From a virus, in the IMG/VR virus record IMGVR_UViG_3300031474_000004, positions 1 through 64,000 of that record: a DNA stretch of 64,000 nucleotides, one strand, 5' to 3'. Numbering within the stretch: position 1 is the stretch's first letter; every line of letters begins with the position of its first letter. The position numbers and the translations under genes were made by a program. Below are positions 1-64,000 of this stretch, in pieces. The notes under the pieces were generated by a model. That model saw only the letters and a program-made list of their open reading frames with translations. It had not been told where the DNA came from and did no database searches.

Positions 1-212
1 GCACAATCATTCAATGAGCCTTCGTAAATTACTTTGAATTCAAATGATTCACATTTTCTCCAAAAGTGGTATATACGATTCGTATCGTGGTTTTTCATGT
101 TTGTGATATGTTGTAGCAATCGAGATTTCCAATCATTGGTGATACCGATATAAATTGCGGGATATTTGAGTGGTTTGCTCAATTTAAGTTTGATTGCATA
201 AACATGTGGCAT
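1..212 (-). CDS. GIY-YIG homing endonuclease, N-terminal part (truncated by window edge)
   Basis: Reading the minus strand from an ATG at 212 gives 70 residues running off the window edge. It begins MPHVYAIKLKLS and continues with AIYIGITNDW, a GIY-YIG nuclease core (VYAIKL strand, then YIGIT), followed by a basic RLLQH helix. This layout is typical of phage GIY-YIG endonucleases, whose role is homing by double-strand break. The start codon lies inside a palindrome at 204-223. The catalytic Glu and any DNA-binding modules would lie beyond the window. Confidence 0.7.
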   Translation of the reverse strand, partial: MPHVYAIKLKLSKPLKYPAIYIGITNDWKSRLLQHITNMKNHDTNRIYHFWRKCESFEFKVIYEGSLNDC

Positions 213-223
213 ACATGCCACAT
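204..223. repeat. Perfect palindrome over the GIY-YIG start codon
   Basis: Two 9-base arms (ATGTGGCAT and ATGCCACAT) flank a 2-base centre. The core GCATGTGG/CCACATGC recurs in the long stem at 5611-5661. It overlaps the start codon of the minus-strand endonuclease, so it could be an operator or an RNA hairpin that limits translation. Function is inferred only from position and symmetry. Confidence 0.4.
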
Positions 224-269
224 AACATAAGTTTGTACAAAGAACATTACAAAATTTAAAATTCATTCA

Positions 270-1511
270 ATGAAAGTTTACAACGTTTCAAGCATGAATG
301 AATCGCTTGAACGTGTTCGAACGAAGTTCGATGAATTGTTCAAATCAACGTTGACGATGCGATCAACGGACGAGAGAAACGTTCTCAACACTCAGTTGCA
401 GGTTGTGTCCGATTACAGGTTCGCTATCGACATTGATAGGACGATCCATGATCTCGTTGTGATTCATGCGTTAAAAGCAGAGGCCGCCTCCCCTGGATCA
501 TTTCGTGAATGCATTGAGTTGACGATCGATGAATTGTCGTCGATCAATTGGGGTAATCAAGATTCAACTGTTGATGATTCATCACGTGACAACGTCGAGC
601 TTTTGACGACGGCCCCACGAGTTAGTGACATCGATTGGATCATTTCAATTTTTTGTGATCGAAGCATGATCGATCTCGTTCGATCGATCCTTGATATGAC
701 GGGATTTTCCGGTCGAGTATCGATCGAACGATCAAGCGCGAACATTGATATCGTTGAACAATTCGACGGTCATTCGTTCGATTTCAATGTTGCGTTCAAC
801 GTAAAGAAAACGATCTTGACCTCCCCGAAGGTTCTTTTGATCGATGGTTACGTTGAAAGCGTGTCAGAAATTCACCACTTTCTAACACTGGCAAACGATA
901 CGAAGGAAACGATCTTGATGTTCTCACGAGGAATGTCAAATGATGTCGTTCACACGTTGAAGACGAATTTTGACCGAAAAACGTTGAACGTGATTCCGAT
1001 TCTCGTTGACTTCGATTTCGATGGTATCAATTCGCTTGCTGACTTGAGCGTGATCTCGGGTGTGGATGTTGTCTCTGCTTTGAGGGGAGATTTACTGAGC
1101 TCCATCGAATTGAACTCGCTGCGATCGATAGATTCAGCCATCATTGAACAGAAACACGTTGTGATGAAGACGAACGCATCGGCCCGGATCCTTGATCATG
1201 TTAATTCATTGAAAAAGAAACGAGATGATTCAGAAAACGATATCGTGAAAGCATCGTTCGACTCGAGGATCAAGTCAATGTTGAGCAATCACGTGATCGT
1301 TAGGTTGCGAAACGATAGCAACATCGTGTACAGGACGCAGTGCATCGATCACGTGTTACGAGCCTACAAATCATTGATGTCTAACGGGACAATCGTTCGC
1401 GATGGCGAGAAGATGCTAGCAATGTCGGTCACGTCTGCAAAATTGCACGCAAAAAATTGCGTGAATTCAATCAGGAACTTGGGAGCGATAGTGATCAAAT
1501 CTCAGAAATGA
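270..1511 (+). CDS. Divergent chaperonin-60 (GroEL)-like protein, incomplete equatorial domain
   Basis: 413 aa against about 545 aa for GroEL. Residues 143-310 follow the GroEL apical domain in order: VSIERSS, EQFDGHSF, SPKVLLIDG (GroEL SPFILLADK), ESVSEI, KETILMFSR, and DLSVISGVDVVSA (GroEL DIATLTGGTVIS). Residues 330-384 match the returning intermediate segment (VIVRLRND, IDHVLRAYKSLMSNGTIV, compare GroEL VEDALHATRAAVEEGVV). Residues 60-92 resemble the helix before the apical domain. The GDGTT ATP-binding motif of GroEL and the C-terminal equatorial half are absent, so ATPase cycling is unlikely. It might bind unfolded phage proteins or the host chaperonin; that is inference. A TAAAAT box at 257-262 precedes the ATG and no Shine-Dalgarno is seen. 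Confidence 0.62.
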   Translation: MKVYNVSSMNESLERVRTKFDELFKSTLTMRSTDERNVLNTQLQVVSDYRFAIDIDRTIHDLVVIHALKAEAASPGSFRECIELTIDELSSINWGNQDSTVDDSSRDNVELLTTAPRVSDIDWIISIFCDRSMIDLVRSILDMTGFSGRVSIERSSANIDIVEQFDGHSFDFNVAFNVKKTILTSPKVLLIDGYVESVSEIHHFLTLANDTKETILMFSRGMSNDVVHTLKTNFDRKTLNVIPILVDFDFDGINSLADLSVISGVDVVSALRGDLLSSIELNSLRSIDSAIIEQKHVVMKTNASARILDHVNSLKKKRDDSENDIVKASFDSRIKSMLSNHVIVRLRNDSNIVYRTQCIDHVLRAYKSLMSNGTIVRDGEKMLAMSVTSAKLHAKNCVNSIRNLGAIVIKSQK

Positions 1512-1614
1512 GGTAAATATTTCCCCATGAAAACGGAACGTATGGTATTGAATACGTGATGTGACCGTTTTCAACTGAAATGTCGACTGAGAAACGTGAA
1601 AAATTTCGACTAAG

Positions 1615-1731
1615 ATGAGCGAAAGTCATACAAAACGTTGGGCGAACATGACGATCGAACAACGTGAAGCAATTCGTTTAAAAATGAGAAAACCGAAACG
1701 ACCTCGAACGAAACGAAGTTTTATATTTTGA
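1615..1731 (+). CDS. Small basic ORF, possible endonuclease remnant
   Basis: An ATG ORF of 38 codons, MSESHTKRWANMTIEQREAI and then a Lys/Arg-rich tail. The pattern resembles the tail repeats (NUMOD3-like) of phage homing endonucleases. Its end overlaps the 3' end of the convergent gene by 11 bases. There is no clear ribosome-binding site, so it may be a degenerate fragment rather than a working gene. Confidence 0.25.
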   Translation: MSESHTKRWANMTIEQREAIRLKMRKPKRPRTKRSFIF

Positions 1732-2674
1732 TATTATCGTGCCAGGCAAGGACCGCGATAATTTTGCGAACCGTCTCAGAATCAATGTTTCCGAATTTAT
1801 CTTCCATCGATGCGTAAAGTTCGTTCGCCGTCTTCACCGCCTGTTTCTTTGAAGCGCTTAGCTTATTTACGACATCGTCCGCGCCAGCGGTCGCTTTACT
1901 TGATGAGGGATCCGAAATGTTGCTCGAGCCCGTGGGTTGTGAGACGTTAGTTTGTTCAGTTCCTGAAGTCTGAAACGTTTGCTTCGCAGCAGTGTTTTGT
2001 GCCCCAGTGAGAGATTTTGCAATTTCCGATACGTTGCTCAATTTTTCAACGATCTCCTTCGAGATCTCTTCGATCTTGCCCACGTTCGCATTCATCAGAT
2101 CTTTTGCAATCTCGCTAAAGTTGCTCTTGATGTACTTTTTTTGCCAATTCTTTGAAAGCTTCTTCATCGCACCGTCGGGCTGAAATCCCTTGATGATCAG
2201 ATCACGCAAATTTTCGCTTCGGAGACGGTCGTCCGTGATCCCGCTGATCGTCGTTTGATCGGTTGAACCAACGATGAGTTCCTTCAACGTTTTGTCTTCA
2301 GGATTGTCGACACCCGTCTTCTTCGCCTCAATGTACGTTGAAAAGTCCTCAAAAAAGTTCTTGAGTGCGTCACAGAACGCAAAAGCGTCGATCAGAGGAT
2401 TCTGTGATTGCTTGAACAAGCTGATGAACTTTTTGATCAATCCCGTATCCGACTTGCTTGAAAGGACGGAATCAACATCGTGAACCGCGGAATCTCTCGC
2501 TGCCGCCAACGACTTCAATCCTGCTTGAGAGAACTTGATTGATTGCAACGATTTGAAAATTTCAGTCGCTTGTTTCATCAAATCCTTACTGAAGGCTTCA
2601 AGGATCGTTCTTTCGAACAGGATCTCTTTCTTACGAAGATAAGATTCCTTCAATGATACGTTTGATTTGTACAT
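1721..2674 (-). CDS. Hypothetical Lys/Ser-rich helical protein, possibly head-packaged
   Basis: 317 aa, not recognised. It is mostly helical, rich in Lys, Ser and Ala, with a disordered Thr/Ser/Asn-rich stretch near residues 225-265. The N-terminus has ERTILEAFSKD within the first 35 residues; ILE followed by A fits the (I/L)xE cleavage rule of T4-type prohead proteases, so a capsid-internal role is possible. It is transcribed divergently from the gene at 2704. Confidence 0.6.
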   Translation of the reverse strand: MYKSNVSLKESYLRKKEILFERTILEAFSKDLMKQATEIFKSLQSIKFSQAGLKSLAAARDSAVHDVDSVLSSKSDTGLIKKFISLFKQSQNPLIDAFAFCDALKNFFEDFSTYIEAKKTGVDNPEDKTLKELIVGSTDQTTISGITDDRLRSENLRDLIIKGFQPDGAMKKLSKNWQKKYIKSNFSEIAKDLMNANVGKIEEISKEIVEKLSNVSEIAKSLTGAQNTAAKQTFQTSGTEQTNVSQPTGSSNISDPSSSKATAGADDVVNKLSASKKQAVKTANELYASMEDKFGNIDSETVRKIIAVLAWHDNIKI

Positions 2675-2703
2675 TATGAACGATAAATATGTACGATCAT
2701 TTC

Positions 2704-2943
2704 ATGAGTTTACTTAATAAGATCAACGTTGCGATTCACGATCAATTCACTCGAACCGCTGACGAAGCTGAACACATTCTCGTCACTGCGAAGCAAACGA
2801 ACGTGCTGAAGATCGATGATGCTGCGTTTCAAACTGTTTTAACGCTCGTGCGGCAATCCATCGAATCAACGTTCATCAAGACGAACGTGACGTTTTCAAG
2901 GCAATTTGAGTCCATTTTGGACGCACTCGAAAAAAAGAAGTAA
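2704..2943 (+). CDS. Hypothetical protein, 79 aa
   Basis: Small helical acidic/basic protein with no recognised family, ending in a Lys-rich tail. An in-frame ATG exists at 2689, but a TACGAT -10-like box at 2692-2697 lies 6 nt before the ATG at 2704, which favours the later start (MSLLNKINVAI). It lies 3 bases before the next gene, so the two are probably co-transcribed. Confidence 0.6.
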   Translation: MSLLNKINVAIHDQFTRTADEAEHILVTAKQTNVLKIDDAAFQTVLTLVRQSIESTFIKTNVTFSRQFESILDALEKKK

Positions 2944-2946
2944 TTC

Positions 2947-3411
2947 ATGCAGGGAATTCGTCATCTCGTACGTTGTCGGTGCATTCTTTCGCAATTCAAG
3001 AACCTCAAGGATCCTCCGAACCATCAATTCGTCGTTTTTTCGGTGATTGATGACAGTGATAACGTTCGTGTGAAATTCGCTCAGTGCGACAATTGTGGTA
3101 TCATTCACAAGGTATTCGAAATTGGTAAATCTGACGTGATCTCCAACAAGGAGACGATGGGTTCGATCACGACGATCGATGACCTGAAAAATAGCATGCC
3201 CGAAAAAATGGTGACATTGCTCGAGAAGAATGACGTGGCCGATGTTTCTTCATGGGAGGAAGCAAAATTCATCATTGAGAACGAAAAATGGGGTAACTTC
3301 ATCGTTCTCTCGAAGGATTCATCCGAAAGTGACACGAACGTGAAACTTCTCAGGATCGTTTCTAAGAACATTTTTATCGTTGAAAACGAAGTTCGAACCG
3401 AAAGAATTTAG
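2947..3411 (+). CDS. Conserved phage protein with Cys pairs (zinc-binding?)
   Basis: 154 aa. Residues 9-13 carry CRC and residues 42-45 carry CDNC (AQCDNCGIIHKV), a likely four-Cys zinc site. FVVFSVIDDSDNV is a beta strand pair. Proteins with the pattern FVVFS-x-IDD...KFAQC-x-NCG occur in T4-like environmental phages, but no function is known to me. It sits in a tight co-directional run leading into the helicase at 3645. Confidence 0.7.
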   Translation: MQGIRHLVRCRCILSQFKNLKDPPNHQFVVFSVIDDSDNVRVKFAQCDNCGIIHKVFEIGKSDVISNKETMGSITTIDDLKNSMPEKMVTLLEKNDVADVSSWEEAKFIIENEKWGNFIVLSKDSSESDTNVKLLRIVSKNIFIVENEVRTERI

Positions 3412-3414
3412 ACT

Positions 3415-3648
3415 ATGAATGACGTGAAATTTGGTGAGCTTGAAAGTGAAAAGCTCACAAAAGAAAAGCTAGCTTGTCGGCAAATACTCGCGGAGATCAA
3501 CAACTTCGGGATTTCAGATCGACAAAAATTATTCCTGATCTACCTGTTGTCACTTGAACTTGAAGATGGCGAAGCAAGCTCCGATCTTGCGACAGTTTCG
3601 AAGGAATTATGTTCTCGTGCTGAAGGTATGCTTAGCGGGGGCGAATGA
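3415..3648 (+). CDS. Hypothetical protein, 77 aa
   Basis: Helical, acidic; not recognised. Its stop codon overlaps the ATG of the helicase gene (ATGA type overlap), which indicates translational coupling and suggests it works with, or is expressed in ratio to, the helicase. Confidence 0.6.
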   Translation: MNDVKFGELESEKLTKEKLACRQILAEINNFGISDRQKLFLIYLLSLELEDGEASSDLATVSKELCSRAEGMLSGGE

Positions 3649-5291
3649 TAACAAAGAATGATTGGTTGAAATTCTTCCCGTTCAAAGATCCTCGAGAGGA
3701 GCAAACTAAAGCGATCGATTTCATTTTGAATTCGTTCATTTCGGGAAAGAAGTACGTGATTGCTGAACTCGGTACGGGGCTCGGAAAAAGCGCAATAGGG
3801 ATCACGATCAGCAAGTACATGCAGTCTCGCCCCCCGCGATCGTTGGTTCCGAACGCAACTTGGTACTTGACGACGCAAAAGACGTTGCAAGCACAATACA
3901 TTTCTGACTTTGGAAACGAACCAACGAATCTAAAGACGATTAAATCATCGAACAACTACACGTGTCAAATGTTCGATTCATCGGCATTGTCGATGTCGTG
4001 TGCAGAGATACAGCGTTTGATGGATGCCCATAAGTTCTTCAAGGTGATTTATAAGACGTGTGTTTGTTCGTGTCGATACCGTGAAGAGAAAGAGAAATTC
4101 ATCGAAGCGAACGACAGTCTCACGAATTACTCGTACTTTCTAGCTGAATCGACGTATGCTAAAGGAATTCAACCTCGACAATTGGTCGTTTGTGATGAGG
4201 CTCATACCCTGGAATCAGTTTTTAGCAATTTTATCGAGATTGTCTTGAGTGAGAACTTCTCAAAGAACCGGTTGAAGCTTAAAAAGTTTCCAAAGAGTGA
4301 CGACAATGTCGACGAGGTGGTCAAATGGATCAAGACCAAGTACAAAAAAGCCTTGGTTGCTCGACTTGATGAGGTGAAGACGTACTTGAACGATGATGTT
4401 CGTGAGGACACCGAGAAGGTGAAATCACTCACGGCATTCGTTAAAGAGTACGAGATACTTGACAAGCATGTTTGCAAGGTGAATAGGTTCATCAACCAGT
4501 ACGATTCCAAGAATTGGGTCTTAACGTACGAAAAAGGCGAAGGAAAATCGCTTAACAAGCTCGTGTTCAAACCTATTGATGTTTCCGTGTATTCTCACGA
4601 GAAGTTGTTTAATTTCGGTGAGAAAATCTTGCTGATGTCGGCAACGATACTCGATAAGGACACGTTTTGTAAGACGTTGGGAATTCCCCAGTCCGATGCT
4701 GAATTCATCAGGATGCCTTCTCCGTTTCCAGCAGAGAACCGTCCGATTCACGTTCTTTCCGTCGGTAGCATGGCACGAGGTAAGATCGATGAAACGCTAC
4801 CCATGATTGCCTCCGTCGTCAAGGAGTTGTTGGAACTTCACCCAGACGTGAAGGGTGTGATACACTGCGGCACATTTCGCATTGCTAATTACATCTACGA
4901 TAACGTTAAAAGTAATCGATTGCTGATTCATGATTCAACGAATAGAGAACAGATCATTGATTATCACTGTTCAAACGAACGACCCACGGTGATCTTGTCG
5001 CCTTCGATGCTCGAAGGCATCGATCTCAAGGACGATAGAAGTCGATTTCAAATCCTGTGCAAGTTACCTTGGCCATTCTTGGGCGACGAGGTCGTCAAGA
5101 AGAGGATGACAAACAATCCGAACTGGTACATAATAGAGACGATAAAGTTGATCGTCCAAGGTCTGGGTAGGTCAATCAGGAACGAAAATGACCATGCCGT
5201 GTCGTACATTCTTGATTCTGATTGGAATCGTCTTGTGAAACAACATCGTGACAAATTTCCCAAAGAGATCATTGATTGCATCGTTTCGTAA
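3645..5291 (+). CDS. DinG/XPD-like superfamily 2 DNA helicase
   Basis: 548 aa. Walker A ELGTGLGKSA is near residue 41, the DEAH box VVCDEAH at 181-187, motif III LLMSATIL near residue 328, and the motif VI region QGLGRSIRNENDH near the C-terminus. Five cysteines (107, 119, 139, 141, 143) lie between motifs I and II where XPD/DinG helicases hold a 4Fe-4S cluster, so a cluster is plausible. SMLEGIDLK and CKLPWPFLGD are typical Rad3/DinG C-terminal motifs. Predicted role: 5'-3' DNA unwinding in phage replication or repair, in the role Dda or UvsW play in T4. Confidence 0.85.
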   Translation: MITKNDWLKFFPFKDPREEQTKAIDFILNSFISGKKYVIAELGTGLGKSAIGITISKYMQSRPPRSLVPNATWYLTTQKTLQAQYISDFGNEPTNLKTIKSSNNYTCQMFDSSALSMSCAEIQRLMDAHKFFKVIYKTCVCSCRYREEKEKFIEANDSLTNYSYFLAESTYAKGIQPRQLVVCDEAHTLESVFSNFIEIVLSENFSKNRLKLKKFPKSDDNVDEVVKWIKTKYKKALVARLDEVKTYLNDDVREDTEKVKSLTAFVKEYEILDKHVCKVNRFINQYDSKNWVLTYEKGEGKSLNKLVFKPIDVSVYSHEKLFNFGEKILLMSATILDKDTFCKTLGIPQSDAEFIRMPSPFPAENRPIHVLSVGSMARGKIDETLPMIASVVKELLELHPDVKGVIHCGTFRIANYIYDNVKSNRLLIHDSTNREQIIDYHCSNERPTVILSPSMLEGIDLKDDRSRFQILCKLPWPFLGDEVVKKRMTNNPNWYIIETIKLIVQGLGRSIRNENDHAVSYILDSDWNRLVKQHRDKFPKEIIDCIVS

Positions 5292-5296
5292 AAAGG

Positions 5297-5325
5297 TTAA
5301 ACAACGAACAATCACAACGTATAAT
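5297..5325 (+). promoter_or_regulatory. Sigma70-like promoter for the histone-like gene
   Basis: TATAAT at 5320-5325 with TTAAAC 17 nt upstream at 5297-5302. The only gene close downstream is at 5368. Perfect -10; weak -35 (3 of 6). Confidence 0.5.
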
Positions 5326-5367
5326 GACATTCAGATGTGAATGAATCATTCATACTTGGAGAAAAAT

Positions 5368-5586
5368 ATGAGTCAATTTGTACAAAACTGGAAAGAAATC
5401 AAGGACCTGGTTGATGCTCTCGAGCTGGACGTCGTGAAGAACGGCGAGCGCGGCAACCGTGCTGCAGGCGTTCGAGTTCGCAAGGGACTTCGTCACGTCA
5501 AGTCACTCGCAGGTGCCTTGGTGAAGCTATCGGTCACGCTTGATAAGGAAGCTAAGGCTGATCCAACGCCCGAGCCAACCGTCTAA
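5368..5586 (+). CDS. Histone H1-like (Hc1-type) DNA-binding protein
   Basis: 72 aa from an ATG preceded by GGAG at 6 nt spacing; an in-frame ATG at 5341 lacks such a site. The segment LELDVVKNGERGNRAAGVRV followed by RKGLRHVKSLAGALVKL matches the Hc1 family pattern (ExDxxKxxxRGNKxAGxRVRKxL). Hc1-type proteins are small, basic nucleoid-condensing proteins. In a phage this could compact phage DNA or remodel the host nucleoid. It has its own promoter and is followed by a strong stem-loop. Confidence 0.72.
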   Translation: MSQFVQNWKEIKDLVDALELDVVKNGERGNRAAGVRVRKGLRHVKSLAGALVKLSVTLDKEAKADPTPEPTV

Positions 5587-5610
5587 TTTTTATTGACGTA
5601 ATGCTCGTCA

Positions 5611-5661
5611 GTCGGCATGTGGTGGATCATATTTAAACGTATGAGCATGCCACATGCCGAC
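5611..5661. terminator. Long inverted repeat after the histone-like gene
   Basis: A 12-base perfect stem, GTCGGCATGTGG at 5611-5622 and CCACATGCCGAC at 5650-5661, with a 27-base loop. It lies between two convergent genes (stops at 5586 and 5671). There is no U-run on either side, so it may be a processing or retention hairpin rather than a classical intrinsic terminator. The core is shared with the palindrome at 204-223. Confidence 0.5.
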
Positions 5662-5670
5662 GTCCATCAA

Positions 5671-5988
5671 TCAATCTTGGTCGGCGAGAATCTTCTGATT
5701 CTCGCTTTTGATTTTTGTCATGATGTCATGTTCAATCTGACAAGTTCTCATTCTTGTTACACCAAAAATTTCACCGATCTCTTGCAGGGTATGTGAACCT
5801 TTTTGCTTAGCTGCGATTATCGTACAGTTATTACTTTTCGCGTGATCAATCCATTGATCACACGATTTTCTATTGCAATTGACGTTGCATTGTGCATGAA
5901 TAGAAAAACATGTAGTACGATTAATTACAGTAAGATTGCGCATTAATGATTCAACTTTATTAACAATTGAAATCTCCGTACAAATCAT
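5671..5988 (-). CDS. Sigma-factor region-4-like helix-turn-helix protein
   Basis: 105 aa from ATG 5988 (an in-frame ATG at 5943 gives 90 aa and is equally plausible). The C-terminal part, TLQEIGEIFGVTRMRTCQIE, is a sigma-70 region 4 type helix-turn-helix (LxEIGxxxGxTRxRxxQIE), which in sigma factors reads the -35 element. The N-terminal part has a Cys-rich patch (CNVNCNRKSC) that may bind metal. No region 2 is present, so it cannot act as a full sigma; it could be an anti-sigma, a co-activator like T4 AsiA/MotA, or a partial late factor. The ATG at 5988 overlaps the phoH start on the other strand. Confidence 0.6.
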   Translation of the reverse strand: MICTEISIVNKVESLMRNLTVINRTTCFSIHAQCNVNCNRKSCDQWIDHAKSNNCTIIAAKQKGSHTLQEIGEIFGVTRMRTCQIEHDIMTKIKSENQKILADQD

Positions 5989-7334
5989 GAAAAAGAAAAA
6001 CTTACGTCCTTGACACGAACGTTCTTTTGTTTGATCCCAGTGCTCTTGAACAATTTGATGACAATGAAATCGTTGTACCGCTAGTTGTCTTTGAAGAGCT
6101 TGATAGAAACAAGGGACGTTTTGACGAAGTTGGCAGGAACGCAAGAAAGTTCAGTCGTTCGTTGGACGAGCTTCGATCAAACGGTAATTTGTTCACGGGA
6201 ATCACGCTTCGTAATGGGGGCATCTTTCGTGTTGCATCGATTGACACTTCTTGCGAGCTCCCTCGTGAGCTTAAGAATTCGTCAGTTGATAACACGATCG
6301 TCCTTTACATGCTTCAGCTCAAGCAAGCAAGCGTCGATGCAAAGTTGATCTCGAAGGACATCAACCTTCGATTGAAGTGCGATGCGCTTGATCTAAAAGC
6401 TGAAGATTACCTGAAAAGTAGCATCAATAAGAACATCGACGAGCTGTATTCGGGCGTCGAATCGCTCGTGCTCGATGATGAACAACTGAACGATTTCCAT
6501 TCCACCGATGAACTTTTGATCGAGTCGGAGAAGGTGTTGTATCCCAATCAAATCATCATTCTAAGGGATCACCTCAACAAATCATCCGGATTTGCACGAT
6601 GCGTGAATCAAAATGACGAGAAATGCTATAGGCTTGTTTCCGTGAAGACTCATGCGAACGTTTACGGTCTGAAACCCCGAAACAAGGAACAGAACTTTTC
6701 GTTGGATCTTTTGTTGAATCCAGACATCAAGTTGATCACATTGACTGGTAAAGCGGGTGGTGGTAAGACACTGATCGCTCTAGCATCTGCGATGGCACAA
6801 TTGAAGATGCCAGGAAACGATACGGGACATTACGAAAAGCTCGTCATCACTCGCCCAATCCAACCCGTCGGCAAGGATCTGGGATTCCTTCCGGGAACGC
6901 TGGACGAAAAACTGGATCCTTGGATCGCGCCCATCAAGGATAACATCAACTTCCTTGTCAAGAACAAGAGGACAAAGAAGGCGAATGAAGCCAAGGAATC
7001 GTTTTTGACAATGCTTCAGGAACGTGGATTGATCGAAATTGAAGCGATCGCTTACATCAGGGGTCGTTCAATTCCGAATGCATTCCTGATCGTTGACGAG
7101 GCTCAGAATCTTTCGATTCACGAACTCAAGACGATCGTTACTCGAGCTGGTGAAGGAACAAAGATTCTCTTGACGGGTGACATTGAACAGATCGATAATT
7201 CGAATGTGGATGTCCACACGAACGCATTGACGTATGCTATCGAAAAGTTCAAGGATTACCCGCTCGCTGCTCATATGACGCTGCTCAAGGGTGAAAGAAG
7301 CGAGTTAGCAACTCTCGCCTCTCAGATCTTGTAA
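5987..7334 (+). CDS. phoH: PhoH-like ATPase with N-terminal PIN domain (5' frame broken)
   Basis: The C-terminal half has Walker A LTGKAGGGKT and Walker B FLIVDEAQN, with RPIQPVGKDLGFLPG, typical of PhoH. The N-terminal half is a PIN ribonuclease domain (PLVVFEELDRNK). The PIN start YVLDTNVLLFDP, with its catalytic Asp, is encoded just before the first in-frame start codon (TTG 6027) and joins the ATG at 5987 only if one A of the run at 5996-6000 is skipped. So the true protein probably starts MKKKTYVLDTNV. PIN-PhoH proteins link RNA cleavage to helicase-like activity. The last residues, LATLASQIL, are repeated at the end of the next gene. Confidence 0.85.
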
Positions 7335-7361
7335 TTTCTGTCTGAACTAGCTATTTATGGA

Positions 7362-8009
7362 ATGAAATTTAAGGTTTACGTTGATTACACTACGGAAGAA
7401 ATTCCGCGACCATTTTATGTTGGAAAGGGTTCCCAACAAAGACTTCAACGAAAAACACGTAATAATTTACACACGAGAATTAGTTTGAAATATGGGTACG
7501 ATCGTCAAGTTTTTTTAGAAACGGACGATGAAGAATTAGCATTTGAAAAGGAACGTGAATTAATAAAAGAATTTGATACGTTTCTTTATGGAGGAGGTTG
7601 GGGGGCTAATTTTACGATGGGAGGGGAAGGTGTTTCGGGAATTCCGAATCCGCGGTGTAGGGGTGAAACCCACCCTATGTACGGTAAAAAACATTCCGAT
7701 GAATCAAAACGCAAAAACAGTGAATCAAATAAAATTGCTACTTCGGGAGAAAAGAATGGCATGTTTGGTAAACATCATAATGAAACTACTCGAAAAAAAA
7801 TTGGAGACACCCAGCGAGGGTGGAATCACACAGAAGAATCTAAGATAAAGATTGGTAAAACCATTAGCACTCGTCAAAAAGGAAGAAAACATTCTGAAGA
7901 AACAAAGCGAAAAATTGGTGAATCTCATCGAGGAAAAATACCGTGGAACAAAGGATTGAAAAAAAATGCACGTAACGATCTTTCAACCCTTGCTTCTCAG
8001 ATTCTATGA
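7362..8009 (+). CDS. GIY-YIG homing endonuclease with NUMOD3 repeats, fused to a PhoH tail copy
   Basis: 215 aa. GIY-YIG core: KVYVDYTT and PFYVGKGSQQRLQ near residues 4-30, with the catalytic Glu region in LAFEKERELI near residue 65. Then come NUMOD3 DNA-binding repeats (NPMYGKKHSDESKRK-type at about 105, 130, 160 and 180). The final residues DLSTLASQIL nearly repeat the C-terminus of PhoH (ELATLASQIL). Its stop overlaps the next ATG (ATGA), the arrangement expected for the original phoH end. So the endonuclease probably entered phoH near its 3' end, carried a recoded tail for phoH, and captured the old tail. Confidence 0.85.
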   Translation: MKFKVYVDYTTEEIPRPFYVGKGSQQRLQRKTRNNLHTRISLKYGYDRQVFLETDDEELAFEKERELIKEFDTFLYGGGWGANFTMGGEGVSGIPNPRCRGETHPMYGKKHSDESKRKNSESNKIATSGEKNGMFGKHHNETTRKKIGDTQRGWNHTEESKIKIGKTISTRQKGRKHSEETKRKIGESHRGKIPWNKGLKKNARNDLSTLASQIL

Positions 8010-8191
8010 AGTGTTGGAAACCATGCACGAAATTCAAACTAGTGAACTTTAATGGTCGCTCTGAGCGATGCATGGAATTCAAAAAGAAATGGCGTGCAAA
8101 CTTGAAACCATGTCGTGATCCAAAAAATTGCGGATGTTATCCACTTTTTGAAGAGAGGATCGCTTGGTTGAAGAGTACACAAAAATGCTAG
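8006..8191 (+). CDS. Small Cys-rich protein
   Basis: 61 aa with eight Cys-containing positions (CWKPC, ERC, PCRDPKNCGC, and C at the end), basic, and likely metal-binding. Not assigned to a family. Its ATG overlaps the stop of the endonuclease/PhoH-tail ORF, so before the insertion it was probably coupled to phoH. A hairpin follows its stop. Confidence 0.6.
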   Translation: MKCWKPCTKFKLVNFNGRSERCMEFKKKWRANLKPCRDPKNCGCYPLFEERIAWLKSTQKC

Positions 8192-8206
8192 GGAACTTAC
8201 GTTCCC
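8191..8206 (+). terminator. Short perfect hairpin after the Cys-rich gene
   Basis: Six-base stem GGGAAC/GTTCCC with a 4-base loop, beginning at the last base of the stop codon. No U-run follows, so it could be an attenuator or mRNA-end stabiliser. The remaining 86 bases to the next gene show no gene. Confidence 0.35.
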
Positions 8207-8292
8207 GTTATGTGAGACGTTAGAGTTCGTCCAACCGCTTAACCGTCGGGCTAATAACGGTCGTACCCCAGCAGAGGTTAGTTACTTATGAC

Positions 8293-9225
8293 GTGAGCGG
8301 TATACTAGATTCAAAAAAGAGAATCCTCGACGTCGTATTGACCGAAGAAGGGCGAAAACAAGTTGCTCGTGGTGATCTGAGAATTGATTCTTATTCATTT
8401 TCTGACGCGGGTACGTATTACAGGGGCGACATTGCGAGTGGTAGCGCGGATGCAACGGTTCGTTTGCAATTCGAGTCGTCGAACCTTCCACAGGATTCGA
8501 TAACGTTTGAATCCAACGACGACGGTCGTCTCTTGTCTTTCAAGAATTCTGCTGGAATCCAATTAAATGATGGGTCGATAATTGAATTCACAACATCAGT
8601 TACTTCTTCGGCCACTTTCTTGAAAGGAAGCGAGTTCACGGATTCCGTTGATGAACTTCTCGTATCATCGATCGGAAATTTCAACAAACTTCAACTGTTG
8701 GCAACTCGAGATAACTTGTTCGATGATTCTGCGTTCGGTTTGAGTAGTTCCGCCGTGGAATTTCTCATTAAGGATGATTCACCGATCGAGGATCGATCAT
8801 TGTGGACTGCGAACGTGAACAACGAAGAAAGTCTATTCAACGATCCACGTCTTGCTCGTTCATTGAACTTTAGGTACCTACCTCCCTCGAACGGTGGTGG
8901 ATCCGACCTGGGAACGTATCCACCTCTCGGCACGACCAACGGGAACTTAGTTACGTATGAACAATTGAAGGTCGAACTTGATGCGTTCGAACAACTCGGT
9001 CTCTCTAAGACGATCAAGTTCGATCCGACATCACGAGAAAATAACTTATTCATGCAATTCTTTGAACAAAACTACAATCAACTCTCTAAGTTGAGGATCA
9101 TTGATTTTGGAAAGTTCAGAACGTCAACGAATTCGCTTGTACACGTATTTTTTGCTGGAAATTTATTCGTTGATGACAAACAAAGCCACACATTTTCGCA
9201 TGTATTCACCATGGTATTTTCGTAA
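8293..9225 (+). CDS. Virion structural protein, paralogue of the gene at 22579
   Basis: 310 aa with GTG start. The N-terminus SGILDSKKRILDVVLTEEGR aligns with the N-terminus of the minus-strand protein at 22579-23295 (ILLDAVLTDSGRQAL...FSFHKFACGDDE); both share ILDxVLTxxGRxxLxxxxxxF. Such proteins occur in structural clusters of T4-like environmental phages; exact position in the virion is unknown. Stop and next start overlap (TAATG), so the next gene is coupled. Confidence 0.7.
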   Translation: MSGILDSKKRILDVVLTEEGRKQVARGDLRIDSYSFSDAGTYYRGDIASGSADATVRLQFESSNLPQDSITFESNDDGRLLSFKNSAGIQLNDGSIIEFTTSVTSSATFLKGSEFTDSVDELLVSSIGNFNKLQLLATRDNLFDDSAFGLSSSAVEFLIKDDSPIEDRSLWTANVNNEESLFNDPRLARSLNFRYLPPSNGGGSDLGTYPPLGTTNGNLVTYEQLKVELDAFEQLGLSKTIKFDPTSRENNLFMQFFEQNYNQLSKLRIIDFGKFRTSTNSLVHVFFAGNLFVDDKQSHTFSHVFTMVFS

Positions 9226-9851
9226 TGTTCTACCGTATTCAAAGGAAAACCAACCTCTTAAAGGTAGATCCGTTCTTCGCAACGTTGCAGAACATATCGA
9301 CGCAAGGTGATTTGAAATTCGAGTTCAGGTACGTTGTCAACCAACTGAAGATGCTCGATCTGGGTTCGACCGTCGTTCGCGTCAGAATCCTGAACAAGAT
9401 CGTGACAAAAAATCCTACGTTCGTGAATTCACGAATTGGATTCGATGATTCGAAACAAGCAGTGAAGAATATTCTTCAACAATCACAGGATTCGAAGAAG
9501 GCTCAAAACCAGCAAGAAACTGAGATCATTGCCACAAAATTGAGTGATTTTTCATCAAAAATAAGTAAAGAAGTTGTCACTGCGATCAAAGCGGGTGTAC
9601 CCACTGAAGATATTCCCGCGTTGAGAAAGAACGTACTGAGAACTGTTTCAGTCAACGAGATCAATCAAAATAATGATCTGAAGCCGATCTTACAATTCAT
9701 CTCTCACGAGAATTTCACCAATGTTTCCTCGTCTTTCAGCACCGTCGATGAACAAAGTATGATGTACAGAATGGTCACTGAAGAGGGAGTCGATCCTTCG
9801 AGCATCGTTGATCTATCTCACAGGAGCGTTACGGCAAAAAAACTCATTTGA
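9225..9851 (+). CDS. Structural protein, N-terminal part (frame broken at A7)
   Basis: 208 aa, beta and helical mix, not recognised. The frame ends just after a run of seven A at 9836-9842. Removing one A joins it directly to the next ORF (SVTAKNSFEGILRRTK), giving a protein of about 820 aa. The downstream ORF has no credible start of its own, so these two ORFs are probably one gene with a sequence error, real mutation or slippage site. Confidence 0.65.
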   Translation: MFYRIQRKTNLLKVDPFFATLQNISTQGDLKFEFRYVVNQLKMLDLGSTVVRVRILNKIVTKNPTFVNSRIGFDDSKQAVKNILQQSQDSKKAQNQQETEIIATKLSDFSSKISKEVVTAIKAGVPTEDIPALRKNVLRTVSVNEINQNNDLKPILQFISHENFTNVSSSFSTVDEQSMMYRMVTEEGVDPSSIVDLSHRSVTAKKLI

Positions 9852-11685
9852 AGGAATCTTGAGAAGGACTAAATCTCGTGAAACCGTCATCGATTCCGTG
9901 AGTCAATTGTTGAACATGCATCTCGTGGGACAAGTTCAATCTCTAGAATTCGATAGAACATCATCTTCGGATTTCAACGATGACTCACAAAAAATTCAGA
10001 TTCAAGATTCAGTTTTCTCTGATGAGATTGAAATACCCACTTCGATGGTGATATTGAATCGCGTCAGAAAGCGTTTAGGAACGAATGGTTCACAATTCAT
10101 CGTTCAATTCGAATTGATCGATCGAAAGACAAAAGCAAGCATTCAAATTGTTTCTAAGCAATTGAATGTTTCAGAGCACATTCAACAATTTCAATTACCC
10201 GTAAAAGCACCCGATGTCAACATTACGTCATCAAGTTCGTCTCGGGTCAATCTTGAGGTCAAGCAAATTGATCGCAATTCTTCATTGATCGATGTTTACA
10301 AAAAAGTGATCAACGTGATCAACGTTGATAATGATGAGTACAAGCACGTAAAAACTCTCACCGTGAATCCCGATCAATTCATCAAATTTCCCGTTGATAA
10401 ACCGTTGACATCAACGATTCTGTACAGATTCATTCCCCGTGGGAAGAACGACAGGCTGGGTTCAAGTTACACGAACATCATACTGAAAACTGACAGGGCG
10501 GTTCAAGATAAGTCTCTCTCACTTGTAACTCGTTTAGTTGAAACCGGCATCGAGATCGAAGCATCCTCATTTCCTCCCGGGTTGGTTTCAATCGAGTTTT
10601 TGGGCAGAAATCTATCGACGTTTGAAAAATCGTACAGAAACATTGGAACGGATAATTTTTCAATCACTGAATCGATAAGAACCCTTGATTCAGTTTCCGT
10701 GATTGATACGTTGACATTGAATGGTGACGTTTATGAGTACGTCGCTAGAATGCATTTCAAGTCAGGAATTCCCGAGTATTCACAAAGTTCCGTGATCGAA
10801 AAAATTGAATTCAAACGAGATGAACTTGACATCATTGTTTCACAGTTAAGCGTCGTGAATGATTTGAACAATCCAAACGTGACATTCACGATCAACGTTA
10901 GGCTCGTTGATAATGATTCAGACATCACTCGAAAATTGCTCGAACGTTCGGGACTGAAGAATTTGTTCGAGAACGAGTTATTGAATGAACGTGATCTGAT
11001 AAAAGATCTTGTTTCATTTAACGTTCAAAGGATCAATTTGACTACAGGAGAACGAGAAAATTTTGGAACATTGACGAACAACATTTTTAATGATGCAAAT
11101 CTACAAAAGAACAATTCCGTGAAACCGTTGAAATTCGATCAAAAATACCAGTACGAAGTGTATGCAATGCTTCGCTCGGCCGAGACATTGTTTGAAACAT
11201 TGTTAAAAACGAAGGTTGATCCTACAACGGGTAAGTCATACCAGTTTAAACCATCGAATAAGTACCATCCTCTAGCCTTGATTGAAGGGATTGTAACTAC
11301 CTCACAAGGTCTAAAAACAAAGCCCAAAAATGCATTTGAATACGGAAGATTAGGCATGTACGAGGTTGTGAACGTTTCATTTGATGAGAACACCGTCGAA
11401 ATAAGCAACGTAAAGGCGAGCAGGTTTGACAATGAAAGAAATGTCATATCATGGGATGTCAACGGTTCGATCAATAAGATTGATCATTTCTTGATCATGA
11501 AAGATGTTCATGGTGTAAGGACAATGATTGGCAAGTCACATGCAAATTCAAAGTTCCAAACAATCCAACACTTTCATTTTTTGAACGAACATGATCGTGG
11601 TGAATTCAAGTACGTTATTGTATTTGTGAGGAACAATTACACGATTAGTTCAGAGTTCGTTTCAAACTCGATTGAGGTAGAATAA
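9808..11685 (+). CDS. Structural protein, C-terminal part (continues the preceding ORF)
   Basis: 625 codons open from TTG 9808, but the meaningful sequence starts after the A7 tract at 9842. Repeated beta-strand patterns with alternating hydrophobic residues and a fibronectin-like end (NVISWDVNGSINKIDHFLIM, GEFKYVIVFVRNNYTISSEF) suggest immunoglobulin/FN3-type domains as in tail or baseplate proteins. Its stop overlaps the ATG of the next gene (TAATG). Confidence 0.65.
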   Translation: MIYLTGALRQKNSFEGILRRTKSRETVIDSVSQLLNMHLVGQVQSLEFDRTSSSDFNDDSQKIQIQDSVFSDEIEIPTSMVILNRVRKRLGTNGSQFIVQFELIDRKTKASIQIVSKQLNVSEHIQQFQLPVKAPDVNITSSSSSRVNLEVKQIDRNSSLIDVYKKVINVINVDNDEYKHVKTLTVNPDQFIKFPVDKPLTSTILYRFIPRGKNDRLGSSYTNIILKTDRAVQDKSLSLVTRLVETGIEIEASSFPPGLVSIEFLGRNLSTFEKSYRNIGTDNFSITESIRTLDSVSVIDTLTLNGDVYEYVARMHFKSGIPEYSQSSVIEKIEFKRDELDIIVSQLSVVNDLNNPNVTFTINVRLVDNDSDITRKLLERSGLKNLFENELLNERDLIKDLVSFNVQRINLTTGERENFGTLTNNIFNDANLQKNNSVKPLKFDQKYQYEVYAMLRSAETLFETLLKTKVDPTTGKSYQFKPSNKYHPLALIEGIVTTSQGLKTKPKNAFEYGRLGMYEVVNVSFDENTVEISNVKASRFDNERNVISWDVNGSINKIDHFLIMKDVHGVRTMIGKSHANSKFQTIQHFHFLNEHDRGEFKYVIVFVRNNYTISSEFVSNSIEVE

Positions 11686-12608
11686 TGGCAATTTTTAAGT
11701 CTTTATCAATTCTTGCACAGACTGTGACAAGAACGGGTGGTATTGAGATTCAATCACCATCTAAACCACTAAGCGCCGCGTCAATTCTTAAATCTCCCGC
11801 ACGTCCCGCCTTGAATTCATCAACGATCACTAACGTTTCAAAATTATTCGTGAAAGAACCCCAGAAGAATGTGAACGTTATTGTACAAAGAGGTACTTCG
11901 TTCACGACATTGACGAATACTAATTTGGAAGATCTGATTTCAAATGCTACGAACTCGAATCGTCAAGCATTTCCGCCCGTTATCAAGATCCCTAACCTTA
12001 TTTTGCCTTCTTATCGTCCAGGTCCCAATCGAAACAAGTCAATAAATGACCTGATCGTCCCAACGAGGAAACTTGAAGCCTACGAAAATCTAACTGGAAT
12101 CTCACAAGATCTGCCCGAAATACTTTTGTTGACACCGTTCAAGCCGCTGTTTCAGGGAACGTCAATATTGAATAAAAAACAGAATTACACGACATTAATG
12201 ACGAACGAAGGAATCTTTGTTGAATCTCGAATTCAACTTATGAACTTACAATTCATCAACATGATAAACATGCTGAAGACATTGTCTGACTCTGATCAAG
12301 ACTTGAAGGAAAATCTAAAGATCAGAAGTTTTGAGATCAACAGTTCTTTGAATTCTCTGCACTCGACATCAAAGTTTCTGTTGAATCTGATCATCAAGAC
12401 GAAACACGTCAAAGATCAACTTGATCTGAGAAATTCGTTGTACAACATTGATACGAAAAAATATCGTTCGAACATCAAATCAATTTTTCAACGGGCAACA
12501 ATGACACGAATTCGAAATTCGATCAACTTTCGGTTGGAAAATTCATCTCAAAGACATTCACGTTCGTTGATATCCTGGAATCACAGGGGTTCGATCGTAA
12601 GGTTCTAG
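11685..12608 (+). CDS. Large structural protein, N-terminal part (frame broken near 12486)
   Basis: 307 aa. Hydrophilic N-terminus with Ser/Thr/Pro, then helices (FVESRIQLMNLQFINMINML). Near T5 at 12484-12488 the coding pattern moves to the -1 frame, where LSVGKFISKTFTFVDILESQ reads on without a stop into the ORF starting at 12632. One added T would join them, giving about 1,270 aa through to 15509 after a second repair. Large size and position suggest a baseplate or tail component. Confidence 0.6.
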   Translation: MAIFKSLSILAQTVTRTGGIEIQSPSKPLSAASILKSPARPALNSSTITNVSKLFVKEPQKNVNVIVQRGTSFTTLTNTNLEDLISNATNSNRQAFPPVIKIPNLILPSYRPGPNRNKSINDLIVPTRKLEAYENLTGISQDLPEILLLTPFKPLFQGTSILNKKQNYTTLMTNEGIFVESRIQLMNLQFINMINMLKTLSDSDQDLKENLKIRSFEINSSLNSLHSTSKFLLNLIIKTKHVKDQLDLRNSLYNIDTKKYRSNIKSIFQRATMTRIRNSINFRLENSSQRHSRSLISWNHRGSIVRF

Positions 12609-12631
12609 AGAATATTTTTACATCTACTAAG

Positions 12632-15418
12632 TTGTGGATGCAAATGCTTTACGAGTACAAAAGGATCATTAAAAATCAATCAGATCAATTCTTGAACGTG
12701 AAGACGAAAAAGAAGACGGATCAAAATTCTACGAACATTTTCAAGGATTCAATAAAAATTTTCAATGTTTCGACGATAGATCCTCCCGGCTTACAAGGTA
12801 TCGCTGACCTAGCAAAAAAACAAGTTCAAGATGTTGCTGACGTCGTAAACATTACAGCCAACGCGTTTGACTCAATCTATTCACAGAGTTCATTTGAGAG
12901 CGATGAATCGAAGGTGGCATTACTTTCGAACGCGCTGTGTAAGGAGTATTCGTATTCAAGGGGGTTGCTAGATCCTAGCTTGATTGAATTATTGAGAAAT
13001 TCTTATCAATACACGGTTTCGAACGGTAATGGTGGCAATTTGAACGTGTTCGATAATGTTTTAGGACAATTTCCTTCGAACGTTTTATCGATCCCTCTAA
13101 GCAATCTAAATTCTCTCGTTTCTCTTTCTCAGGTTTCCATTTCACAGAACGTCGCGGTATTACCGTTCGAATCAAAGTACCTCGATGGTGATTCGGGATT
13201 CGTTACACCTGGTGCTAGTTGGTATATTGATCAAATCTTTCAACTAACGAACGGAAAATTCGATGTCAAGAATCTTGATGAGTTGTTAAGCATGTTAAAA
13301 ACCGCGTACAAAAACTACAATCTTGTGCTTGATCGAATGAACATTAACATGATTGAGAACTCGGGAACGAACATGGGAAATGTAATGTTAAATCCCACCA
13401 AGTTCGTTCAAAGGGCGATTGATCTATTTTCTGACAAGCAAGGAAATACGTTCGGATACATTCAAGATGATCCCATGACGAACGTGTTCGTCATGGCGTT
13501 GCAATCAAAACAATTGAAAGCGCTTCTGTTTTTGTTTTCGATCAATCAAATTTCACGTTCTTACAATTCAGATTTGAGATTTCCAAATGCGTTACAAGAA
13601 CTCGATAGTTCACCCTTTACGGATGAACTTGTGAATCAAATCGGAAAGCTTTTGGTCTCACTGACTCGACCCACATCGACAAATTTGAGTGAAGCTGGAA
13701 CTTCAACCGTTTCACTGGTAGCAATCAAAAAACTCATCAGAAAAGGTACGCTTGTTTCAACGTTGATCAATAGCACGATGCTTCAGGTGTATCATGAATT
13801 CAAACATATCAATGCAATCAATCTATCGGGGCGAACGGTGTACAGCGGTCATCTTGATACCATCATGATGATGGTCGTCTTTGATACTATGATCACCTCT
13901 TTGGCGATGACGACATCAACGAGAATCACGGGACGATTGTTTCAACCTCGCATTCAAGCTTCGCACGATGAAACATTCATCGTACATGTTGAAAAAAGAA
14001 ACGTTCGTGAACGTGCATCATCAATCACGAATAAGCTTCAGGTTGAATTGGGTACGATTCAGAGTTTTTCATGGTTAATTCTTGAAACGATTCGTCGTTT
14101 ATCAGATTCATTAACGACGTTCTACAATTTCTTAAATTCGCCACAAGCAATTACAAACATGGCATCGATTACAACGACAATTAACAACCCCGAACAAATG
14201 AAGTTCTTGCTTAGTGAACAACAGATCATGTTATTGAATTCGAATGTAGATGACATACTTGCTAAATTCAAAACTTCACAGTTAGATATGACTCGAACTA
14301 ACACTCAGAACGATGAAATTAAAATTTTGGACGATGTGAACGTGCCATTGAATGTTAAGAACGTTCTATACGAAACACTGATTCAACCAGAATTCTCAAC
14401 GAAAAAAGCATTGAACAAAAAAATTCTGACCGTCGGATTACCACTAGATTTTTCACGAAGATTGTCACAAAAGGGGAAAATTTCAACACAAGCGACCGAC
14501 AAATTGAAGAGCAAACAACTTGATATTGTCAAGATTTTTGTTTACAGGATCGACACGCTGAATCAGGACATCGTCTTTAAACCACAGAAGCTGTTGTTCG
14601 AGCTATCGAGATTTCCGGTTAGAAATTTTGACACTATGAACGACGTTTCTCGAGGAGCAAGCATTCAAAGTATCATTGGATCCGTTGCATTGCGTGACTT
14701 TGGGGAGTCACTTGACGAGAATTCATCATCAGCGGTATCGTATTACCTCGAAGGCGATGCAAACAGTGCATTCAATTCGCCCAGTTATGAATTTCTATCG
14801 TTGCAACAAAAACGAGAACTAGCACGAAATCATGTGCTTAGTTACATGCTCGAGATCTACATCAAATTATTGACTGGCATTTCAACATCGGATCATTCAT
14901 TCACAATGGATGCGAACGATGAAAAAACGATCAAAATGTTCGAAAGCACGTTCATCAAATTGTTGATTGAAAAGAACACAGCCGTTGTTACGAACGGTAT
15001 TGCAAATACGATCAAACAAAGTCAGATTTCTTCGATTGGAACATTCTTTTCATCGAATAGATCGACGGCGTCATCACGAATGGTTGGTATTGCTGGAAGC
15101 AACAAGAACCTCACTTTCACGGCTGCCACAAGTTTAGCCTCGTTACCTCGTCAAGGTATCAAACCTCTGATGAATCTCGTGAAGCTCGTTTCAAAGGTTT
15201 CAAATTTGAAAACAACGATCAGCGATGGAGTTTTAATGTCAAAGAACATCATTCGTCCACGACAATTTGATCGAGTATTCAACGTCATCATTGACCCTGA
15301 TGATTTTGAAATCAATTATGAGGCGACGATCAAGACAGAGTACGGTAAAAAAATCATTCGAACAACTGATCAAGAAACGCATCGTCATCCCCGTAGATTC
15401 AAACGATCAACGACGTAG
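12632..15418 (+). CDS. Large structural protein, main part
   Basis: 928 codons; the listed TTG start is unlikely because the frame is open upstream to 12452. Helix-rich protein with DNVLGQFPSNVLSIPL, several coiled segments, and a C-terminal end (FNVIIDPDDFEINYEATIKT) that runs into A7 at 15347-15353. Removing one A there continues as EYGKKSFEQLIKKRIVIPVD to 15509. So the gene seems to be broken twice by homopolymer length changes. Likely a virion protein; no family recognised. Confidence 0.65.
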   Translation: MWMQMLYEYKRIIKNQSDQFLNVKTKKKTDQNSTNIFKDSIKIFNVSTIDPPGLQGIADLAKKQVQDVADVVNITANAFDSIYSQSSFESDESKVALLSNALCKEYSYSRGLLDPSLIELLRNSYQYTVSNGNGGNLNVFDNVLGQFPSNVLSIPLSNLNSLVSLSQVSISQNVAVLPFESKYLDGDSGFVTPGASWYIDQIFQLTNGKFDVKNLDELLSMLKTAYKNYNLVLDRMNINMIENSGTNMGNVMLNPTKFVQRAIDLFSDKQGNTFGYIQDDPMTNVFVMALQSKQLKALLFLFSINQISRSYNSDLRFPNALQELDSSPFTDELVNQIGKLLVSLTRPTSTNLSEAGTSTVSLVAIKKLIRKGTLVSTLINSTMLQVYHEFKHINAINLSGRTVYSGHLDTIMMMVVFDTMITSLAMTTSTRITGRLFQPRIQASHDETFIVHVEKRNVRERASSITNKLQVELGTIQSFSWLILETIRRLSDSLTTFYNFLNSPQAITNMASITTTINNPEQMKFLLSEQQIMLLNSNVDDILAKFKTSQLDMTRTNTQNDEIKILDDVNVPLNVKNVLYETLIQPEFSTKKALNKKILTVGLPLDFSRRLSQKGKISTQATDKLKSKQLDIVKIFVYRIDTLNQDIVFKPQKLLFELSRFPVRNFDTMNDVSRGASIQSIIGSVALRDFGESLDENSSSAVSYYLEGDANSAFNSPSYEFLSLQQKRELARNHVLSYMLEIYIKLLTGISTSDHSFTMDANDEKTIKMFESTFIKLLIEKNTAVVTNGIANTIKQSQISSIGTFFSSNRSTASSRMVGIAGSNKNLTFTAATSLASLPRQGIKPLMNLVKLVSKVSNLKTTISDGVLMSKNIIRPRQFDRVFNVIIDPDDFEINYEATIKTEYGKKIIRTTDQETHRHPRRFKRSTT

Positions 15419-15509
15419 AGCGTACAAGTTCCGTGAAAACGATATTTCTCAAGGTTCCGCTTCGTTCGATAAGTACTTTGTAACGCTTGGAACGTTTGAC
15501 GAGGAATAA
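15354..15509 (+). CDS. C-terminal tail of the large structural protein (after A7 shift)
   Basis: This 51-residue frame (SFEQLIKKRIVIPVDSNDQR then AYKFRENDISQGSASFDKYF) makes a natural end for the protein above. Its TAA overlaps the ATG of the next gene, as is usual in this cluster, which supports this frame as the original end rather than the TAG at 15418. Confidence 0.55.
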   Translation, partial: SFEQLIKKRIVIPVDSNDQRRRAYKFRENDISQGSASFDKYFVTLGTFDEE

Positions 15510-17389
15510 TGACACAATCTTTACCATCGAACGAAGCATGTACCATTGACGTCAAAGAGGTTGAAAGATTCACAGCAAAGTTCTTTTATCAACACTTTGT
15601 TAAAGATGAATGCACGAATGACTCGGGAGAGTCAATTGACGTTGACATAAAAAACGTCTCTGGTACAGATGGATCAAACGTTCCTTTGAAAAAGGTTCCT
15701 CGATACATTGAACTAAAGTTCATTCCTGTCGCAGTTTCTAGTGAGAATGTTGACAATCAAGTGATCAAACGAGATCAGGCTTCTCAATTAATCAGCGATC
15801 ATTTTGATTCGATAGTGACTGAGGATCAATTTTCGTCGAATTCGTTCATAAGCATCAATTTTCACGACGGATCGATGGATGACAAGATTTATGAAGTTGT
15901 CAGTGGTTCCCTTCAACAATTCATGTTGAATACTGAGAAGAATTCCAACGTTAGTAATAATAAGCTTTCAAAGCAATTCAATTCATTGTTATCAGATGAT
16001 GTCGATGCTGATTTTTTATCATCAAAGTTTTCATCATTGACTCGATCATCGGGCGCGTCATTTCATTCACTTTCTGAAGGAACCGATAGGATCAAGACCG
16101 CGGAAGCGATCGATGCGATCAGTTCTGGTCGAGGTGACAAGGTTGCAATCATTGAAAGACCTTCTCGAGGAACGAACGTTAGCGTGCAACTGAATGCTAA
16201 GATCATCAATGACGTGTTAAAAACACAAATTGACGATCCCACTTCACCCTATTCAAGCGACTTGCAAGACCTTTTGAATTCGACACAAAGCACGCAAAGA
16301 ACTGCAAAGCAACGAAATCAAATACCGTCGGACGAGGACTACATGACAATGATTCCATTCATTGACCTCGACGTTCAAAATTCTTCAACAAAGCATGATG
16401 AATCTTCAAGACGCGTCGTTGGTTACGTCATTGATAAATTTGAGATCGATCAAAACCAGAACACGATTGAAAAGGAAAGGTTGATCATCGAAAATCCATT
16501 CGCGACACGGATCATCGATTCACGCGTAAAGTACGGTTCGACGTACAGGTACCAGATCAGGACGATCGTCCTATTCATTCTTCCCGCCGTCGATGCCGAC
16601 ACGGGCGAACTTGCAATGGTGAAAGCATTGATCAGTTCAAAACCATCAAGGCCTGAGTACGTTGAGTGTACGGAGAATCAGGCTCCACCCGTACCAAACG
16701 ATGTCAACTTCATTTGGGATTACGAGACAGAAAAATTGATGGTCACTTGGAATTTACCCACGAAACCTCAAAGGGATATCAAACAATTTCAGGTGTTCAA
16801 AAGAACGTCGCTTGAGTCATCGTACGACCTTGTGAAGCAATTCAACTTCAACGATAGCGACTCGCCCATCGAACAAAACGAAAATCCCGATCCTTCCGTG
16901 CTTGAAGTGACAAATTCACCTCGAACGTTCTGGATTGATGAAAAATTCAAGAAAAATAGCAAGTACATCTACTCGGTGTGTTCGATAGATGCTCATGGCC
17001 TCTCAAGCGGTTACTCGGCCCAATTCGAGGTCGGATTTGATATCTTTAAGAACAAACTAACGAAATCACTCGTCAGTCACTCAGGTGCCCCGAAACCCTA
17101 TCCGAACATGTACGTAGAGAACCAATTGTTCGTTGATTCAATCAGGACGTCACGCGGCTCGAGAATGAAGCTCTACTTCAATCCCGAGTACTACTCGCTC
17201 GTCAATAATCAGAAAAAGGTCATCAAGACGCTTTCAACGAAGCAAGACGGGGGGAGATACTTGTTGCAAGTACTGAACCTCGATAATCAGAAGGTTGAAA
17301 ATTTAACGATCACGATCGATGATCAAACGAAGCAATCGAAAACGAACACAAAATCAACGAAAGTTCTAACAAAGAATCGAACGAAGTGA
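15509..17389 (+). CDS. Structural protein with FN3-like domain
   Basis: 626 aa. Around residues 390-520 there is an FN3-type domain: PPVPNDVNFIWDYETEKLMV, TWNLPTKPQRDIKQFQVFKR, and YIYSVCSIDAHGLSSGYS. The N-terminal half is Ser/Asp-rich. FN3 modules are common in phage tail and baseplate surface proteins. It overlaps the start of the next small gene (GTGA overlap). Confidence 0.65.
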   Translation: MTQSLPSNEACTIDVKEVERFTAKFFYQHFVKDECTNDSGESIDVDIKNVSGTDGSNVPLKKVPRYIELKFIPVAVSSENVDNQVIKRDQASQLISDHFDSIVTEDQFSSNSFISINFHDGSMDDKIYEVVSGSLQQFMLNTEKNSNVSNNKLSKQFNSLLSDDVDADFLSSKFSSLTRSSGASFHSLSEGTDRIKTAEAIDAISSGRGDKVAIIERPSRGTNVSVQLNAKIINDVLKTQIDDPTSPYSSDLQDLLNSTQSTQRTAKQRNQIPSDEDYMTMIPFIDLDVQNSSTKHDESSRRVVGYVIDKFEIDQNQNTIEKERLIIENPFATRIIDSRVKYGSTYRYQIRTIVLFILPAVDADTGELAMVKALISSKPSRPEYVECTENQAPPVPNDVNFIWDYETEKLMVTWNLPTKPQRDIKQFQVFKRTSLESSYDLVKQFNFNDSDSPIEQNENPDPSVLEVTNSPRTFWIDEKFKKNSKYIYSVCSIDAHGLSSGYSAQFEVGFDIFKNKLTKSLVSHSGAPKPYPNMYVENQLFVDSIRTSRGSRMKLYFNPEYYSLVNNQKKVIKTLSTKQDGGRYLLQVLNLDNQKVENLTITIDDQTKQSKTNTKSTKVLTKNRTK

Positions 17390-17628
17390 ACTCAGTACCC
17401 GACGATCAATTTCTACCGGGAGATTCAATCATCGTGTTCAAGGGTTCGTATGACATCGTCGCAAGCGATTGGCCATTCGTTGAATCGTTCGAGGATGATT
17501 CGTTCGGAATGATCTTGGGAGCGAGAAGTAACATGTTGTCGGAACAGGATTTCATCGTCCTTGTGAACCAGAAATTGCTGTACGTTCAAGGATATCGGAT
17601 GGTGAGATCTAATGAACATCAATCTTGA
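17386..17628 (+). CDS. Small PGD-motif family protein
   Basis: 80 aa with GTG start overlapping the previous stop. It has FLPGDSIIVFKG near the N-terminus and then a beta-rich body (GMILGARSNM, FIVLVNQKLLYVQGY). It belongs to the (L/R)xPGD paralogous set found throughout this window. The fold is probably a small beta barrel (SH3-like); function unknown. Confidence 0.6.
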   Translation: MNSVPDDQFLPGDSIIVFKGSYDIVASDWPFVESFEDDSFGMILGARSNMLSEQDFIVLVNQKLLYVQGYRMVRSNEHQS

Positions 17629-17635
17629 TTCGATT

Positions 17636-17641
17636 TAGAAT
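17636..17641 (+). promoter_or_regulatory. -10 box for leaderless start of the endonuclease
   Basis: TAGAAT ends 6 nt before the ATG at 17648; no Shine-Dalgarno is present. Confidence 0.4.
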
Positions 17642-17647
17642 TGATTG

Positions 17648-18649
17648 ATGTACTTGGGTGTAGAAAAAATCGTAAAGAAGGATTCTTGGAATAGGACATC
17701 AACGAAGCACGTTCATAAATTTCAATGTGATGAATGCGGTAAATCGTACGACTTGTACAGAAATCGAAAAAGAAGGTTGCATTTTTGTTCTAAGTCATGT
17801 AAAAATGCATCAAAATTGCTTCAAAGGTTGATCACTGATGTTTGCATTGAACGTTATGGTGGAAGAGGTAATGCGTCCATTGAATTGAAATTGAAGAACC
17901 AGACGACGTGTCTTAAAATTTACGGTGCATCACATCCTTGGAAAAATGACGATGTTCATGAAAAATGCATGGTGACGACAGAAAACTTGCATGGTTCGAG
18001 AGGATACTTTGGAACTAAAAATTACAAGAAAGCGTTGAAAGAAAACTGGAATGTTGATCACCCCATGCATTCAGGCGAGATCAAAGAAAAACATCGTAAT
18101 ACTTGTCTTGCAAATTTGGGAGTCGAATACCCCTTGCAATCATCGATTTCGATGAAAAAAATGAACGAAACCTGTAATGACAAATTCGGCGTCAAATGGG
18201 GATTTCAAATTGAATCTTGTATTCGTAATTCTCATACGAATGAAGCCCATAAAAAACGACATGAAACGTTAAAAAAGAATGGTTCATACACTAAATCAAG
18301 ATGGGAAGATCGATTTCATGAGTTTCTTTGTTCACGATTTTCAATTGTTGAACGTCAGGTGAGCATGAATCAACGATGGGCGATTGATTTCTATGTTGAA
18401 CAATTAGATTCTTACGTTCAATTCGATGGTGTTTATTGGCACGGCCTTGATCGTGACGAGAATGAGATAAAAAACAGCACGAACAAGCGTGATAAAACGA
18501 TCTTCAAGAAGTTCTTAACGGATAAAACTCAAAATGAATGGTTCAAAGAACAGAATTTGAAGTTAGTTAGAATAACCGACAAAGAGTTCATGTCATGTTG
18601 GAAGACACAGAATTTTTCCGGTATTGATTTGAAATTGTCAGGAGAATAA
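17648..18649 (+). CDS. EDxHD/Vsr-like homing endonuclease with zinc finger and repeat region
   Basis: 333 aa from ATG 17648. N-terminal Cys cluster CDECGKSYDLY...FCSKSCK (residues about 28-55). Then comes a set of TCLxxxGxxxPxx repeats (TCLKIYGASHPWK, TCLANLGVEYPLQ). The C-terminal nuclease domain has WAIDFYV and YVQFDGVYWHG, the D...D/WH pattern of Vsr-type phage homing endonucleases. The minus-strand gene at 23283 starts with the same MYxGxExIV and is a homologue. It sits between two structural genes. Confidence 0.8.
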   Translation: MYLGVEKIVKKDSWNRTSTKHVHKFQCDECGKSYDLYRNRKRRLHFCSKSCKNASKLLQRLITDVCIERYGGRGNASIELKLKNQTTCLKIYGASHPWKNDDVHEKCMVTTENLHGSRGYFGTKNYKKALKENWNVDHPMHSGEIKEKHRNTCLANLGVEYPLQSSISMKKMNETCNDKFGVKWGFQIESCIRNSHTNEAHKKRHETLKKNGSYTKSRWEDRFHEFLCSRFSIVERQVSMNQRWAIDFYVEQLDSYVQFDGVYWHGLDRDENEIKNSTNKRDKTIFKKFLTDKTQNEWFKEQNLKLVRITDKEFMSCWKTQNFSGIDLKLSGE

Positions 18650-18650
18650 T

Positions 18651-19913
18651 TTGGCCACGTACAAAGAAATTTTAGCGGGAGATATCAAGAGCAGTCGAAG
18701 TTTCCTCTCGCAATTGATAGATTGTTTACAAGAAGACGTGAGTGCCTCTGTTTCCCGACAACAATATCAACATTTTGTAACTGGCGGACTTGGGCCGGGC
18801 GTAACCTCGTCGCTCTTTCAAACTGTTTACGATCAAGATTTCACGCTTCAAACTGCGAATGCAATCTTTGACATGACGGTAGGAATCCTTCCCGGTGGCA
18901 CAACGGCCCTCACATCACAATCAGGTACCGATTCAGCTGGTAAGGAATTATTCCCGTCTTCTTCGTTAATGATGCGAGAAAAGATGGACGTCTATCGTCA
19001 ATTCTCATCCGCCCTCCTTGGCGATGTGAACTCAACGTTCACCGCCCCATTCGATTCATCGGACGTTTCTAATGAGATCGATGTTGGGCTTTTCATCGCG
19101 TTCAAGCGTCTTTTTGCTAGGGATCAAATCAAACGTGAAACGTTCGCAATGCGTTTCTTCCAATCTGCATCCGCAGTTGGACTTAACGGTCAAACGACGG
19201 TCAATCTAACTCAACAAACGAACTGGCGTCCGAACCTGAATGTCGCGTCAGTGTCGGGTTCAGCAATCTACACCGATATTGGTTCGGCAACGAATAAGTT
19301 GACCGCCTTCGGTGGAGCGGTCGGAAACATCGTTGACAGCGCAAACACTTCACGCACCGTTGGCGTCATGTTCTACGACAGGGGAATCGCTGTTCTCGAC
19401 CTTGCAAAGATCACATCCGCATCGCAGTTCGTTTCTGGAACGATCGATGCAATGCATGTTCTCGGTCAACAAACTCTCGGAGGACCTGGAACACAAACTG
19501 CCTTCAATAGCAAGTTCATCCCCGATTTCGTGGTCAGCGCAAGTCTTGACAACATTGTTGATCACATCGCCGCAACCCGGTTCGGTAGCGGTTCACAAAC
19601 TGCGATCACCTTCCAGAACGTTACGAACATCAATTCAACGTTGATCTTTGCCAAGCTGGGTGCAGACGAATTCAATTACAGTTCAAATCCAACGTACACT
19701 GATAGTGAAGATCGTATCAGGGTCATTGAAGTCGGTCAGGAAGAGAATCAAACGGCATTCAGCTTCGTAACATCGATCGGTATTTACGATTCGAATGATA
19801 CGTTGCTTGCCGTCGCCAAGACAAGTCGGCCCATTGAAAAAAATAATGAACGGGACCTTACGATACGCATAAGATTGGATTTCGCCCAGAAAAGAAGGTT
19901 TCACTTGATTTAA
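18651..19913 (+). CDS. Virion structural protein
   Basis: 420 aa with TTG start, supported by AGGAG 6-7 nt upstream. The N-terminus (MATYKEILAGDIKSSRSFLS) and the segment FDMTVG...LFPSSSLMMREKMDVYRQFS are typical of a conserved protein in T4-like environmental phages. The end LLAVAKTSRPIEKNNERDLT followed by RIRLDF resembles the C-terminal end of the 825-aa protein at 32367 (RIKLDW then stop). Here nine extra residues (AQKRRFHLI) follow that motif, just before an endonuclease gene. Confidence 0.7.
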   Translation: MATYKEILAGDIKSSRSFLSQLIDCLQEDVSASVSRQQYQHFVTGGLGPGVTSSLFQTVYDQDFTLQTANAIFDMTVGILPGGTTALTSQSGTDSAGKELFPSSSLMMREKMDVYRQFSSALLGDVNSTFTAPFDSSDVSNEIDVGLFIAFKRLFARDQIKRETFAMRFFQSASAVGLNGQTTVNLTQQTNWRPNLNVASVSGSAIYTDIGSATNKLTAFGGAVGNIVDSANTSRTVGVMFYDRGIAVLDLAKITSASQFVSGTIDAMHVLGQQTLGGPGTQTAFNSKFIPDFVVSASLDNIVDHIAATRFGSGSQTAITFQNVTNINSTLIFAKLGADEFNYSSNPTYTDSEDRIRVIEVGQEENQTAFSFVTSIGIYDSNDTLLAVAKTSRPIEKNNERDLTIRIRLDFAQKRRFHLI

Positions 19914-19931
19914 CAAAATGTATGGGTAACG

Positions 19932-19937
19932 TACAAT
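19932..19937 (+). promoter_or_regulatory. -10 box for leaderless start of the endonuclease
   Basis: TACAAT ends 6 nt before the ATG at 19944; no Shine-Dalgarno. Confidence 0.45.
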
Positions 19938-19943
19938 GGTCAT

Positions 19944-21032
19944 ATGCCAAGGTATTTACCCGTAACGAATCAATGTGAAGTTTGTCATAATCCCTTTACA
20001 GTAGCGTACCGTTTCCGTGGTACGAAAACTTGTAACAAGGAATGCTTCAAGAAATTGATGTCTTCGAAAAAGAGGACTGAACGTATCAAGAAACAATGCT
20101 TGAACGATAAATGCGGGAAGATCTTTGATCTAAAGATCACCTACGAGAACATTCAAAAGTACTGCAGTCAAATCTGTTTCTACGATCACAAGTACGGACG
20201 AGAATCAGCAATCGTCACATTGATCTGTAAATCATGCGGAAATGATTTTGATCGTGTGTTCAGCAAACGTCGACACAGATGTTGTTCAAAAAAATGTTTT
20301 AGTGTTCAACAAAGTCTGGCAATGATGGGTAAAAATAATCCAATGTTTGGTAAAGGACCAATGTTGGGTCGTGTTGCATGGAACAACGGTAAAACAACCG
20401 AAACAGACGACAGATTAAAAAATCTAGGACGTGAAGTTTCACGATCGTTGCAAAGAGGATTTGAATCCGGAAAATTGACTCATGTGGGCGAGAACAATCC
20501 GAACTTTGGGCGGACCCGAGAAACACGTTCAATCGAGAACCTCGAAAACTACAGCAAGGCAGCATCACAACGCGTGATCGATGGAGTCTCTTGCAACAAC
20601 AAGAATTTCATGCAAGGAAATTTCTTCAGCAAGAAACAGAACGAAAGTTTCCATTATCGTTCATCGTACGAACTTCGATTGATGCTTTGCTATGAAGTTG
20701 ATGAAGATATAATTTCGTACGAACATGAACCGTTCGTGATCAAGTACGACGAAGGCAAACGTTACATACCCGATTTCTTAATATTGAAGAACTCATGTGA
20801 AAAAGCTATGATCGTTGAAGTCAAACCCGAAATGTTCTTGCAGAATTTAGATGTAGTTGAAAAAGCAAACGCGGCTCGCGATTATTGTGACAAAAATGAC
20901 ATGACGTACGAATTCATCACATTGAATGACATCGTACGTTACGAGAAAACGTTATCAATAGATTCTGAACGACACAAAAATTTACATGAACAGAATTCAA
21001 CCTTAAACGGGGGTGTGAAGTATGCGTCATGA
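19944..21032 (+). CDS. Homing endonuclease: zinc ribbons, NUMOD3 and PD-(D/E)XK domain
   Basis: 362 aa. Three Cys pair modules lie in residues 1-115 (CEVCHNPF, CLNDKCGKIF, CKSCGNDF, with CSKKCF partners). NUMOD3-like NPMFGKGPM and NPNFGRTRE follow. The C-terminal nuclease domain has YRSSYELRLM, YIPDFLI and IVEVKP, the E...D...ExK order of TnsA/gp4-like nucleases. The same fold appears in the gp4-like protein at 35682, so the nuclease part may have been recruited from a head-completion gene or a common source. Confidence 0.75.
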   Translation: MPRYLPVTNQCEVCHNPFTVAYRFRGTKTCNKECFKKLMSSKKRTERIKKQCLNDKCGKIFDLKITYENIQKYCSQICFYDHKYGRESAIVTLICKSCGNDFDRVFSKRRHRCCSKKCFSVQQSLAMMGKNNPMFGKGPMLGRVAWNNGKTTETDDRLKNLGREVSRSLQRGFESGKLTHVGENNPNFGRTRETRSIENLENYSKAASQRVIDGVSCNNKNFMQGNFFSKKQNESFHYRSSYELRLMLCYEVDEDIISYEHEPFVIKYDEGKRYIPDFLILKNSCEKAMIVEVKPEMFLQNLDVVEKANAARDYCDKNDMTYEFITLNDIVRYEKTLSIDSERHKNLHEQNSTLNGGVKYAS

Positions 21033-21378
21033 AATCCTGGTCGGAGCTAGAACATATCAAATGTTCCTGTTATCGTCTAAGGAATTCAATGAACGAGTAA
21101 AAATACTGACTGGTCAGGATCTGTGTTCAAAACTTGGATTGACCGATCATTACAATCAAGAAATTTACGTTTGTAATGATATTCACCCAGAACTAATGAG
21201 AGAGATCATAGTTCATGAAATCGTTCATGTCATGTTAGAAGATGCAGGTCTGGCTTCGTTGCAAAATCAGAACATTGAATTGAACGAGATCGTTACATCG
21301 ATCATTTCACCTCGTTTAACGCAAGTTCTGTCACAGAACAAAAAGATCTTCGATCTGTTGTTTAGTGGAACTCGTTGA
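21022..21378 (+). CDS. Small zinc metallopeptidase-like protein
   Basis: 118 aa. MREIIVHEIVHVMLEDAG contains HExxH (HEIVH) in a helix, the zinc-binding signature of the ImmA/IrrE and SprT-like gluzincin group; a third ligand is likely the downstream Glu in QNIELNEIV. ImmA-type proteases can cleave phage or host repressors, but no DNA-binding partner is seen next to it. It overlaps the preceding endonuclease end and the next GTG. Confidence 0.65.
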   Translation: MRHEILVGARTYQMFLLSSKEFNERVKILTGQDLCSKLGLTDHYNQEIYVCNDIHPELMREIIVHEIVHVMLEDAGLASLQNQNIELNEIVTSIISPRLTQVLSQNKKIFDLLFSGTR

Positions 21379-21667
21379 TATCGACATTGACGACTCGTTG
21401 TTCTTTGAACCTCCAAAGGATGAAAATTTAATCATGTTCAAAGATTCATTCAATGAACTTTACGATCGAAAAGCTGAACTCACCCAAAGGGGAAATGTTG
21501 TCTCAATCAGTTTTGGCCAATCGCCCCGCCGATCGGTCGAACACAACGCTCTGTACTGGTATGGATTTTCCGTGTTGGATATGATCAACCATTTGTACAT
21601 TACCTTACCAGAACTCATCATCACAAGATCACCGGGACTTAGATGTGCGAATTCATTCAAAGATTGA
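21365..21667 (+). CDS. Hypothetical protein, 100 aa
   Basis: GTG start overlapping the metallopeptidase stop by 14 bases; an in-frame ATG at 21434 is an alternative. There are no recognisable motifs. The 3' end overlaps the convergent minus-strand gene by 15 bases. Moderate support only. Confidence 0.4.
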   Translation: MELVDIDIDDSLFFEPPKDENLIMFKDSFNELYDRKAELTQRGNVVSISFGQSPRRSVEHNALYWYGFSVLDMINHLYITLPELIITRSPGLRCANSFKD

Positions 21668-22003
21668 AGGCTTGATTGCATCGAAATTCGCGTCCAAAAA
21701 GTAACAAATTGTTGGAATTGTACTTGAAATGCCCGGCGGCCATCGATCCATACCACCTCTGATCGTTCTGTCAACGCTTGACGGATTCACGATGCACGCA
21801 GCGAACGTTGATCGGTGTTCGGTTTTTACGTTTGAATTACCCAATTTCATGTGACCGATCACAAGAAACGTTTTACAAATTTTTTGCATGACCGACAACC
21901 TGTCGCGTTGACGAATAAAGCCATGAACCTCCGCCTTTTTAGTGATTCGAGGCATGACGATCGTGCCAGGTGGGTGAAAATTGCTCAAGTGATCAAGATT
22001 CAT
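21653..22003 (-). CDS. Hypothetical protein, 116 aa
   Basis: Basic protein, unrecognised, beginning MNLDHLSNFHPPGTIVMPRI. Its start overlaps the stop of the upstream coiled-coil gene by 4 bases (ATGA type), so both are translated from one minus-strand message. Confidence 0.55.
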   Translation of the reverse strand: MNLDHLSNFHPPGTIVMPRITKKAEVHGFIRQRDRLSVMQKICKTFLVIGHMKLGNSNVKTEHRSTFAACIVNPSSVDRTIRGGMDRWPPGISSTIPTICYFLDANFDAIKPSIFE

Positions 22004-22245
22004 ATCGCTTGATTCTTACAATCGCCGCAGATTGCAGAACAAACAACACAATCTTTGATCTTGCATTCTAGCGAGAGTTCTCTCTGATGCGAAGCATTGA
22101 AAGCTTGAGACAAGGAATCACGTTCAGCCGTGAGACTTTCTATTTCCTTTGCGAGAAGTTCTCGTTCCTTCATGAGTTCATCGAACTCTGATCGCTTTAA
22201 GCAGACGAGATCAGTTTGATATTCAATCGTAGATTTGAGCTTCAT
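22000..22245 (-). CDS. Small coiled-coil protein with Cys-rich C-terminus
   Basis: 81 aa. Residues 20-50 form a heptad helix (FDELMKERELLAKEIESLTA). The end has four to five cysteines (CKIKDCVVCSAICGDC), which could bind zinc or an Fe-S cluster. Not a known family to me. It is coupled to the gene at 21653. Confidence 0.55.
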   Translation of the reverse strand: MKLKSTIEYQTDLVCLKRSEFDELMKERELLAKEIESLTAERDSLSQAFNASHQRELSLECKIKDCVVCSAICGDCKNQAI

Positions 22246-22341
22246 TTCTTCTCTTTAATTCAGATAGGCGGGAAAATCAATCCCTCGATCGGTCACGAAC
22301 GTATCGAATTTGTTGTGATCGAGGGGATCAAAGTTGAGTTG

Positions 22342-22413
22342 AGCAGGTGGCGAGACTCGAACTCGCAACTTTCAGTTTGGAAAACTGACCCTCTACCATT
22401 GAGTTACACCTGC
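22342..22413 (-). tRNA. tRNA-Gly, anticodon UCC
   Basis: 72 nt. Acceptor arms GCAGGTG and CACCTGC pair perfectly (22407-22413 with 22343-22349). The D arm reads AACTCAATGGTAGAGG, the anticodon loop TTTCCAA places TCC at 22379-22381, and the T arm GCGAGTTCGAGTCTCGC has the GTTCGA motif. CCA is not encoded. It may supply GGA codons, which are frequent in this genome. Confidence 0.93.
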
Positions 22414-22422
22414 GAAAAATTC

Positions 22423-22509
22423 TTACTTGCGAGGCGTCATCGGGTGACCGAAATCATCCCAGAGTACGTACTTGACAAGCTTGTTGAGGTACTTACGAAC
22501 GAATTTCAT
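22423..22509 (-). CDS. Very small basic ORF, 28 aa
   Basis: MKFVRKYLNKLVKYVLWDDF then HPMTPRK. It would be ignored on length alone, but an extended -10 (TGTTACCAT on the minus strand, 22516-22524) ends 6 nt before the ATG, exactly like the leaderless genes elsewhere in this window. It lies just upstream of tRNA-Gly on the same strand. Confidence 0.35.
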   Translation of the reverse strand: MKFVRKYLNKLVKYVLWDDFGHPMTPRK

Positions 22510-22515
22510 TTGATC

Positions 22516-22524
22516 ATGGTAACA
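22516..22524 (-). promoter_or_regulatory. Extended -10 upstream of the 28-aa ORF and tRNA-Gly
   Basis: Minus-strand TGTTACCAT, 6 nt before the ATG at 22509. It could also drive the tRNA-Gly. Confidence 0.4.
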
Positions 22525-22578
22525 TGAAAATTGAAAGAAAACACGATTATTGCGATCGTATGGTCAAAATACCTTTCA

Positions 22579-23295
22579 TTACAGATTCTTATCTATGATT
22601 ATCGTCGTGGACTGAACTGCGCCGCTTTGCTTCCCACTTATCGTGATCACACCCTTGATCTTTGTCTTGTCGGCGGTGGTACCGTACACGGTGAACAACG
22701 CATCAGTCAGTGACTTCACGCTCAACGTGAACTGACACAGCGATCCACCGAACGAGTTTTCATTGGGTGATCGAGTGAGGACGTACGTCGCCCTTTGTTG
22801 TCCATCAATGTTCTCAGGAACCTGTTGCAGGATCTGGACGAATTGGTTCGGAACCTGAACGATGAACGTCTGATCCCTTAGCTCAACGTCGATCGTCGTC
22901 TCGTTCCTGATCGTTTGTTCGACCGAGATCGTGGTCGTCTTTTGCTGGTTTCGACCTATCGTCACGGTGTTGTTCGCGCTAGAGACGTTGCTGTCACCTG
23001 ACAACGTGAACGAAGGAAGACGAAGGAGGTTTGGGTTAGAAACTGACACGAGCTTGTACTTTTGAGCGTGGGTTTGATTTGTTAGAGCCTCAAGGATGGG
23101 GGTGTTCTTTTCGATCTTTTCTTTACCAATGGTGCGACCGTACTTCTCAATGATCCCATAATCTATTTCGTCATCGCCGCACGCAAATTTATGGAAACTG
23201 AATGATCCATCATTTCGACTTAGTGCTTGCCTTCCGGAGTCGGTGAGAACCGCATCGAGTAAAATATTGTTACTTGTAGAATTTAAGAAACCCAT
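22579..23295 (-). CDS. Virion structural protein, paralogue of the gene at 8293
   Basis: 238 aa beginning MGFLNSTSNNILLDAVLTDS, sharing the ILxDxVLTxxGR and FxxxxFAxGDDE layout with the protein at 8293. The body is beta-rich (VELRDQTFIVQVPNQFVQIL). Probably a tail or baseplate part. The homing endonuclease upstream (23283-24185) overlaps its start by 13 bases. Confidence 0.65.
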   Translation of the reverse strand: MGFLNSTSNNILLDAVLTDSGRQALSRNDGSFSFHKFACGDDEIDYGIIEKYGRTIGKEKIEKNTPILEALTNQTHAQKYKLVSVSNPNLLRLPSFTLSGDSNVSSANNTVTIGRNQQKTTTISVEQTIRNETTIDVELRDQTFIVQVPNQFVQILQQVPENIDGQQRATYVLTRSPNENSFGGSLCQFTLSVKSLTDALFTVYGTTADKTKIKGVITISGKQSGAVQSTTIIIDKNL

Positions 23296-24185
23296 ATATT
23301 CATTCTTTCTTTGATCAAATCGTTTAAAGTTTTTGCTTTGAAGGCTGTCATGACTTCGTCATCAAAAAATCTGATAAATTTCAAATCATTCTTCGGAAAC
23401 CAAAGATCCTGTTCACGATCTCGGTCAAATTTTCCCAAAATTTGCTTGAATTGTTTACTACCAGCATTCGACCGTTCCACCAAATTTTCACGTCCGTACT
23501 TCGTTCCATGCCAATGAATTCCATCAAGTTGAACGTAGACGTTTAGTTTTGTGATGAACGCATCGATCGACCAGCCATTCACCGTAATATGACGATCAAC
23601 ATTTCCATACAAGTTACTTAGTTCATTGATCAGTAGATTTTCAGGATTCGATTGCTTGATCGTCCCATTCTTTACCCATGAGCGAAATCGTTTCGCATTG
23701 TACTCGTGAGATCTCATCACGCGTTCGACGAATTCTGAATCACATGCGGGTGAAGGTCCACCAAATTTTTCAGTTAACGAAGATTGTGCAATTTCTCGAA
23801 CTTCTACGCGTCCAAAATTATTTCTCGCTCCATAATTTTTCAGGAACGTTTCTTCCTTTTTCTTTTTTACGGAAGGATCTTTACTAGGATTGTCGAATCC
23901 CGTTTTAGCGAGACAAGTTTGTTTTTTCTTGTCAATGACAACTTTCGAAGCGTAAGGATTCTTGCAACCATAATTTCGTTGGAACGTAGCTTCGAGTTTG
24001 CTCTTGACAACGCCGTGCTTGAATGCAAAATTCCTGCATTCTTCCCCACAAAACGACAAAGAATCACTTTGATTAAACCTACCACTCAAAGTAAGATTGA
24101 TCTTGCATTGATCACAAAGGTACTTGTATCGTTTGTTTCGACGACCGGTCACGTCATTAACGATGATTTCAATTCCCACATACAT
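23283..24185 (-). CDS. EDxHD/Vsr-like homing endonuclease
   Basis: About 300 aa; start chosen at MYVGIEIIV (24185) because the homologue at 17648 starts MYLGVEKIV; a longer ATG exists at 24206. Cys cluster CDQCKINLTL...FCGEECR, then repeats TFQRNYGCKNPYA, TCLAKTGFDNPSK and TFLKNYGARNNFG. The nuclease domain has WSIDAFI and YVQLDGIHWHG. It overlaps the start of the structural gene it precedes. Confidence 0.8.
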   Translation of the reverse strand: MYVGIEIIVNDVTGRRNKRYKYLCDQCKINLTLSGRFNQSDSLSFCGEECRNFAFKHGVVKSKLEATFQRNYGCKNPYASKVVIDKKKQTCLAKTGFDNPSKDPSVKKKKEETFLKNYGARNNFGRVEVREIAQSSLTEKFGGPSPACDSEFVERVMRSHEYNAKRFRSWVKNGTIKQSNPENLLINELSNLYGNVDRHITVNGWSIDAFITKLNVYVQLDGIHWHGTKYGRENLVERSNAGSKQFKQILGKFDRDREQDLWFPKNDLKFIRFFDDEVMTAFKAKTLNDLIKERMNIWVS

Positions 24186-24321
24186 TCTGTAGGTAAGTAT
24201 TGTCATTTCATATCGTCCTGCCTTGATTTATCGTGTATTCGTACTACTCGTTTCACTTCGTTTGGAAACTTTCGCGCAAAGCATACCTAATCCAGGTGAC
24301 AAACTTGCAAGGAGTTCCTAG

Positions 24322-25569
24322 ATGAAACAAGAAGATATTGATACAATGTTGGCTGCGATCAAGATGCAACTCGATGGTGTGACGACGAGCGTTGTCGCGT
24401 TGCTCACGGCGGTAACTGCTGATGGCGGTACCGTGGGTCCCGCAGGTCCGATCGGCCCAGTTGGTCCTGCGGGAGCTCGAGGTGCTACAGGTACAAAGGG
24501 AACGACGGGTGCTCAGGGTCCACAAGGAATTCCCGGTCCAGTCGGTCCAAAGGGTGATCCAGGTGGAACCGTCGTGACGCCACCTGTGGTAACCCCTCCA
24601 GTTGTCACACCGCCCGTCGTGGTTCCTCCGGTCGTCATTCCACCGAATCCGGGTGGAGTGATGAAGGTCGTGGGAAACAAGCTGTTCGATGCGAATGGGA
24701 AGCAGTTCATCATGCGTGGAGCCGAAGGCTGGTTCGGTCCTGATGCTCAAGGAAACGTGAAGGGGCATGTCGGCACGATTGCTGCGCTAGGTTTCAACGC
24801 TTATCGTGCTCAAACGCTAACGAATAATCTTGTCAAGGTTGAGGAACTTTATAAGGAGATGACGGCGAACGGTATGGTGATCTATGCCAACGCGGACAAT
24901 ATGCCCGGCGGCGGTCCCTCTTGGTTCGGTAAGCCTGAAGTCATTGCACTGTTAAATAAATACGGGCGTAACATGATCATTGATGCGAGCATCGAGGACG
25001 AACCCGATGCCGACAGTGGTAAAGCAACGATCGACAAATGGGTGGCTGATACAAAGGCTCTGATCCTTAAGTTCAGAAGTTACGGGTACACACAGCCCCT
25101 GCTAGTCGGAACGTTGAATTCAGGACGTTACCTTCGCGGTTTGCTTGATCACGGTCAAGAATTCGTTAACACAGATCCTTTGAAGAACTTGATATTGAAT
25201 TGTCAATTTTATTGGGCAAATTACGGTGGTGGATTCTCGTGGCAAAGTTCCAATGGATATCCTTCGGGGGATGCTGGGGTGAAACAGGCGATGGCTGACG
25301 TTGCAGCCAAACCTTTTTACGTACAGTTTGGATACGACGCAGCGGATTCTGGGGGTTCATGGGCACCCGTTCCTTACGAACTCATGATGAGTGAAGCACA
25401 AAGATTGGGCTTCGGGTATCTCTGGTGGCAAATAAAAGATCCATCACAGAATGATCCCAACAGTTTGTTGTCAGATCCTTTTAAGGCAACGTCATTAACC
25501 CCTTTAGGTCAAGTCGTTGTCAACACACATCCCGCTAGTATCATGAAAACATCAAAGAAATTTACTTAA
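24322..25569 (+). CDS. Fibre protein: collagen-like repeat plus GH5-like domain lacking its nucleophile
   Basis: 415 aa with an AAGGAG Shine-Dalgarno. Residues 38-81 are Gly-X-Y triplets (GPAGPIGPVGPAG...), residues 82-110 a TPPVV linker, and residues 114-400 a GH5/mannanase-like domain: KLFDANGKQFIMRGAEGWFG, FNAYRAQ, and DEP at 226-228 (E227 fits the acid/base). The nucleophile segment, usually VGEFG, reads YVQFG with Gln at 335. So the domain may bind sugar without cutting it, like a lectin. Collagen stems form trimers in phage fibres, so this is a candidate receptor-binding fibre. A strong terminator follows. Confidence 0.78.
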   Translation: MKQEDIDTMLAAIKMQLDGVTTSVVALLTAVTADGGTVGPAGPIGPVGPAGARGATGTKGTTGAQGPQGIPGPVGPKGDPGGTVVTPPVVTPPVVTPPVVVPPVVIPPNPGGVMKVVGNKLFDANGKQFIMRGAEGWFGPDAQGNVKGHVGTIAALGFNAYRAQTLTNNLVKVEELYKEMTANGMVIYANADNMPGGGPSWFGKPEVIALLNKYGRNMIIDASIEDEPDADSGKATIDKWVADTKALILKFRSYGYTQPLLVGTLNSGRYLRGLLDHGQEFVNTDPLKNLILNCQFYWANYGGGFSWQSSNGYPSGDAGVKQAMADVAAKPFYVQFGYDAADSGGSWAPVPYELMMSEAQRLGFGYLWWQIKDPSQNDPNSLLSDPFKATSLTPLGQVVVNTHPASIMKTSKKFT

Positions 25570-25587
25570 AATTAGTAATCGTTTGAA

Positions 25588-25621
25588 ACAAGGGATCAGG
25601 ACGAAAGTTCTGGTCCTTTGT
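25588..25621 (+). terminator. Strong stem-loop terminator after the fibre gene
   Basis: A 15-pair stem (three G-U pairs) from 25588-25602 and 25607-25621 closed by a GAAA tetraloop, followed by a short T-rich stretch. It separates the fibre gene from the convergent endonuclease gene. Confidence 0.75.
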
Positions 25622-25626
25622 GATTT

Positions 25627-26213
25627 TCATTGAATGTATCCACAATAAAGTAACCACGTGATTAATTCTTGATCGGTCGGTTTAGATTTCCCATTCATGA
25701 AACGTGTTTTAGCGTGTTGACAGATCGAGCCATTTCGTTGAAAATCTTTCTCAGTTTGAGGTTTCTTTCGACCCAAATTCAAGGCGCGATGATCAATTTT
25801 CGCTTGAGCGATTCGCATATTACGTCGAGTTTCTTCGCTCTTCTTTTGACCTCTCATTGTCATGCTGATCTTGGATTTCGCCTCATCAGTATGTCTTAGC
25901 GTTTTCTGATATCGCCACGCAGAAATTTGAGCAAATTCGTATTGTCGCGAAGTTACTTTGTGCTTTTTATCGTTACACATAAAGAACCATGCAATCGTCA
26001 TCTTTCCACCATGAATGTTCTTCAACAACCAATGAACGAGGAAATGTTCCCTCGCGGTCAAGTAAACGAGGTTCTCTTTTTCATCAGTTCCCCTAACGAT
26101 TTCGGTAGAATGTGATGAAGTTCCTTGTAACCTTCGAGCGTTGAACGTGACTTCGCTCGATCAATGATCTGATTCATGATACGACGATAGTTCACGATTA
26201 ATTGTACATTCAT
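25627..26213 (-). pseudogene. HNH homing endonuclease with NUMOD3 tail, one-base frameshift
   Basis: From ATG 26213 the N-terminal part MNVQLIVNYRRIMNQIIDRA...KELHHILPKSLG ends early. Adding one G to the GGGG at 26090-26093 (minus strand) restores SLGGTDEKENLVYLTAREHF, joining the 144-aa downstream ORF. The restored protein has the HNH core HHILP...NLVYLTAREHFLVHW and a NUMOD3 tail. Either a decayed element or a homopolymer read error. The homologue at 36104 has the same HHILP-x-SFGGTNKKSNLVDL order. Confidence 0.75.
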
Positions 26214-26224
26214 GAGTTACGACG

Positions 26225-26230
26225 TATCAT
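26225..26230 (+). promoter_or_regulatory. -10 box before the gene at 26239
   Basis: TATCAT ends 8 nt before the ATG at 26239; no Shine-Dalgarno. Confidence 0.4.
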
Positions 26231-26238
26231 CATGAAAG

Positions 26239-26724
26239 ATGAAACTTACTTGGATTGATTCGAAATTGCTGGGATTCTTTACAAAAGAAAAACTTGCACT
26301 ACGAAACAATACAATGGATTCGTTAAACGAAGAAATCAAGGAACTCTGGAAATACGAACTCCTTGATGGAAAACCATACTTGAATAATTCACGTACAAGA
26401 TGCAAGAATACGTTTGAAGATTTTCAATATGATTGTCTTAATACCGTTGATAACCGGTCAAAGTCAATATATGAAGAATATCGTTCATATGGTTGCGGTT
26501 CATTTACTTCGGTGATTATGTTGTATTGGAATATTTGGGAACATTCAAGTGATATCAACGCGGGAGAACTTTTAAAGAAGTATTGGGGTCGCTCATTGTT
26601 GTATTGGATCGAATATGGGATAAAGAAAATCGCAATATGGATTTGGTCGCATCGTAATGAACCATTCATTCTAATGATTTTAGGTGCGTTTTTAACAGCT
26701 TACGCTTTAACGATCATTAAATGA
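26239..26724 (+). CDS. Hypothetical protein with C-terminal membrane helix
   Basis: 161 aa. The body is polar and Tyr/Trp-rich. The last about 30 residues (IAIWIWSHRNEPFILMILGA then FLTAYALTII) contain one membrane helix, so it is probably tail-anchored. It overlaps the next PGD-family gene by 4 bases. Confidence 0.6.
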   Translation: MKLTWIDSKLLGFFTKEKLALRNNTMDSLNEEIKELWKYELLDGKPYLNNSRTRCKNTFEDFQYDCLNTVDNRSKSIYEEYRSYGCGSFTSVIMLYWNIWEHSSDINAGELLKKYWGRSLLYWIEYGIKKIAIWIWSHRNEPFILMILGAFLTAYALTIIK

Positions 26725-26975
26725 AACCAAAACTCACCTCAGAACTTCTCCCCGGTGATCTGTTATGTCCCCGCGGCCTGAACGATTTCAATGACTATGG
26801 TATCGTCATTGGCGTCGCAGAATCATTCACGAATTTTGCTGCGTATGGTTCCGGTCCGCTCATCGTTAATGCCATGTACCTCACGATCACATACGTTAAT
26901 TCACGAACGTCACAGGTAAAGAAGTACGTCTCGTTGAAAACGACGATGCATCAGGTTGTGTCATTCCAGCCATGA
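26721..26975 (+). CDS. Small PGD-motif family protein
   Basis: 84 aa. ELLPGDLLCPRGLND then GIVIGVAES and two further strands (YLTITYVN, VKKYVSL). Same N-terminal motif and beta-strand order as the other family members. ATGA overlap with the upstream membrane protein. Confidence 0.65.
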   Translation: MKPKLTSELLPGDLLCPRGLNDFNDYGIVIGVAESFTNFAAYGSGPLIVNAMYLTITYVNSRTSQVKKYVSLKTTMHQVVSFQP

Positions 26976-26978
26976 TTG

Positions 26979-26987
26979 TGATATCAT
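26979..26987 (+). promoter_or_regulatory. Extended -10 of the lipoprotein gene
   Basis: TGATATCAT, 9 nt before the ATG at 26997. Confidence 0.5.
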
Positions 26988-26996
26988 CGTTAAACT

Positions 26997-27788
26997 ATGA
27001 ATAGATTCATTATCGTTTCAATGTTCACCCTTGCATGTTCTGGAGGTGGGATCGCTGACATTGCCACGAATCCATCTGGAAATTCGCCTCCCGTTCATCG
27101 ACCTTCGTCGTCGACCCCTTGGAAGAATCCGTTGGTGACGTCACTCGCTCCGGACGCAGGTCAACCAGCTCAGATCGGTCAAGATGGGGTTATTGATGAT
27201 GATGCTGGTATTCCACCACAATACGACGGAGGTCAACCTGATGCCGACGTCGTGACTCTCGATGCTGACATTTCTTCAAATCAACCTGATACGGGCTCGA
27301 ATTGCAGTTCACCGGCCGCTGTATCCTCAGATTCGGGTAATTGGTTCACCACGAACATTGACAACGGTGAGTGGTTCCAACTTGTAACCGTCGCCGGATT
27401 TTCCAGTGATCTGTGTACTTACACGGGCAAGATCAAATGGTTCTATGATGTGGGTGGTTTTTGGGAGAGTGATCGAGCATACGATCAACCAACGACAACG
27501 TTCGTGTTTGAATTCAACGTTGACGGGACGATGAAGACGAGAATCGTTCATTCACCCAACTACCCGAACGGGATGTACACACAATCGAACGTTTCGTACC
27601 GGGGTTCGTGCATTACTGGATTGTCCGAGGGTGATCCTATCGTTTTCAACAACGATTTTAGGTTTCATTCCTGCATCGAACGAATGTATTCCGGTCACGC
27701 AGAACATTGGTTCAGCGTGTTTCGTGGTCGCTGGAACGTTGATCACCCTGAGAACGTTCAGACGATCATCACTTACCCACAAGGATGA
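26997..27788 (+). CDS. Predicted lipoprotein with acidic Pro/Gly/Asp linker
   Basis: 263 aa. The signal peptide MNRFIIVSMFTLAC has a lipobox (TLAC), so Cys14 would be lipidated after export. Residues about 20-100 form a disordered Asp/Ala/Gly/Pro/Gln-rich linker (DAGQPAQIGQDGVIDDDAGI). A C-terminal domain of about 150 aa follows with four to five Cys (SSDLCTYTG, YRGSCITG, RFHSCIERM), Trp-rich, of unknown fold. The linker style is common in myxobacterial lipoproteins, so it may be host-derived. In phages, surface lipoproteins often block superinfection; that role is inferred here. Confidence 0.7.
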   Translation: MNRFIIVSMFTLACSGGGIADIATNPSGNSPPVHRPSSSTPWKNPLVTSLAPDAGQPAQIGQDGVIDDDAGIPPQYDGGQPDADVVTLDADISSNQPDTGSNCSSPAAVSSDSGNWFTTNIDNGEWFQLVTVAGFSSDLCTYTGKIKWFYDVGGFWESDRAYDQPTTTFVFEFNVDGTMKTRIVHSPNYPNGMYTQSNVSYRGSCITGLSEGDPIVFNNDFRFHSCIERMYSGHAEHWFSVFRGRWNVDHPENVQTIITYPQG

Positions 27789-27794
27789 TTCATC

Positions 27795-28019
27795 ATGTCC
27801 CGAAGCGTCAAGATGAAAGATCTTCGGCCAGGCATTGATGTTTTGACATGGTCGTATCAAAGCACCGGTCTTGTGATTGGAAACATTCGTACCGTTCCAA
27901 CGACACAAAGAAAGCTTCCGCAAAGGAAGGTAATTTACTTGGATTTGAACGGAATTCACGAATTCAGCGGGCAAGACGATTATACCGTCTCTGTGAATGA
28001 TGATGATAATGAAACTTGA
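27795..28019 (+). CDS. Small PGD-motif family protein (PGI variant)
   Basis: 74 aa. MSRSVKMKDLRPGIDVLTWS then GLVIGNIRT. It shares LRPGIDVL exactly with the next gene, so these two are recent paralogues. It ends with an acidic tail that overlaps the next gene. Confidence 0.6.
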   Translation: MSRSVKMKDLRPGIDVLTWSYQSTGLVIGNIRTVPTTQRKLPQRKVIYLDLNGIHEFSGQDDYTVSVNDDDNET

Positions 28020-28410
28020 ACATTCGCCACGTTTTGTAATTGCTCCCGATATCGTGGCGGGCAATGTGTTCATAGGGAGCGAGATTCCTACGAATCCTCC
28101 AATTCCCGATGGAATCATCATTAGCGCGATTAAGAACGATCAGATTGAAGGTTTGACATTCGGGAAATTCACGATCAAAAAAGTCATTAACTTAAGACCT
28201 GGAATCGATGTTCTGGATGAACATGATCCCTTTAAAGGTCTCATTATTGCGAACGTTGAGTGTGATAAACAAGAACATGACAGAGCGCCGACGTTCGCGG
28301 GAGACTGGTACGGCTTCAGCGACAGAAAGATCTTGATCATTAACAATTCGGGAGTTCGTTGGTTGTTCGCGTACAATGATTCACTTTTCAGGATCAGAAC
28401 GTGGGGATAA
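28009..28410 (+). CDS. PGD-motif family protein with N-terminal extension
   Basis: 133 aa from ATG 28009 (MKLEHSPRFVIAPDI). The family motif INLRPGIDVLDEHD lies mid-protein near residue 60, then GLIIANVE. The first about 55 residues may be a second, diverged copy of the domain (DIVAGNVF...GIIISAIKND), making this a tandem. It overlaps the previous gene by 11 bases. Confidence 0.55.
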   Translation: MKLEHSPRFVIAPDIVAGNVFIGSEIPTNPPIPDGIIISAIKNDQIEGLTFGKFTIKKVINLRPGIDVLDEHDPFKGLIIANVECDKQEHDRAPTFAGDWYGFSDRKILIINNSGVRWLFAYNDSLFRIRTWG

Positions 28411-28431
28411 AGACGGCAAAGGAGCAGAATC

Positions 28432-28593
28432 ATGCATCCAAAAGAAATAAAGAAGCGTTTGTTCGAATTTTTCTTCATTAGCGAAAAAGTTCCACTGTTC
28501 GTAAAAATTGGTCGTTTCAGCATTCCCGCAGGTCTTTATGAACAATTTCTGCCGGAACGATTCAAAAGATGGCTCGTTAAACGAAAAAGATAG
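28432..28593 (+). CDS. Small basic protein, 53 aa
   Basis: MHPKEIKKRLFEFFFISEKV, ending KRWLVKRKR. A clear GGAG lies 7 nt before the ATG, making it one of the few Shine-Dalgarno starts in this block. Strongly basic C-terminus; unknown function. Confidence 0.55.
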   Translation: MHPKEIKKRLFEFFFISEKVPLFVKIGRFSIPAGLYEQFLPERFKRWLVKRKR

Positions 28594-28641
28594 TGTTTTC
28601 ATCCACGAATCGTGATAAGATCAGATCAACAAGGATATATC

Positions 28642-28812
28642 ATGGCAATTCATACGACCATCCGGTACGAGTACGTGAACGATAAACACACCCCTCTCGA
28701 TGTTCCTCGGCAGGTCACGACCTACGAAGGTCGGGTATTGAAGGTCTTCAACGAGCAGTTTCGGGCGATGTCGGACATCTACACGATGGCGAAGAACGTG
28801 AAGGCAGTATGA
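28642..28812 (+). CDS. Hypothetical protein, 56 aa
   Basis: MAIHTTIRYEYVNDKHTPLD, no family recognised. ATG 28642 has AAGGA upstream; an in-frame ATG at 28612 overlaps a TGATAAGAT box (28613-28621) that is better read as the promoter. ATGA overlap with the next gene. Confidence 0.55.
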   Translation: MAIHTTIRYEYVNDKHTPLDVPRQVTTYEGRVLKVFNEQFRAMSDIYTMAKNVKAV

Positions 28813-29063
28813 AGTACTCTGAATTGCTCCCTGGCGACGTCATCTTTTATCCGGGTTGGAAGGAAAGGTTCAACGTGACATCCTCACAGATCGGTCATGA
28901 TGTGATTCTTTCGGTTTGTTTGGGGAAGAATTTCGAGATCAAAATCTACGTAATGTACACGAACCCGCAGAAACAATCTTCCGTCAAAAAGTGGTTCACT
29001 AGATCTGACGAGATCATCGAAAGCGACCGCACAGTGCACAGAAAAGGTGTACTGATCCACTGA
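28809..29063 (+). CDS. Small PGD-motif family protein
   Basis: 84 aa. MKYSELLPGDVIFYPGW, then strands DVILSVCLG and EIKIYVMYTN. It keeps the PGD turn and downstream hydrophobic strands of the family. Confidence 0.65.
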   Translation: MKYSELLPGDVIFYPGWKERFNVTSSQIGHDVILSVCLGKNFEIKIYVMYTNPQKQSSVKKWFTRSDEIIESDRTVHRKGVLIH

Positions 29064-29066
29064 GCG

Positions 29067-29075
29067 TGATACAAT
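29067..29075 (+). promoter_or_regulatory. Extended -10 before the membrane-protein gene at 29081
   Basis: TGATACAAT, 5 nt before GTG 29081. Because it overlaps the longer GTG start at 29066, it argues for the shorter start. Confidence 0.45.
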
Positions 29076-29080
29076 TGAAC

Positions 29081-29290
29081 GTGAAATCAATCTTTGACAA
29101 TAGACACAAGAACACGTTCGTGGCAACATTGCTTGGAATGTTGGTAGCGATTCCACTCATTTACACGCTCAATTACTTTCTAACGGGCCGCGGGTACGTA
29201 TCGTGGGTTGCGATATTGCTCACTCTCGTTTCGTTGAACGTGTATTACCATTACAAAGACAAAAAAGAAGACGAAAAAAAGTTGCAGTAA
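29081..29290 (+). CDS. Small membrane protein, two helices
   Basis: 69 aa. Two hydrophobic helices, FVATLLGMLVAIPLIYTL and YVSWVAILLTLVSLNVYY, then a charged tail KDKKEDEKK, in the hairpin style of small phage membrane proteins. Start set at GTG 29081 by the promoter box; GTG 29066 is the longer option. Confidence 0.5.
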   Translation: MKSIFDNRHKNTFVATLLGMLVAIPLIYTLNYFLTGRGYVSWVAILLTLVSLNVYYHYKDKKEDEKKLQ

Positions 29291-29311
29291 CGTGTTTCCT
29301 TAGTTCATTCA

Positions 29312-29320
29312 TGATATGAT
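29312..29320 (+). promoter_or_regulatory. Extended -10 before 29326
   Basis: TGATATGAT ends 5 nt before the ATG at 29326. Confidence 0.5.
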
Positions 29321-29325
29321 CAATC

Positions 29326-29529
29326 ATGTTCGGCAACCTGATCAACACGTTCCTCGAATTGCTGGGATACGACAATCGTAACGTTGCAGCACAACGTTCG
29401 GTTTACGCGGTCAAGCTTCCGAAGGCTTCGAAGGTTCCGAACGATCTTTACTTGATCGCGGCAACGCAATTCAACACGACCGACCAAGACAGCGAGCTTT
29501 TGTTGACTCTCGCAGGAGACTTTGAGTGA
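29326..29529 (+). CDS. Hypothetical protein, 67 aa
   Basis: MFGNLINTFLELLGYDNRNV, amphipathic N-terminus, acidic C-terminus. Unrecognised. It overlaps the GTG of the membrane protein at 29526, so it belongs to the TPM/LemA operon. Confidence 0.55.
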   Translation: MFGNLINTFLELLGYDNRNVAAQRSVYAVKLPKASKVPNDLYLIAATQFNTTDQDSELLLTLAGDFE

Positions 29530-30635
29530 TCCTATTTTCAATCGTCCTTTTGATCCCGCTCATCTGCGCGGCTGCTGCGTTTTGCTTTTCAAAGCAAATT
29601 TGTCCCAAGGAACTTGCTGTCATCGCGGGGACACAGATCGTCGTTGCGATAGTATCTGCGTTGGTTTGTTACAACATGTCAACTTGTGACAATGAAACCT
29701 GGAACTCAAGGATCGTATCAAAGCAAAAAGTATACACGTCATGTTCTCACTCGTATTCATGCCATTGTCGCGAAAGCTGTTCTGGTTCTGGTAAGAACAG
29801 ATCATGTCATCAGGTATGCGACACTTGTTACGAGCATTCCAACGACTGGAACTGGAGGATTGATACTTCAACGGGCGAATCATTGAACATCGATCGTATC
29901 GATCGTCGTGGTTCTAACGAGCCTCCACGTTGGACTCGAGCATTCATCAATGAACCCGTATCAACCACGCATTCGTACACGAACTACATAAAAGCTTCTC
30001 CCGATTCATTGTTTCGCCACCAAGGTCTGGTTGAGAAGTACAAAGGAACGATACCTGAGCATCCCGACAACGTGTACGACTATTATCGTCTCGATAGGTT
30101 CGTGACGGTCCACGTCAACGTGAAGGATTCCAGGTACTGGAACGACGACCTGATGCAACTTAACGCTGAACTCGGCTCAAAAAAGCAAGTCAACGTCATC
30201 GTTGTGCTCGTCAACGGGCTCTCACAAGAGTACTTTTACGCCCTTGAACAAGCATGGATCGGTGGGAAGAAAAACGATGTTGTACTTGTCGTCGACGTTG
30301 ATTCGAACAAGAAACCCGTCTGGGCATCGGTGATGGCATGGGAATCGAACGATGTGTTCAAGATCAAGCTTCGTGATACGATCATGGAGCAAGAGACGAT
30401 CGAACGCTGGACGGTGATTCCCGTGTTGAAGGATACGATCACGAAGTACCACGTTCGAAAGCCAATGTCCGACTTCGAGTACCTGAAATCTGCGATCGTT
30501 CCATCGACATTGCAATACGTCGTCACTTTGGGAATCGCATTCTTGCTGACGATCATTCTTGTGGTCGTCTTCCATGTTAACGAAACGTTCGATTCGTACG
30601 GTTCATCGTACGGTCGACGCAATCGGTTCTACTAA
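29526..30635 (+). CDS. Membrane protein with TPM-like domain (LemA partner)
   Basis: 369 aa with GTG start. Two N-terminal helices (residues about 3-22 and 30-48), then a Cys-rich segment ([17 protein letters not shown]...CHQVCDTC, at least eight Cys) that may bind metal or form disulfides. Residues about 190-300 resemble a TPM domain ([38 protein letters not shown]), and a last helix is near 335-355. In bacteria TPM and LemA proteins are often encoded together, as here. Function in phage is unknown; an envelope role is inferred. Confidence 0.6.
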
Positions 30636-30654
30636 CAAAAAGAAAGAAAAAGAA

Positions 30655-31209
30655 ATGTCAACCTCGGTTAAAATTCTGCTCGTCGTACTCGTCTTCTTTG
30701 GGTTCACCGTGTTCTTGGGTGGTGGTTGCGTAATGTCTATCAACAACGATCTGGTTCGTCAAGAAGCGGGTCTTGAAGCCCAATATAAACAGAATCAGAA
30801 CAATTATGCTAATTATTTCAATAAGTTGAAAGAATCCGCCCAGGTACCAAAGATGTATGCCGCCGATCTACAGAAACTGTACACGGGAACGATGCAAGGT
30901 CGCTACGGCGCCGATGGTTCCAAGGCGATTTTTCAGTTCATCAAGGAACACAATCCCTCGGTCGACATTTCGGTGTACAAGCAACTCCAGCAGATCATCG
31001 AGGCGGGTCGCAACAGTTTCGAAGCAGATCAAAAGACGTTGCTTGACAAGAAGCGGGTGTACGAGGTTTCGTTGAACACCTTCCCCGATAGCTTCGTTGC
31101 AAGCTTCCTTGGTTTCCCCAAGAAGGACATTTCCAAGTTCGACATCGTCATCAACGACGAAACTGAGAAGGCCTTCGACACGAAGAAAGCGGGTCCAATT
31201 GAGCTCTGA
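30655..31209 (+). CDS. lemA: LemA family membrane-anchored protein
   Basis: 184 aa, the usual LemA length. N-terminal membrane helix [20 protein letters not shown], then the LemA helical domain with [20 protein letters not shown] (family form: YNxLVxxxxxVxxxWxxvx) and a tail with [13 protein letters not shown] (family: yP...A..fgf). The ATG is preceded by a purine-rich AAGAAAGAAAAAGAA stretch. Paired with the TPM-like gene. Confidence 0.75.
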
Positions 31210-31636
31210 AGTCAGAAATTTTCCAAGTAGTTTTCCATCTTGGTCGGTTGTTGTCTTGAGTACGGCAACCTTGTTCACGGGAATCATAATCGGAACCGCG
31301 GTAAAATCCGATTCAAAGTCGATCGTGAATCACGCAGCGGCGATAACTCAAAACAAGAACGATATCGATAAACTACGTCGTGATTTTCAAAACGTAGGTC
31401 TCGACATTGAAAAGTGGGGTGAACAAGTTAGCGAACTTAAAAACAACGTCGATGAATTCAAGATCAACGTTGCTTCCCTTCGAGGAACGACGGAAAGAAT
31501 TCAAAGTTCTCTTCAACCTCGAGATTGCAATCCAACAACGAAGCGTGAAGTCACCTGGTACGCGGAATGCTTGAAGAATTCAAATGAATGCTGTGCCAAG
31601 TTCCTTCGTGCGGTGGAGATCGGTTACTTTAAATGA
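31199..31636 (+). CDS. Membrane-anchored coiled-coil protein
   Basis: 145 aa from TTG 31199, overlapping the LemA stop. One membrane helix ([20 protein letters not shown]), then a long heptad region ([40 protein letters not shown]). The C-terminus has four Cys ([16 protein letters not shown]). The shape resembles small phage spanin-like or surface-exclusion proteins, but neither can be asserted. Confidence 0.55.
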
Positions 31637-31995
31637 TCAAAATTCTAGCGAAGATTTCAACCTCATTGTACAGAACGTCTCTGTTCATGCGTTCCGTGAG
31701 GTTCTTCTTCCAGCGAAGGTTTCGAGGTTGGGATGACAGCGATACTTGGGCGCTCGATACGACGATATCGAAGCTCATCCTGCCTCGATTGAAACGCTTC
31801 AAGCTTTTGAAGGTCGGTTGTCCAAGTCATGTTGAGTCGATGGAAGAGTGGAATGCAATGCTCATGAAAATGATCCATGCGTTCGAGTTCCTGGCATCCG
31901 ATGAAAAGTACGGGAACTTCGATCAGGTGAAGAACAACGAGGTCAACGAGGGTCTCGACATGTTTTGTCAGAACTTTCGTTCGCTCTGGTGGTGA
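31633..31995 (+). CDS. Hypothetical protein, 120 aa
   Basis: Basic N-terminal half (RSVRFFFQRRFRGWDDSDTW), helical remainder. ATGA overlap with the upstream gene. No recognised motif. Confidence 0.55.
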   Translation: MIKILAKISTSLYRTSLFMRSVRFFFQRRFRGWDDSDTWALDTTISKLILPRLKRFKLLKVGCPSHVESMEEWNAMLMKMIHAFEFLASDEKYGNFDQVKNNEVNEGLDMFCQNFRSLWW

Positions 31996-31999
31996 AATA

Positions 32000-32260
32000 A
32001 TGAAACTGTGTGACGTTCGACCGGGAGATTACTTGAAATGGACGAACGGCCTGTGCTTTTGCATCTCTGTCATTCGTAACGACAAGTACGACCGTAGGAA
32101 TTCGAGAAGAGAACCGACATGGACGCTCAATTTCGTTTTCAACGATTTTCCCGGAAAGATGCGATTTTCGGCAATCACCAACGCAACGAGCGAGGTCATG
32201 AATGCTAGCAGGGATAATACCCAGAGGTTGAATTCACCGTTCGACGACGGCTCGAGATGA
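32000..32260 (+). CDS. Small PGD-motif family protein
   Basis: 86 aa. MKLCDVRPGDYLKWTNGLCF then strands CISVIRND, WTLNFVFND. Classic N-terminal family motif (DVRPGDYL). The next 106 bases to 32366 show no supported gene. Confidence 0.65.
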   Translation: MKLCDVRPGDYLKWTNGLCFCISVIRNDKYDRRNSRREPTWTLNFVFNDFPGKMRFSAITNATSEVMNASRDNTQRLNSPFDDGSR

Positions 32261-32366
32261 ATTTTTAGTGATTCGATTATGGAATCCTTGTTCAACGAAA
32301 GAAATTCATCTCGAGCAAATTCTTGATATTGAACTCATTCTCGGATACGTCGCTAATTAATCCCAG

Positions 32367-34844
32367 ATGTCATTGTTCAAGCTTAAAAGGGGAGACTTTG
32401 ATTCGTTCTCCATAAACACGAATCCTCTTCGTACATACTCATCGTCAAGTGCGGGTGTCACGGGAAGCCTGAACATATTTGCGAGACGATCATCGACTGA
32501 GAAGGACGTTCCTACGAGCAGCACGTTCGTGGATTCAACACACAGTGACAGCGGTATCGCGAGCTCGATTGATCACGTTCAAAAGGTCGGTAAGTTGTTC
32601 AGGAACAACTCCGCGACTCGGACAAGCGATCCAACATTGTTCAATCGAACGTTGCAATCGTTTCTGACCGACGTCAACAACACGTCAACGTCCGCGAGGA
32701 AGCAACAGAAACTCAGCATCTTTCGTACGGTTCCATCGTTCAACTTCACGGTCGATACATGCAGGAAGTTGCTGATCAAGAACACGCTGAATCCTTACTA
32801 CCGTGACATGTTCCCGCATGCTAACTGGGCGTACACGAACTACAATTGCTTGAATTTCTTCACCGCATCGACCGTTCCAACATCGAGCGTGTTGTTGTAT
32901 CCGAACGTTGAAGCCCCGATCGAACATGCTGGGTTCGTCGGTGGAACGTACTCGTTGTCAGGTGCGTTCAGCTTCGATTTTTGCATCAACCCCCGGTACA
33001 CGACATCGTCGCCCAACCAAGAATTCAAGGCGGGAACGTTGTTCCACCTTTCCTCGAGCTATGCGGTATCGTTGATCAGTGGTTCCGCTAAGGACGAGAA
33101 TGGGCATCCTTCGTTCTTTAGGTTGCAATTACAACTCTCTCACAGTGCCGATATCGTTCCGTCGCTGGCTGTGCCCGGAACGTCATTTCCCAACAACCTC
33201 ACATTCTTGTCAAACGACAATGTTCTGAAACGTAATAACTGGCATCACGTAATCATACGTTGGGGAACCAACTTAACGAATCATGGTACCGGTTCGTTCA
33301 ACATTGATAAGATCGATCAAGGAACATTCGTGATTCCCTCGGGAACGATTGAACTCAATGGAATTTGGCCAGCAGCCCTTTGCGTTGGTAACTTTTACGA
33401 AGGTGTTCCTGATATTGAAGCATTCTTCGCCAATGATCCCGCAACTCGTGACGGTCTTGAAGTGCTCGATGGTACGCCTGGCGTTGAAACGCCGTCTCGA
33501 TTCTCGTTCAACCACCCGCTGAATGCGGAGGTTCACGATCTGATGATCAAGCGGTACTACATGGGTGATAATGACATCGTCGCATCAGCCTCACGAGGTC
33601 CCACGGAGATCCCCGCCGACAAGTTCGCATTGTTCATTCCTCCGTTCTTCGTTGAGGATTCTCCTTTCAGGCAATTCGTCGGAACCCACGGCGGGGTTCC
33701 ACAAACTCCGTTCTTTGAGCTTGATAGTTCGACGAATGATCCATTCAACGTTGCGATGTCATTCGGTGTCGGAGGACATTACATCAACCTCGAAAACTTT
33801 GTTCGAGACTTTGCATCCGACGTGTTTCCTCGTTTGCATCACTTGACGGGAGTCGCGATAACGACAACGACCGATGATTTCAGATCTGCGAACGAGTACC
33901 TGTACGCTCAACCATTCGTTGTGAAGAGAAATCTGACGATCCTTCCTTGCGATGACGGCACGTTCGTTCCTAACTTCGACCTGTTGCAGGATGAATCACC
34001 GAATTCAAAGTTCACGAATGATTTGGGTTCTGAGGATCTCAGTCTCATCAACATGAGCGAGATGATGAACACGTCATCGTTGTTGTTCGGTACTGATTTT
34101 GGAACCGATGCAAAGTCTCTCGAGGAAGCGAACGCATTCGTTGACGAACTGATTGGATTCACGCCCGAACAACCGGGCCGCTCTGCCGGTAATGCATTCA
34201 GGAACTTCGTTCGCTTGATAGACGCATCTGTAGCTTCGGGAACGTTCGATCCAGGATTGCAAGCAGGCGCGCCACTGACGATCTACAATCGAACAAGGGA
34301 CGCTTCGTCAAATCAGGTGACGATGTTCGACCTCAGCAACCTTTTTTATGGTGACAAGATTGATTCTGAATCATTCACCATGAGCGATTCTGGTCTTTCC
34401 GGGTCCGGAGGGACAATTCGAATCACTTTGAAGGACGATGGAAGGGGAAACCTATACCGTGCAGATGCTGAAACGTCACACCCGAAATGGAATAGTGTTG
34501 GAAGTATCTACCCCTACGAAGGTGTGATAGTCATTAAAAGCCCCCATCTCAATTTTTTTGGACAAGAACAGTACGACATGAGTTTTCGAGGAGAGAGAAA
34601 CGTTCACGTGATGAAGATTGATTGCATTGCGCCGGCAGGACAGTTGAACTCATCATCGAATCCGAATTTCACGTCCGTTCTACCGTCGGGTCATGCAAAC
34701 GATCCTGATACTGAGTTCGTTTACGTGAATCAAATTTTGTTACACGATGACAATCTAAACGTAGTTGCAAAAGCGCAGCTTGTTCAACCAATGATGAAAC
34801 GCCTTGGTGATAAATATCTTTTCCGAATAAAACTCGACTGGTAG
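32367..34844 (+). CDS. Large virion structural protein with lectin-like (LamG/ConA) domain
   Basis: 825 aa. Residues about 190-330 show a jelly-roll laminin-G-like layout: GTYSLSGAFSFDFCINPR, GTLFHLSSSYAVSLISG, FFRLQLQLS, and RNNWHHVIIRWG with the NNWHHV motif of this fold. The C-terminus GDKYLFRIKLDW matches the RIRLDF end of the protein at 18651. Likely a large tail or head-surface protein, possibly sugar-binding. Confidence 0.7.
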   Translation: MSLFKLKRGDFDSFSINTNPLRTYSSSSAGVTGSLNIFARRSSTEKDVPTSSTFVDSTHSDSGIASSIDHVQKVGKLFRNNSATRTSDPTLFNRTLQSFLTDVNNTSTSARKQQKLSIFRTVPSFNFTVDTCRKLLIKNTLNPYYRDMFPHANWAYTNYNCLNFFTASTVPTSSVLLYPNVEAPIEHAGFVGGTYSLSGAFSFDFCINPRYTTSSPNQEFKAGTLFHLSSSYAVSLISGSAKDENGHPSFFRLQLQLSHSADIVPSLAVPGTSFPNNLTFLSNDNVLKRNNWHHVIIRWGTNLTNHGTGSFNIDKIDQGTFVIPSGTIELNGIWPAALCVGNFYEGVPDIEAFFANDPATRDGLEVLDGTPGVETPSRFSFNHPLNAEVHDLMIKRYYMGDNDIVASASRGPTEIPADKFALFIPPFFVEDSPFRQFVGTHGGVPQTPFFELDSSTNDPFNVAMSFGVGGHYINLENFVRDFASDVFPRLHHLTGVAITTTTDDFRSANEYLYAQPFVVKRNLTILPCDDGTFVPNFDLLQDESPNSKFTNDLGSEDLSLINMSEMMNTSSLLFGTDFGTDAKSLEEANAFVDELIGFTPEQPGRSAGNAFRNFVRLIDASVASGTFDPGLQAGAPLTIYNRTRDASSNQVTMFDLSNLFYGDKIDSESFTMSDSGLSGSGGTIRITLKDDGRGNLYRADAETSHPKWNSVGSIYPYEGVIVIKSPHLNFFGQEQYDMSFRGERNVHVMKIDCIAPAGQLNSSSNPNFTSVLPSGHANDPDTEFVYVNQILLHDDNLNVVAKAQLVQPMMKRLGDKYLFRIKLDW

Positions 34845-34884
34845 AGGTTAAACTAGTTCAAATTTTGAACACGAATTTTAAACG

Positions 34885-34893
34885 TGTTATATT
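34885..34893 (+). promoter_or_regulatory. Extended -10 before 34903
   Basis: TGTTATATT, 9 nt before the ATG at 34903. A short GTTCAAA/TTTGAAC palindrome at 34856-34870 lies about 15 bases upstream of the likely -35 region and could be an operator. Confidence 0.5.
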
Positions 34894-34902
34894 TATCGTG
34901 TT

Positions 34903-35184
34903 ATGAATCAGTACGTGGGGTTACAACAAGATCTGTATTTAGAGGAATCTAAAATGGAAAAAAATGCGTTGAAACGAAAACTTCGAACGATTTTTGAAAC
35001 TTCATTTTTTAAAAATGATGATCCCGCCTGCAAAGAAATGCTTGACATTGCTTTTGTAAACAATGATCAATTTAACATTACGAGGGAAATTGATTCATGG
35101 GTTTTGAACGCTGGTCGTGCACATTTATTGATTGCCAATAAAGATCTCAATCAAGTTCGTAAACTTGTAGCTAAACTTCAGTAA
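34903..35184 (+). CDS. Hypothetical protein, 93 aa
   Basis: Helical, charged (MNQYVGLQQDLYLEESKMEK). Unrecognised. Its stop overlaps the ATG of the next gene (TAATG), making a two-gene unit with the PGD-like protein. Confidence 0.6.
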   Translation: MNQYVGLQQDLYLEESKMEKNALKRKLRTIFETSFFKNDDPACKEMLDIAFVNNDQFNITREIDSWVLNAGRAHLLIANKDLNQVRKLVAKLQ

Positions 35185-35441
35185 TGATCTACAGGCCAGG
35201 ACAACAAGTAAAACTTGATCCAGCTTATTTTCAAGTATTAGTCAATTCGCCAATTGGTTCTAGTGATGTTGGGTTGATTATTTGTCAGCTAGATTCTCTA
35301 GATAGGAATGATAACGTTGAATACTTGGTTCTTTGGAATGGAATCAATTATTGTAAATACACGAATGAAATTGTTCTTGTTGAAGAAACGATAGTTGAAC
35401 GTGTTTTCAAGCGTTTATTGACGTTCATGAGTCATTCATGA
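35184..35441 (+). CDS. PGD-family relative, type B (paralogue of the gene at 42976)
   Basis: 85 aa. MIYRPGQQVKL then NSPIGSSDVGLII, YLVLWNGINYCKYTNEIVLV and IERVFKRLLTFMSHS-type end. The protein at 42976 shares NSPxGxxxxGxI, LVLWxxGIxxY, ExxLVE and IERVFxRLL. These two form a subfamily with a C-terminal helix. Confidence 0.65.
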   Translation: MIYRPGQQVKLDPAYFQVLVNSPIGSSDVGLIICQLDSLDRNDNVEYLVLWNGINYCKYTNEIVLVEETIVERVFKRLLTFMSHS

Positions 35442-35662
35442 TTCGTCGTTCATCTCCCTGGTACTCGTTCTTCAAAGCTTTCAAGATTGATGATCACGAT
35501 GGATTCGCTGAAACACTTGGTTTCGCCGATCTTCAGGATCTTGAACGATACGAGCCGATCGATGTCTTCAATTCAATGACTGGCGAGTTCATTCAGGTCA
35601 TGATGGCGATCGATCCAAACATGTCAATCAATGACGTCGTGCAGACAATGAAAGAATGTTGA
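35438..35662 (+). CDS. Hypothetical protein, 74 aa
   Basis: MIRRSSPWYSFFKAFKIDDH; helical acidic C-terminus. ATGA overlap with the upstream gene. No recognised family. Confidence 0.55.
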   Translation: MIRRSSPWYSFFKAFKIDDHDGFAETLGFADLQDLERYEPIDVFNSMTGEFIQVMMAIDPNMSINDVVQTMKEC

Positions 35663-35681
35663 CCCCGAGACGTGCACTTTG

Positions 35682-36107
35682 ATGCCACGTCTCCTACGTA
35701 TCAACGTGGCAACCACCAAAAAACGACGACGGAAATCTCGTAGAGCGAAACGTGGCGTCTACGTTTCACTGAAAACGGGACAAGTTTGCAATTATAGATC
35801 GGGGTGGGAATTACTTGTAATGAAACATCTTGACGAAAATCCACTTGTTGAGAAGTTCATATATGAACCTTTTGCAATTCCTTATGTTTCGAATTCAAGG
35901 ACGGGCAAAGTTCGAAGATATTATCCAGATCTTGCAATTGAGTATATAGATGGATCTCGTTGTCTAGTTGAAATCAAACCAAGCTCGAAGATCAAAAAAC
36001 CCACAGTTATTAAAAAAACGAATGCGGCGATTGCTTGGTGTTTAAACAACGGCATGATCTTCTCTTTTATAACTGAAAAGGATCTAAAGAGTTTAGGATT
36101 GTTGTGA
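35682..36107 (+). CDS. T4 gp4-like head completion protein (nuclease fold)
   Basis: 141 aa from ATG 35682. A basic N-terminus is followed by NYRSGWELLVMKHLDENPLV, EPFAIPY, RRYYPDLAIEY, CLVEIKP and SFITEKDLKSL. This matches the gp4 head-completion pattern (YRSxWELKFxxxLDxxPxV...IPYxSP...YxPDF...LIEIKP...ILTEKDL). In T4, gp4 closes the filled head before tail joining. The E/D/ExK residues of a PD-(D/E)XK fold are present. The next gene, an HNH endonuclease, overlaps its stop. Confidence 0.65.
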   Translation: MPRLLRINVATTKKRRRKSRRAKRGVYVSLKTGQVCNYRSGWELLVMKHLDENPLVEKFIYEPFAIPYVSNSRTGKVRRYYPDLAIEYIDGSRCLVEIKPSSKIKKPTVIKKTNAAIAWCLNNGMIFSFITEKDLKSLGLL

Positions 36108-36933
36108 ATTACCAAAAGATTATTGATCAAATCGTTGATCGAGGAAAATTACGTGGTTTACCTCGAGTAAGACCAAAAGGTTTTGAACGTCATCATATTC
36201 TTCCATGTAGTTTTGGTGGCACGAATAAAAAATCGAATCTCGTTGATTTAACGCCTCGTGAACATTTTATTGTTCATCATCTTCTTGCAAGAATTCATGG
36301 TGGAAAAATGTCACAAGCATGGTGGATGATGTGTCATCAAAATAGTAAAACGGGATTCAAACCAAATTCAAGACAATATGAAACAGCAAAAAGATTATTT
36401 TCCAAAATCATCACGGGAAATAGTTTTGCTTGTGGAAAACGTTCTAAAGAACAATGTGAAAATATTAAAAGATCCGTTCAGAATTTTTATGATAATCTAA
36501 CTGATAGTGAACGTGAAGAACGTTCTCGTATTCAAAGTACATTTTTTAGCGAATTACATAAAGGAGTTCCTAAATCAGAAAATCACCGTGAAATTATTAG
36601 TAAATGCATGATAGAAGTACATGCAAATTCATCAATCGAGAAAAAACAATCTAGAGCAAAAAAGATTAGCATAGCGTCTAAGGGTCATCCGGGGGCGCCA
36701 CCTCCCCGTGGGCTAACAAAAGATTTTATCAAACACATAAAAGTGCATGTATTGGAAGAAAACACACTCTCGAAGAACGCTAAAAATTATCTAAAGCGAA
36801 TTTAGGTAATAAAAATGCGCGTGGAAAACGTACAGAAAAACAAATTCAAAATATGAGGCGAGGTCATGCATTGAAGCGACAAAAAGAAGGAAAACCTCAT
36901 CCCGGTGATGAAATTTTGTTGTCACAAACATAA
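36104..36933 (+). pseudogene. HNH homing endonuclease, decayed C-terminus
   Basis: The 36104-36805 frame gives 233 aa with the HNH core FERHHILPCSFGGTNKKSNL, VDLTPREHFIVHH, and a partial NUMOD3 tail. Near 36735 the tail frame changes: the continuation ACIGRKHTLEER, an in-frame TAA at 36781, and KLSKANLGNKNARGKRTEKQ up to a stop at 36931 lie in the -1 frame. So the DNA-binding tail is broken by a shift and a nonsense codon. The catalytic part could still be made. Confidence 0.7.
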
Positions 36934-36938
36934 CTGTG

Positions 36939-36944
36939 TACAAT
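36939..36944 (+). promoter_or_regulatory. -10 box before 36951
   Basis: TACAAT ends 6 nt before the ATG at 36951. Confidence 0.45.
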
Positions 36945-36950
36945 TCGTAC

Positions 36951-37205
36951 ATGCCGTACATCAAGCAATGGGACCGTGCAGTACTGAATTCATCGACTCG
37001 AGAACCACAGACCGTTGGTGAGCTCAATTACATGATCACGAAGCTGGTGGATGAGTTCATTACACGAAACGGGAAGAATTACGCTACCATGAACGAAGCG
37101 ATGGGAGCATTGGAATGCGCGAAGCTCGAGCTTTACAGGCGAATAGTGTCACCGTACGAGGATGCGAAGATCATCGAAAACGGTGACGTCTACAAGAACG
37201 TTTAA
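36951..37205 (+). CDS. Conserved phage/bacterial protein of the DUF6899-like type
   Basis: 84 aa from ATG 36951: [48 protein letters not shown]. The MPYIKQ start, the NYxITxL motif and the [18 protein letters not shown] block are characteristic of a widespread small family (DUF6899) of unknown function found in phages. A longer GTG start at 36936 overlaps the promoter box. Confidence 0.75.
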
Positions 37206-37207
37206 TC

Positions 37208-37939
37208 ATGCTGATCAAAAATTTTGTGAACGGATTCGTCTCCCTGAAAGACGAGAATTTATCGATCATCATTGACCCGTGGATCACTGACGGAATTTAC
37301 GAGAATTCATGGTTCATTCATCCACCTTTGAAGAAGTTCGATGAGCTTTATGAAGCTGATTTCGTATTAATCACTCATATTCATGCTGATCATTTTGATG
37401 CGAACGCTCTTAAGTTAACAAACTCGAATGCTAAAATTCTAATTCCTGACATTTATCCAAATAGGAATGTTTGTAAGCGAAGATTACCTCAGGAACTTCA
37501 GCATCGCATAATGTTCATTCAACCGAAAATTAAGTTTCAACTTAACGAACGTTGTGAAATTGAATTCATACCGCCTATGAATACGTTTGGTCATAAAACG
37601 GATGAGAATAATTCGAATGATAACGTTCCGGCAATTGATACGGGAATTGTTGTCACAATGGATGGAAAACAATTCGTTTTTTTGGCCGATAATTTTCCCT
37701 TTGAATCGAACTCATTGAGCGAGCAAGTCAATGGTTGTGAATTGTTCGCGTTTCCATACAATACTTTCGCAGATGATTACCCGCTTTGTTACGATGATCT
37801 ATCAATCGATGAAAAGAGGCAAAAATCTCTCAATAGGAACGAACACAAGTTCAAATTGATGATTGATGTCATTCGTAGGATGAATCCGAAGAATTTACTT
37901 CCGTATTCATCAGATTTTTTATTGGGGGGACCGCGTTAG
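37208..37939 (+). CDS. Metallo-beta-lactamase-fold hydrolase (UlaG-like), ended by an internal amber codon
   Basis: 243 aa. IIIDPWITDG, LITHIHADHFD (HxHxDH), PAIDTGIVVTMD and FVFLADNF mark an MBL fold with the usual metal ligands. The ORF stops at TAG 37937-37939, yet the same frame stays open and protein-like to 38515 (NEFLSVHPEQFLRKEFIAST). The full product would be about 435 aa. Other genes here stop normally with TAG, so this is more likely a nonsense mutation, an error or a read-through site than a code change. Confidence 0.7.
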   Translation: MLIKNFVNGFVSLKDENLSIIIDPWITDGIYENSWFIHPPLKKFDELYEADFVLITHIHADHFDANALKLTNSNAKILIPDIYPNRNVCKRRLPQELQHRIMFIQPKIKFQLNERCEIEFIPPMNTFGHKTDENNSNDNVPAIDTGIVVTMDGKQFVFLADNFPFESNSLSEQVNGCELFAFPYNTFADDYPLCYDDLSIDEKRQKSLNRNEHKFKLMIDVIRRMNPKNLLPYSSDFLLGGPR

Positions 37940-38515
37940 AATGAATTTCTTAGTGTTCATCCAGAACAATTTTTGCGTAAAGAATTCATTGCATCAACGT
38001 ACGAACGAACGACGAAGATCCCAACACATTTCATTATGGGAAATGATGAATTATTGATTCAAGATGGGATCGGTAAGGTCACGAAATTTGAAAATGATCA
38101 TGATTTGAAAACACGAGCGAATGAATTGTATAGACAAAAATCGAACATTCATGATTCATACAAAAAGGTTGACATGAACGAGTTCATTGCGAACTTTCGA
38201 ATCGCATCTGTGAATGCTCGTAAAAAGCTAATAGAAATGAATCTAAGTTCATCTTGGACGTTTCAACTTGTTCCTCAAGATCATGATACATTGTTGAGTT
38301 ACGACATAAAGAATGATCAAGTGATCGTCGAAAACATCAAATCAATGCAACAAAATGAATTGCGATGCATTGCCCCAATCGAGTATTTGAATGCTTTGTT
38401 GACGTTCAAATCCCATTGGGACAATGCGATCATTTCGTGCAATCTTTCCTGGAACCGTTCACCAGATGATTACGATGTCGGAATCTACAAGATGCTAAAC
38501 TTCTTTCATATTTAA
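37940..38515 (+). CDS. C-terminal half of the MBL-fold protein (in frame after the amber codon)
   Basis: Begins right after the TAG in the same frame; an internal TTG at 37973 would give 180 aa. Helical with a Trp/His/Asp-rich end (SHWDNAIISCNLSWNRSPDD). It has no promoter or ribosome-binding site of its own, supporting a single original gene with 37208-37939. Confidence 0.5.
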   Translation, partial: NEFLSVHPEQFLRKEFIASTYERTTKIPTHFIMGNDELLIQDGIGKVTKFENDHDLKTRANELYRQKSNIHDSYKKVDMNEFIANFRIASVNARKKLIEMNLSSSWTFQLVPQDHDTLLSYDIKNDQVIVENIKSMQQNELRCIAPIEYLNALLTFKSHWDNAIISCNLSWNRSPDDYDVGIYKMLNFFHI

Positions 38516-39438
38516 TCGTTGTTCCATAGATCATGAAGTGATTCACGGACGAGAGTTCTTTCTTGAGTTGTTAGATCATGATTGAACACGAGAATTCTTG
38601 CTACTTGTGCATTGTTTTGTCCCGTATGGGGTCCGGGTACCGGGTTCGCACAGATCGACAATCCTCCGATATTTCGTGGACTGATATCATCCATGTTCCA
38701 TGAAAATTGTTCATCAAAGTACGCGGTGAGCGTTCCTGAACCATTCGAGCTGATCTCAATCATGTGCTTGTTCAAGTCAATATGGGCAATGATAGAACTG
38801 CTCGAAATCATGTGTGATTCATTGTTGATCGCAAGAACGAAATCGGATTCATCGTTGTACAGGTACATTTGATAGAATGCCGTAGTGGTGTTCAAGTTAA
38901 AATCAAAGATTCCCGCTTCGCTCGAAGGTGTATCATTCAATTTCAACACGACGAACATTGACCATTCCTTGAAACTGCCCGATGGATTCGAAAGCGTTTC
39001 GAATAAGCTGGGAAATTCAAAGTTGTCAAGCCATTGTTCAGCTTCATTCGCGTCTTTTGGTCCTTCGAATTTAATACTTTTGACAGAATTTCCTCCGAAC
39101 GTTGTTTCAAGTGTTGGTTCGTGACCGCTACCCGTAAAGTACGTTTCTTCACCGGCCGAATTTCCGATGAACAAGACATCCGAACTCGATAATGATAGTG
39201 AACTCGTATTTTCAGGATTGAAATCCCAGATGCAACCCGATACGTCGGTAGGAATTTCCTCCAACGGGAAGAACAAAATATTTCCTTCCTCGCCGTTAAA
39301 ACATGTACGTAAAAGTTTGACTTCGCTTGATCCGTAAGTTGTGATCATGTCGTTCAAAGTTCCTTCGAACTCGACCGATCCCGATAGATTAAGTGAACCG
39401 CTAAGCTCGCCGCTAAAAATGTTGAGATTAAAATTCAT
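38512..39438 (-). CDS. Virion protein with LamG/ConA-like lectin domain
   Basis: 308 aa from ATG 39438, which has GGGTGG upstream; a much longer ORF start at 39624 is unlikely. Residues about 125-300 show the lectin layout: WSMFVVLKLND, AGIFDFN, YQMYLYNDESDFVLAINN, HMIEISSNGSGTLTAYFDEQ, and RILVFNHDLTTQERTLV, the closing helix common in LamG-3 domains. Convergent with the MBL gene by a 4-base overlap. Possibly fibre-related. Confidence 0.68.
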   Translation of the reverse strand: MNFNLNIFSGELSGSLNLSGSVEFEGTLNDMITTYGSSEVKLLRTCFNGEEGNILFFPLEEIPTDVSGCIWDFNPENTSSLSLSSSDVLFIGNSAGEETYFTGSGHEPTLETTFGGNSVKSIKFEGPKDANEAEQWLDNFEFPSLFETLSNPSGSFKEWSMFVVLKLNDTPSSEAGIFDFNLNTTTAFYQMYLYNDESDFVLAINNESHMISSSSIIAHIDLNKHMIEISSNGSGTLTAYFDEQFSWNMDDISPRNIGGLSICANPVPGPHTGQNNAQVARILVFNHDLTTQERTLVRESLHDLWNND

Positions 39439-39572
39439 AGTTTCCACCCGTAATTGAGAATCAAATTGGGATTCCCCCTTTGTTATCATATACTTATGGG
39501 TTTCATGATGAAGTTTTACCAACTTCAAAAGAGTTCGTTTAACTTTCTTCGTAAAAACTTTACAATGAACTT

Positions 39573-40109
39573 GTGGTAGTAATTGGTCTTGACATTTCAA
39601 CTTCATGCACAGGCTTTTGTGCATATGAATCTCTCACAAAAACAATCCTGAAACTTGACCACATCGATTTCAAAGATTGCAAAACAATATGGTCGAAGGC
39701 CGACAAAGTTCGCGATTACTTCAAGACAATCGAATACGACGTTGGATTCCTCGCAATCGAAGAGATTGCAATGATGTACGGGATGGGGGCTTCATCCGCA
39801 GGAACGATCACAACACTAGCTCGATTCAACGGGCTCGTATCGTACCTTGCTCGTGATCGTTTTGGAATCGAGCCCGTTCACATGACTCCCGCTCAAGCGA
39901 GAAAAGCGTGTGGATTGAAGATGCTTCAGAAACAGAAACACCCGCAAAAGCTCCCCCACAAGGAACAATGCTTCGTCACGATGTGTGCGACGGATCTTAA
40001 ACACGTTGTTTGGCCAACGAAGAAGAACGGTCAGATCGTTGATTGGGCAAGGGACGAATGTGACAGTTTCATCATTGCAAAGGGAGCCGCGAATTTATTT
40101 GTAAAATGA
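39573..40109 (+). CDS. RuvC-like Holliday junction resolvase
   Basis: 178 aa, GTG start. MVVIGLDISTSCTGFC carries the first catalytic Asp in the RNase-H-fold motif; FLAIEEIAMMYG the Glu; WARDECDSFIIAKGAAN the last acidic pair. Comparable to RuvC-type resolvases encoded by T4-like environmental phages, which debranch replicated DNA before packaging (the role of T4 endonuclease VII). Confidence 0.8.
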   Translation: MVVIGLDISTSCTGFCAYESLTKTILKLDHIDFKDCKTIWSKADKVRDYFKTIEYDVGFLAIEEIAMMYGMGASSAGTITTLARFNGLVSYLARDRFGIEPVHMTPAQARKACGLKMLQKQKHPQKLPHKEQCFVTMCATDLKHVVWPTKKNGQIVDWARDECDSFIIAKGAANLFVK

Positions 40110-40180
40110 ACGTGTTTTCTTTTCGTGAGCTGTATTAAATTTCAATAGTGATACATCAAGAATCACAGAAAAGAAATCAA

Positions 40181-40471
40181 ATGCCCCGGAAGAAGTTTAC
40201 ACCACACGATCACGTTGCTGATGCAAAGTTTGCCGCCGACACGCTCAAGGCCATTTCTACGATTTTGGATGAAAATGGGAAACTAAAGCTGAGCGCGCCG
40301 ATCAGACTTGTTGTTAAGATTTTGAATCACGCTGTGAAATGTGAAAACGCTAAGATCGAAGTACGTCAACGATTGAATTCGAAACGGTTCGATAGTTTTA
40401 TCAAGAATCGTGATGATCTGAAAGCTCTTCTAGAACTTGCTCGTCAAATTGAACGAAACAAGATCAAGTGA
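40181..40471 (+). CDS. Hypothetical helical protein, 96 aa
   Basis: MPRKKFTPHDHVADAKFAAD, then helices ending in ARQIERNKIK. Start ATG 40181 preferred over ATG 40148, which overlaps a TGATACATC promoter-like box. Possibly a DNA-binding or accessory replication factor, but nothing in the sequence proves that. Confidence 0.55.
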   Translation: MPRKKFTPHDHVADAKFAADTLKAISTILDENGKLKLSAPIRLVVKILNHAVKCENAKIEVRQRLNSKRFDSFIKNRDDLKALLELARQIERNKIK

Positions 40472-40492
40472 ACGTCGATCTCAAGAAGACGT

Positions 40493-40498
40493 ATAATT
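40493..40498 (+). promoter_or_regulatory. Consensus -10 of the glycosyltransferase gene
   Basis: TATAAT ends 5 nt before GTG 40504. The same GTATAAT core precedes the histone-like gene at 5319-5325. Confidence 0.55.
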
Positions 40499-40503
40499 GA
40501 TAC

Positions 40504-41376
40504 GTGAGTGTCATCTACGTCATTAAGACGTGTAACAAGAACGTTCAACGTCAAGAAGCTTGTTCGAAGACATGGTTGATGAATGTCGATCCTTCGAACG
40601 TTTTCTGGAATGGTGACACCAACGAACATGATATTGAACGTGGTTACGTTGGTGTTGCCGAAAAATTCGAACGATTCATGATCAATCACTCGTTCAACGA
40701 GTTGAATTGGTACATGTTCGTTGATGATGACACGTATGTGAACGTGGATTCGCTCCAATCCTGGACTTCCACTCTCGACATCAAGAAATTACTTTGTTTT
40801 GGATACCTCTTATCTCCATGTCCTCAACCAACTTCGTTGGGAAGAGCGTGGACAAACAAGCATAAGGTTCTTCAAGGTGGTGCCGGGATCTTGATGTCGG
40901 GTCGATTATGTTTGTATCTACAGAAGACGATCAAGACGACTGATTCAAGAGTTGCGAAATCAGTTCAAGACGATGAGTTGATCATGAAAACACCATGTGA
41001 GGGAAAACCTCCGTGTTCGTGTTTGTTTTGTGCTGATGATCAATGGATCCTTCAATTCGTTCGTGAAGCTGAAGAAAAGATCAAAACAAAAATTGTTCAT
41101 GATACACCAGTTTCTGCGATAGTTCCCTCAATGAACAAAGGGGGAAAGTTAGTAAATAAAAAATTAGGTTCTCTTTTTCCCAATTGGGAACCGAATCGAG
41201 CGAATTCATTCTATCGTGAGAACAAGAAACTCTACGTTGACGTTTTTTTGAAAGGAAGCGTATTTACGATGTCAAACCTTTCGCCCGCTGGAATGAAGGG
41301 GCTTGACATGGTGATGAAGAAAGAGTTGAAGAATTCAGAGAAAACATATGAGTTCCTTGTGAAATATTCGAAATAA
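40504..41376 (+). CDS. Fringe/GT31-like glycosyltransferase
   Basis: 290 aa, GTG start. VIYVIKTCNKNVQRQEACSK then TW; NWYMFVDDDTYVNVDSLQSW contains the DDD metal/nucleotide-sugar motif in the Fringe/beta-3-galactosyltransferase form (YxxxDDDTYV); GGAGILMSGRL and CADDQWI follow as in the GT31 fold. It may add sugar to a host surface glycan, phage protein or modified DNA; target unknown. Unusual family for a phage. Overlaps the HNH gene that follows. Confidence 0.75.
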   Translation: MSVIYVIKTCNKNVQRQEACSKTWLMNVDPSNVFWNGDTNEHDIERGYVGVAEKFERFMINHSFNELNWYMFVDDDTYVNVDSLQSWTSTLDIKKLLCFGYLLSPCPQPTSLGRAWTNKHKVLQGGAGILMSGRLCLYLQKTIKTTDSRVAKSVQDDELIMKTPCEGKPPCSCLFCADDQWILQFVREAEEKIKTKIVHDTPVSAIVPSMNKGGKLVNKKLGSLFPNWEPNRANSFYRENKKLYVDVFLKGSVFTMSNLSPAGMKGLDMVMKKELKNSEKTYEFLVKYSK

Positions 41377-42284
41377 TGCCGTATTGTCCTCAAACATATA
41401 ATTTGCCGTCTTATTGTCCCCTTTGTGGAACATTTTTAGATGGCAAAAATCAATCAGTTGATCATATTATTGCCATAAACAATTTTAAACAAAAACAAAA
41501 AGATATTTTGAACGTAACCTGGTTAAAGGTTGATCTTTGTAACCCCTGTCATACTAAAAAAACTGATATTGACAATGTTCAAATGTGTTTAAACACGTTC
41601 GGTGATTTTAGTTCAAATCATGATGAACTTCTTGTTAAAAGAATTGCAGCGCTCAAACAATCGCTGAGAGGAAGAATTTCATTATTCAGTAGAAGAAGAT
41701 ATTCTAGACCGGGGCGTTGGTACAAGCGTTGTACACGTATAACGACGGTAAAGCAATCACGATTGTTCAAACTAGCGTTGAATTTCATTAAATCTGGAAA
41801 TACACAACCTCAAATTCTGAATAATGGAATTCTTGCAAATTGCATAGACGTGTCAAATCTACGACCTGATTTAGACGAACTAAGGGTCATGATTGCAAAA
41901 GAGCTGGTATTTTACAATACGGGACTATTTTTCCCGCAATTTTGTGTTAGCGAATGTTATGGGCATGACGATATTTTTGATATTTTTGATTGTTTAGAAA
42001 CAACTTATGTGCCAGTTTCACAACCTTTGTGGTTCAATGATACAGGAGCATACAAAAATTTGGTAAAGTATGATATTAAATTTTTAGACGATGAAACATT
42101 GGTTCGTTTTAGAATGTTTGAAACGAAATTTTCGTCAGCAACGAATCCTCAACACATACTGAACTGGATTTATGTCAAACTTCCCGCCGTTATTCCTCTA
42201 TGGACAAGAAAATCTACGGTAAAATCCCCACCCAACAATCAATTACTACGGATTTTTTTCTTACCTCGAGGAATTCGTTTCTAA
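41376..42284 (+). CDS. HNH endonuclease with CxxC zinc site
   Basis: 302 aa. YCPLCGTFLDGKNQSVDHII followed by WLKVDLCNPCHTKK is an HNH core (DH...N...H) with two CxxC knuckles, like phage HNH endonucleases. The remaining 230 residues are unrecognised and could be the DNA-recognition part. Its ATG overlaps the glycosyltransferase stop (TAATG), so it may have been inserted there. AT-rich compared with its neighbours, which supports recent arrival. Confidence 0.7.
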   Translation: MPYCPQTYNLPSYCPLCGTFLDGKNQSVDHIIAINNFKQKQKDILNVTWLKVDLCNPCHTKKTDIDNVQMCLNTFGDFSSNHDELLVKRIAALKQSLRGRISLFSRRRYSRPGRWYKRCTRITTVKQSRLFKLALNFIKSGNTQPQILNNGILANCIDVSNLRPDLDELRVMIAKELVFYNTGLFFPQFCVSECYGHDDIFDIFDCLETTYVPVSQPLWFNDTGAYKNLVKYDIKFLDDETLVRFRMFETKFSSATNPQHILNWIYVKLPAVIPLWTRKSTVKSPPNNQLLRIFFLPRGIRF

Positions 42285-42605
42285 ATGCTTTCTCGCTCTA
42301 ATTCGCTTCTTCGACTCAAAGCTCTCACTGATCACAAATGGTTGACGAAGGTTCCATTCGAACACGTTCGTTTCTTTCTGTTCGAGTGTGAAACATTGTA
42401 CGTGGGCAAGAACCACATTACGACGTTCAAAGGTAACCTGAAGCACTCGTTCACGTTCAATGGAAACTCGATTCCTACGATCTCGTATCGAACGAGATTT
42501 CGTAATCCACATTTGGATCAAAGTAAACGAAAGTACGAATGGTGGCATTTAAGTAATTTCATTCGATGCGCAGATGATCTAAGTGATCCGTTCGCTGGAA
42601 AATAA
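42285..42605 (+). CDS. Hypothetical protein, 106 aa
   Basis: MLSRSNSLLRLKALTDHKWL; aromatic and basic. Begins directly after the HNH stop with no gap. Unrecognised. Confidence 0.5.
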   Translation: MLSRSNSLLRLKALTDHKWLTKVPFEHVRFFLFECETLYVGKNHITTFKGNLKHSFTFNGNSIPTISYRTRFRNPHLDQSKRKYEWWHLSNFIRCADDLSDPFAGK

Positions 42606-42630
42606 ATGGGTGTCTTTACGTTGATTGATG

Positions 42631-42639
42631 TGATACATT
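42631..42639 (+). promoter_or_regulatory. Extended -10 before 42650
   Basis: TGATACATT, 10 nt before the ATG at 42650. The TTG at 42638 lies inside it and is an unlikely start. Confidence 0.45.
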
Positions 42640-42649
42640 GGATTTTATC

Positions 42650-42979
42650 ATGAACAAAGATCTGAACTCAGAGGGATTTAGAGTTGCAAAGAGAAAACTT
42701 TCTCAATCTCAAGTTGAAGAACTATTGACGATTCTTCAAGAATATCCGCATTTTGCGAAGGATGTTTTGGTTAAAATGCCCGGGGGACGGATGGTATCTT
42801 TCGAAGATCATTTTCGAGAAACAAGAAAAAATATTTTCATTGATCAGATCAAATTGTCAAGATCAATTCATAATCCAAAAATGTTCGGACTTGAATTTGG
42901 TGAGAATAATGGGATCATGATTGATCCCGAATACATTAACATGGATAAATTGAACGATTTCTTGTTGAGCATTCAATGA
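42650..42979 (+). CDS. Hypothetical protein, 109 aa
   Basis: MNKDLNSEGFRVAKRKLSQS; helical, basic then acidic. Coupled by ATGA overlap to the PGD-type B protein downstream, echoing the 34903-35184 pair: a helical protein followed by a type B member. Confidence 0.55.
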   Translation: MNKDLNSEGFRVAKRKLSQSQVEELLTILQEYPHFAKDVLVKMPGGRMVSFEDHFRETRKNIFIDQIKLSRSIHNPKMFGLEFGENNGIMIDPEYINMDKLNDFLLSIQ

Positions 42980-43215
42980 AATTCGTTCATGCTCAAGAGG
43001 TGAAGTTAAAAGTTGGGGTAGGTGCAAAAACAGCTAATTCACCCACTGGAAAAGGAATCATACTTGATAATGTTGATGGATTAAATCTCGTTCTTTGGGT
43101 TGATGACGGGATTCAAGATTATCGCATGGATGGTGAATTATTGTTGTTCGTTGAAAACGATGGATCGTTGATCGAACGAGTGTTCCGTCGTTTGATCAAT
43201 CTATTGAACTCATGA
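42976..43215 (+). CDS. PGD-family relative, type B (paralogue of the gene at 35184)
   Basis: 79 aa. EVKLKVG, NSPTGKGIILDN, LNLVLWVDDGIQDY, ELLLFVEND, IERVFRRLINLLNS. Clear paralogue of 35184-35441 although the RPG turn is lost here. ATGA overlap with the primase gene. Confidence 0.65.
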   Translation: MKFVHAQEVKLKVGVGAKTANSPTGKGIILDNVDGLNLVLWVDDGIQDYRMDGELLLFVENDGSLIERVFRRLINLLNS

Positions 43216-44204
43216 CGACTGAAATCTTCACGTTCGGAAGTAAGTTGAAATTCATCGAGAAATGCTTTGGAAAGGCGTACATCTCAACTTCGCAAAGGAA
43301 CGTGGAAGTAAGATGTCCAGTTTGTCAACCGAAAGATCCGACAAAAAAGAAACTTTCCATACGAATTGCCGATGATGCCTTCAACTGTTGGGTTTGCAGT
43401 TTAAAAGGCCGATCACTAATATTCCTGCTCAAGAAGTACGGGACTCAGGAGCTGATCAACGAGTACATTGACACGTTTGCCCCTTCGTTAAAAAACAAGC
43501 ACAAGAATGCGATCATCACGATTGAACCCGATAAGTTCACACTTCCGAACGATTTCAAGCTACTTGCGGTTGAACAAGATACAAAGGATCCCGATACCCG
43601 TGCAGTTCTCTCGTACCTGAGATCAAGGGACATCACCGAACGGGATCTTTGGTACTTCAAGTTCGGTGTTTCTAATCAATCGCGTTGGTTCAGAAGGGCT
43701 TTGGTCCCTTCATTCGACTCAGAAGGCAACGCTGACTTCCTCGTCGGTCGCTCGATTGATTCGAAGAGGATGCCTAAGTACCAACAACCTCACGTTCAAA
43801 GAGGTGACATCGTATTCAACGAGCTCAACGTTGATTGGACGAAACGACTCGTGCTTTGTCAAGGCGTGTTCGATGTCATCAAATGTGGAGATAACGCGGT
43901 TCCATTGCTTGGTTCCAGCTTGAACGAGCATTCGTTGTTGTTTGAACGCATTGTGACGAACATGACACCCGTTGTCATAGCTCTCGATAACGACATGGTT
44001 GATTCTGCGATACCTCGCATCGTGAAGAAGCTGGATGAGTACCAGATCGAAGCCACGATAGTCGATCTCAATGGGAAGAAGGATCCGGGCGAGATGACAC
44101 GTGATGAGTTCAAACGTGCTCTTGAGAACACGAGATCCCTCGATTGGTACAACTTCTTCCAATCCAAGCTGAACAGAATGACGAACGTATCATTGTCGAA
44201 ATGA
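43212..44204 (+). CDS. DNA primase (T4 gp61/DnaG-like)
   Basis: 330 aa. N-terminal zinc site CPVCQPKDPTKKK...FNCWVCSLKG (CHC2-type). A TOPRIM-like domain follows: LVLCQGVFDVIKCGDNAVPL (Glu replaced by Gln in the usual EG) and VVIALDNDMVD (DxD). Role: RNA primer synthesis with the phage helicase. The missing Glu in the ExG position is worth checking. The gene is in a coupled run with a PGD-type B gene. Confidence 0.82.
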   Translation: MTTEIFTFGSKLKFIEKCFGKAYISTSQRNVEVRCPVCQPKDPTKKKLSIRIADDAFNCWVCSLKGRSLIFLLKKYGTQELINEYIDTFAPSLKNKHKNAIITIEPDKFTLPNDFKLLAVEQDTKDPDTRAVLSYLRSRDITERDLWYFKFGVSNQSRWFRRALVPSFDSEGNADFLVGRSIDSKRMPKYQQPHVQRGDIVFNELNVDWTKRLVLCQGVFDVIKCGDNAVPLLGSSLNEHSLLFERIVTNMTPVVIALDNDMVDSAIPRIVKKLDEYQIEATIVDLNGKKDPGEMTRDEFKRALENTRSLDWYNFFQSKLNRMTNVSLSK

Positions 44205-44245
44205 CATTCATTGTCAATTCACTCGTGAATGATAATTAAGTCGTG

Positions 44246-45160
44246 ATGAACACGCTACGCAATTACGTGAGATTGATCCTTTCCGAGAGGATCAGGGCGA
44301 AAGATCCTTCCTCTTCGTCTTCACGTAAGGCAACGTTCAACATGAACGACTTCAAGAAATTGAAGCAAAATGATCCACTAGAAGGAACGTTTTTGAAGTA
44401 CGCGAAACGCAACCTTCAAAGGTTGGGAGAGGGATCATCTCGTGAAGTATTCTTACTTTCATCACAAAAGGTTCTCAAGGTCGCGGTGAACGAAAAAGGT
44501 ATCGCTCAAAACGAAGCCGAGATTGATGTTTATACGAATCCCAAGACTCGACCGATCATATCGAAGGTGTACGATTATGGTTCAGGTTACGAATGGCTCG
44601 TATCTGAACTAGTTCGTGAATTGACGTACGAAAAAATCTGCACTTTGTTGGATCTTGATGGTTCTTGGGACTACATGATCAAGGAACTTATCGTTGATAA
44701 AATGCCAATTGATAAACTTGTCAAGCGATACACGGAAAAAAATTTAAGAGTCAAAGATTCAGGAACTGATGTTCCTGGCTCAGTCGTTGTCGATAAACAT
44801 GGGAACCACGTAGCAGGACCGTTTTTTTCGCCGCCAGGCTGGGAACACGATCGCGGAACGCCCGAAGCATTTAAAGCAATCGATGAAATTAACGTACAAA
44901 ATCCCAAGTTGAAACAATTTCTCATTGCATTGAAACAAACGATGGAAGTGAACGAGCTCGAACGCGGAGACATTCAACCCCAACATTTCGGTAAAAGCGC
45001 TTCGGGCGACATCGTGCTTCTCGATTACGGGTACACGACAACGGTTCTTAAGAATCATTACGGGGGCGGTGATATCAGTTGGGATGATGGTGATGATGAC
45101 GTTGATCCGTCAAATTCGATATCTGGTCGTGAAACCACTCGATCACCCGCGGCAAGTTGA
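44246..45160 (+). CDS. Protein-kinase-like protein with capsid-targeting-type N-terminus
   Basis: 304 aa from ATG 44246. MNTLRNYVRLILSERIRAKD starts with a short helix and L-S-E, an (I/L)xE prohead-protease site. Then a kinase-like fold: LGEGSSREVFLLSSQKVLKV (Gly loop and Lys), EAEIDVY, SELVRELTYEK hinge, ERGDIQPQHFG (HRD loop equivalent) and DIVLLDYGYT (DFG equivalent as DYG). The C-terminus is acidic. If packaged and injected it could phosphorylate host targets at infection. GATAAT at 44231-44236 ends 9 nt before the ATG. Confidence 0.65.
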   Translation: MNTLRNYVRLILSERIRAKDPSSSSSRKATFNMNDFKKLKQNDPLEGTFLKYAKRNLQRLGEGSSREVFLLSSQKVLKVAVNEKGIAQNEAEIDVYTNPKTRPIISKVYDYGSGYEWLVSELVRELTYEKICTLLDLDGSWDYMIKELIVDKMPIDKLVKRYTEKNLRVKDSGTDVPGSVVVDKHGNHVAGPFFSPPGWEHDRGTPEAFKAIDEINVQNPKLKQFLIALKQTMEVNELERGDIQPQHFGKSASGDIVLLDYGYTTTVLKNHYGGGDISWDDGDDDVDPSNSISGRETTRSPAAS

Positions 45161-45180
45161 ACATCAACAACTTAACGTAA

Positions 45181-45186
45181 TACATT
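45181..45186 (+). promoter_or_regulatory. -10 box before the Mre11 gene
   Basis: TACATT ends 7 nt before the ATG at 45194. Confidence 0.4.
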
Positions 45187-45193
45187 AGAAGTA

Positions 45194-45841
45194 ATGCTCA
45201 GATTTGCGACGATTGCGGACGTTCACATCCGCTCGTTAACACGTCATGATGAGATTCGAGAAGTGTTCAACGCTTTCGTTAAAGACGTGAAGGAACACAA
45301 CATCGATCACATTTTCATTGGTGGCGACATCGGTCACAGTAAAACAGCACAATTTTCGGCTGAGTACGTTGATCTCATGGTTGAGCTGATCAACTTGCTT
45401 GGCGATACCGCACCGACCCACATGATCTTGGGAAATCACGACCTGAACGAGAGAAACAAGATCAGACAGGATGTGATCACACCCGTTTTAAACGCGGTCA
45501 AGCACCCAAACGTGCATCTTTACAAGACTAGCGGTGTTTACAGTATCGCAGAAGGTTGCAATTTGTGCGTCTTTAGCATCTTTGACGAGGAGAATTGGAA
45601 AAATGTGGAACCCGTAGAAGGTGACATCAACATCGCTTGTTATCACGGGGGCGTTTCGGGAGCAAGGACTGAAACTGATTGGGAACTCACGGGAGGTCTG
45701 GAATTAGATCATTTTGCTGAATATGATGCAACTTTCCTCGGTGACATCCACAAATTTCAATGGCTGGATCATCGTGATTTTGAAATTGAAATTGACGAGG
45801 ATGAGTTAAAAGATTATCCCGGAGCAATTGTGCTTCCATGA
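45194..45841 (+). CDS. Mre11/gp47-like nuclease, N-terminal catalytic part
   Basis: 215 aa instead of about 340 in T4 gp47. All phosphoesterase motifs are present: ATIADVH, IGGDIGH, LGNHDLN, CYHGG and FLGDIHKFQ. It ends YPGAIVLP, a short version of the YPGS motif that starts the capping domain; the rest of that domain is encoded at the start of the 46049 gene. A PGD-family gene lies between the two halves. Both halves probably assemble with Rad50 for DNA end processing and recombination-dependent replication. Confidence 0.82.
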   Translation: MLRFATIADVHIRSLTRHDEIREVFNAFVKDVKEHNIDHIFIGGDIGHSKTAQFSAEYVDLMVELINLLGDTAPTHMILGNHDLNERNKIRQDVITPVLNAVKHPNVHLYKTSGVYSIAEGCNLCVFSIFDEENWKNVEPVEGDINIACYHGGVSGARTETDWELTGGLELDHFAEYDATFLGDIHKFQWLDHRDFEIEIDEDELKDYPGAIVLP

Positions 45842-46056
45842 AATTTAGTGATCTCAGACCGGGAGATATGTACATCACGTCTGGTTCTACCGTTTATCCT
45901 CAGCATGAATCAGCAACCGTTGTAGCCGTAACTGAGAATCATATAACGTGGTTGATTACGGAAAATAGATTGACAAAGATCTATCGTTTTAAGAATTTCA
46001 ATGATCAACCTTTCGATGAAAAGGGAATCACTTGGTTGAGGGTGAAAAATGTCTAA
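45838..46056 (+). CDS. PGD-motif family protein inserted inside mre11
   Basis: 72 aa. MKFSDLRPGDMYITSG, then strands ATVVAVTENHITWLITE, TKIYRF, GITWLRV. It sits exactly between the N- and C-terminal parts of Mre11, overlapping the first by 4 bases and the second by 8 bases. This is strong evidence that members of this family move as small insertions. Confidence 0.7.
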   Translation: MKFSDLRPGDMYITSGSTVYPQHESATVVAVTENHITWLITENRLTKIYRFKNFNDQPFDEKGITWLRVKNV

Positions 46057-48622
46057 GAAGATTCGAATTCGTATAAACCGACCGGCGATAGGGTATCCCG
46101 GATCGATGCTTCAAAATACCTACTCAGAAGATCTGAAGCATTTTTGGCTGAAATGGGAGTTCAAATCGAGCAACGACTTCACAGTCGTTCCTGTTGAACT
46201 TCCGAATCCAAAGCCATTTTTGACAATCGATTGGAACGGTTCCGTCAATAAAACGGTCGACCAGTTGAAGAACTTCAAGGCTGGTTCAAGGGTTCGTATC
46301 AAGTCTGATGCAAAGATCCCACTTAAGTACTCAACGAAGCTCGTTTCAACGATCAAGAACGAGATGGGAGCATCGGAGGTCATCTTCAAGGAAGAACAGG
46401 CAACCGACATCTCTCGAATCAACATGGGTTCCGTTCAGTTGCTTCGTACGGATCTGAGGAATTCGGACGTATTGTTTCAGCTTTTAAAGGAACATTACAA
46501 GTCATCCGAAATGCATGAGGATGAATGGGTGAAGATCTACGATCTTCTTCGTAAGTACGTCTCGATTCTCACGAGCGAGGATGTGATGAGGAACGTCAAA
46601 TGGTCATTGAGAAGACTTCGCTTCAACAACATGTATTCCTATGGCGAAGATAACACGATCAATTTCGATGCATTGTCGGGCCTCGTAGGTATATTCGGGC
46701 CAAACAGAAGCGGCAAGTCTTCAATTCTCGGAACCCTAATGTACGGGTTGTTCAATGCGACCGATAGAGGTCCAATCAAGAACATGTTGCTGTGCAACAC
46801 TCGTAAGCAATCATGCTCATCAAAGATCGTGATCAAGCTCGGGGGTCGTGATTACCTCGTTGAGCGTTCAACGAACAAGAAGTCGAACAAGCAGGGTGAC
46901 ATCTCCGCCGCGACGAACCTCAGGATTTGGGAACTCATCGATGGAAAACCTGTTGAAAGCACGGGGGAGCAACGTTCAGACACCGAGAAAACGCTGAGAA
47001 AGCTCATCGGAACGTCGGATGATTTTCATTTGATGTCGATATCGACGCAGCGAGATGATAATTCAATCCTCGAACACGGGTCCACGAAAAGACGACAGAT
47101 CATTTCAAGGTTCCTTGACATTGACGTCCTCCAGCAGATCCATGAACTTGCACGTGATGATGTTCGTGAACAAAAAGGTCTCATCAAGAACCTGAACGAG
47201 GATTTGAATGAATCAATAAACGATAGACGTAACGTGTCATCCAATCTCGATCAACAGATTGAACTCAACGTTTCTAATCTCGAAAGTTCACGTGAAAGGT
47301 TGTTCGATCTAAAGACTCAGCTCGCAGCTTTCAAGGGATTCAAGCATGTTTCGATCGAGGAGCTCGAATCACACCGTGAATCGATCGACGAGTTGAACGG
47401 AAAATTATCGAAGGTTGTTTCAAGCATTGAAAAAGCGGGAAGGGACTTACAAGAAACGGATGAAAAAATAGAACGTGTTTCGACGGTTCTTCAGGATTAC
47501 GATCTTGTGACGATGAAGCAACAGCTCGATTCATTCAAGAAGCTGCGTTCAAGCGTCAATTCGATGCTTCAAGCGTACACGAACGAGAACAACTCGTTCG
47601 AACGTAGCAAGAAGACGATCAAGATCCTGCAAGACGTTCCTTGTGGCGATTCGTTTCCAACGTGTAAGTTCATCAAGGATGCTCATGACCTGAAACCAAC
47701 GCTGGACGATCAACGTGATCGAGTAAATTCTTTGAAACGATCGTACGATGAAGCGAATCAATCGCTCGGCGGTATCGATGAAAAAAAGATGGTCGACAAC
47801 GTTTCGAAGGTTGAATCGTTGAAGGAAAAACTGGGACAATTGAAGTTGAACAAGGCTCAGCTCGAAACCCAATTGACAAGGCTCAATCACAACAGGAACG
47901 AGATTCAGCGAACTTTGGACGTTGCGATCAATGAATTCGAGGATCTCGAATCAAGGACCGACAAAAAGAAGAACGATGAACTGACCTCACTTAAATCATT
48001 GATCTTTTCTGCCGAAGCCGGAATATCCGTCTTGGAAAAAGCGAATATCTCTTTGGCAAGACAAAAAGGTAAGATTGAATCCGAGATCGAACGTTTGTTG
48101 AAGGATCAAAAGAGACGAATCGATATCCTTCAAAGGATGAAGTACCACGAGGTGATCGAATCCAGCTTTTCAAAGAATGGAATTCAGGATGCGATCCTCT
48201 CATCAATGCTTCCTGCGATCAATGAAGAGGTTGCAAAGATCCTCAATGGAATCGTGAACTTCACCGTTGAGCTCGAGAAGCTACCGAATGATGATCAAAT
48301 CGACATCTACATAAACTATGGTGATGGTGACAAGAGGGTTCTCGAACTCGGAAGCGGCATGGAAAAGTTCATCAGTTCAATCGTTCTACGAGTTGCATTG
48401 AACAACATCTCCACCTTACCGAAGAGCGATGTGTTCTTCATCGACGAAGGATTCGGGTCGTTGGATGCGAGCAGCGTGGAGGAGTGTTCAACATTGCTTC
48501 AATCTCTGAAGAAGTACTTCAAGACGATCATTGTCATCACACACGTTGACGTGATGAAGGACATCGTCGATTCCACGATTGAGATCACACGAAACGGAAA
48601 GGACTCACATGTCTCGTGTTGA
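46049..48622 (+). CDS. Mre11 capping domain fused to Rad50/gp46-like ATPase
   Basis: 857 aa. Residues 1-170 are the gp47 C-terminal part (RPAIGYPGSMLQNTYSEDLK, HFWLKWEFKS). From residue 180 it is Rad50: VKWSLRRLRFNNMYSYGEDN, Walker A GPNRSGKSS, Q-loop region STQRDDN, long coiled coil, hook CGDSFPTC (C-x6-C rather than CxxC), signature LGSGMEKFISS, Walker B VFFIDEGFGSLD. So one protein carries the nuclease cap and the ATPase, while the catalytic Mre11 part is separate. Confidence 0.85.
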   Translation: MSKKIRIRINRPAIGYPGSMLQNTYSEDLKHFWLKWEFKSSNDFTVVPVELPNPKPFLTIDWNGSVNKTVDQLKNFKAGSRVRIKSDAKIPLKYSTKLVSTIKNEMGASEVIFKEEQATDISRINMGSVQLLRTDLRNSDVLFQLLKEHYKSSEMHEDEWVKIYDLLRKYVSILTSEDVMRNVKWSLRRLRFNNMYSYGEDNTINFDALSGLVGIFGPNRSGKSSILGTLMYGLFNATDRGPIKNMLLCNTRKQSCSSKIVIKLGGRDYLVERSTNKKSNKQGDISAATNLRIWELIDGKPVESTGEQRSDTEKTLRKLIGTSDDFHLMSISTQRDDNSILEHGSTKRRQIISRFLDIDVLQQIHELARDDVREQKGLIKNLNEDLNESINDRRNVSSNLDQQIELNVSNLESSRERLFDLKTQLAAFKGFKHVSIEELESHRESIDELNGKLSKVVSSIEKAGRDLQETDEKIERVSTVLQDYDLVTMKQQLDSFKKLRSSVNSMLQAYTNENNSFERSKKTIKILQDVPCGDSFPTCKFIKDAHDLKPTLDDQRDRVNSLKRSYDEANQSLGGIDEKKMVDNVSKVESLKEKLGQLKLNKAQLETQLTRLNHNRNEIQRTLDVAINEFEDLESRTDKKKNDELTSLKSLIFSAEAGISVLEKANISLARQKGKIESEIERLLKDQKRRIDILQRMKYHEVIESSFSKNGIQDAILSSMLPAINEEVAKILNGIVNFTVELEKLPNDDQIDIYINYGDGDKRVLELGSGMEKFISSIVLRVALNNISTLPKSDVFFIDEGFGSLDASSVEECSTLLQSLKKYFKTIIVITHVDVMKDIVDSTIEITRNGKDSHVSC

Positions 48623-48914
48623 CAAGTTCGAACCGTACCTGAACGATAGATTGATCCTCAAGAAGGAAAATTACGTTTTGATCAAACCGAATCGTGAATC
48701 GAGGTTGATTCCACTCGGTTGTTCGGTATGTGAATTCTTATACAGGACTCACAACGATGAGAAGGCACACGAAACGTACGGGTGTTGTCACAGATGTGCT
48801 GAGGTGTTCGTGTACCCTGATCGAAAACGATGGTCAAAAGGATGGCGACCGAATGAAGATCAGATCAAAAGAGACGTCGAATCACGACAATCTTTATCGA
48901 TCATGATGAAGTAA
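48609..48914 (+). CDS. Conserved zinc-binding phage protein
   Basis: 101 aa from ATG 48609. PLGCSVCEFLYRTHNDEKAH and GCCHRCAEVFVYPDRKRWSK then GWRPNEDQI show two CxxC knuckles and the W-x-GWRP motif seen in a conserved protein of T4-like environmental phages. It overlaps the Rad50 stop. Function unknown. Confidence 0.7.
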   Translation: MSRVDKFEPYLNDRLILKKENYVLIKPNRESRLIPLGCSVCEFLYRTHNDEKAHETYGCCHRCAEVFVYPDRKRWSKGWRPNEDQIKRDVESRQSLSIMMK

Positions 48915-48915
48915 A

Positions 48916-49500
48916 ATGCGTAATTACGATTGGTTCAAAAAAACTTACGATTATATCGTTTACGATGTTCGAAATAACTTGCTGATTGCGGATTTCGAAG
49001 TTCATCATATTTTGCCGCGCTCTTTGGGTGGTTTGGATTCTCTCGAAAACAGAGTTAGATTAACGTATCGTCAACATTTCATTTGTCATTGGTTACTTTG
49101 GAAAATGTCGACCGGGAAAGATCGTGAAAAGATGGCACTTGCGTTCAAGTTCATGAAAGAAGGCCAACAAGGAAAATTTGTTGTATTGAATTCAATAACG
49201 TTCGCCAGAGTGAAGAAGGAAGCTTCACTTTTTCAGAGCAATCGACAAATTGGGATTAAAAAGCCGTATTTGAATGGAAATCAATTCGCAAGACACAAGC
49301 ATACTCCCGAACAAAATTTGAGAAAAAGTAAACGTCAAATTGGTGGTAAAAGAAAACCCGAAACGATTGAGAGGATGAAAATTGCACAAAGTAAATCCGA
49401 AACTAAAAATCAAATTAGAGAACAATTGAAACGATATTGGGCAAAATGGCGCGTAGATAACAATCGTAAACCTCGTATCGGTGATGAAAAATATTTATGA
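48916..49500 (+). CDS. HNH homing endonuclease
   Basis: 194 aa. FEVHHILPRSLGGLDSLENR, VRLTYRQHFICHWLL is the HNH core of the same type as 25627 and 36104. A basic NUMOD-like tail follows (KHTPEQNLRKSKRQIGGKRK). Here the frame is intact. Its end overlaps the next gene by up to 17 bases. Inserted between the recombination and head modules. Confidence 0.78.
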   Translation: MRNYDWFKKTYDYIVYDVRNNLLIADFEVHHILPRSLGGLDSLENRVRLTYRQHFICHWLLWKMSTGKDREKMALAFKFMKEGQQGKFVVLNSITFARVKKEASLFQSNRQIGIKKPYLNGNQFARHKHTPEQNLRKSKRQIGGKRKPETIERMKIAQSKSETKNQIREQLKRYWAKWRVDNNRKPRIGDEKYL

Positions 49501-49966
49501 TATGGACATTGATCAATTATTAAAGGATGAAGAACTTGAGTTTGATCCTTTAGCGAATAAACTTGATAAAGGAGTTGATTCTGAGAATCAAGATATTGAC
49601 TATTCAGCTCTCGCGCAAAGTTTTGATACGTCGTGGGGGAGATCTTCTACGCCGAAAACGGCTCAATTCTCCGTAAAATTCCAGCTCGATGGTGCGAATC
49701 GAATGATCGCAAGTTACTGTGCAATCGTCAATTTTGCAAGCGAACGTGACATGATTGAGCAAAAGCGAAGGTACGCATCTGAATCAACTGATATCTTGAA
49801 GGCTCACGTCAAGTTCATTAAGGACCGTTACAAGGGACTTTGTGGAAAGACGCTCAGTGTCGACGAGATGTTCACAAGTGATTCCGTTGAATGTATCTCA
49901 ATGAACTTTTATAATCCTCGAAAAGTTGCTTATTTTCGCAAAAAAACCGCCTATCAAATCGGGTAA
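49484..49966 (+). CDS. Conserved protein upstream of terminase
   Basis: 160 aa. An acidic N-terminus (MDIDQLLKDEELEFDPLANK) precedes a beta/helical domain: FSVKFQLDGANRMIASYCAI, VNFASERDMIEQKRRYASES, and MNFYNPRKVAYFRKKTAYQI. Similar proteins appear next to terminase in T4-like environmental phages; a packaging or virion role is likely but unproved. ATG 49502 is an alternative start. Confidence 0.65.
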   Translation: MKNIYDMDIDQLLKDEELEFDPLANKLDKGVDSENQDIDYSALAQSFDTSWGRSSTPKTAQFSVKFQLDGANRMIASYCAIVNFASERDMIEQKRRYASESTDILKAHVKFIKDRYKGLCGKTLSVDEMFTSDSVECISMNFYNPRKVAYFRKKTAYQIG

Positions 49967-49971
49967 CGTAA

Positions 49972-50238
49972 ATGAAAATTTCACTGAAACAGCTCAAGTC
50001 AATCATTAAGGAAGAAATCTCATACAAGGACGTTGGAGACGAACCCGAAGTTTTAGATATGATTTCGTCATTAATCAACGTTGTTGTTGATCAACCTCAA
50101 TTTCGAATCTTAGCAAAACCAGATCCGAGAGGTCCCAATCCAAAAATTGCAAAATTTCGACAAAAACTGTACAATGATATCGCACAATTGATAGATGATT
50201 CAATCAATCAGAACTTTAACGGCCCGTATTCAAAGTGA
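49972..50238 (+). CDS. Small protein with capsid-targeting-type N-terminus
   Basis: 88 aa. MKISLKQLKSIIKEEISYKD: the first 15 residues match the tag shared with 52559, 53581 and 58068, with IKE as the (I/L)xE protease site. The rest (SSLINVVVDQPQFRILAKPD) is unrecognised. Predicted internal head protein. Confidence 0.6.
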   Translation: MKISLKQLKSIIKEEISYKDVGDEPEVLDMISSLINVVVDQPQFRILAKPDPRGPNPKIAKFRQKLYNDIAQLIDDSINQNFNGPYSK

Positions 50239-50258
50239 ATTACTTACCTAGTTAATAG

Positions 50259-51860
50259 GTGTTATCAGCGAACGATAAGAGAAATGAAATCATCCGGTGC
50301 GGCCGCGACCCGAAGTATTTCATAAAGCGTTATGTTTTCATCCAGCACCCCACAAAGGGGCGAATTAAGTTCACAACATATCCCTATCAGGACGACGTTG
50401 TTGATGCACTTGAAAATCATCGTCACAACATTGTCCTAAAATCTCGCCAGCTTGGCTTGTCAACGATTGCAGCCGCGTACTCATTGTGGATGGCGGTATT
50501 TCACAAGGACAAGAACATCATTGTCATTGCAACGAAGCTTGAAACGGCTCAGAACTTCGTTAAAAAGGTAAAGATTGCGCTTTTATCATTACCACCATGG
50601 CTAGTTCTTCCGAAACACGATGATAAAGCAACGGCACTTAATTTCGATAACGGATCACGAGTCATTGCAATTCCCGCTTCTGATGATGCGGGACGTTCTG
50701 AGGCTATTTCTCTATTGATCGTTGATGAATGTGCATTTATCCGCAACTTCGATACCCTTTGGACAGGACTCTCACCAACCATTTCCACCGGTGGAAATGC
50801 ATTCATACTTTCATCACCCAATGGTGTAGGCGGGCAATTTTACAAGTTATGGATCGGTGCTGAAGCAGGACAGAATAACTTCAATCCCATAAAATTGCCT
50901 TGGACGGTTCATCCCGAACATGATGAAAAATGGTTCAAGGAAGAGACAAAAGATCTTACTCGTAAAAAGGTAGCTCAGGAATACATGTGTGACTTCCTCG
51001 CATCAGGTGATACCTTCCTGCAAGTCGAAGATCTCGATTGGATGAAATCGAAGGTTCGTGAACCATTGCTAAAGACGGGATTTGACCGTAACGTGTGGAT
51101 ATGGGCTCATCCCGAATCTGAAAAACGATACGTCATCTCAGCCGACATTGCACGCGGCGATTCGCAGGATTTTTCAGCATTCCACGTCATCGATGCTGAT
51201 GACGGTCAACTCGTCGCTGAGTACATGGGCAAGGCACCTCCCGAGGTGATGGGACAATTGATGGACGAGTACGGTCGTAAGTACAATATCGCCCTTGCGA
51301 TCCCTGAAAATAACACTTTCGGTTACATGACCGCAATGTACTTGAAAGCGAATGGGTACCCTCGTATGTACTACAAGGATCATAAAGGTGATCCATTCAA
51401 CTTTGTACCAACCGATGACATGTTGCCGGGGTTCTCCACACAAACTCATTCACGTCGAAACATTCTCACAAAATTCGAAGAGTTGATCAGAAACAAGATG
51501 ATCAATTGTCCTTCGTCACGCCTCGTTCAACAATTACAAGCGTTCGTCTGGCAGAACGCGAAGGCTCAAGCGTTGAAAGATAGTCATGACGACTTGATCA
51601 TCAGTATTGCAATTGGCATGTACGTCGTTGGAGGAGAACTTCAACAGGATTGCAGTCGGACGGATTTGACGGTGGCATTGCTGAATGCGACATCGCGAAT
51701 GTCGAGAAGTGCAGATGAACTTCCAGGGCTGCGAGATCTTCCACCACCGATGAACCCTCAAATGATCACGACCACTTTTCAGCAAGTGAGGTCGGGAGAA
51801 CGCGGAAGGCAATTAGTTCAAACGTTGCATCCCATGTACAATTGGCTTGTGGATAAATAA
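50259..51860 (+). CDS. Terminase large subunit (gp17-like)
   Basis: 533 aa, GTG start. RNEIIRCGRDPKYFIKRYVF, HPTKGRIKFTTYPYQDD is the gp17 N-terminus. Walker A variant LKSRQLGLST, Walker B LLIVDECAF, coupling motif SSPNG. Nuclease domain ISADIARGDSQDF (first Asp) and the later DSHDDLIIS (acidic cluster). Packages DNA into the prohead through the portal. A GGATAAATAAC sequence at the stop resembles a T4 late-promoter TATAAATA core for the next genes. Confidence 0.93.
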   Translation: MLSANDKRNEIIRCGRDPKYFIKRYVFIQHPTKGRIKFTTYPYQDDVVDALENHRHNIVLKSRQLGLSTIAAAYSLWMAVFHKDKNIIVIATKLETAQNFVKKVKIALLSLPPWLVLPKHDDKATALNFDNGSRVIAIPASDDAGRSEAISLLIVDECAFIRNFDTLWTGLSPTISTGGNAFILSSPNGVGGQFYKLWIGAEAGQNNFNPIKLPWTVHPEHDEKWFKEETKDLTRKKVAQEYMCDFLASGDTFLQVEDLDWMKSKVREPLLKTGFDRNVWIWAHPESEKRYVISADIARGDSQDFSAFHVIDADDGQLVAEYMGKAPPEVMGQLMDEYGRKYNIALAIPENNTFGYMTAMYLKANGYPRMYYKDHKGDPFNFVPTDDMLPGFSTQTHSRRNILTKFEELIRNKMINCPSSRLVQQLQAFVWQNAKAQALKDSHDDLIISIAIGMYVVGGELQQDCSRTDLTVALLNATSRMSRSADELPGLRDLPPPMNPQMITTTFQQVRSGERGRQLVQTLHPMYNWLVDK

Positions 51861-51911
51861 CACAAAGTAAAATCTTTCAAAGGATGACGTTTTTGTGGAT
51901 ACGTAATCTTG

Positions 51912-52562
51912 ATGAAATCGAAAACAATTTCTTACAAGATCTCCGAGGATCGTCTCAAGGAAATAATCGCCGAGGAATTGCAACGTAAGTTGCAGCTCGC
52001 GGAGAACCCTGATTCACTCACTGAAGACATCGATCACGAAGGTGCCGCAACGGTCTCTAAGGCTTCTTCGAAGCTTCTGAAAGCTCTTGCATCGTTTAAA
52101 GAAGATGCTAATGGCGGAATGCAAAGTGCTACGACGCCGCATCTCGATGCACTCGTGTCGACGCTTGAAGCGATGGTACAGAATCCCGCGAACTACACTG
52201 ATAAGGTAAAGGTTGAACCGAAGCGAGTGAAGCTTCGTAAGGTTGAAGAAACCTTGCGCTCAAAATTCGATTCAAAAAAGCTTGCGGAATCTCGCTATAA
52301 CTGGAAACCTGAGGCGATTGAGTTCATGAAGGATCTTCTTCGTACGAAGACTAAAACGGTTCCTGTGGGTTCAAATCAAACGAAGATCGCTGATACACTT
52401 CAGGACGTGAACATGATTCGGATGAAGAAACATTTCAAGGGTCCGTCGGGTCTCGTTGTCGTGTACGAACCGACACAAGAAGGGCTGGAAGAATTCGACA
52501 AGTACAGAACTTCATCGATGACGTCAAAGAAACCACAGGTTGAAAAGGTAAGCGAACAATGA
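51912..52562 (+). CDS. Helical protein with capsid-targeting-type N-terminus
   Basis: 216 aa from ATG 51912. MKSKTISYKISEDRLKEIIA then EEL: IAE is a candidate protease site at about residue 20. The body is helical with Lys/Glu repeats (SSKLLKALASFKEDANGGMQ). Overlaps the next tagged gene by 4 bases. Position between terminase and portal suits a scaffold or internal head protein. Confidence 0.6.
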   Translation: MKSKTISYKISEDRLKEIIAEELQRKLQLAENPDSLTEDIDHEGAATVSKASSKLLKALASFKEDANGGMQSATTPHLDALVSTLEAMVQNPANYTDKVKVEPKRVKLRKVEETLRSKFDSKKLAESRYNWKPEAIEFMKDLLRTKTKTVPVGSNQTKIADTLQDVNMIRMKKHFKGPSGLVVVYEPTQEGLEEFDKYRTSSMTSKKPQVEKVSEQ

Positions 52563-53536
52563 AAATCACACTCAATGAATTAAGGCGAATTATTCGTGAA
52601 GAAAGCTCTCGTGGATGGGGTTCGAAACGACGCAAAGGTAAGGATCCCGCACAGTACGATGCAAACCGTGAAATAAACCGCGATGCGGATTGGGCGGTGG
52701 ATCAGCTCAAATCAAAGGGTGGGATGTACGATGATTTGAATGATCGTGGTAATCAAAGAACGAGATTCAATAAATTGAGTCGTCAAGTCGATATGCCGTC
52801 ACATCCAAATCGGGGTCTTCCTGGCCACGATGATGGTTGCAAGAACTGCGGCATGAAAGTTTCATTGCTTCCCAATGGTAAATGTGAAGATTGCGATTTC
52901 ATGAACAATGAATCACGATCATGGGATGGTTACGAGCCTCGCTCATTATCAGATGGTGATGAAACATGCGAACTTTGTGGTTGCGAGGATGTTTCATTGA
53001 CACCCAACGGTTTATGTGATGATTGTGATGACGCTGAAAACGGTCTAACCGAGGCGAAAGAAACTGAGACGACAATTGAAGCCACCGAGGAAGAAATCGA
53101 CAAGCGAATCTCATCCATGGACGCTGATACGATTGTCGACAAGGATTACATCGATTCACATACGGGCGAAGTTTACCTTGAAATTGGTGATCGAGCGGGG
53201 GACTCTCAATTTCATCCTTCGTACGTTCCAAAAACGTATCGCGGCGAGAGCCCCGTCGATGTCTCATTTGATGATGATGATTTTCCCGATTACGAGGAAG
53301 AGGATCATGAATCGAACCTAGTATACGATACGTTCGTATCTCAGGTTGATAAGTTCGTTGCAGACCTTGATCTGTCAGAACACGGTGCTGGCCCGGAAGA
53401 TACTGCTCCCGAATACGCTCGTGTGTTCTTACACATGCATCCCGAATGGAATGATAACAAGAAGCTCGGAATGAGCAGGCGACAGATCATCGATTACATC
53501 GCTAACTTAGCATTCGAAAAGTATGGAAACCGCTGA
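52559..53536 (+). CDS. Zinc-ribbon protein with capsid-targeting-type N-terminus
   Basis: 325 aa. MKITLNELRRIIREESSRGW carries the shared tag (IRE). Two near-identical zinc ribbons: CKNCGMKVSLLPNGKCEDCD and CELCGCEDVSLTPNGLCDDC, each CxxC...CxxC. The rest is acidic. If injected, it could act on host nucleic acid or RNA polymerase; that is inference. Confidence 0.62.
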   Translation: MKITLNELRRIIREESSRGWGSKRRKGKDPAQYDANREINRDADWAVDQLKSKGGMYDDLNDRGNQRTRFNKLSRQVDMPSHPNRGLPGHDDGCKNCGMKVSLLPNGKCEDCDFMNNESRSWDGYEPRSLSDGDETCELCGCEDVSLTPNGLCDDCDDAENGLTEAKETETTIEATEEEIDKRISSMDADTIVDKDYIDSHTGEVYLEIGDRAGDSQFHPSYVPKTYRGESPVDVSFDDDDFPDYEEEDHESNLVYDTFVSQVDKFVADLDLSEHGAGPEDTAPEYARVFLHMHPEWNDNKKLGMSRRQIIDYIANLAFEKYGNR

Positions 53537-53580
53537 TACAAGGTCAGCGATAGAAAGATCACGTCTCGGGAGAGAATAAT

Positions 53581-53793
53581 ATGAAACTATCATTAAAACA
53601 ATTAAGAAACCTGATCAACGAAGAGATTAAATCAAAGAGCGGAGGGGTTCACCTTTCAACACTCGAATCAATCAATCCTCGTGCATACGAAGGATGGATT
53701 GAAATGCTCGTTGAAGATTGTAGTGATGAATTCATTGTTAACTCAAAGAAGGAAATTCGCGTCAAGACTCGTAATGGTGTTGGGAACCACTAA
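53581..53793 (+). CDS. Small protein with capsid-targeting-type N-terminus
   Basis: 70 aa. MKLSLKQLRNLINEEIKSKS has the shared tag (INE). The body LESINPRAYEGWIEMLVEDC is unrecognised. GGGAGA lies about 8 nt upstream, a Shine-Dalgarno-like start. Confidence 0.6.
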   Translation: MKLSLKQLRNLINEEIKSKSGGVHLSTLESINPRAYEGWIEMLVEDCSDEFIVNSKKEIRVKTRNGVGNH

Positions 53794-53892
53794 AAGGTCA
53801 CGGAAATGAGAAACCTTAACGTCCAAGTAGATTGACATAAGATTTAGAACGATAAAGCAGTAAAAAGCTTCATCTCTTAATAGGGAAGCAAG

Positions 53893-55218
53893 ATGGCAAA
53901 CAAGCAATTAAAAGGATCAGAATCGCCCGAGAAGTTCTTTAAAAGAATGACTCGTATCTTCAAGAGCGGCGTTCAGGTCAAGCGAAAGATTCGTGCTCAA
54001 GATACCGCCGTCGTCGTTGCCGATAAGACGAAATCGTCTGGAACGTTGCTGTTTCAGAAGTCGTTCTCTCCAACGTACGCTTCAATCACGAGCAATGCTT
54101 ACAACATCGCTGAGCGTCAAGTTCGTTACCAGGATTTTCAGCAGATGGAACAGACTGCTGAGATCGCTGCTGCCTTGGATCTATGGGCGGATGAATCTTC
54201 AAGTCCTGATGAACACGGGCGAGCTTTGCACATCTTTTCTGACAACGAGAAGATCAAGCAGGTTCTTGATGACCTGTTCTACAATCGATTGAACATCGAA
54301 TTCAACCTTAGAAGTTGGGTTCGATCATGTTGCAAGTTCGGTGACTTTTTTCTATTGAATGACGTGCATCCTACTGAGGGTGTCGTTCATGCGTACCCAA
54401 TTCCAGTCAATGAGATCGAACGCGAGGAAGGGTACGACCGCGATGATCCAATGGCGGTTCGCTTTCGCTGGGTCTCGCTTGGTAATAGGATCCTACAGAA
54501 CTGGGAAGTATCTCATTTCAGGTTGCTAGGAAATGATTCGTTCCTGCCATATGGTTGCTCGGTCATTGAAGCAGCAAGACGTGTGTGGCGTCAATTGATC
54601 CTCATTGAGGATGCGATGCTTGTCTACCGTGTCACAAGGGCACCCGAACGTCGAGTGTTCTACATCGATGTCGGTAACCTCCCAGCGAACGACATTCCTG
54701 CGTACGTTGAAGCTCAAAAGCAAGCGCTTCGAATGAATCAGGTGCTTGATTCACAGACGAGCCGGGTTGATCTTCGTTATAATCCACTTCCAGTACATAA
54801 GGATACACCAATTCCATTACTTGATGGAACGACGTTGACGATTGAGAATCTTTCGAACAAAATGAAGGAGAATTCCAATTGGACACCTTGGGTTTACTCG
54901 ATACAAGACAAGTCGCTTCGTATTGTTCCAGGTAAGGTCACCTGGTGCGATAGGAATTACGTTGCGAAGAAGCTGGTGAAGGTTTGGCTTGACAACGATT
55001 CGTACGTTCTCACCGCTCCAGAACACCCATTTGTGCTGAGGGATGGATCAAGCAAGAGAGCTGATGAGTTGGTGGTGGGTCAGGCTTTGATGCCATTTTA
55101 CAGGGAACTAAGTGTTTTTAAGGAAAAAGTTGATGGTACAGATGATTTAGACGGATATGAAAAAATTTATGATCCAAAAAACTCAAAGATTCGTTTATAC
55201 ACACCGTCGTGTTGCTGA
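53893..55218 (+). CDS. Portal protein (gp20-like), N-terminal extein plus first half of intein
   Basis: 441 codons. Residues 1-299 are a gp20-type portal (VRYQDFQQMEQTAEIAAALD, WEVSHFRLLGNDSFLPYGCS, RVFYIDVGNLP, SRVDLRYNPL). From codon 54790 the intein begins: HKDTPIPLLDGTTLTIENLS, then block B LTAPEHPFVLRDGS. The frame breaks in the A6 at 55176-55181; removing one A joins YDPKTQRFVYTHRRVAEILS to the next ORF. Confidence 0.85.
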   Translation: MANKQLKGSESPEKFFKRMTRIFKSGVQVKRKIRAQDTAVVVADKTKSSGTLLFQKSFSPTYASITSNAYNIAERQVRYQDFQQMEQTAEIAAALDLWADESSSPDEHGRALHIFSDNEKIKQVLDDLFYNRLNIEFNLRSWVRSCCKFGDFFLLNDVHPTEGVVHAYPIPVNEIEREEGYDRDDPMAVRFRWVSLGNRILQNWEVSHFRLLGNDSFLPYGCSVIEAARRVWRQLILIEDAMLVYRVTRAPERRVFYIDVGNLPANDIPAYVEAQKQALRMNQVLDSQTSRVDLRYNPLPVHKDTPIPLLDGTTLTIENLSNKMKENSNWTPWVYSIQDKSLRIVPGKVTWCDRNYVAKKLVKVWLDNDSYVLTAPEHPFVLRDGSSKRADELVVGQALMPFYRELSVFKEKVDGTDDLDGYEKIYDPKNSKIRLYTPSCC

Positions 55219-55963
55219 AATTTTATCTCAACCAATAACCTTACCCGAAGGAAATAATAATTGGGTAACTCATCATGTTGATTTTAACAGGTTAAATAAC
55301 GATCCTTCGAATTTATTGAGAATGGGAAATGTAGATCACTGGTATTTACATGCGTCTGAAATTACACGATACAATAAATCTGATCTTAAGAAAGAACGAA
55401 CATCAAAGAACAACATTGAACGAAATTCAGTTGGTGCCATGTCTTGGTACAACGGTTCGGATCTTCACAAGTCTCATAATGAGAATCGTAAGATCGGTCA
55501 ATTGAAAGATTGGGGAGATCAAGAAAAGAAAACTCAACGAAAGTTGAACATGCAATGGAAAATTCCGAACGAGATGATCGAGAAGATCAGTGATCTCATT
55601 CGAAAGGATCCAAAAATTTCTCGGGTTAAAATTCACGAAGAGATCAAGAATGATCAAGAATTGATGAACGCATTGATGTCGATTCAAACGCCTGCAAGAG
55701 ATGTTTCAAAGTTCAGTTATCAAGGCTGGATGTGCGAATTTCAACGAAGAGGTCAAGGTAATGGATTTACTCAAATTCGTGAAGCTGTGTTGAATTACAA
55801 GAATCACAAGGTTTCTAAGATTGAATTCTTGGACGTTGACGGCGAAGACGTCTATTGCATGACCGTTGTTGGTTCCGCCGGTGAAGACGATAGACACAAT
55901 TTTATGGTCCTCGGGTTGAATGAGGATGGATCTCAATCAGATTCTGGTGTTTCATTATGGAAC
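54790..55963 (+). other. Intein in the portal gene, with internal HNH endonuclease
   Basis: The exteins rejoin as RYNPL plus SVDEDYFIPIRGS, a normal gp20 order. The element is 1174 nt, that is 391 codons plus one base, matching the extra A at 55176-55181. N-terminal and B blocks, an HNH domain (WVTHHVDFNRLNNDPSNLLR), and C-terminal blocks F (VYCMTVVG...HNFMVLG) and G (ending in Asn before Ser+1) are all present. The first intein residue would be Pro (or Val), not Cys or Ser, and block F carries Cys in the usual Asp position, as in class 3 inteins. Confidence 0.75.
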
Positions 55964-57193
55964 AGTGTAGACGAAGATTATTTCATTCCTATTCGTGGAA
56001 GCGACACAGGTACCAAGATCGACACACTCGCTGCGGGGCAGAATACAGGAACCGTTGAAGACGTTGCTTACATTCAAAAGAAACTGTTCGCAGCCCTCAA
56101 GATTCCAAAGGCTTACCTTGGTTACGAAGAAGGTCTGAGTTCTAAGAGCACGTTGGCACAGATGGACATTCGATTCTCTCGTTCAGTCTCCGTAATTCAA
56201 CGCACATTCATTGCGGAACTGAATAAACTCGCAATCATTCACTTGTTCACGCTCGGATTTCAGAACGAGGATCTTGCTAACTTCACGTTGCACTTGTCTA
56301 ATCCGTCAACCGTCGCGGAGCAACAAAAGCTCGAACTTTGGCGGACCAGATTCGAAATTGGGGGTTCGTTACCCGAAGGTATGGGAACGAAGCAATTCGT
56401 TTACAAGACAATCTGGGGTCTCAATGACGATGAGATCGACCAGATCAACAACGACCGTGTCAAGGAAACCCTTGTGGATGCCACAATCGCTGCGATGGCA
56501 GAAGGTGGAGAAGCTTCCGGCCCCGGAGGCGGTGGAGGTGGTGGCGGGGGAGCACCTGCAGGTGGAGGATTCGATCTTGATGCCGGTGGCGAGGATGAGG
56601 ACATCTTTAGCGATGACGATGCAGGTGGAAGCGCGGATGATTCTGGTGGTGAGGATGAGATCCCTGACGAGGAGAACGCAGGTCCCGAACCTCTCGAGGA
56701 TGAGGATCCCGATTTGGAATTATTGACATCGAGCGATGATCAGGATGATCCCGAGACGTTCAAGATTCCTTCAATGAGGGATTCACCCGTGAAGGTTGCA
56801 AAGCAACTGCAGAAATCGCTTTACAACAGATCACGTCATCGTACACATGGTCCATCAAAGACTCACATGCCCGACTTTCTAGGCATGGTGAACAACAAAC
56901 GTCGCGAAGATACAATGAACGACCCGTACGATACGAATGCAATGAAGGCACTTATCACGAATCCGTTCGGTGAATCAATTCGCAGGCCAAATGCGATATT
57001 GACGAATGATATCATGAGTGCGTTGAACAACATGAAACGTGAACACGATTCCGATCGTGTCGCAAAAGGTGGTACGTTGTTGTTGAATGAAGGTGATGAA
57101 GGTGTCGAAATTGAACTTGACGACTCGACGTCTGATGACGATGAACTATCGTTGCAAGAACAAGTATTCCATAATGAAAGAGAAGAAGAATAA
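55157..57193 (+). CDS. Second half of intein plus portal protein C-terminal extein
   Basis: 678 codons; the first about 269 are intein (HNH and blocks F/G), the rest portal (SVDEDYFIPIRGSDTGTKID, AALKIPKAYLGYEEGLSSKS, LNKLAIIHLFTLGF). The portal tail has a long Gly-rich and acidic stretch (GPGGGGGGGGGAPAGGGFDL, then DDD/EEE-rich), unusual for gp20, which may be a flexible linker inside the capsid. The ATG at 55157 is not a real start. Confidence 0.82.
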   Translation: MKKFMIQKTQRFVYTHRRVAEILSQPITLPEGNNNWVTHHVDFNRLNNDPSNLLRMGNVDHWYLHASEITRYNKSDLKKERTSKNNIERNSVGAMSWYNGSDLHKSHNENRKIGQLKDWGDQEKKTQRKLNMQWKIPNEMIEKISDLIRKDPKISRVKIHEEIKNDQELMNALMSIQTPARDVSKFSYQGWMCEFQRRGQGNGFTQIREAVLNYKNHKVSKIEFLDVDGEDVYCMTVVGSAGEDDRHNFMVLGLNEDGSQSDSGVSLWNSVDEDYFIPIRGSDTGTKIDTLAAGQNTGTVEDVAYIQKKLFAALKIPKAYLGYEEGLSSKSTLAQMDIRFSRSVSVIQRTFIAELNKLAIIHLFTLGFQNEDLANFTLHLSNPSTVAEQQKLELWRTRFEIGGSLPEGMGTKQFVYKTIWGLNDDEIDQINNDRVKETLVDATIAAMAEGGEASGPGGGGGGGGGAPAGGGFDLDAGGEDEDIFSDDDAGGSADDSGGEDEIPDEENAGPEPLEDEDPDLELLTSSDDQDDPETFKIPSMRDSPVKVAKQLQKSLYNRSRHRTHGPSKTHMPDFLGMVNNKRREDTMNDPYDTNAMKALITNPFGESIRRPNAILTNDIMSALNNMKREHDSDRVAKGGTLLLNEGDEGVEIELDDSTSDDDELSLQEQVFHNEREEE

Positions 57194-57195
57194 TT

Positions 57196-58071
57196 ATGAG
57201 CAACGTCATGACATCGTCAAAACATAACAAGCGCAGAAACGTTCTTCTCGTATACGAGTTCCTGACTCGCCACGTCTCAGCGGGTCTTGTCGAAGGCAAC
57301 AATGCTAAGTCTTCCAAGGCATTAAAAATACTGAAAAAGTCATTCAAACAAGGAACCGAACTTTACAATGAGTTCAGGGTGATGAATGCTCTTGCTAAGA
57401 CAACCGTCACATCAGAGGCTGTTGCCTGCTCGATCATGAATGAAGCAAAAGTTGCTGTGAAAAAACACGATGTCGCAAAGCTCGACCGCGAAAAGTCTCA
57501 CCTGATCAGGAACATCAACCACTCGTTGAACGATGCAACGTTCTTTGATCAACACGTTAGCGAGTACAAGACGTACGCGACGATGCAGGTACTCTTTAAC
57601 GAGTGGCGAAACAAGAATCCCGACATTGCGACGCTTGCGTCCCACGAGGATTCACTTGTCAAATGGTTGACGAAAGAGAAAACTGAGACGGGCGAATCAA
57701 CGCTTTCCGAGAATTCACCCGGTACGAATCGTTTGCTGATGAAGATCATGATGACAAAGCTGAACGAGAAGTACTCTGGAACGTTATCGTCCGAGCAAAA
57801 GGATCTAATTCGCGATTACGTTTGGTCAACATCAACGGATGATCCAGAACGCATTCGTGTCAAGCTAAACGAGGTGAAGTCGCAACTATCAACGTCAATC
57901 GGTGCTTGCATCTCCGAGAATTCCGGTAACGAGCACATGTTGAATCAATTGAACGATGTTCGAACGAAACTGATCAATGAGGATGTTTCTGAGATCAACG
58001 ATGGTATCGTGACTCGATTCATGCAATACCTGAAACTCAATGATGAGTTTAACACAAAGGACGAAAAATGA
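57196..58071 (+). CDS. Conserved head-module protein
   Basis: 291 aa, helical throughout. NKRRNVLLVYEFLTRHVSAG near the start, and regions rich in Asn/Lys/Glu. It lies between portal and protease, where T4 has core genes gp67/gp68, but I see no specific similarity to them. It may be a core or connector-associated protein. Coupled (ATGA) to the next gene. Confidence 0.65.
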   Translation: MSNVMTSSKHNKRRNVLLVYEFLTRHVSAGLVEGNNAKSSKALKILKKSFKQGTELYNEFRVMNALAKTTVTSEAVACSIMNEAKVAVKKHDVAKLDREKSHLIRNINHSLNDATFFDQHVSEYKTYATMQVLFNEWRNKNPDIATLASHEDSLVKWLTKEKTETGESTLSENSPGTNRLLMKIMMTKLNEKYSGTLSSEQKDLIRDYVWSTSTDDPERIRVKLNEVKSQLSTSIGACISENSGNEHMLNQLNDVRTKLINEDVSEINDGIVTRFMQYLKLNDEFNTKDEK

Positions 58072-58304
58072 AGATTGAACAATTAAGACGTCAGATTCGT
58101 AAAATCATCATCACTGAGGATCATCGTTCCGCCGCAACGGTTCCTCCAAAGTTTGCAAGCAGCGAGCTCGACGATGATGCTCCCGGAAGTCGACCTGAAC
58201 TCGATCGTGAGGAACTCCTGAGAAAAGCAAAGAAATGCCGGACAGAGGCAAAACGGTTACTCGCTCAGGCTGAAGAATACGAACATCTCGCGAAGAAGGC
58301 TTGA
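58068..58304 (+). CDS. Small protein with capsid-targeting-type N-terminus
   Basis: 78 aa. MKIEQLRRQIRKIIITEDHR: helix then ITE. The C-terminus is a Lys/Arg/Glu helix (LLRKAKKCRTEAKRLLAQAE) resembling small scaffold/core proteins. Predicted prohead core or internal protein. Confidence 0.62.
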   Translation: MKIEQLRRQIRKIIITEDHRSAATVPPKFASSELDDDAPGSRPELDREELLRKAKKCRTEAKRLLAQAEEYEHLAKKA

Positions 58305-58311
58305 TAAGACA

Positions 58312-58710
58312 ATGAACGGATCGAATCTTTTGCGTAAATTCATTTGTGAAGCAATCAGCGACAGCGTTCGTGAACGTGCGAACGGATTCATTGACGAGGC
58401 TGTTCAACTTTCGAACGACATCGCGGAAGGTGACAAACATTCTATCAAGCAACTTCAGCACGTTGCAAAGGAAATGGAAAGCTTGACGAGCTTTTTCAAG
58501 CGAAACGATGAATTGATGAACACGGCATTCAATCGTTTGCTCGAACAGGTGAACAAGATGGTGAAGATGACGAGCTTTTGGAATCGTCCACTTGCGATTG
58601 GAAAGCAAGCGTACTTTGAGAAGTTGAACGATCAAGCTGCGAACATCGAACACGAAGCATCGATCACGAAACATTTAATGGAGAAGGTGAAGAAACACAA
58701 GGTCTGGTGA
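58312..58710 (+). CDS. Helical core/internal-type protein with candidate targeting site
   Basis: 132 aa. MNGSNLLRKFICEAISDSVR: ICE followed by Ala is a good T4-type cleavage site, close to the IPIII form FIAE-A. The body is helical and basic. Directly upstream of the protease gene. Confidence 0.62.
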   Translation: MNGSNLLRKFICEAISDSVRERANGFIDEAVQLSNDIAEGDKHSIKQLQHVAKEMESLTSFFKRNDELMNTAFNRLLEQVNKMVKMTSFWNRPLAIGKQAYFEKLNDQAANIEHEASITKHLMEKVKKHKVW

Positions 58711-58753
58711 AACTCACAATGATTGATGTGCATCGTTAAATTTTCGTTTCGTA

Positions 58754-58759
58754 CATAAT
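58754..58759 (+). promoter_or_regulatory. -10-like box before the protease gene
   Basis: CATAAT ends 8 nt before the ATG at 58768; no strong Shine-Dalgarno. Confidence 0.3.
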
Positions 58760-58767
58760 TACTTGTT

Positions 58768-59370
58768 ATGAACGAGCAACGGATCATCACATCATACGAG
58801 GATTTCACCCCCGAAGTTATCACAGAAGCCATTACGGGAACTGATAGAAAAAAGATGATTCTTAAGGGAATTCTTCAGCGTTCGGATAGTGTCAACCAGA
58901 ACGGCAGGATCTATACGAGAGCGATACTTGAGCGCGAGATCAGGAATTACCAGAAGTTCATTCTTGAAAATCGAGCATTGGGAGAACTTGATCATCCGTC
59001 CGAAAGTGTTGTTGAACTTAAGAATGTTTCGCACATCGTGCGTAAAGCTGAGATGGATGACAAGGGAGTCGTTACCGGTTTGATTGAATTGTTAGACACC
59101 CCTTGCGGGAAGATTGCACAGAGCTTGGTCGAAAGCGGTGTAAAAATTGGCATCTCATCACGTGGAGTGGGGTCAACAACAAAGAAAGGGGACTATCAAG
59201 AGGTCTCTTCCGACTACATTCTCATATGTTTTGACCTCGTCGTAGACCCAAGTACCCCCAATGCGTTCATGATCCCAGAAGGTAGAAAAATTTCTACAAA
59301 GGAATATGAAAAAATTCTAACTCGTTCTGATCGCCTCTCTAGGCTGATGAACGAGATTCTGATCAAGTGA
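58768..59370 (+). CDS. Prohead core protease (T4 gp21-like, family S77)
   Basis: 200 aa. KMILKGILQRSDSVNQNGRI, LGELDHPSESVVELKNVSHI (catalytic His), ISSRGVGS (catalytic Ser) and YILICFDLVVDPSTPNAFM are gp21 hallmarks. The N-terminus has VITEAIT, a self-cleavage type site (ITE-A). It processes scaffold, capsid and internal proteins at (I/L)xE sites, which ties it to the tagged proteins in this window. Confidence 0.9.
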   Translation: MNEQRIITSYEDFTPEVITEAITGTDRKKMILKGILQRSDSVNQNGRIYTRAILEREIRNYQKFILENRALGELDHPSESVVELKNVSHIVRKAEMDDKGVVTGLIELLDTPCGKIAQSLVESGVKIGISSRGVGSTTKKGDYQEVSSDYILICFDLVVDPSTPNAFMIPEGRKISTKEYEKILTRSDRLSRLMNEILIK

Positions 59371-59476
59371 TCGAAGTGAGATTCACGCTATCTGATGTTT
59401 CGACGTTGACGTCGAATGAATTCTCGTTCACCTGATTGGGGGAAATTAGTACACTCTCAAAGAACGTTCGTGTGCA

Positions 59477-59806
59477 TTACGGAATGCGTGAGTTGCATTC
59501 CTTCGCCTTTCGTCGCTTGATGACGATTGGTGATTCCTTCACGTCAATGACGTGTGAGCTGATTCTGAACGAGGTTCGATTCGTTGAAGCTTGAAAACAT
59601 TCGTGCTTCGCATCACATGTGCAACGAATGTACGATCCCTGATAAGAAACACGATCGAATCCATCGCCATCAGTCGACATTCCAATTCGAGACGTCCATT
59701 CGAGCTTTCCACCTAATCCGCAATGAGGATTGAACGATTCGGAACGAGCTAGTATGTCGTACAAATCGAACGTTCGTGCTGTAGTATTACGCGTTTTGAA
59801 TGCCAT
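59477..59806 (-). CDS. Hypothetical protein, 109 aa
   Basis: MAFKTRNTTARTFDLYDILA; ends basic. Has CTCDAKHEC, a possible metal site. An extended -10 (TGTTACAAT, minus strand 59816-59824) ends 9 nt before the ATG, which supports expression. The 106 bases between it and the protease stop show no feature. Confidence 0.5.
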   Translation of the reverse strand: MAFKTRNTTARTFDLYDILARSESFNPHCGLGGKLEWTSRIGMSTDGDGFDRVSYQGSYIRCTCDAKHECFQASTNRTSFRISSHVIDVKESPIVIKRRKAKECNSRIP

Positions 59807-59815
59807 GAAAAGCTC

Positions 59816-59824
59816 ATTGTAACA
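59816..59824 (-). promoter_or_regulatory. Extended -10 of the 59806 gene
   Basis: Minus-strand TGTTACAAT, 9 nt before the ATG at 59806. Confidence 0.5.
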
Positions 59825-59833
59825 TGAAATCTT

Positions 59834-60049
59834 TCAAAGAACATGAAAGAACGTTGCATCTTGAAACGCGTAAATACTAACCGTTAGTACCCTGTTTTTC
59901 TTGTACACCGTCACGTATTCATTGACATGAGCAATGACTGTGAACATATCATGAAGCGCGAACATCTCGTAATCACTGATGGAGGATGACCATATCTGAA
60001 TTTTTCTCAGAACGTAGTACATCTCGCCAGGCAAGAGCTTGTTCAACAA
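59834..60049 (-). CDS. Small PGD-motif family protein (PGE variant)
   Basis: 71 aa. MLNKLLPGEMYYVLRKIQIW, then MFTVIAHVNEYVTVYKKNRV. Non-ATG (TTG) start. Downstream of the HslV-like gene on the same strand with a 6-base gap, so both are probably on one message. Confidence 0.55.
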   Translation of the reverse strand: MLNKLLPGEMYYVLRKIQIWSSSISDYEMFALHDMFTVIAHVNEYVTVYKKNRVLTVSIYAFQDATFFHVL

Positions 60050-60055
60050 AGATTG

Positions 60056-60565
60056 TCACACGTGCAGGATCGTGAACGGCGGACGAACTGCCGCGTTGTT
60101 GATACATGAAACTTCAAGTGCCTGTTTAATTCTTGCCTCAGCATTCTTGATGCTTCCGTTCGAATGCATCGCACCCATTGCAAGATCTGCACCGGATCCC
60201 ATTGCATCGAAACCTTCTCGTGCTTCAGCAACTTGGTAATCCCCGTGAATTCCGAACAACTTTCCAGCGTGACCGACGAGAATGTCGGGCTGGAGATTAT
60301 CTTCCTTCAAGCAGGAACGTACGGAATCTACGAATTCGTTCACCAAGTACGTTGAAAGGTTACCTCCCTTGAACTTCGGAATCACCAATCGGTGTTGGAT
60401 CAACTGACCCATCCTGAAGCTACCGCAGAATCCAAAAATGAAGCCATCACGAACGAACACCTTCTTGTCATTTCGTGAGCGTTGTAGCATGTTGGAACTC
60501 GTTCCAGCACTGTCGCCACCAATGAAAACTTTACCCTTGCTTTCGAGCCCAATGATACAAGTCAT
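60056..60565 (-). CDS. HslV/proteasome-like Ntn-hydrolase protease
   Basis: 169 aa. MTCIIGLESKGKVFIGGDSA: Thr2 would become the N-terminal nucleophile after Met removal, followed by the GxxxxGGDS strand of HslV/proteasome beta subunits; Gly-rich GFDAMGSGADLAMGAMHSNG matches the FxAIGSGxxxAxGAL motif of the family. No HslU-like ATPase is seen in this window. It may act with a host unfoldase or by itself. An extended -10 (TGGTATCAT) precedes it. Confidence 0.72.
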   Translation of the reverse strand: MTCIIGLESKGKVFIGGDSAGTSSNMLQRSRNDKKVFVRDGFIFGFCGSFRMGQLIQHRLVIPKFKGGNLSTYLVNEFVDSVRSCLKEDNLQPDILVGHAGKLFGIHGDYQVAEAREGFDAMGSGADLAMGAMHSNGSIKNAEARIKQALEVSCINNAAVRPPFTILHV

Positions 60566-60571
60566 GCTAGT

Positions 60572-60580
60572 ATGATACCA
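60572..60580 (-). promoter_or_regulatory. Extended -10 of the HslV-like gene
   Basis: Minus-strand TGGTATCAT, 6 nt before the ATG at 60565. Confidence 0.5.
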
Positions 60581-60811
60581 CTATTTCTTTTGACGTATCA
60601 CGAACGTTGCCCCGTCAATTTTATCCCGTTCGTTGTAGCAAATTTTTCTCGTACAGGTGGGATGGTTGTTCATGAAGTTGATGTGAAGATCGTAACCAGT
60701 ACCGAGCTTACCGGTTGCATTCGTAATTACGACACTTAAAACCAACGATTGGTTACCGTGAACGACCCTTGAGACTAGCAAATCTCCGGGATAAAGGTGT
60801 GAATAAAGCAT
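60581..60811 (-). CDS. Small PGD-motif family protein
   Basis: 76 aa from ATG 60811. MLYSHLYPGDLLVSRVVHGN, then SLVLSVVITN and YDLHINFMNN. A TATATT box lies 5 nt before the ATG, inside the end of the endonuclease gene. Contains two Cys (CTRKIC). Confidence 0.6.
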   Translation of the reverse strand: MLYSHLYPGDLLVSRVVHGNQSLVLSVVITNATGKLGTGYDLHINFMNNHPTCTRKICYNERDKIDGATFVIRQKK

Positions 60812-60813
60812 TG

Positions 60814-62502
60814 TCAAATATAAGAAAAGAAAGAGTTTTCGTACCCGTTAATTCGTGTGAAACCATCTGCTGCGGCGAGCTCGTTCTCATTTAATCCAAG
60901 TTCTTTGTTGTTTTTGAACGTTTGACGGTCGTAACGTTTACACATATCTGTCCACCAGTAACGCATCACAGTTTGACGTTCGTATCTCCAACCTGATAAT
61001 TTGTATCCCCTGCCATCACCGATCCGGTTATCGACGTATGTTACCAATCCAGGTTTCATGGATGTTTTAGCGATTTTCAACGCTTCTTTTGTTAATTTAC
61101 CCAACCAACCATGAACCTTGATGTTACATTTACATGCCGCTCTTGCGACCTCGAATCGGGATTCATTCGATCTTGATGCATTACGAGGTATTCTCAATGT
61201 CATGACGGCAATAAGTTCATCATTGAACTTCAATCCAATACACTTTGATGATTGAACGTGTCCCTCTAGGTGGTTATTTACCAGGAATGATTTCGATTGT
61301 GCATTATCGATCTCAACAAGTTCGCATTTTCTTGCATGTATCGTTCTGTCAAACACATTCAATCGTTGTTTGATCATTGATTCAACTATTTTTCGTTTTT
61401 GTAACCATTCATCTTCAAATATCGAAAAGAGACGAATTCCAACTTGTTTAGCAAGCAACGACTTCTTAACGTGGTAACGAGGATCTTTCAGCACGGCGGT
61501 TGAATGCCAATAAAGTCCATTGTATTCAATACCAAATTTCATTGACGGAACGTAGATATCGACCTCTTGAGGGAACAAGATAGTTCTATCTCCGGATACA
61601 ACATCACCCACGTTAAGCGATTTGACGAAATCAAGAACTTCTAGTTGACCAATTGATCCTTTGGGATGACATGTATTACAAATCGGTCGTCCCCTGAATT
61701 GCATCAACGTTCTTTGTGCGGTGATACCGCAAGTCTTACACTTGATATCAAGTTGATTGTACTTGTTTCGATATAAGTTCGGGTCGGTCAAAAGATCGAA
61801 CTTTCCTTTTGAGCTGTCTTCGAACACATTGATCAATTGATCAGGCTTGAAACGTTTTGCGGACGAATTCATGTTTGTTTTGACTGTGTGAGATATGTTT
61901 CTACCCAACAAACGTACACTTTCATTCGTATCCTTTGTTTGCCCCTTGATCCAAGCAATTTTTTCACCCGAAGCGAACTTTCGTTTCTTTGTTTCTGATG
62001 ATTTCTTCAAACTTTCATGAGTATCTTTCGTTTGACCTTTTTGCCAGTACTCATAAGTTCCCGCTTCGTGTCCAATTGTCAACGTTTTTCCAATACGTTC
62101 AGACATTTCTGCAACACGAATGTCAGTTTCTTTCGTCAAACCATCATTCCATACCTTGTATTTACCAGAACGATAACCATCAGTACGTTTTTGAGCGAAT
62201 TCTGCTTGTCGATCCGGATCGTTGTAGATTGAATCAATCACGGCGTTATGACCCCGGACGAATTTCACGGGATAACCAACCTTCCAACCGTACCATTTAA
62301 CGGGCTCACTGCATTTTCCACATTTACAAACGGGGGTGATTCCGCAGTGATAGATTTTGTCGAACAATGCTTGATGGTTGGTACAGGAATGTGTGGACGA
62401 CAAATGCTCAAGAAATTTCTTCTCTTGAGCAAAGTCTTTATCACAGTTCGGACATGAAATTCGTTTGAATTTCTTTTTTTCAGGTATTACTTCCTCACTC
62501 AT
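60814..62502 (-). CDS. Giant multi-domain homing endonuclease (zinc finger, NUMOD-like, Vsr-like)
   Basis: 562 aa. A C2H2-like finger (CPNCDKDFAQEKKFLEHLSS then TH), then CKCGKCSEPVKWYGW...FVRGHN, tandem WNDGLTKETD / WQKGQTKDTH / WIKGQTKDTN repeats, a zinc ribbon (CKTCGI...CNTCHPKG), the nuclease core EVDIYVPSMKFGIEYNGLYW then HS, and a C-terminal acyltransferase-like region (FLVNNHLEGHVQSSKCIGLK, LIAVMTLRIPR). That last part resembles a domain often attached to such endonucleases. TATTAT lies 6 nt before its ATG. Confidence 0.75.
   Translation of the reverse strand: MSEEVIPEKKKFKRISCPNCDKDFAQEKKFLEHLSSTHSCTNHQALFDKIYHCGITPVCKCGKCSEPVKWYGWKVGYPVKFVRGHNAVIDSIYNDPDRQAEFAQKRTDGYRSGKYKVWNDGLTKETDIRVAEMSERIGKTLTIGHEAGTYEYWQKGQTKDTHESLKKSSETKKRKFASGEKIAWIKGQTKDTNESVRLLGRNISHTVKTNMNSSAKRFKPDQLINVFEDSSKGKFDLLTDPNLYRNKYNQLDIKCKTCGITAQRTLMQFRGRPICNTCHPKGSIGQLEVLDFVKSLNVGDVVSGDRTILFPQEVDIYVPSMKFGIEYNGLYWHSTAVLKDPRYHVKKSLLAKQVGIRLFSIFEDEWLQKRKIVESMIKQRLNVFDRTIHARKCELVEIDNAQSKSFLVNNHLEGHVQSSKCIGLKFNDELIAVMTLRIPRNASRSNESRFEVARAACKCNIKVHGWLGKLTKEALKIAKTSMKPGLVTYVDNRIGDGRGYKLSGWRYERQTVMRYWWTDMCKRYDRQTFKNNKELGLNENELAAADGFTRINGYENSFFSYI
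60817..60822 (-). promoter_or_regulatory. -10 box of the PGD gene at 60811
   Basis: Minus-strand TATATT, 5 nt before the ATG. Confidence 0.4.
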
Positions 62503-62508
62503 GAAGAA

Positions 62509-62514
62509 ATAATA
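62509..62514 (-). promoter_or_regulatory. -10 box of the giant endonuclease
   Basis: Minus-strand TATTAT, 6 nt before the ATG at 62502. Confidence 0.4.
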
Positions 62515-62574
62515 ATTATTAATTACGTAGCGTACAACTCTAGAGTTCCAATAACCATAAGTGGTTGAAATTGT

Positions 62575-63066
62575 TCAGAATTGGAGGATCCAATTGTCGG
62601 CACGGAGGGTACAAGAAATTTCCGTGGGTTCATGAGTATCGTAACTAAGTTCTCCAAAGTTGACCTCAGTCGCCCAGACGCCTTTTCCGTCCCATAAACT
62701 GACCACTGTACCTACCGGGTCCAACAATTTAAGTTGGACATCCCTCTTGTAAAAGTCAGCATACCCCGCTCGTCCCGAAACTGATTCGTAACAGAGTCTC
62801 AACCATTCCATCGTTTGCTGTGCCGCGGAAGGAGCAATCGGATCGTGAAGCGTGATTTGAACCGGTCCGAACGTGGTCTTACCAGCAAGGTAACGGTGAG
62901 CGTTGATGAATGGTATTGGAACCTCTTCCGTGGTCACGGTAGGTTGCTGCGCGGTCTTAAGCAAGAATGCATCGATGCCTTCGATCATGAACACCCACCT
63001 ATTCTTTTGCTTGGGCTGAAATTGATTCGGTAACATTGACGTAACATCTAGGGTTTCTGCGGCCAT
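62575..63066 (-). CDS. Tail tube protein (T4 gp19-like)
   Basis: 163 aa. NRWVFMIEGIDAFLLKTAQQ, PFINAHRYLAGKTTFGPVQI, TLHDPIAPSAAQQTMEWLRL and LSYDTHEPTEISCTLRADNW are the gp19 pattern. It polymerises into the inner tube of the contractile tail. A strong GTAGGAG Shine-Dalgarno lies about 9 nt before the ATG, as expected for a heavily made late protein. The neighbours are endonuclease genes, not the sheath gene. Confidence 0.9.
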   Translation of the reverse strand: MAAETLDVTSMLPNQFQPKQKNRWVFMIEGIDAFLLKTAQQPTVTTEEVPIPFINAHRYLAGKTTFGPVQITLHDPIAPSAAQQTMEWLRLCYESVSGRAGYADFYKRDVQLKLLDPVGTVVSLWDGKGVWATEVNFGELSYDTHEPTEISCTLRADNWILQF

Positions 63067-63157
63067 ATTGGAATTCTCCTACGAATAGTTAGGTAACAAT
63101 TATTGTTTACGACCATTTACAAAGTTTTTTTGGTAATTACCTATTCATGATAACCGT

Positions 63158-64000
63158 ATGATCCAATTGAATGAAGTTACGTGGTCTCGAATTTGTCCAA
63201 CTTGTGATCAACCAACAACACATAAAAATCGTGCAAAATGTCTTTGTGCGGAAAAACTAAAAACGACATGTTCAAGTTGTTCTGCAAAGCAACGAGGAAA
63301 GAAAAGATCGGCACATGATTTATGTCCAATTTGTAAGAACGAATTTAGAGTCCTTGATGTTCAAGAACACTCTGAACTACATTCAACGACGCCTCAATTA
63401 CTTTGGTTGTTAAAACATTCATGTGAAATTCCTAAGTGTCGATGTGGTTGTGGTGAATCAACGAACTGGGCAAATTGGAAAAAAGGCTTCAGTGAATTCT
63501 TGAACGGTCATAACGGAAGTATTTACACGTCCTACGACCTGCAAAAAGCTAAAGAAATTAGTGATAAAAGAAGATCAAAATTGATCGGGAAAGTTGGTTG
63601 GGCCAAGAACCAAACGATGGAAAATAACACAATAATTAAAAATCGTGCTCAAGCATCCGCAGCCGGAATACGCAAAACATTTGCTGAAGGTCGAATCGCC
63701 TGGTCAAAAGGATTGACGAAAGAAACCAATCCTGCCGTAGCCAGCATGGCTAAAAATTTAAAGGAGGGGTTCGCGAATGGAACGTACAAGCCGTGGGCAA
63801 AAGGATTGACGAAGGAAACAAATCCAACCCTTGCAACCATGGCAATGAATGTTTCTTTTGCATTAAAACAAAAGGAATTGCATGAACGGCTAACAATCAT
63901 TAAAAGATTGACTAAAAGCGAAATTTTAGATCGAATCAAAACCAACAGCAGCATCGAATTGCTTGATGATCTTTCACCGTATTTGTCGTTGACATCGACA
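63158..64000 (+). CDS. Homing endonuclease, N-terminal part (truncated by window edge)
   Basis: 281 codons open to the window end from ATG 63158. Cys modules CPTCDQ, CLCAEK, TCSSCSAK and CPICKNEFRVLDVQEHSELH (C2H2-like), then CRCGCGESTNWANWKKGFSE with FLNGHN, and WAKNQTM / WSKGLTKETN / WAKGLTKETN repeats. The same module order as the N-terminal part of the 562-aa protein at 60814, so a Vsr-like nuclease domain is expected beyond the window. The two genes flank the tail tube gene. Confidence 0.72.
   Translation, partial: MIQLNEVTWSRICPTCDQPTTHKNRAKCLCAEKLKTTCSSCSAKQRGKKRSAHDLCPICKNEFRVLDVQEHSELHSTTPQLLWLLKHSCEIPKCRCGCGESTNWANWKKGFSEFLNGHNGSIYTSYDLQKAKEISDKRRSKLIGKVGWAKNQTMENNTIIKNRAQASAAGIRKTFAEGRIAWSKGLTKETNPAVASMAKNLKEGFANGTYKPWAKGLTKETNPTLATMAMNVSFALKQKELHERLTIIKRLTKSEILDRIKTNSSIELLDDLSPYLSLTST

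Follow-up and report, generated by a model that had tools for sequence, protein, structure and literature searches.

What is the role of the nearly identical N-terminus that opens several otherwise unrelated proteins around the head genes of an uncultured T4-like phage? What is known of the proteins that phages inject as infection begins comes mostly from E. coli phages, and a preliminary description of this DNA proposed that the shared N-terminus marks such a set. The window, i.e., the whole stretch that was analyzed, comprises 64,000 nucleotides (positions 1 to 64,000 of the IMG/VR virus record IMGVR_UViG_3300031474_000004). The same virus is represented by three records of 78 kb (which includes the window), 124 kb, and 38 kb, and an overlap comparison of the start of the window with record G001 found 918 of 918 bases identical. 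The seven N-termini first reported, at 49972, 52559, 53581, 58068, 58312, 51912, and 44246, are all encoded at these starts. These genes and their neighbors are as follows.

44246 to 45160, + strand: protein-kinase-like protein (conserved residues and fold comparison), with a second-type leader, MNTLRNYVRLILSE, followed by R
49972 to 50238, + strand: 88-aa protein with the strong tag MKISLKQLKSIIKE, followed by E (sequence pattern)
50259 to 51860, + strand: terminase large subunit, the anchor of the head module (Pfam and PHROG scans)
51912 to 52562, + strand: conserved late protein in the terminase-portal interval, with the looser leader EIIAE and then a second site, SLTE
52559 to 53536, + strand: 325-aa protein with the strong tag MKITLNELRRIIRE, followed by E, and two CxxC...CxxC knuckles (sequence)
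53581 to 53793, + strand: 70-aa protein with the strong tag MKLSLKQLRNLINE, followed by E (sequence pattern)
53893 to 57193, + strand: T4-type portal with an intein-like interruption, in two frames here and in a single 1099-aa frame in the loci L003 and L004
57196 to 58071, + strand: untagged 291-aa protein behind the portal, conserved in the clade (82 matches, itself included)
58068 to 58304, + strand: 78-aa protein with the leader MKIEQLRRQIRKIIITE (E17), of the place and size of T4 gp67
58312 to 58710, + strand: 132-aa protein with the leader MNGSNLLRKFICE, followed by A (E13), of the place and size of T4 gp68
58768 to 59370, + strand: prohead protease of the gp21 type (Peptidase_S77) and presumed cutting enzyme, with VITE followed by A in its N-terminus

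The common (I/L)xE tag is near-identical in 49972, 52559, and 53581, where the glutamate is residue 14 (E14), and in the same register in 44246, whose ATG lies one codon past a GTG; it is looser in 58068, 58312, and 51912. The last of these starts at an ATG one codon past a TTG and has its leader glutamate at residue 22, within a helix (12-31) of the structure model. Its homologues (31 matches, counting itself and near-copies) include 20 aligned sequences in which the glutamate of the second site is present in 20, the hydrophobic position before it being I, L, or V in 18 and M in 2. A ribosome-binding-like stretch precedes some of the window starts, not all. The search of the virus's records found the tag to be commoner than first reported: the strong form, MK(I/L)xxxxL(K/R)x(I/L/V)IxE, is borne by ten proteins, with five looser look-alikes beyond them, and a leader of 10-20 residues is common to unrelated proteins of one phage. 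Many of its wild relatives carry this leader too. The DNA pattern used for the scans, P = ATGAARMTNNNNNNNNNNNNNYTNMRNNNNNTHATHNNNGAR, is conservative, missing 53581 (codon 11 is CTG), and it matches 4, 8, and 5 times in the 78-, 124-, and 38-kb records, always on the forward strand.

The preferred reading, to which we give a probability of about 0.78 on the basis of sequence comparisons, is that the shared N-terminus would be an extended version of the T4-type capsid-targeting propeptide. By analogy with T4, a basic helix of ~13 residues, MK(I/L)(T/S)(K/L)xQL(K/R)xII(K/R), would dock the protein on the prohead core during head building. The phage S77 protease would then cut after E14 of IxE, ahead of E or A, and again after a second (I/L/V)xE, where present, 4 to 13 residues on, so that the body would be released within the head, alongside the DNA. 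Many of the tagged proteins would be cargo delivered into the next host, and a few near the protease would be core proteins, which would be cut up.

The gp21-like identity proposed for the protease at 58768 was confirmed by matches to Pfam Peptidase_S77 (E 1.4e-21, catalytic domain at residues 23-171) and to the PHROG head maturation protease (E 8.9e-47). Among large contigs selected for the tag, an S77 gene occurs in 19 of 25, including all 18 that carry a gp23-type capsid gene, and the six contigs without S77 are all without a capsid gene as well. The tag was found in 1 of 28 random contigs, where S77 is present, and in 0 of the 23 without S77; S77 occurs without pattern P in 7 of 17 protease-selected contigs and in 4 of the 5 S77-bearing random ones. 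Among four tagged prokaryote assemblies, two contain S77, one of them on the tagged contig itself. Sample sizes are small (28 random and 17 protease-selected contigs), loci and contigs are partly non-independent (G004 and G019 have tag stretches in common), and the association could have arisen by common descent alone. Relatives of the protease carry [ILV]xE(S/T/A) among the first 45 residues in 51 of 62 distinct sequences, a count without a background. The count of [ILVMF]xE at protease ends was discarded as uninformative, since core windows have about as many (76% of 22-residue windows).

The bodies behind the tag are diverse. BLAST grouped the 223 bodies that follow 231 strong tags (77 loci) into 175 families, of which 149 have a single member, and the ten tagged genes of locus L170 encode ten different bodies. 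Scans with Pfam, PHROGs, and PADLOC assigned almost no functions; the 49972 protein belongs to no PHROG family and to no Pfam family above the cut-off, and the family scans of the tagged proteins gave no match to any family named for IPI-III. Because most tagged proteins are small and mutually unrelated, many are likely cargo for the next host. A few bodies look like enzymes (kinase-like, zeta-toxin-like).

Alternatively, all tagged proteins might belong to the prohead core or scaffold and be destroyed by the protease, with no injected cargo among them, an explanation that we consider unlikely, yet worth weighing. The gene order here is portal, 291 aa, 78 aa, 132 aa, protease, and that of T4 is portal, 80 aa (gp67), 141 aa (gp68), protease; by this analogy of place and size, 58068 is a probable prohead core protein, and 58312 equally so. 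The proposal that these two are injected cargo therefore gives way to a core role, which fits their position between portal and protease better. Pfam and PHROGs scans found no likeness of either to the gp67 and gp68 families; both genes had been dropped by the gene caller in favor of a longer antisense frame and were assessed by hand. A core role for the whole set would also agree with the 36 tagged ORFs of 60-130 aa found downstream of the protease in relatives, 34 of which start 0.5-1.1 kb past its end, and with the mostly acidic bodies elsewhere (74% of the 231). These post-protease ORFs have net charges between -2 and +17, most of them near +1, which ruled out their description as acidic. 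Against a core role for all stand the number of tagged genes (a contig can have as many as 18 pattern matches), their arrays often far from the head module (in contig G017, tags lie at 48-57 kb and 285-286 kb and the protease at 171 kb), and the diversity of the bodies, including the few that are enzyme-like.

Further support for the targeting reading was provided by the end of the leader. When 96 leaders were picked by residues 1-9 only, with scan-pattern matches removed, residue 12 was I, V, or L in 96 of 96 and residue 14 was E in 91, the rest being 3 D and 2 K. In the tags of protease-selected loci, E occupies residue 14 in 52 of 58 (5 Q, 1 S; one family is repeated); the E14 invariance in alignments A1 and A3 is partly built in by construction or alignment and was left out of the argument. 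The order I/V/L, free residue, E is that of the capsid cut site: in relatives, the leader of the capsid protein closes with (V/L/I/M)L(K/R)E in all 56 sequences, and the same holds for all 20 copies taken from 18 contigs selected for the tag; this end aligns with T4 gp23 FLTE65, its E column being E65. The hydrophobic-x-E motif of the head protease, as read from these propeptide ends, is thus also the end of the tag leader, which is therefore probably a mailing label into the head. A profile built from eight capsid proteins found no capsid gene in the virus's records G000-G002; the gene probably sits outside them, so that the virus's own cut site is unseen. A second [ILV]xE lies within residues 16-27 in 148 of 231 strong tags, compared with 225 of 1442 background windows; the three strong tags of the window (49972, 52559, 53581) have none.

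These data bear as well on another possibility: a leader that is never cut and whose helix attaches the protein to a different assembly (scaffold, portal, neck, or tail), the glutamate contributing to the contact surface. Residues 1-13 are basic, with a median net charge of +4, the 51912 leader is modeled as helical, some tagged genes lie within the late head module, and the 5 glutamines at residue 14 would suit an uncut surface. The helical moment of single tags is above that of shuffles, individually not significantly (fractions 0.035 to 0.27). The fixation of E14 above all other non-selected positions, in the order of the capsid cut site, and the frequent second sites of the same form argue against such an uncut helix, and we regard it as improbable.

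A remnant of gene duplication, or a conserved DNA or RNA control element without a targeting role, would account for the tandem arrays of tagged genes and for the nearly identical DNA of the tags at 7555 and 7736 of G001. Within arrays, however, the bodies are mostly unrelated, and the tags of one locus use different synonymous codons (codon 8 pairs: 162 identical, 164 synonymous, 36 nonsynonymous), so that the peptide is what is kept, and this origin is very improbable. Chance can practically be dismissed: [ILVMF]xE alone is frequent, as in the protease core, but reversed P has 0 matches in this virus's three records and 0 over 70 records, forward P has 1 in 28 random IMG/VR contigs of at least 50 kb (2,999,384 bases), the strict form has at least 120 stretches in the IMG/VR scan versus 8 in prokaryote genomes, and tags sit at N-termini (272 in 80 loci selected for the tag versus 10 at 4505 internal Met; 88 in 80 protease-selected loci versus 6 at 6990).

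Two of the window proteins had been singled out as a kinase-like and a double zinc-ribbon protein; conserved residues and fold speak for the former. In the alignment of 44246, all 9 sequences share G63, S65, R66, K78, E92, D242, and LDYG (259-262), and glycine loop, nucleotide-binding Lys, helix-C Glu, catalytic Asp, metal-binding Asp, and kinase topology can all be recognized. The best fold comparison gave Z 9.5 (155 aligned, rmsd 5.1), and the claim is limited to the fold level because the model has a mean pLDDT of 60.6; the Pfam scan returned no kinase family. A paralogue with a similar leader lies at 65613-66302 of the same record. In 52559, the knuckles are visible in the sequence, zinc-ribbon Pfam matches in a scan of 14 tagged proteins are weak, and the IMG/VR search found only copies 100% identical.

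Comparison with T4 leaders, as had been suggested, revealed a likeness of plan with different letters. The T4 internal proteins (IPs) have a short MK- leader, shared by unrelated bodies, with a hydrophobic-x-E cut motif, and a gp21-type protease in the genome; their E is at position 10 (IPII/IPIII MKTYQEFIAE), and they comprise three genes with basic bodies. In contrast, the present set has E14, a basic leader, a frequent second site, as many as 18 pattern matches on a contig, and mostly acidic bodies. Among the other T4 controls, the gp22 start reads MLKEQLIAE, and that of gp24, MAKINELLRE, resembles the second half of the tag. An Asp at position 10 of IPIII is described as stopping cutting while still allowing targeting (PMC9026906), which may be compared with the D at residue 14 in 3 of 96 tags here, and at least ten IPs are reported across T4-related phages (PMC12373910). 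In SPN3US and phiKZ, as described in PMC5694885, the head protease strips N-terminal leaders from inner-head proteins, and gp53 and gp54 have identical first 15 residues; unlike the tag, several of these propeptides exceed 100 residues, the motif is AxE or SxE, and the gp53 and gp54 bodies are paralogous. For P1 DarB, the N-terminal 30 residues are reported as enough to bring a reporter to the capsid, and that paper gives no consensus for Dar N-termini, unlike the shared tag here (PMC9024508). The T4-type leader that the preliminary description proposed is well supported by the near-invariant E14, the capsid propeptide end, the restriction to S77 genomes, and the unrelated bodies, and its possible injected set loses 58068 and 58312.

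None of the nine cultured T4-like phages scanned matched pattern P, a scan that also took in one uncultured 484-kb record. Searching cultured phages by tblastn with the tag alone, too blunt a method, gave one match at E 6 and, in a second search, none. Six tag peptides were absent from the literature searched, and none of its titles or abstract openings described such a tag (subscription papers and preprints lay outside the scope).

We lean slightly toward a broader proposal, in which this would be a general protein-delivery route of uncultured large T4-like phages: one interchangeable leader, often with two cut sites, would turn nearly any small gene product into head cargo, and a virus could thereby bring 10 or more unrelated, swappable proteins into the host with the DNA. 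If true, the leader alone would flag more than 100 families of injected phage proteins from sequence, the kinase-like and zinc-knuckle proteins included. T4 Ip2 and Ip3 are described as blocking restriction enzymes (PMC12373910), and a leader that can be read from sequence would turn "hypothetical" genes of uncultured phages into candidate injected effectors or counter-defense proteins. It would also provide a modular label to load proteins into large phage heads.

The seven N-termini from which the preliminary description had drawn a shared tag were all found in place (at 44246, 49972, 51912, 52559, 53581, 58068 and 58312), and the protease at 58768 is, as it had supposed, a gp21-type enzyme, being a Peptidase_S77 (S77), or head maturation protease, by family matches. 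The window belongs to IMG/VR record G000 (78,338 bases), and a protease 100% identical to its own also occurs in records G001 (124 kb) and G002 (38 kb). Because the stretches compared among the three, including the first 918 bases of the window against G001, are 99.96 to 100% identical, they represent the same virus. The search for the tag that the description had proposed, carried out over these three records, gave ten strong tags by hand count, each the same peptide shared at the N-terminus of otherwise unrelated proteins. A pattern (MK, an I/L/M-type residue, four free residues, an L-type residue, one K/R-type residue, one free residue, I/L/V/F, I, any residue and E; hereafter pattern P) matched 4 times in G000, 8 in G001 and 5 in G002, always forward, and when read backwards had 0 matches in the three records.

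Tagged genes of the virus, by start (strong tags: by hand count)
G000, strong tags: 49972, 52559, 53581, 76350, 77659
G001, strong tags: 1093, 7555, 7736, 8366
G002, strong tag: 37520
Looser or other leaders: 51912, 58068, 58312, 44246, 65613

To guard against circularity, only residues 1-9 served to pick leaders, and matches to the scan pattern were dropped from the loci selected by the tag. In the 96 leaders so obtained the presumed cut site is near-invariant, with I, V or L at residue 12 in 96/96 and E (91), D (3) or K (2) at residue 14, while residue 13 is variable and little is conserved from residue 17 onward. In loci selected by the protease, E14 was present in 52 of 58 leaders, which are not independent, since one family has repeated members; the loci from random contigs held a single half-tag in 1.38 Mb, and it lacks the motif. 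Of 231 strong tags, 148 have a second [ILV]xE at residues 16-27, versus 225 of 1442 body windows of equal size; in this virus 7 of the 10 strong tags have it, and the three without it are those of the window. In the family of 51912 (20 members aligned of 31 matches) the second-site E is kept in 20/20, preceded by I/L/V in 18 and M in 2, and the first site is missing in 3 of the 20.

In 56 relatives, some of them near-copies, the capsid protein has a conserved leader block that ends in (V/L/I/M)L(K/R)E, mostly followed by S, Q or A, and the column of its final E aligns with E65 of T4 gp23 (FLTE), whose propeptide is given as 65 residues (PMC5694885). The same end occurs in 20 capsid copies from 18 tag-selected contigs, and two second sites of the tag are identical to it in letters: VLKE before S (77659) and LLKE before A (7555 of G001). 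Two contigs (G006 and G017) carry the major capsid protein gene in two tandem copies, both with this propeptide end.

The bodies behind the tag are diverse. Among 231 strong tags in tag-selected loci, 223 have a body of at least 30 residues (median length 106 aa, cut ORFs counted in), and these fall into 175 single-linkage BLAST families, of which 149 are singletons and the largest has 18 members, possibly chained by low complexity. Pfam, run on 80 of the 90 longest, gave 12 families with one match each at E up to 0.01, including DUF6321, FliG_C and zeta-toxin/AAA, and nearly all of the PHROGs matches listed are of function unknown. Zinc-knuckle-like cysteines were seen by eye in 4/10 tagged bodies of this virus (52559; 1093 and 7555 of G001; 37520 of G002). 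Within a single locus, tag codons show both synonymous and nonsynonymous differences.

A strict form, MK(I/L/M)TKxQL, two K/R-type residues and IIxEE, was found in at least 120 IMG/VR stretches, one to five times per stretch among the 80 loci listed. The tag is restricted to viruses: the 8 matching stretches of the prokaryote genome collection lie on five contigs, all from metagenome-assembled genomes. Two of four tagged assemblies have S77: in one, the contig that bears it is 305,838 bases long, like the tagged contig, apparently a misbinned phage; in the other, it is on a differently sized contig. Nine cultured T4-like phages were tested with pattern P and none matched; an uncultured phage of 484 kb that has S77 matches gave three.

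S77 is present in 19 of 25 tag-selected contigs of at least 60 kb. It occurs in all 18 that bear a capsid gene, while the six without S77 all lack that gene and so appear to be fragments in which the head module is missing. Among 28 random contigs of at least 50 kb, drawn from 160 listed loci, 5 have an S77 match (above the cut-off in 4), and the single contig with the tag also bears S77. Pattern P matched 10 of 17 protease-selected contigs of at least 60 kb, this virus included, so the tag marks a part of the S77 phages. The association could be the product of descent alone, and the matching cut motif is a stronger argument than co-occurrence.

The tag is a putative leader of the type of the T4 capsid targeting sequence (CTS), an established system, with the CTS features tested here. 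In T4 IPIII the first ten residues are reported to be enough as CTS, residues 4 and 7 weighing most in targeting and 8 and 10 in processing (PMC9026906). The tag differs from it in length, charge, the frequent double site and the number per genome; three quarters of its bodies are acidic, whereas T4 IPII and IPIII are basic. A search of the literature available found no paper describing this tag.

The kinase-like protein of the preliminary description (44246) has homologues in IMG/VR and a paralogue in the same record, with a conserved region that takes in the leader. Its invariant residues (G63, S65, R66, K78, E92, D242 and LDYG at 259-262) and a structure model (mean pLDDT 60.6, pTM 0.59) support a kinase-like fold, as had been suggested; the structural matches listed are protein kinases, aminoglycoside and related kinases, RIO2, PRPK and SAICAR synthetases (best Z 9.5), the last belonging to the same fold group as kinases. 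The leader is modeled, with low confidence, as a helix (2-13) followed by a disordered linker. A second leader type may exist, also seen as LREYIRELLTEE in locus L121.

Other genes noticed
L002 2054-2803 (record 65553-66302): second kinase-like gene, GTG start, leader of the 44246 type, MNALKLYVQNVLNERIR
53893-57193, +: portal gene with intein-like insert (Portal_T4 on either side, weak Intein_splicing match); the stretch has a frame change here and is a single 1099-aa frame in two sister records
40504-41376, +: Fringe-like glycosyltransferase, unexpected for a phage (Pfam E 1e-9)
60056-60565, -: small protein whose N-terminus resembles a proteasome subunit (match under the cut-off, E 0.00047), in an antisense block directly past the protease
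17645-18649: probable homing-type endonuclease (DUF7487)
19944-21032: probable homing-type endonuclease (TnsA-like N-terminus and NUMOD3)
48916-49500 and 60814-62502: probable homing-type endonucleases, by look only (no Pfam matches); with the two above, they are dispersed over the record
24322-25569, +: collagen-like repeat (at 26.7 bits slightly short of the cut-off), then a glycosidase-like domain by eye

The best cultured match in the protease search, Microcystis phage Mel-JY01, has a gene annotated as ribosomal protein S21 (13122-13349) between the head protease and a capsid gene.

T4 has the gene order portal, gp67 (80 aa), gp68 (141 aa) and protease, and the window has portal, a 291-aa protein, 58068 (78 aa), 58312 (132 aa) and protease. 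Pfam and PHROGs scans showed no homology between 58068/58312 and gp67/gp68; place and size argue, by analogy, for prohead core proteins, a role that suits these two better than membership in the set of injected proteins that had been proposed. Relatives were found to have 36 tagged ORFs, each 60-130 aa long, 3' of the protease; all but two (34) begin 0.5-1.1 kb beyond its end. Given these ORFs and the core-like places, the tag may be a general mark for prohead entry. It would dock a protein on the prohead core, the leader would be cut off, and the protein would be packaged in the head and may be injected; injection is likelier for the scattered, variable tagged proteins than for the core-like ones.
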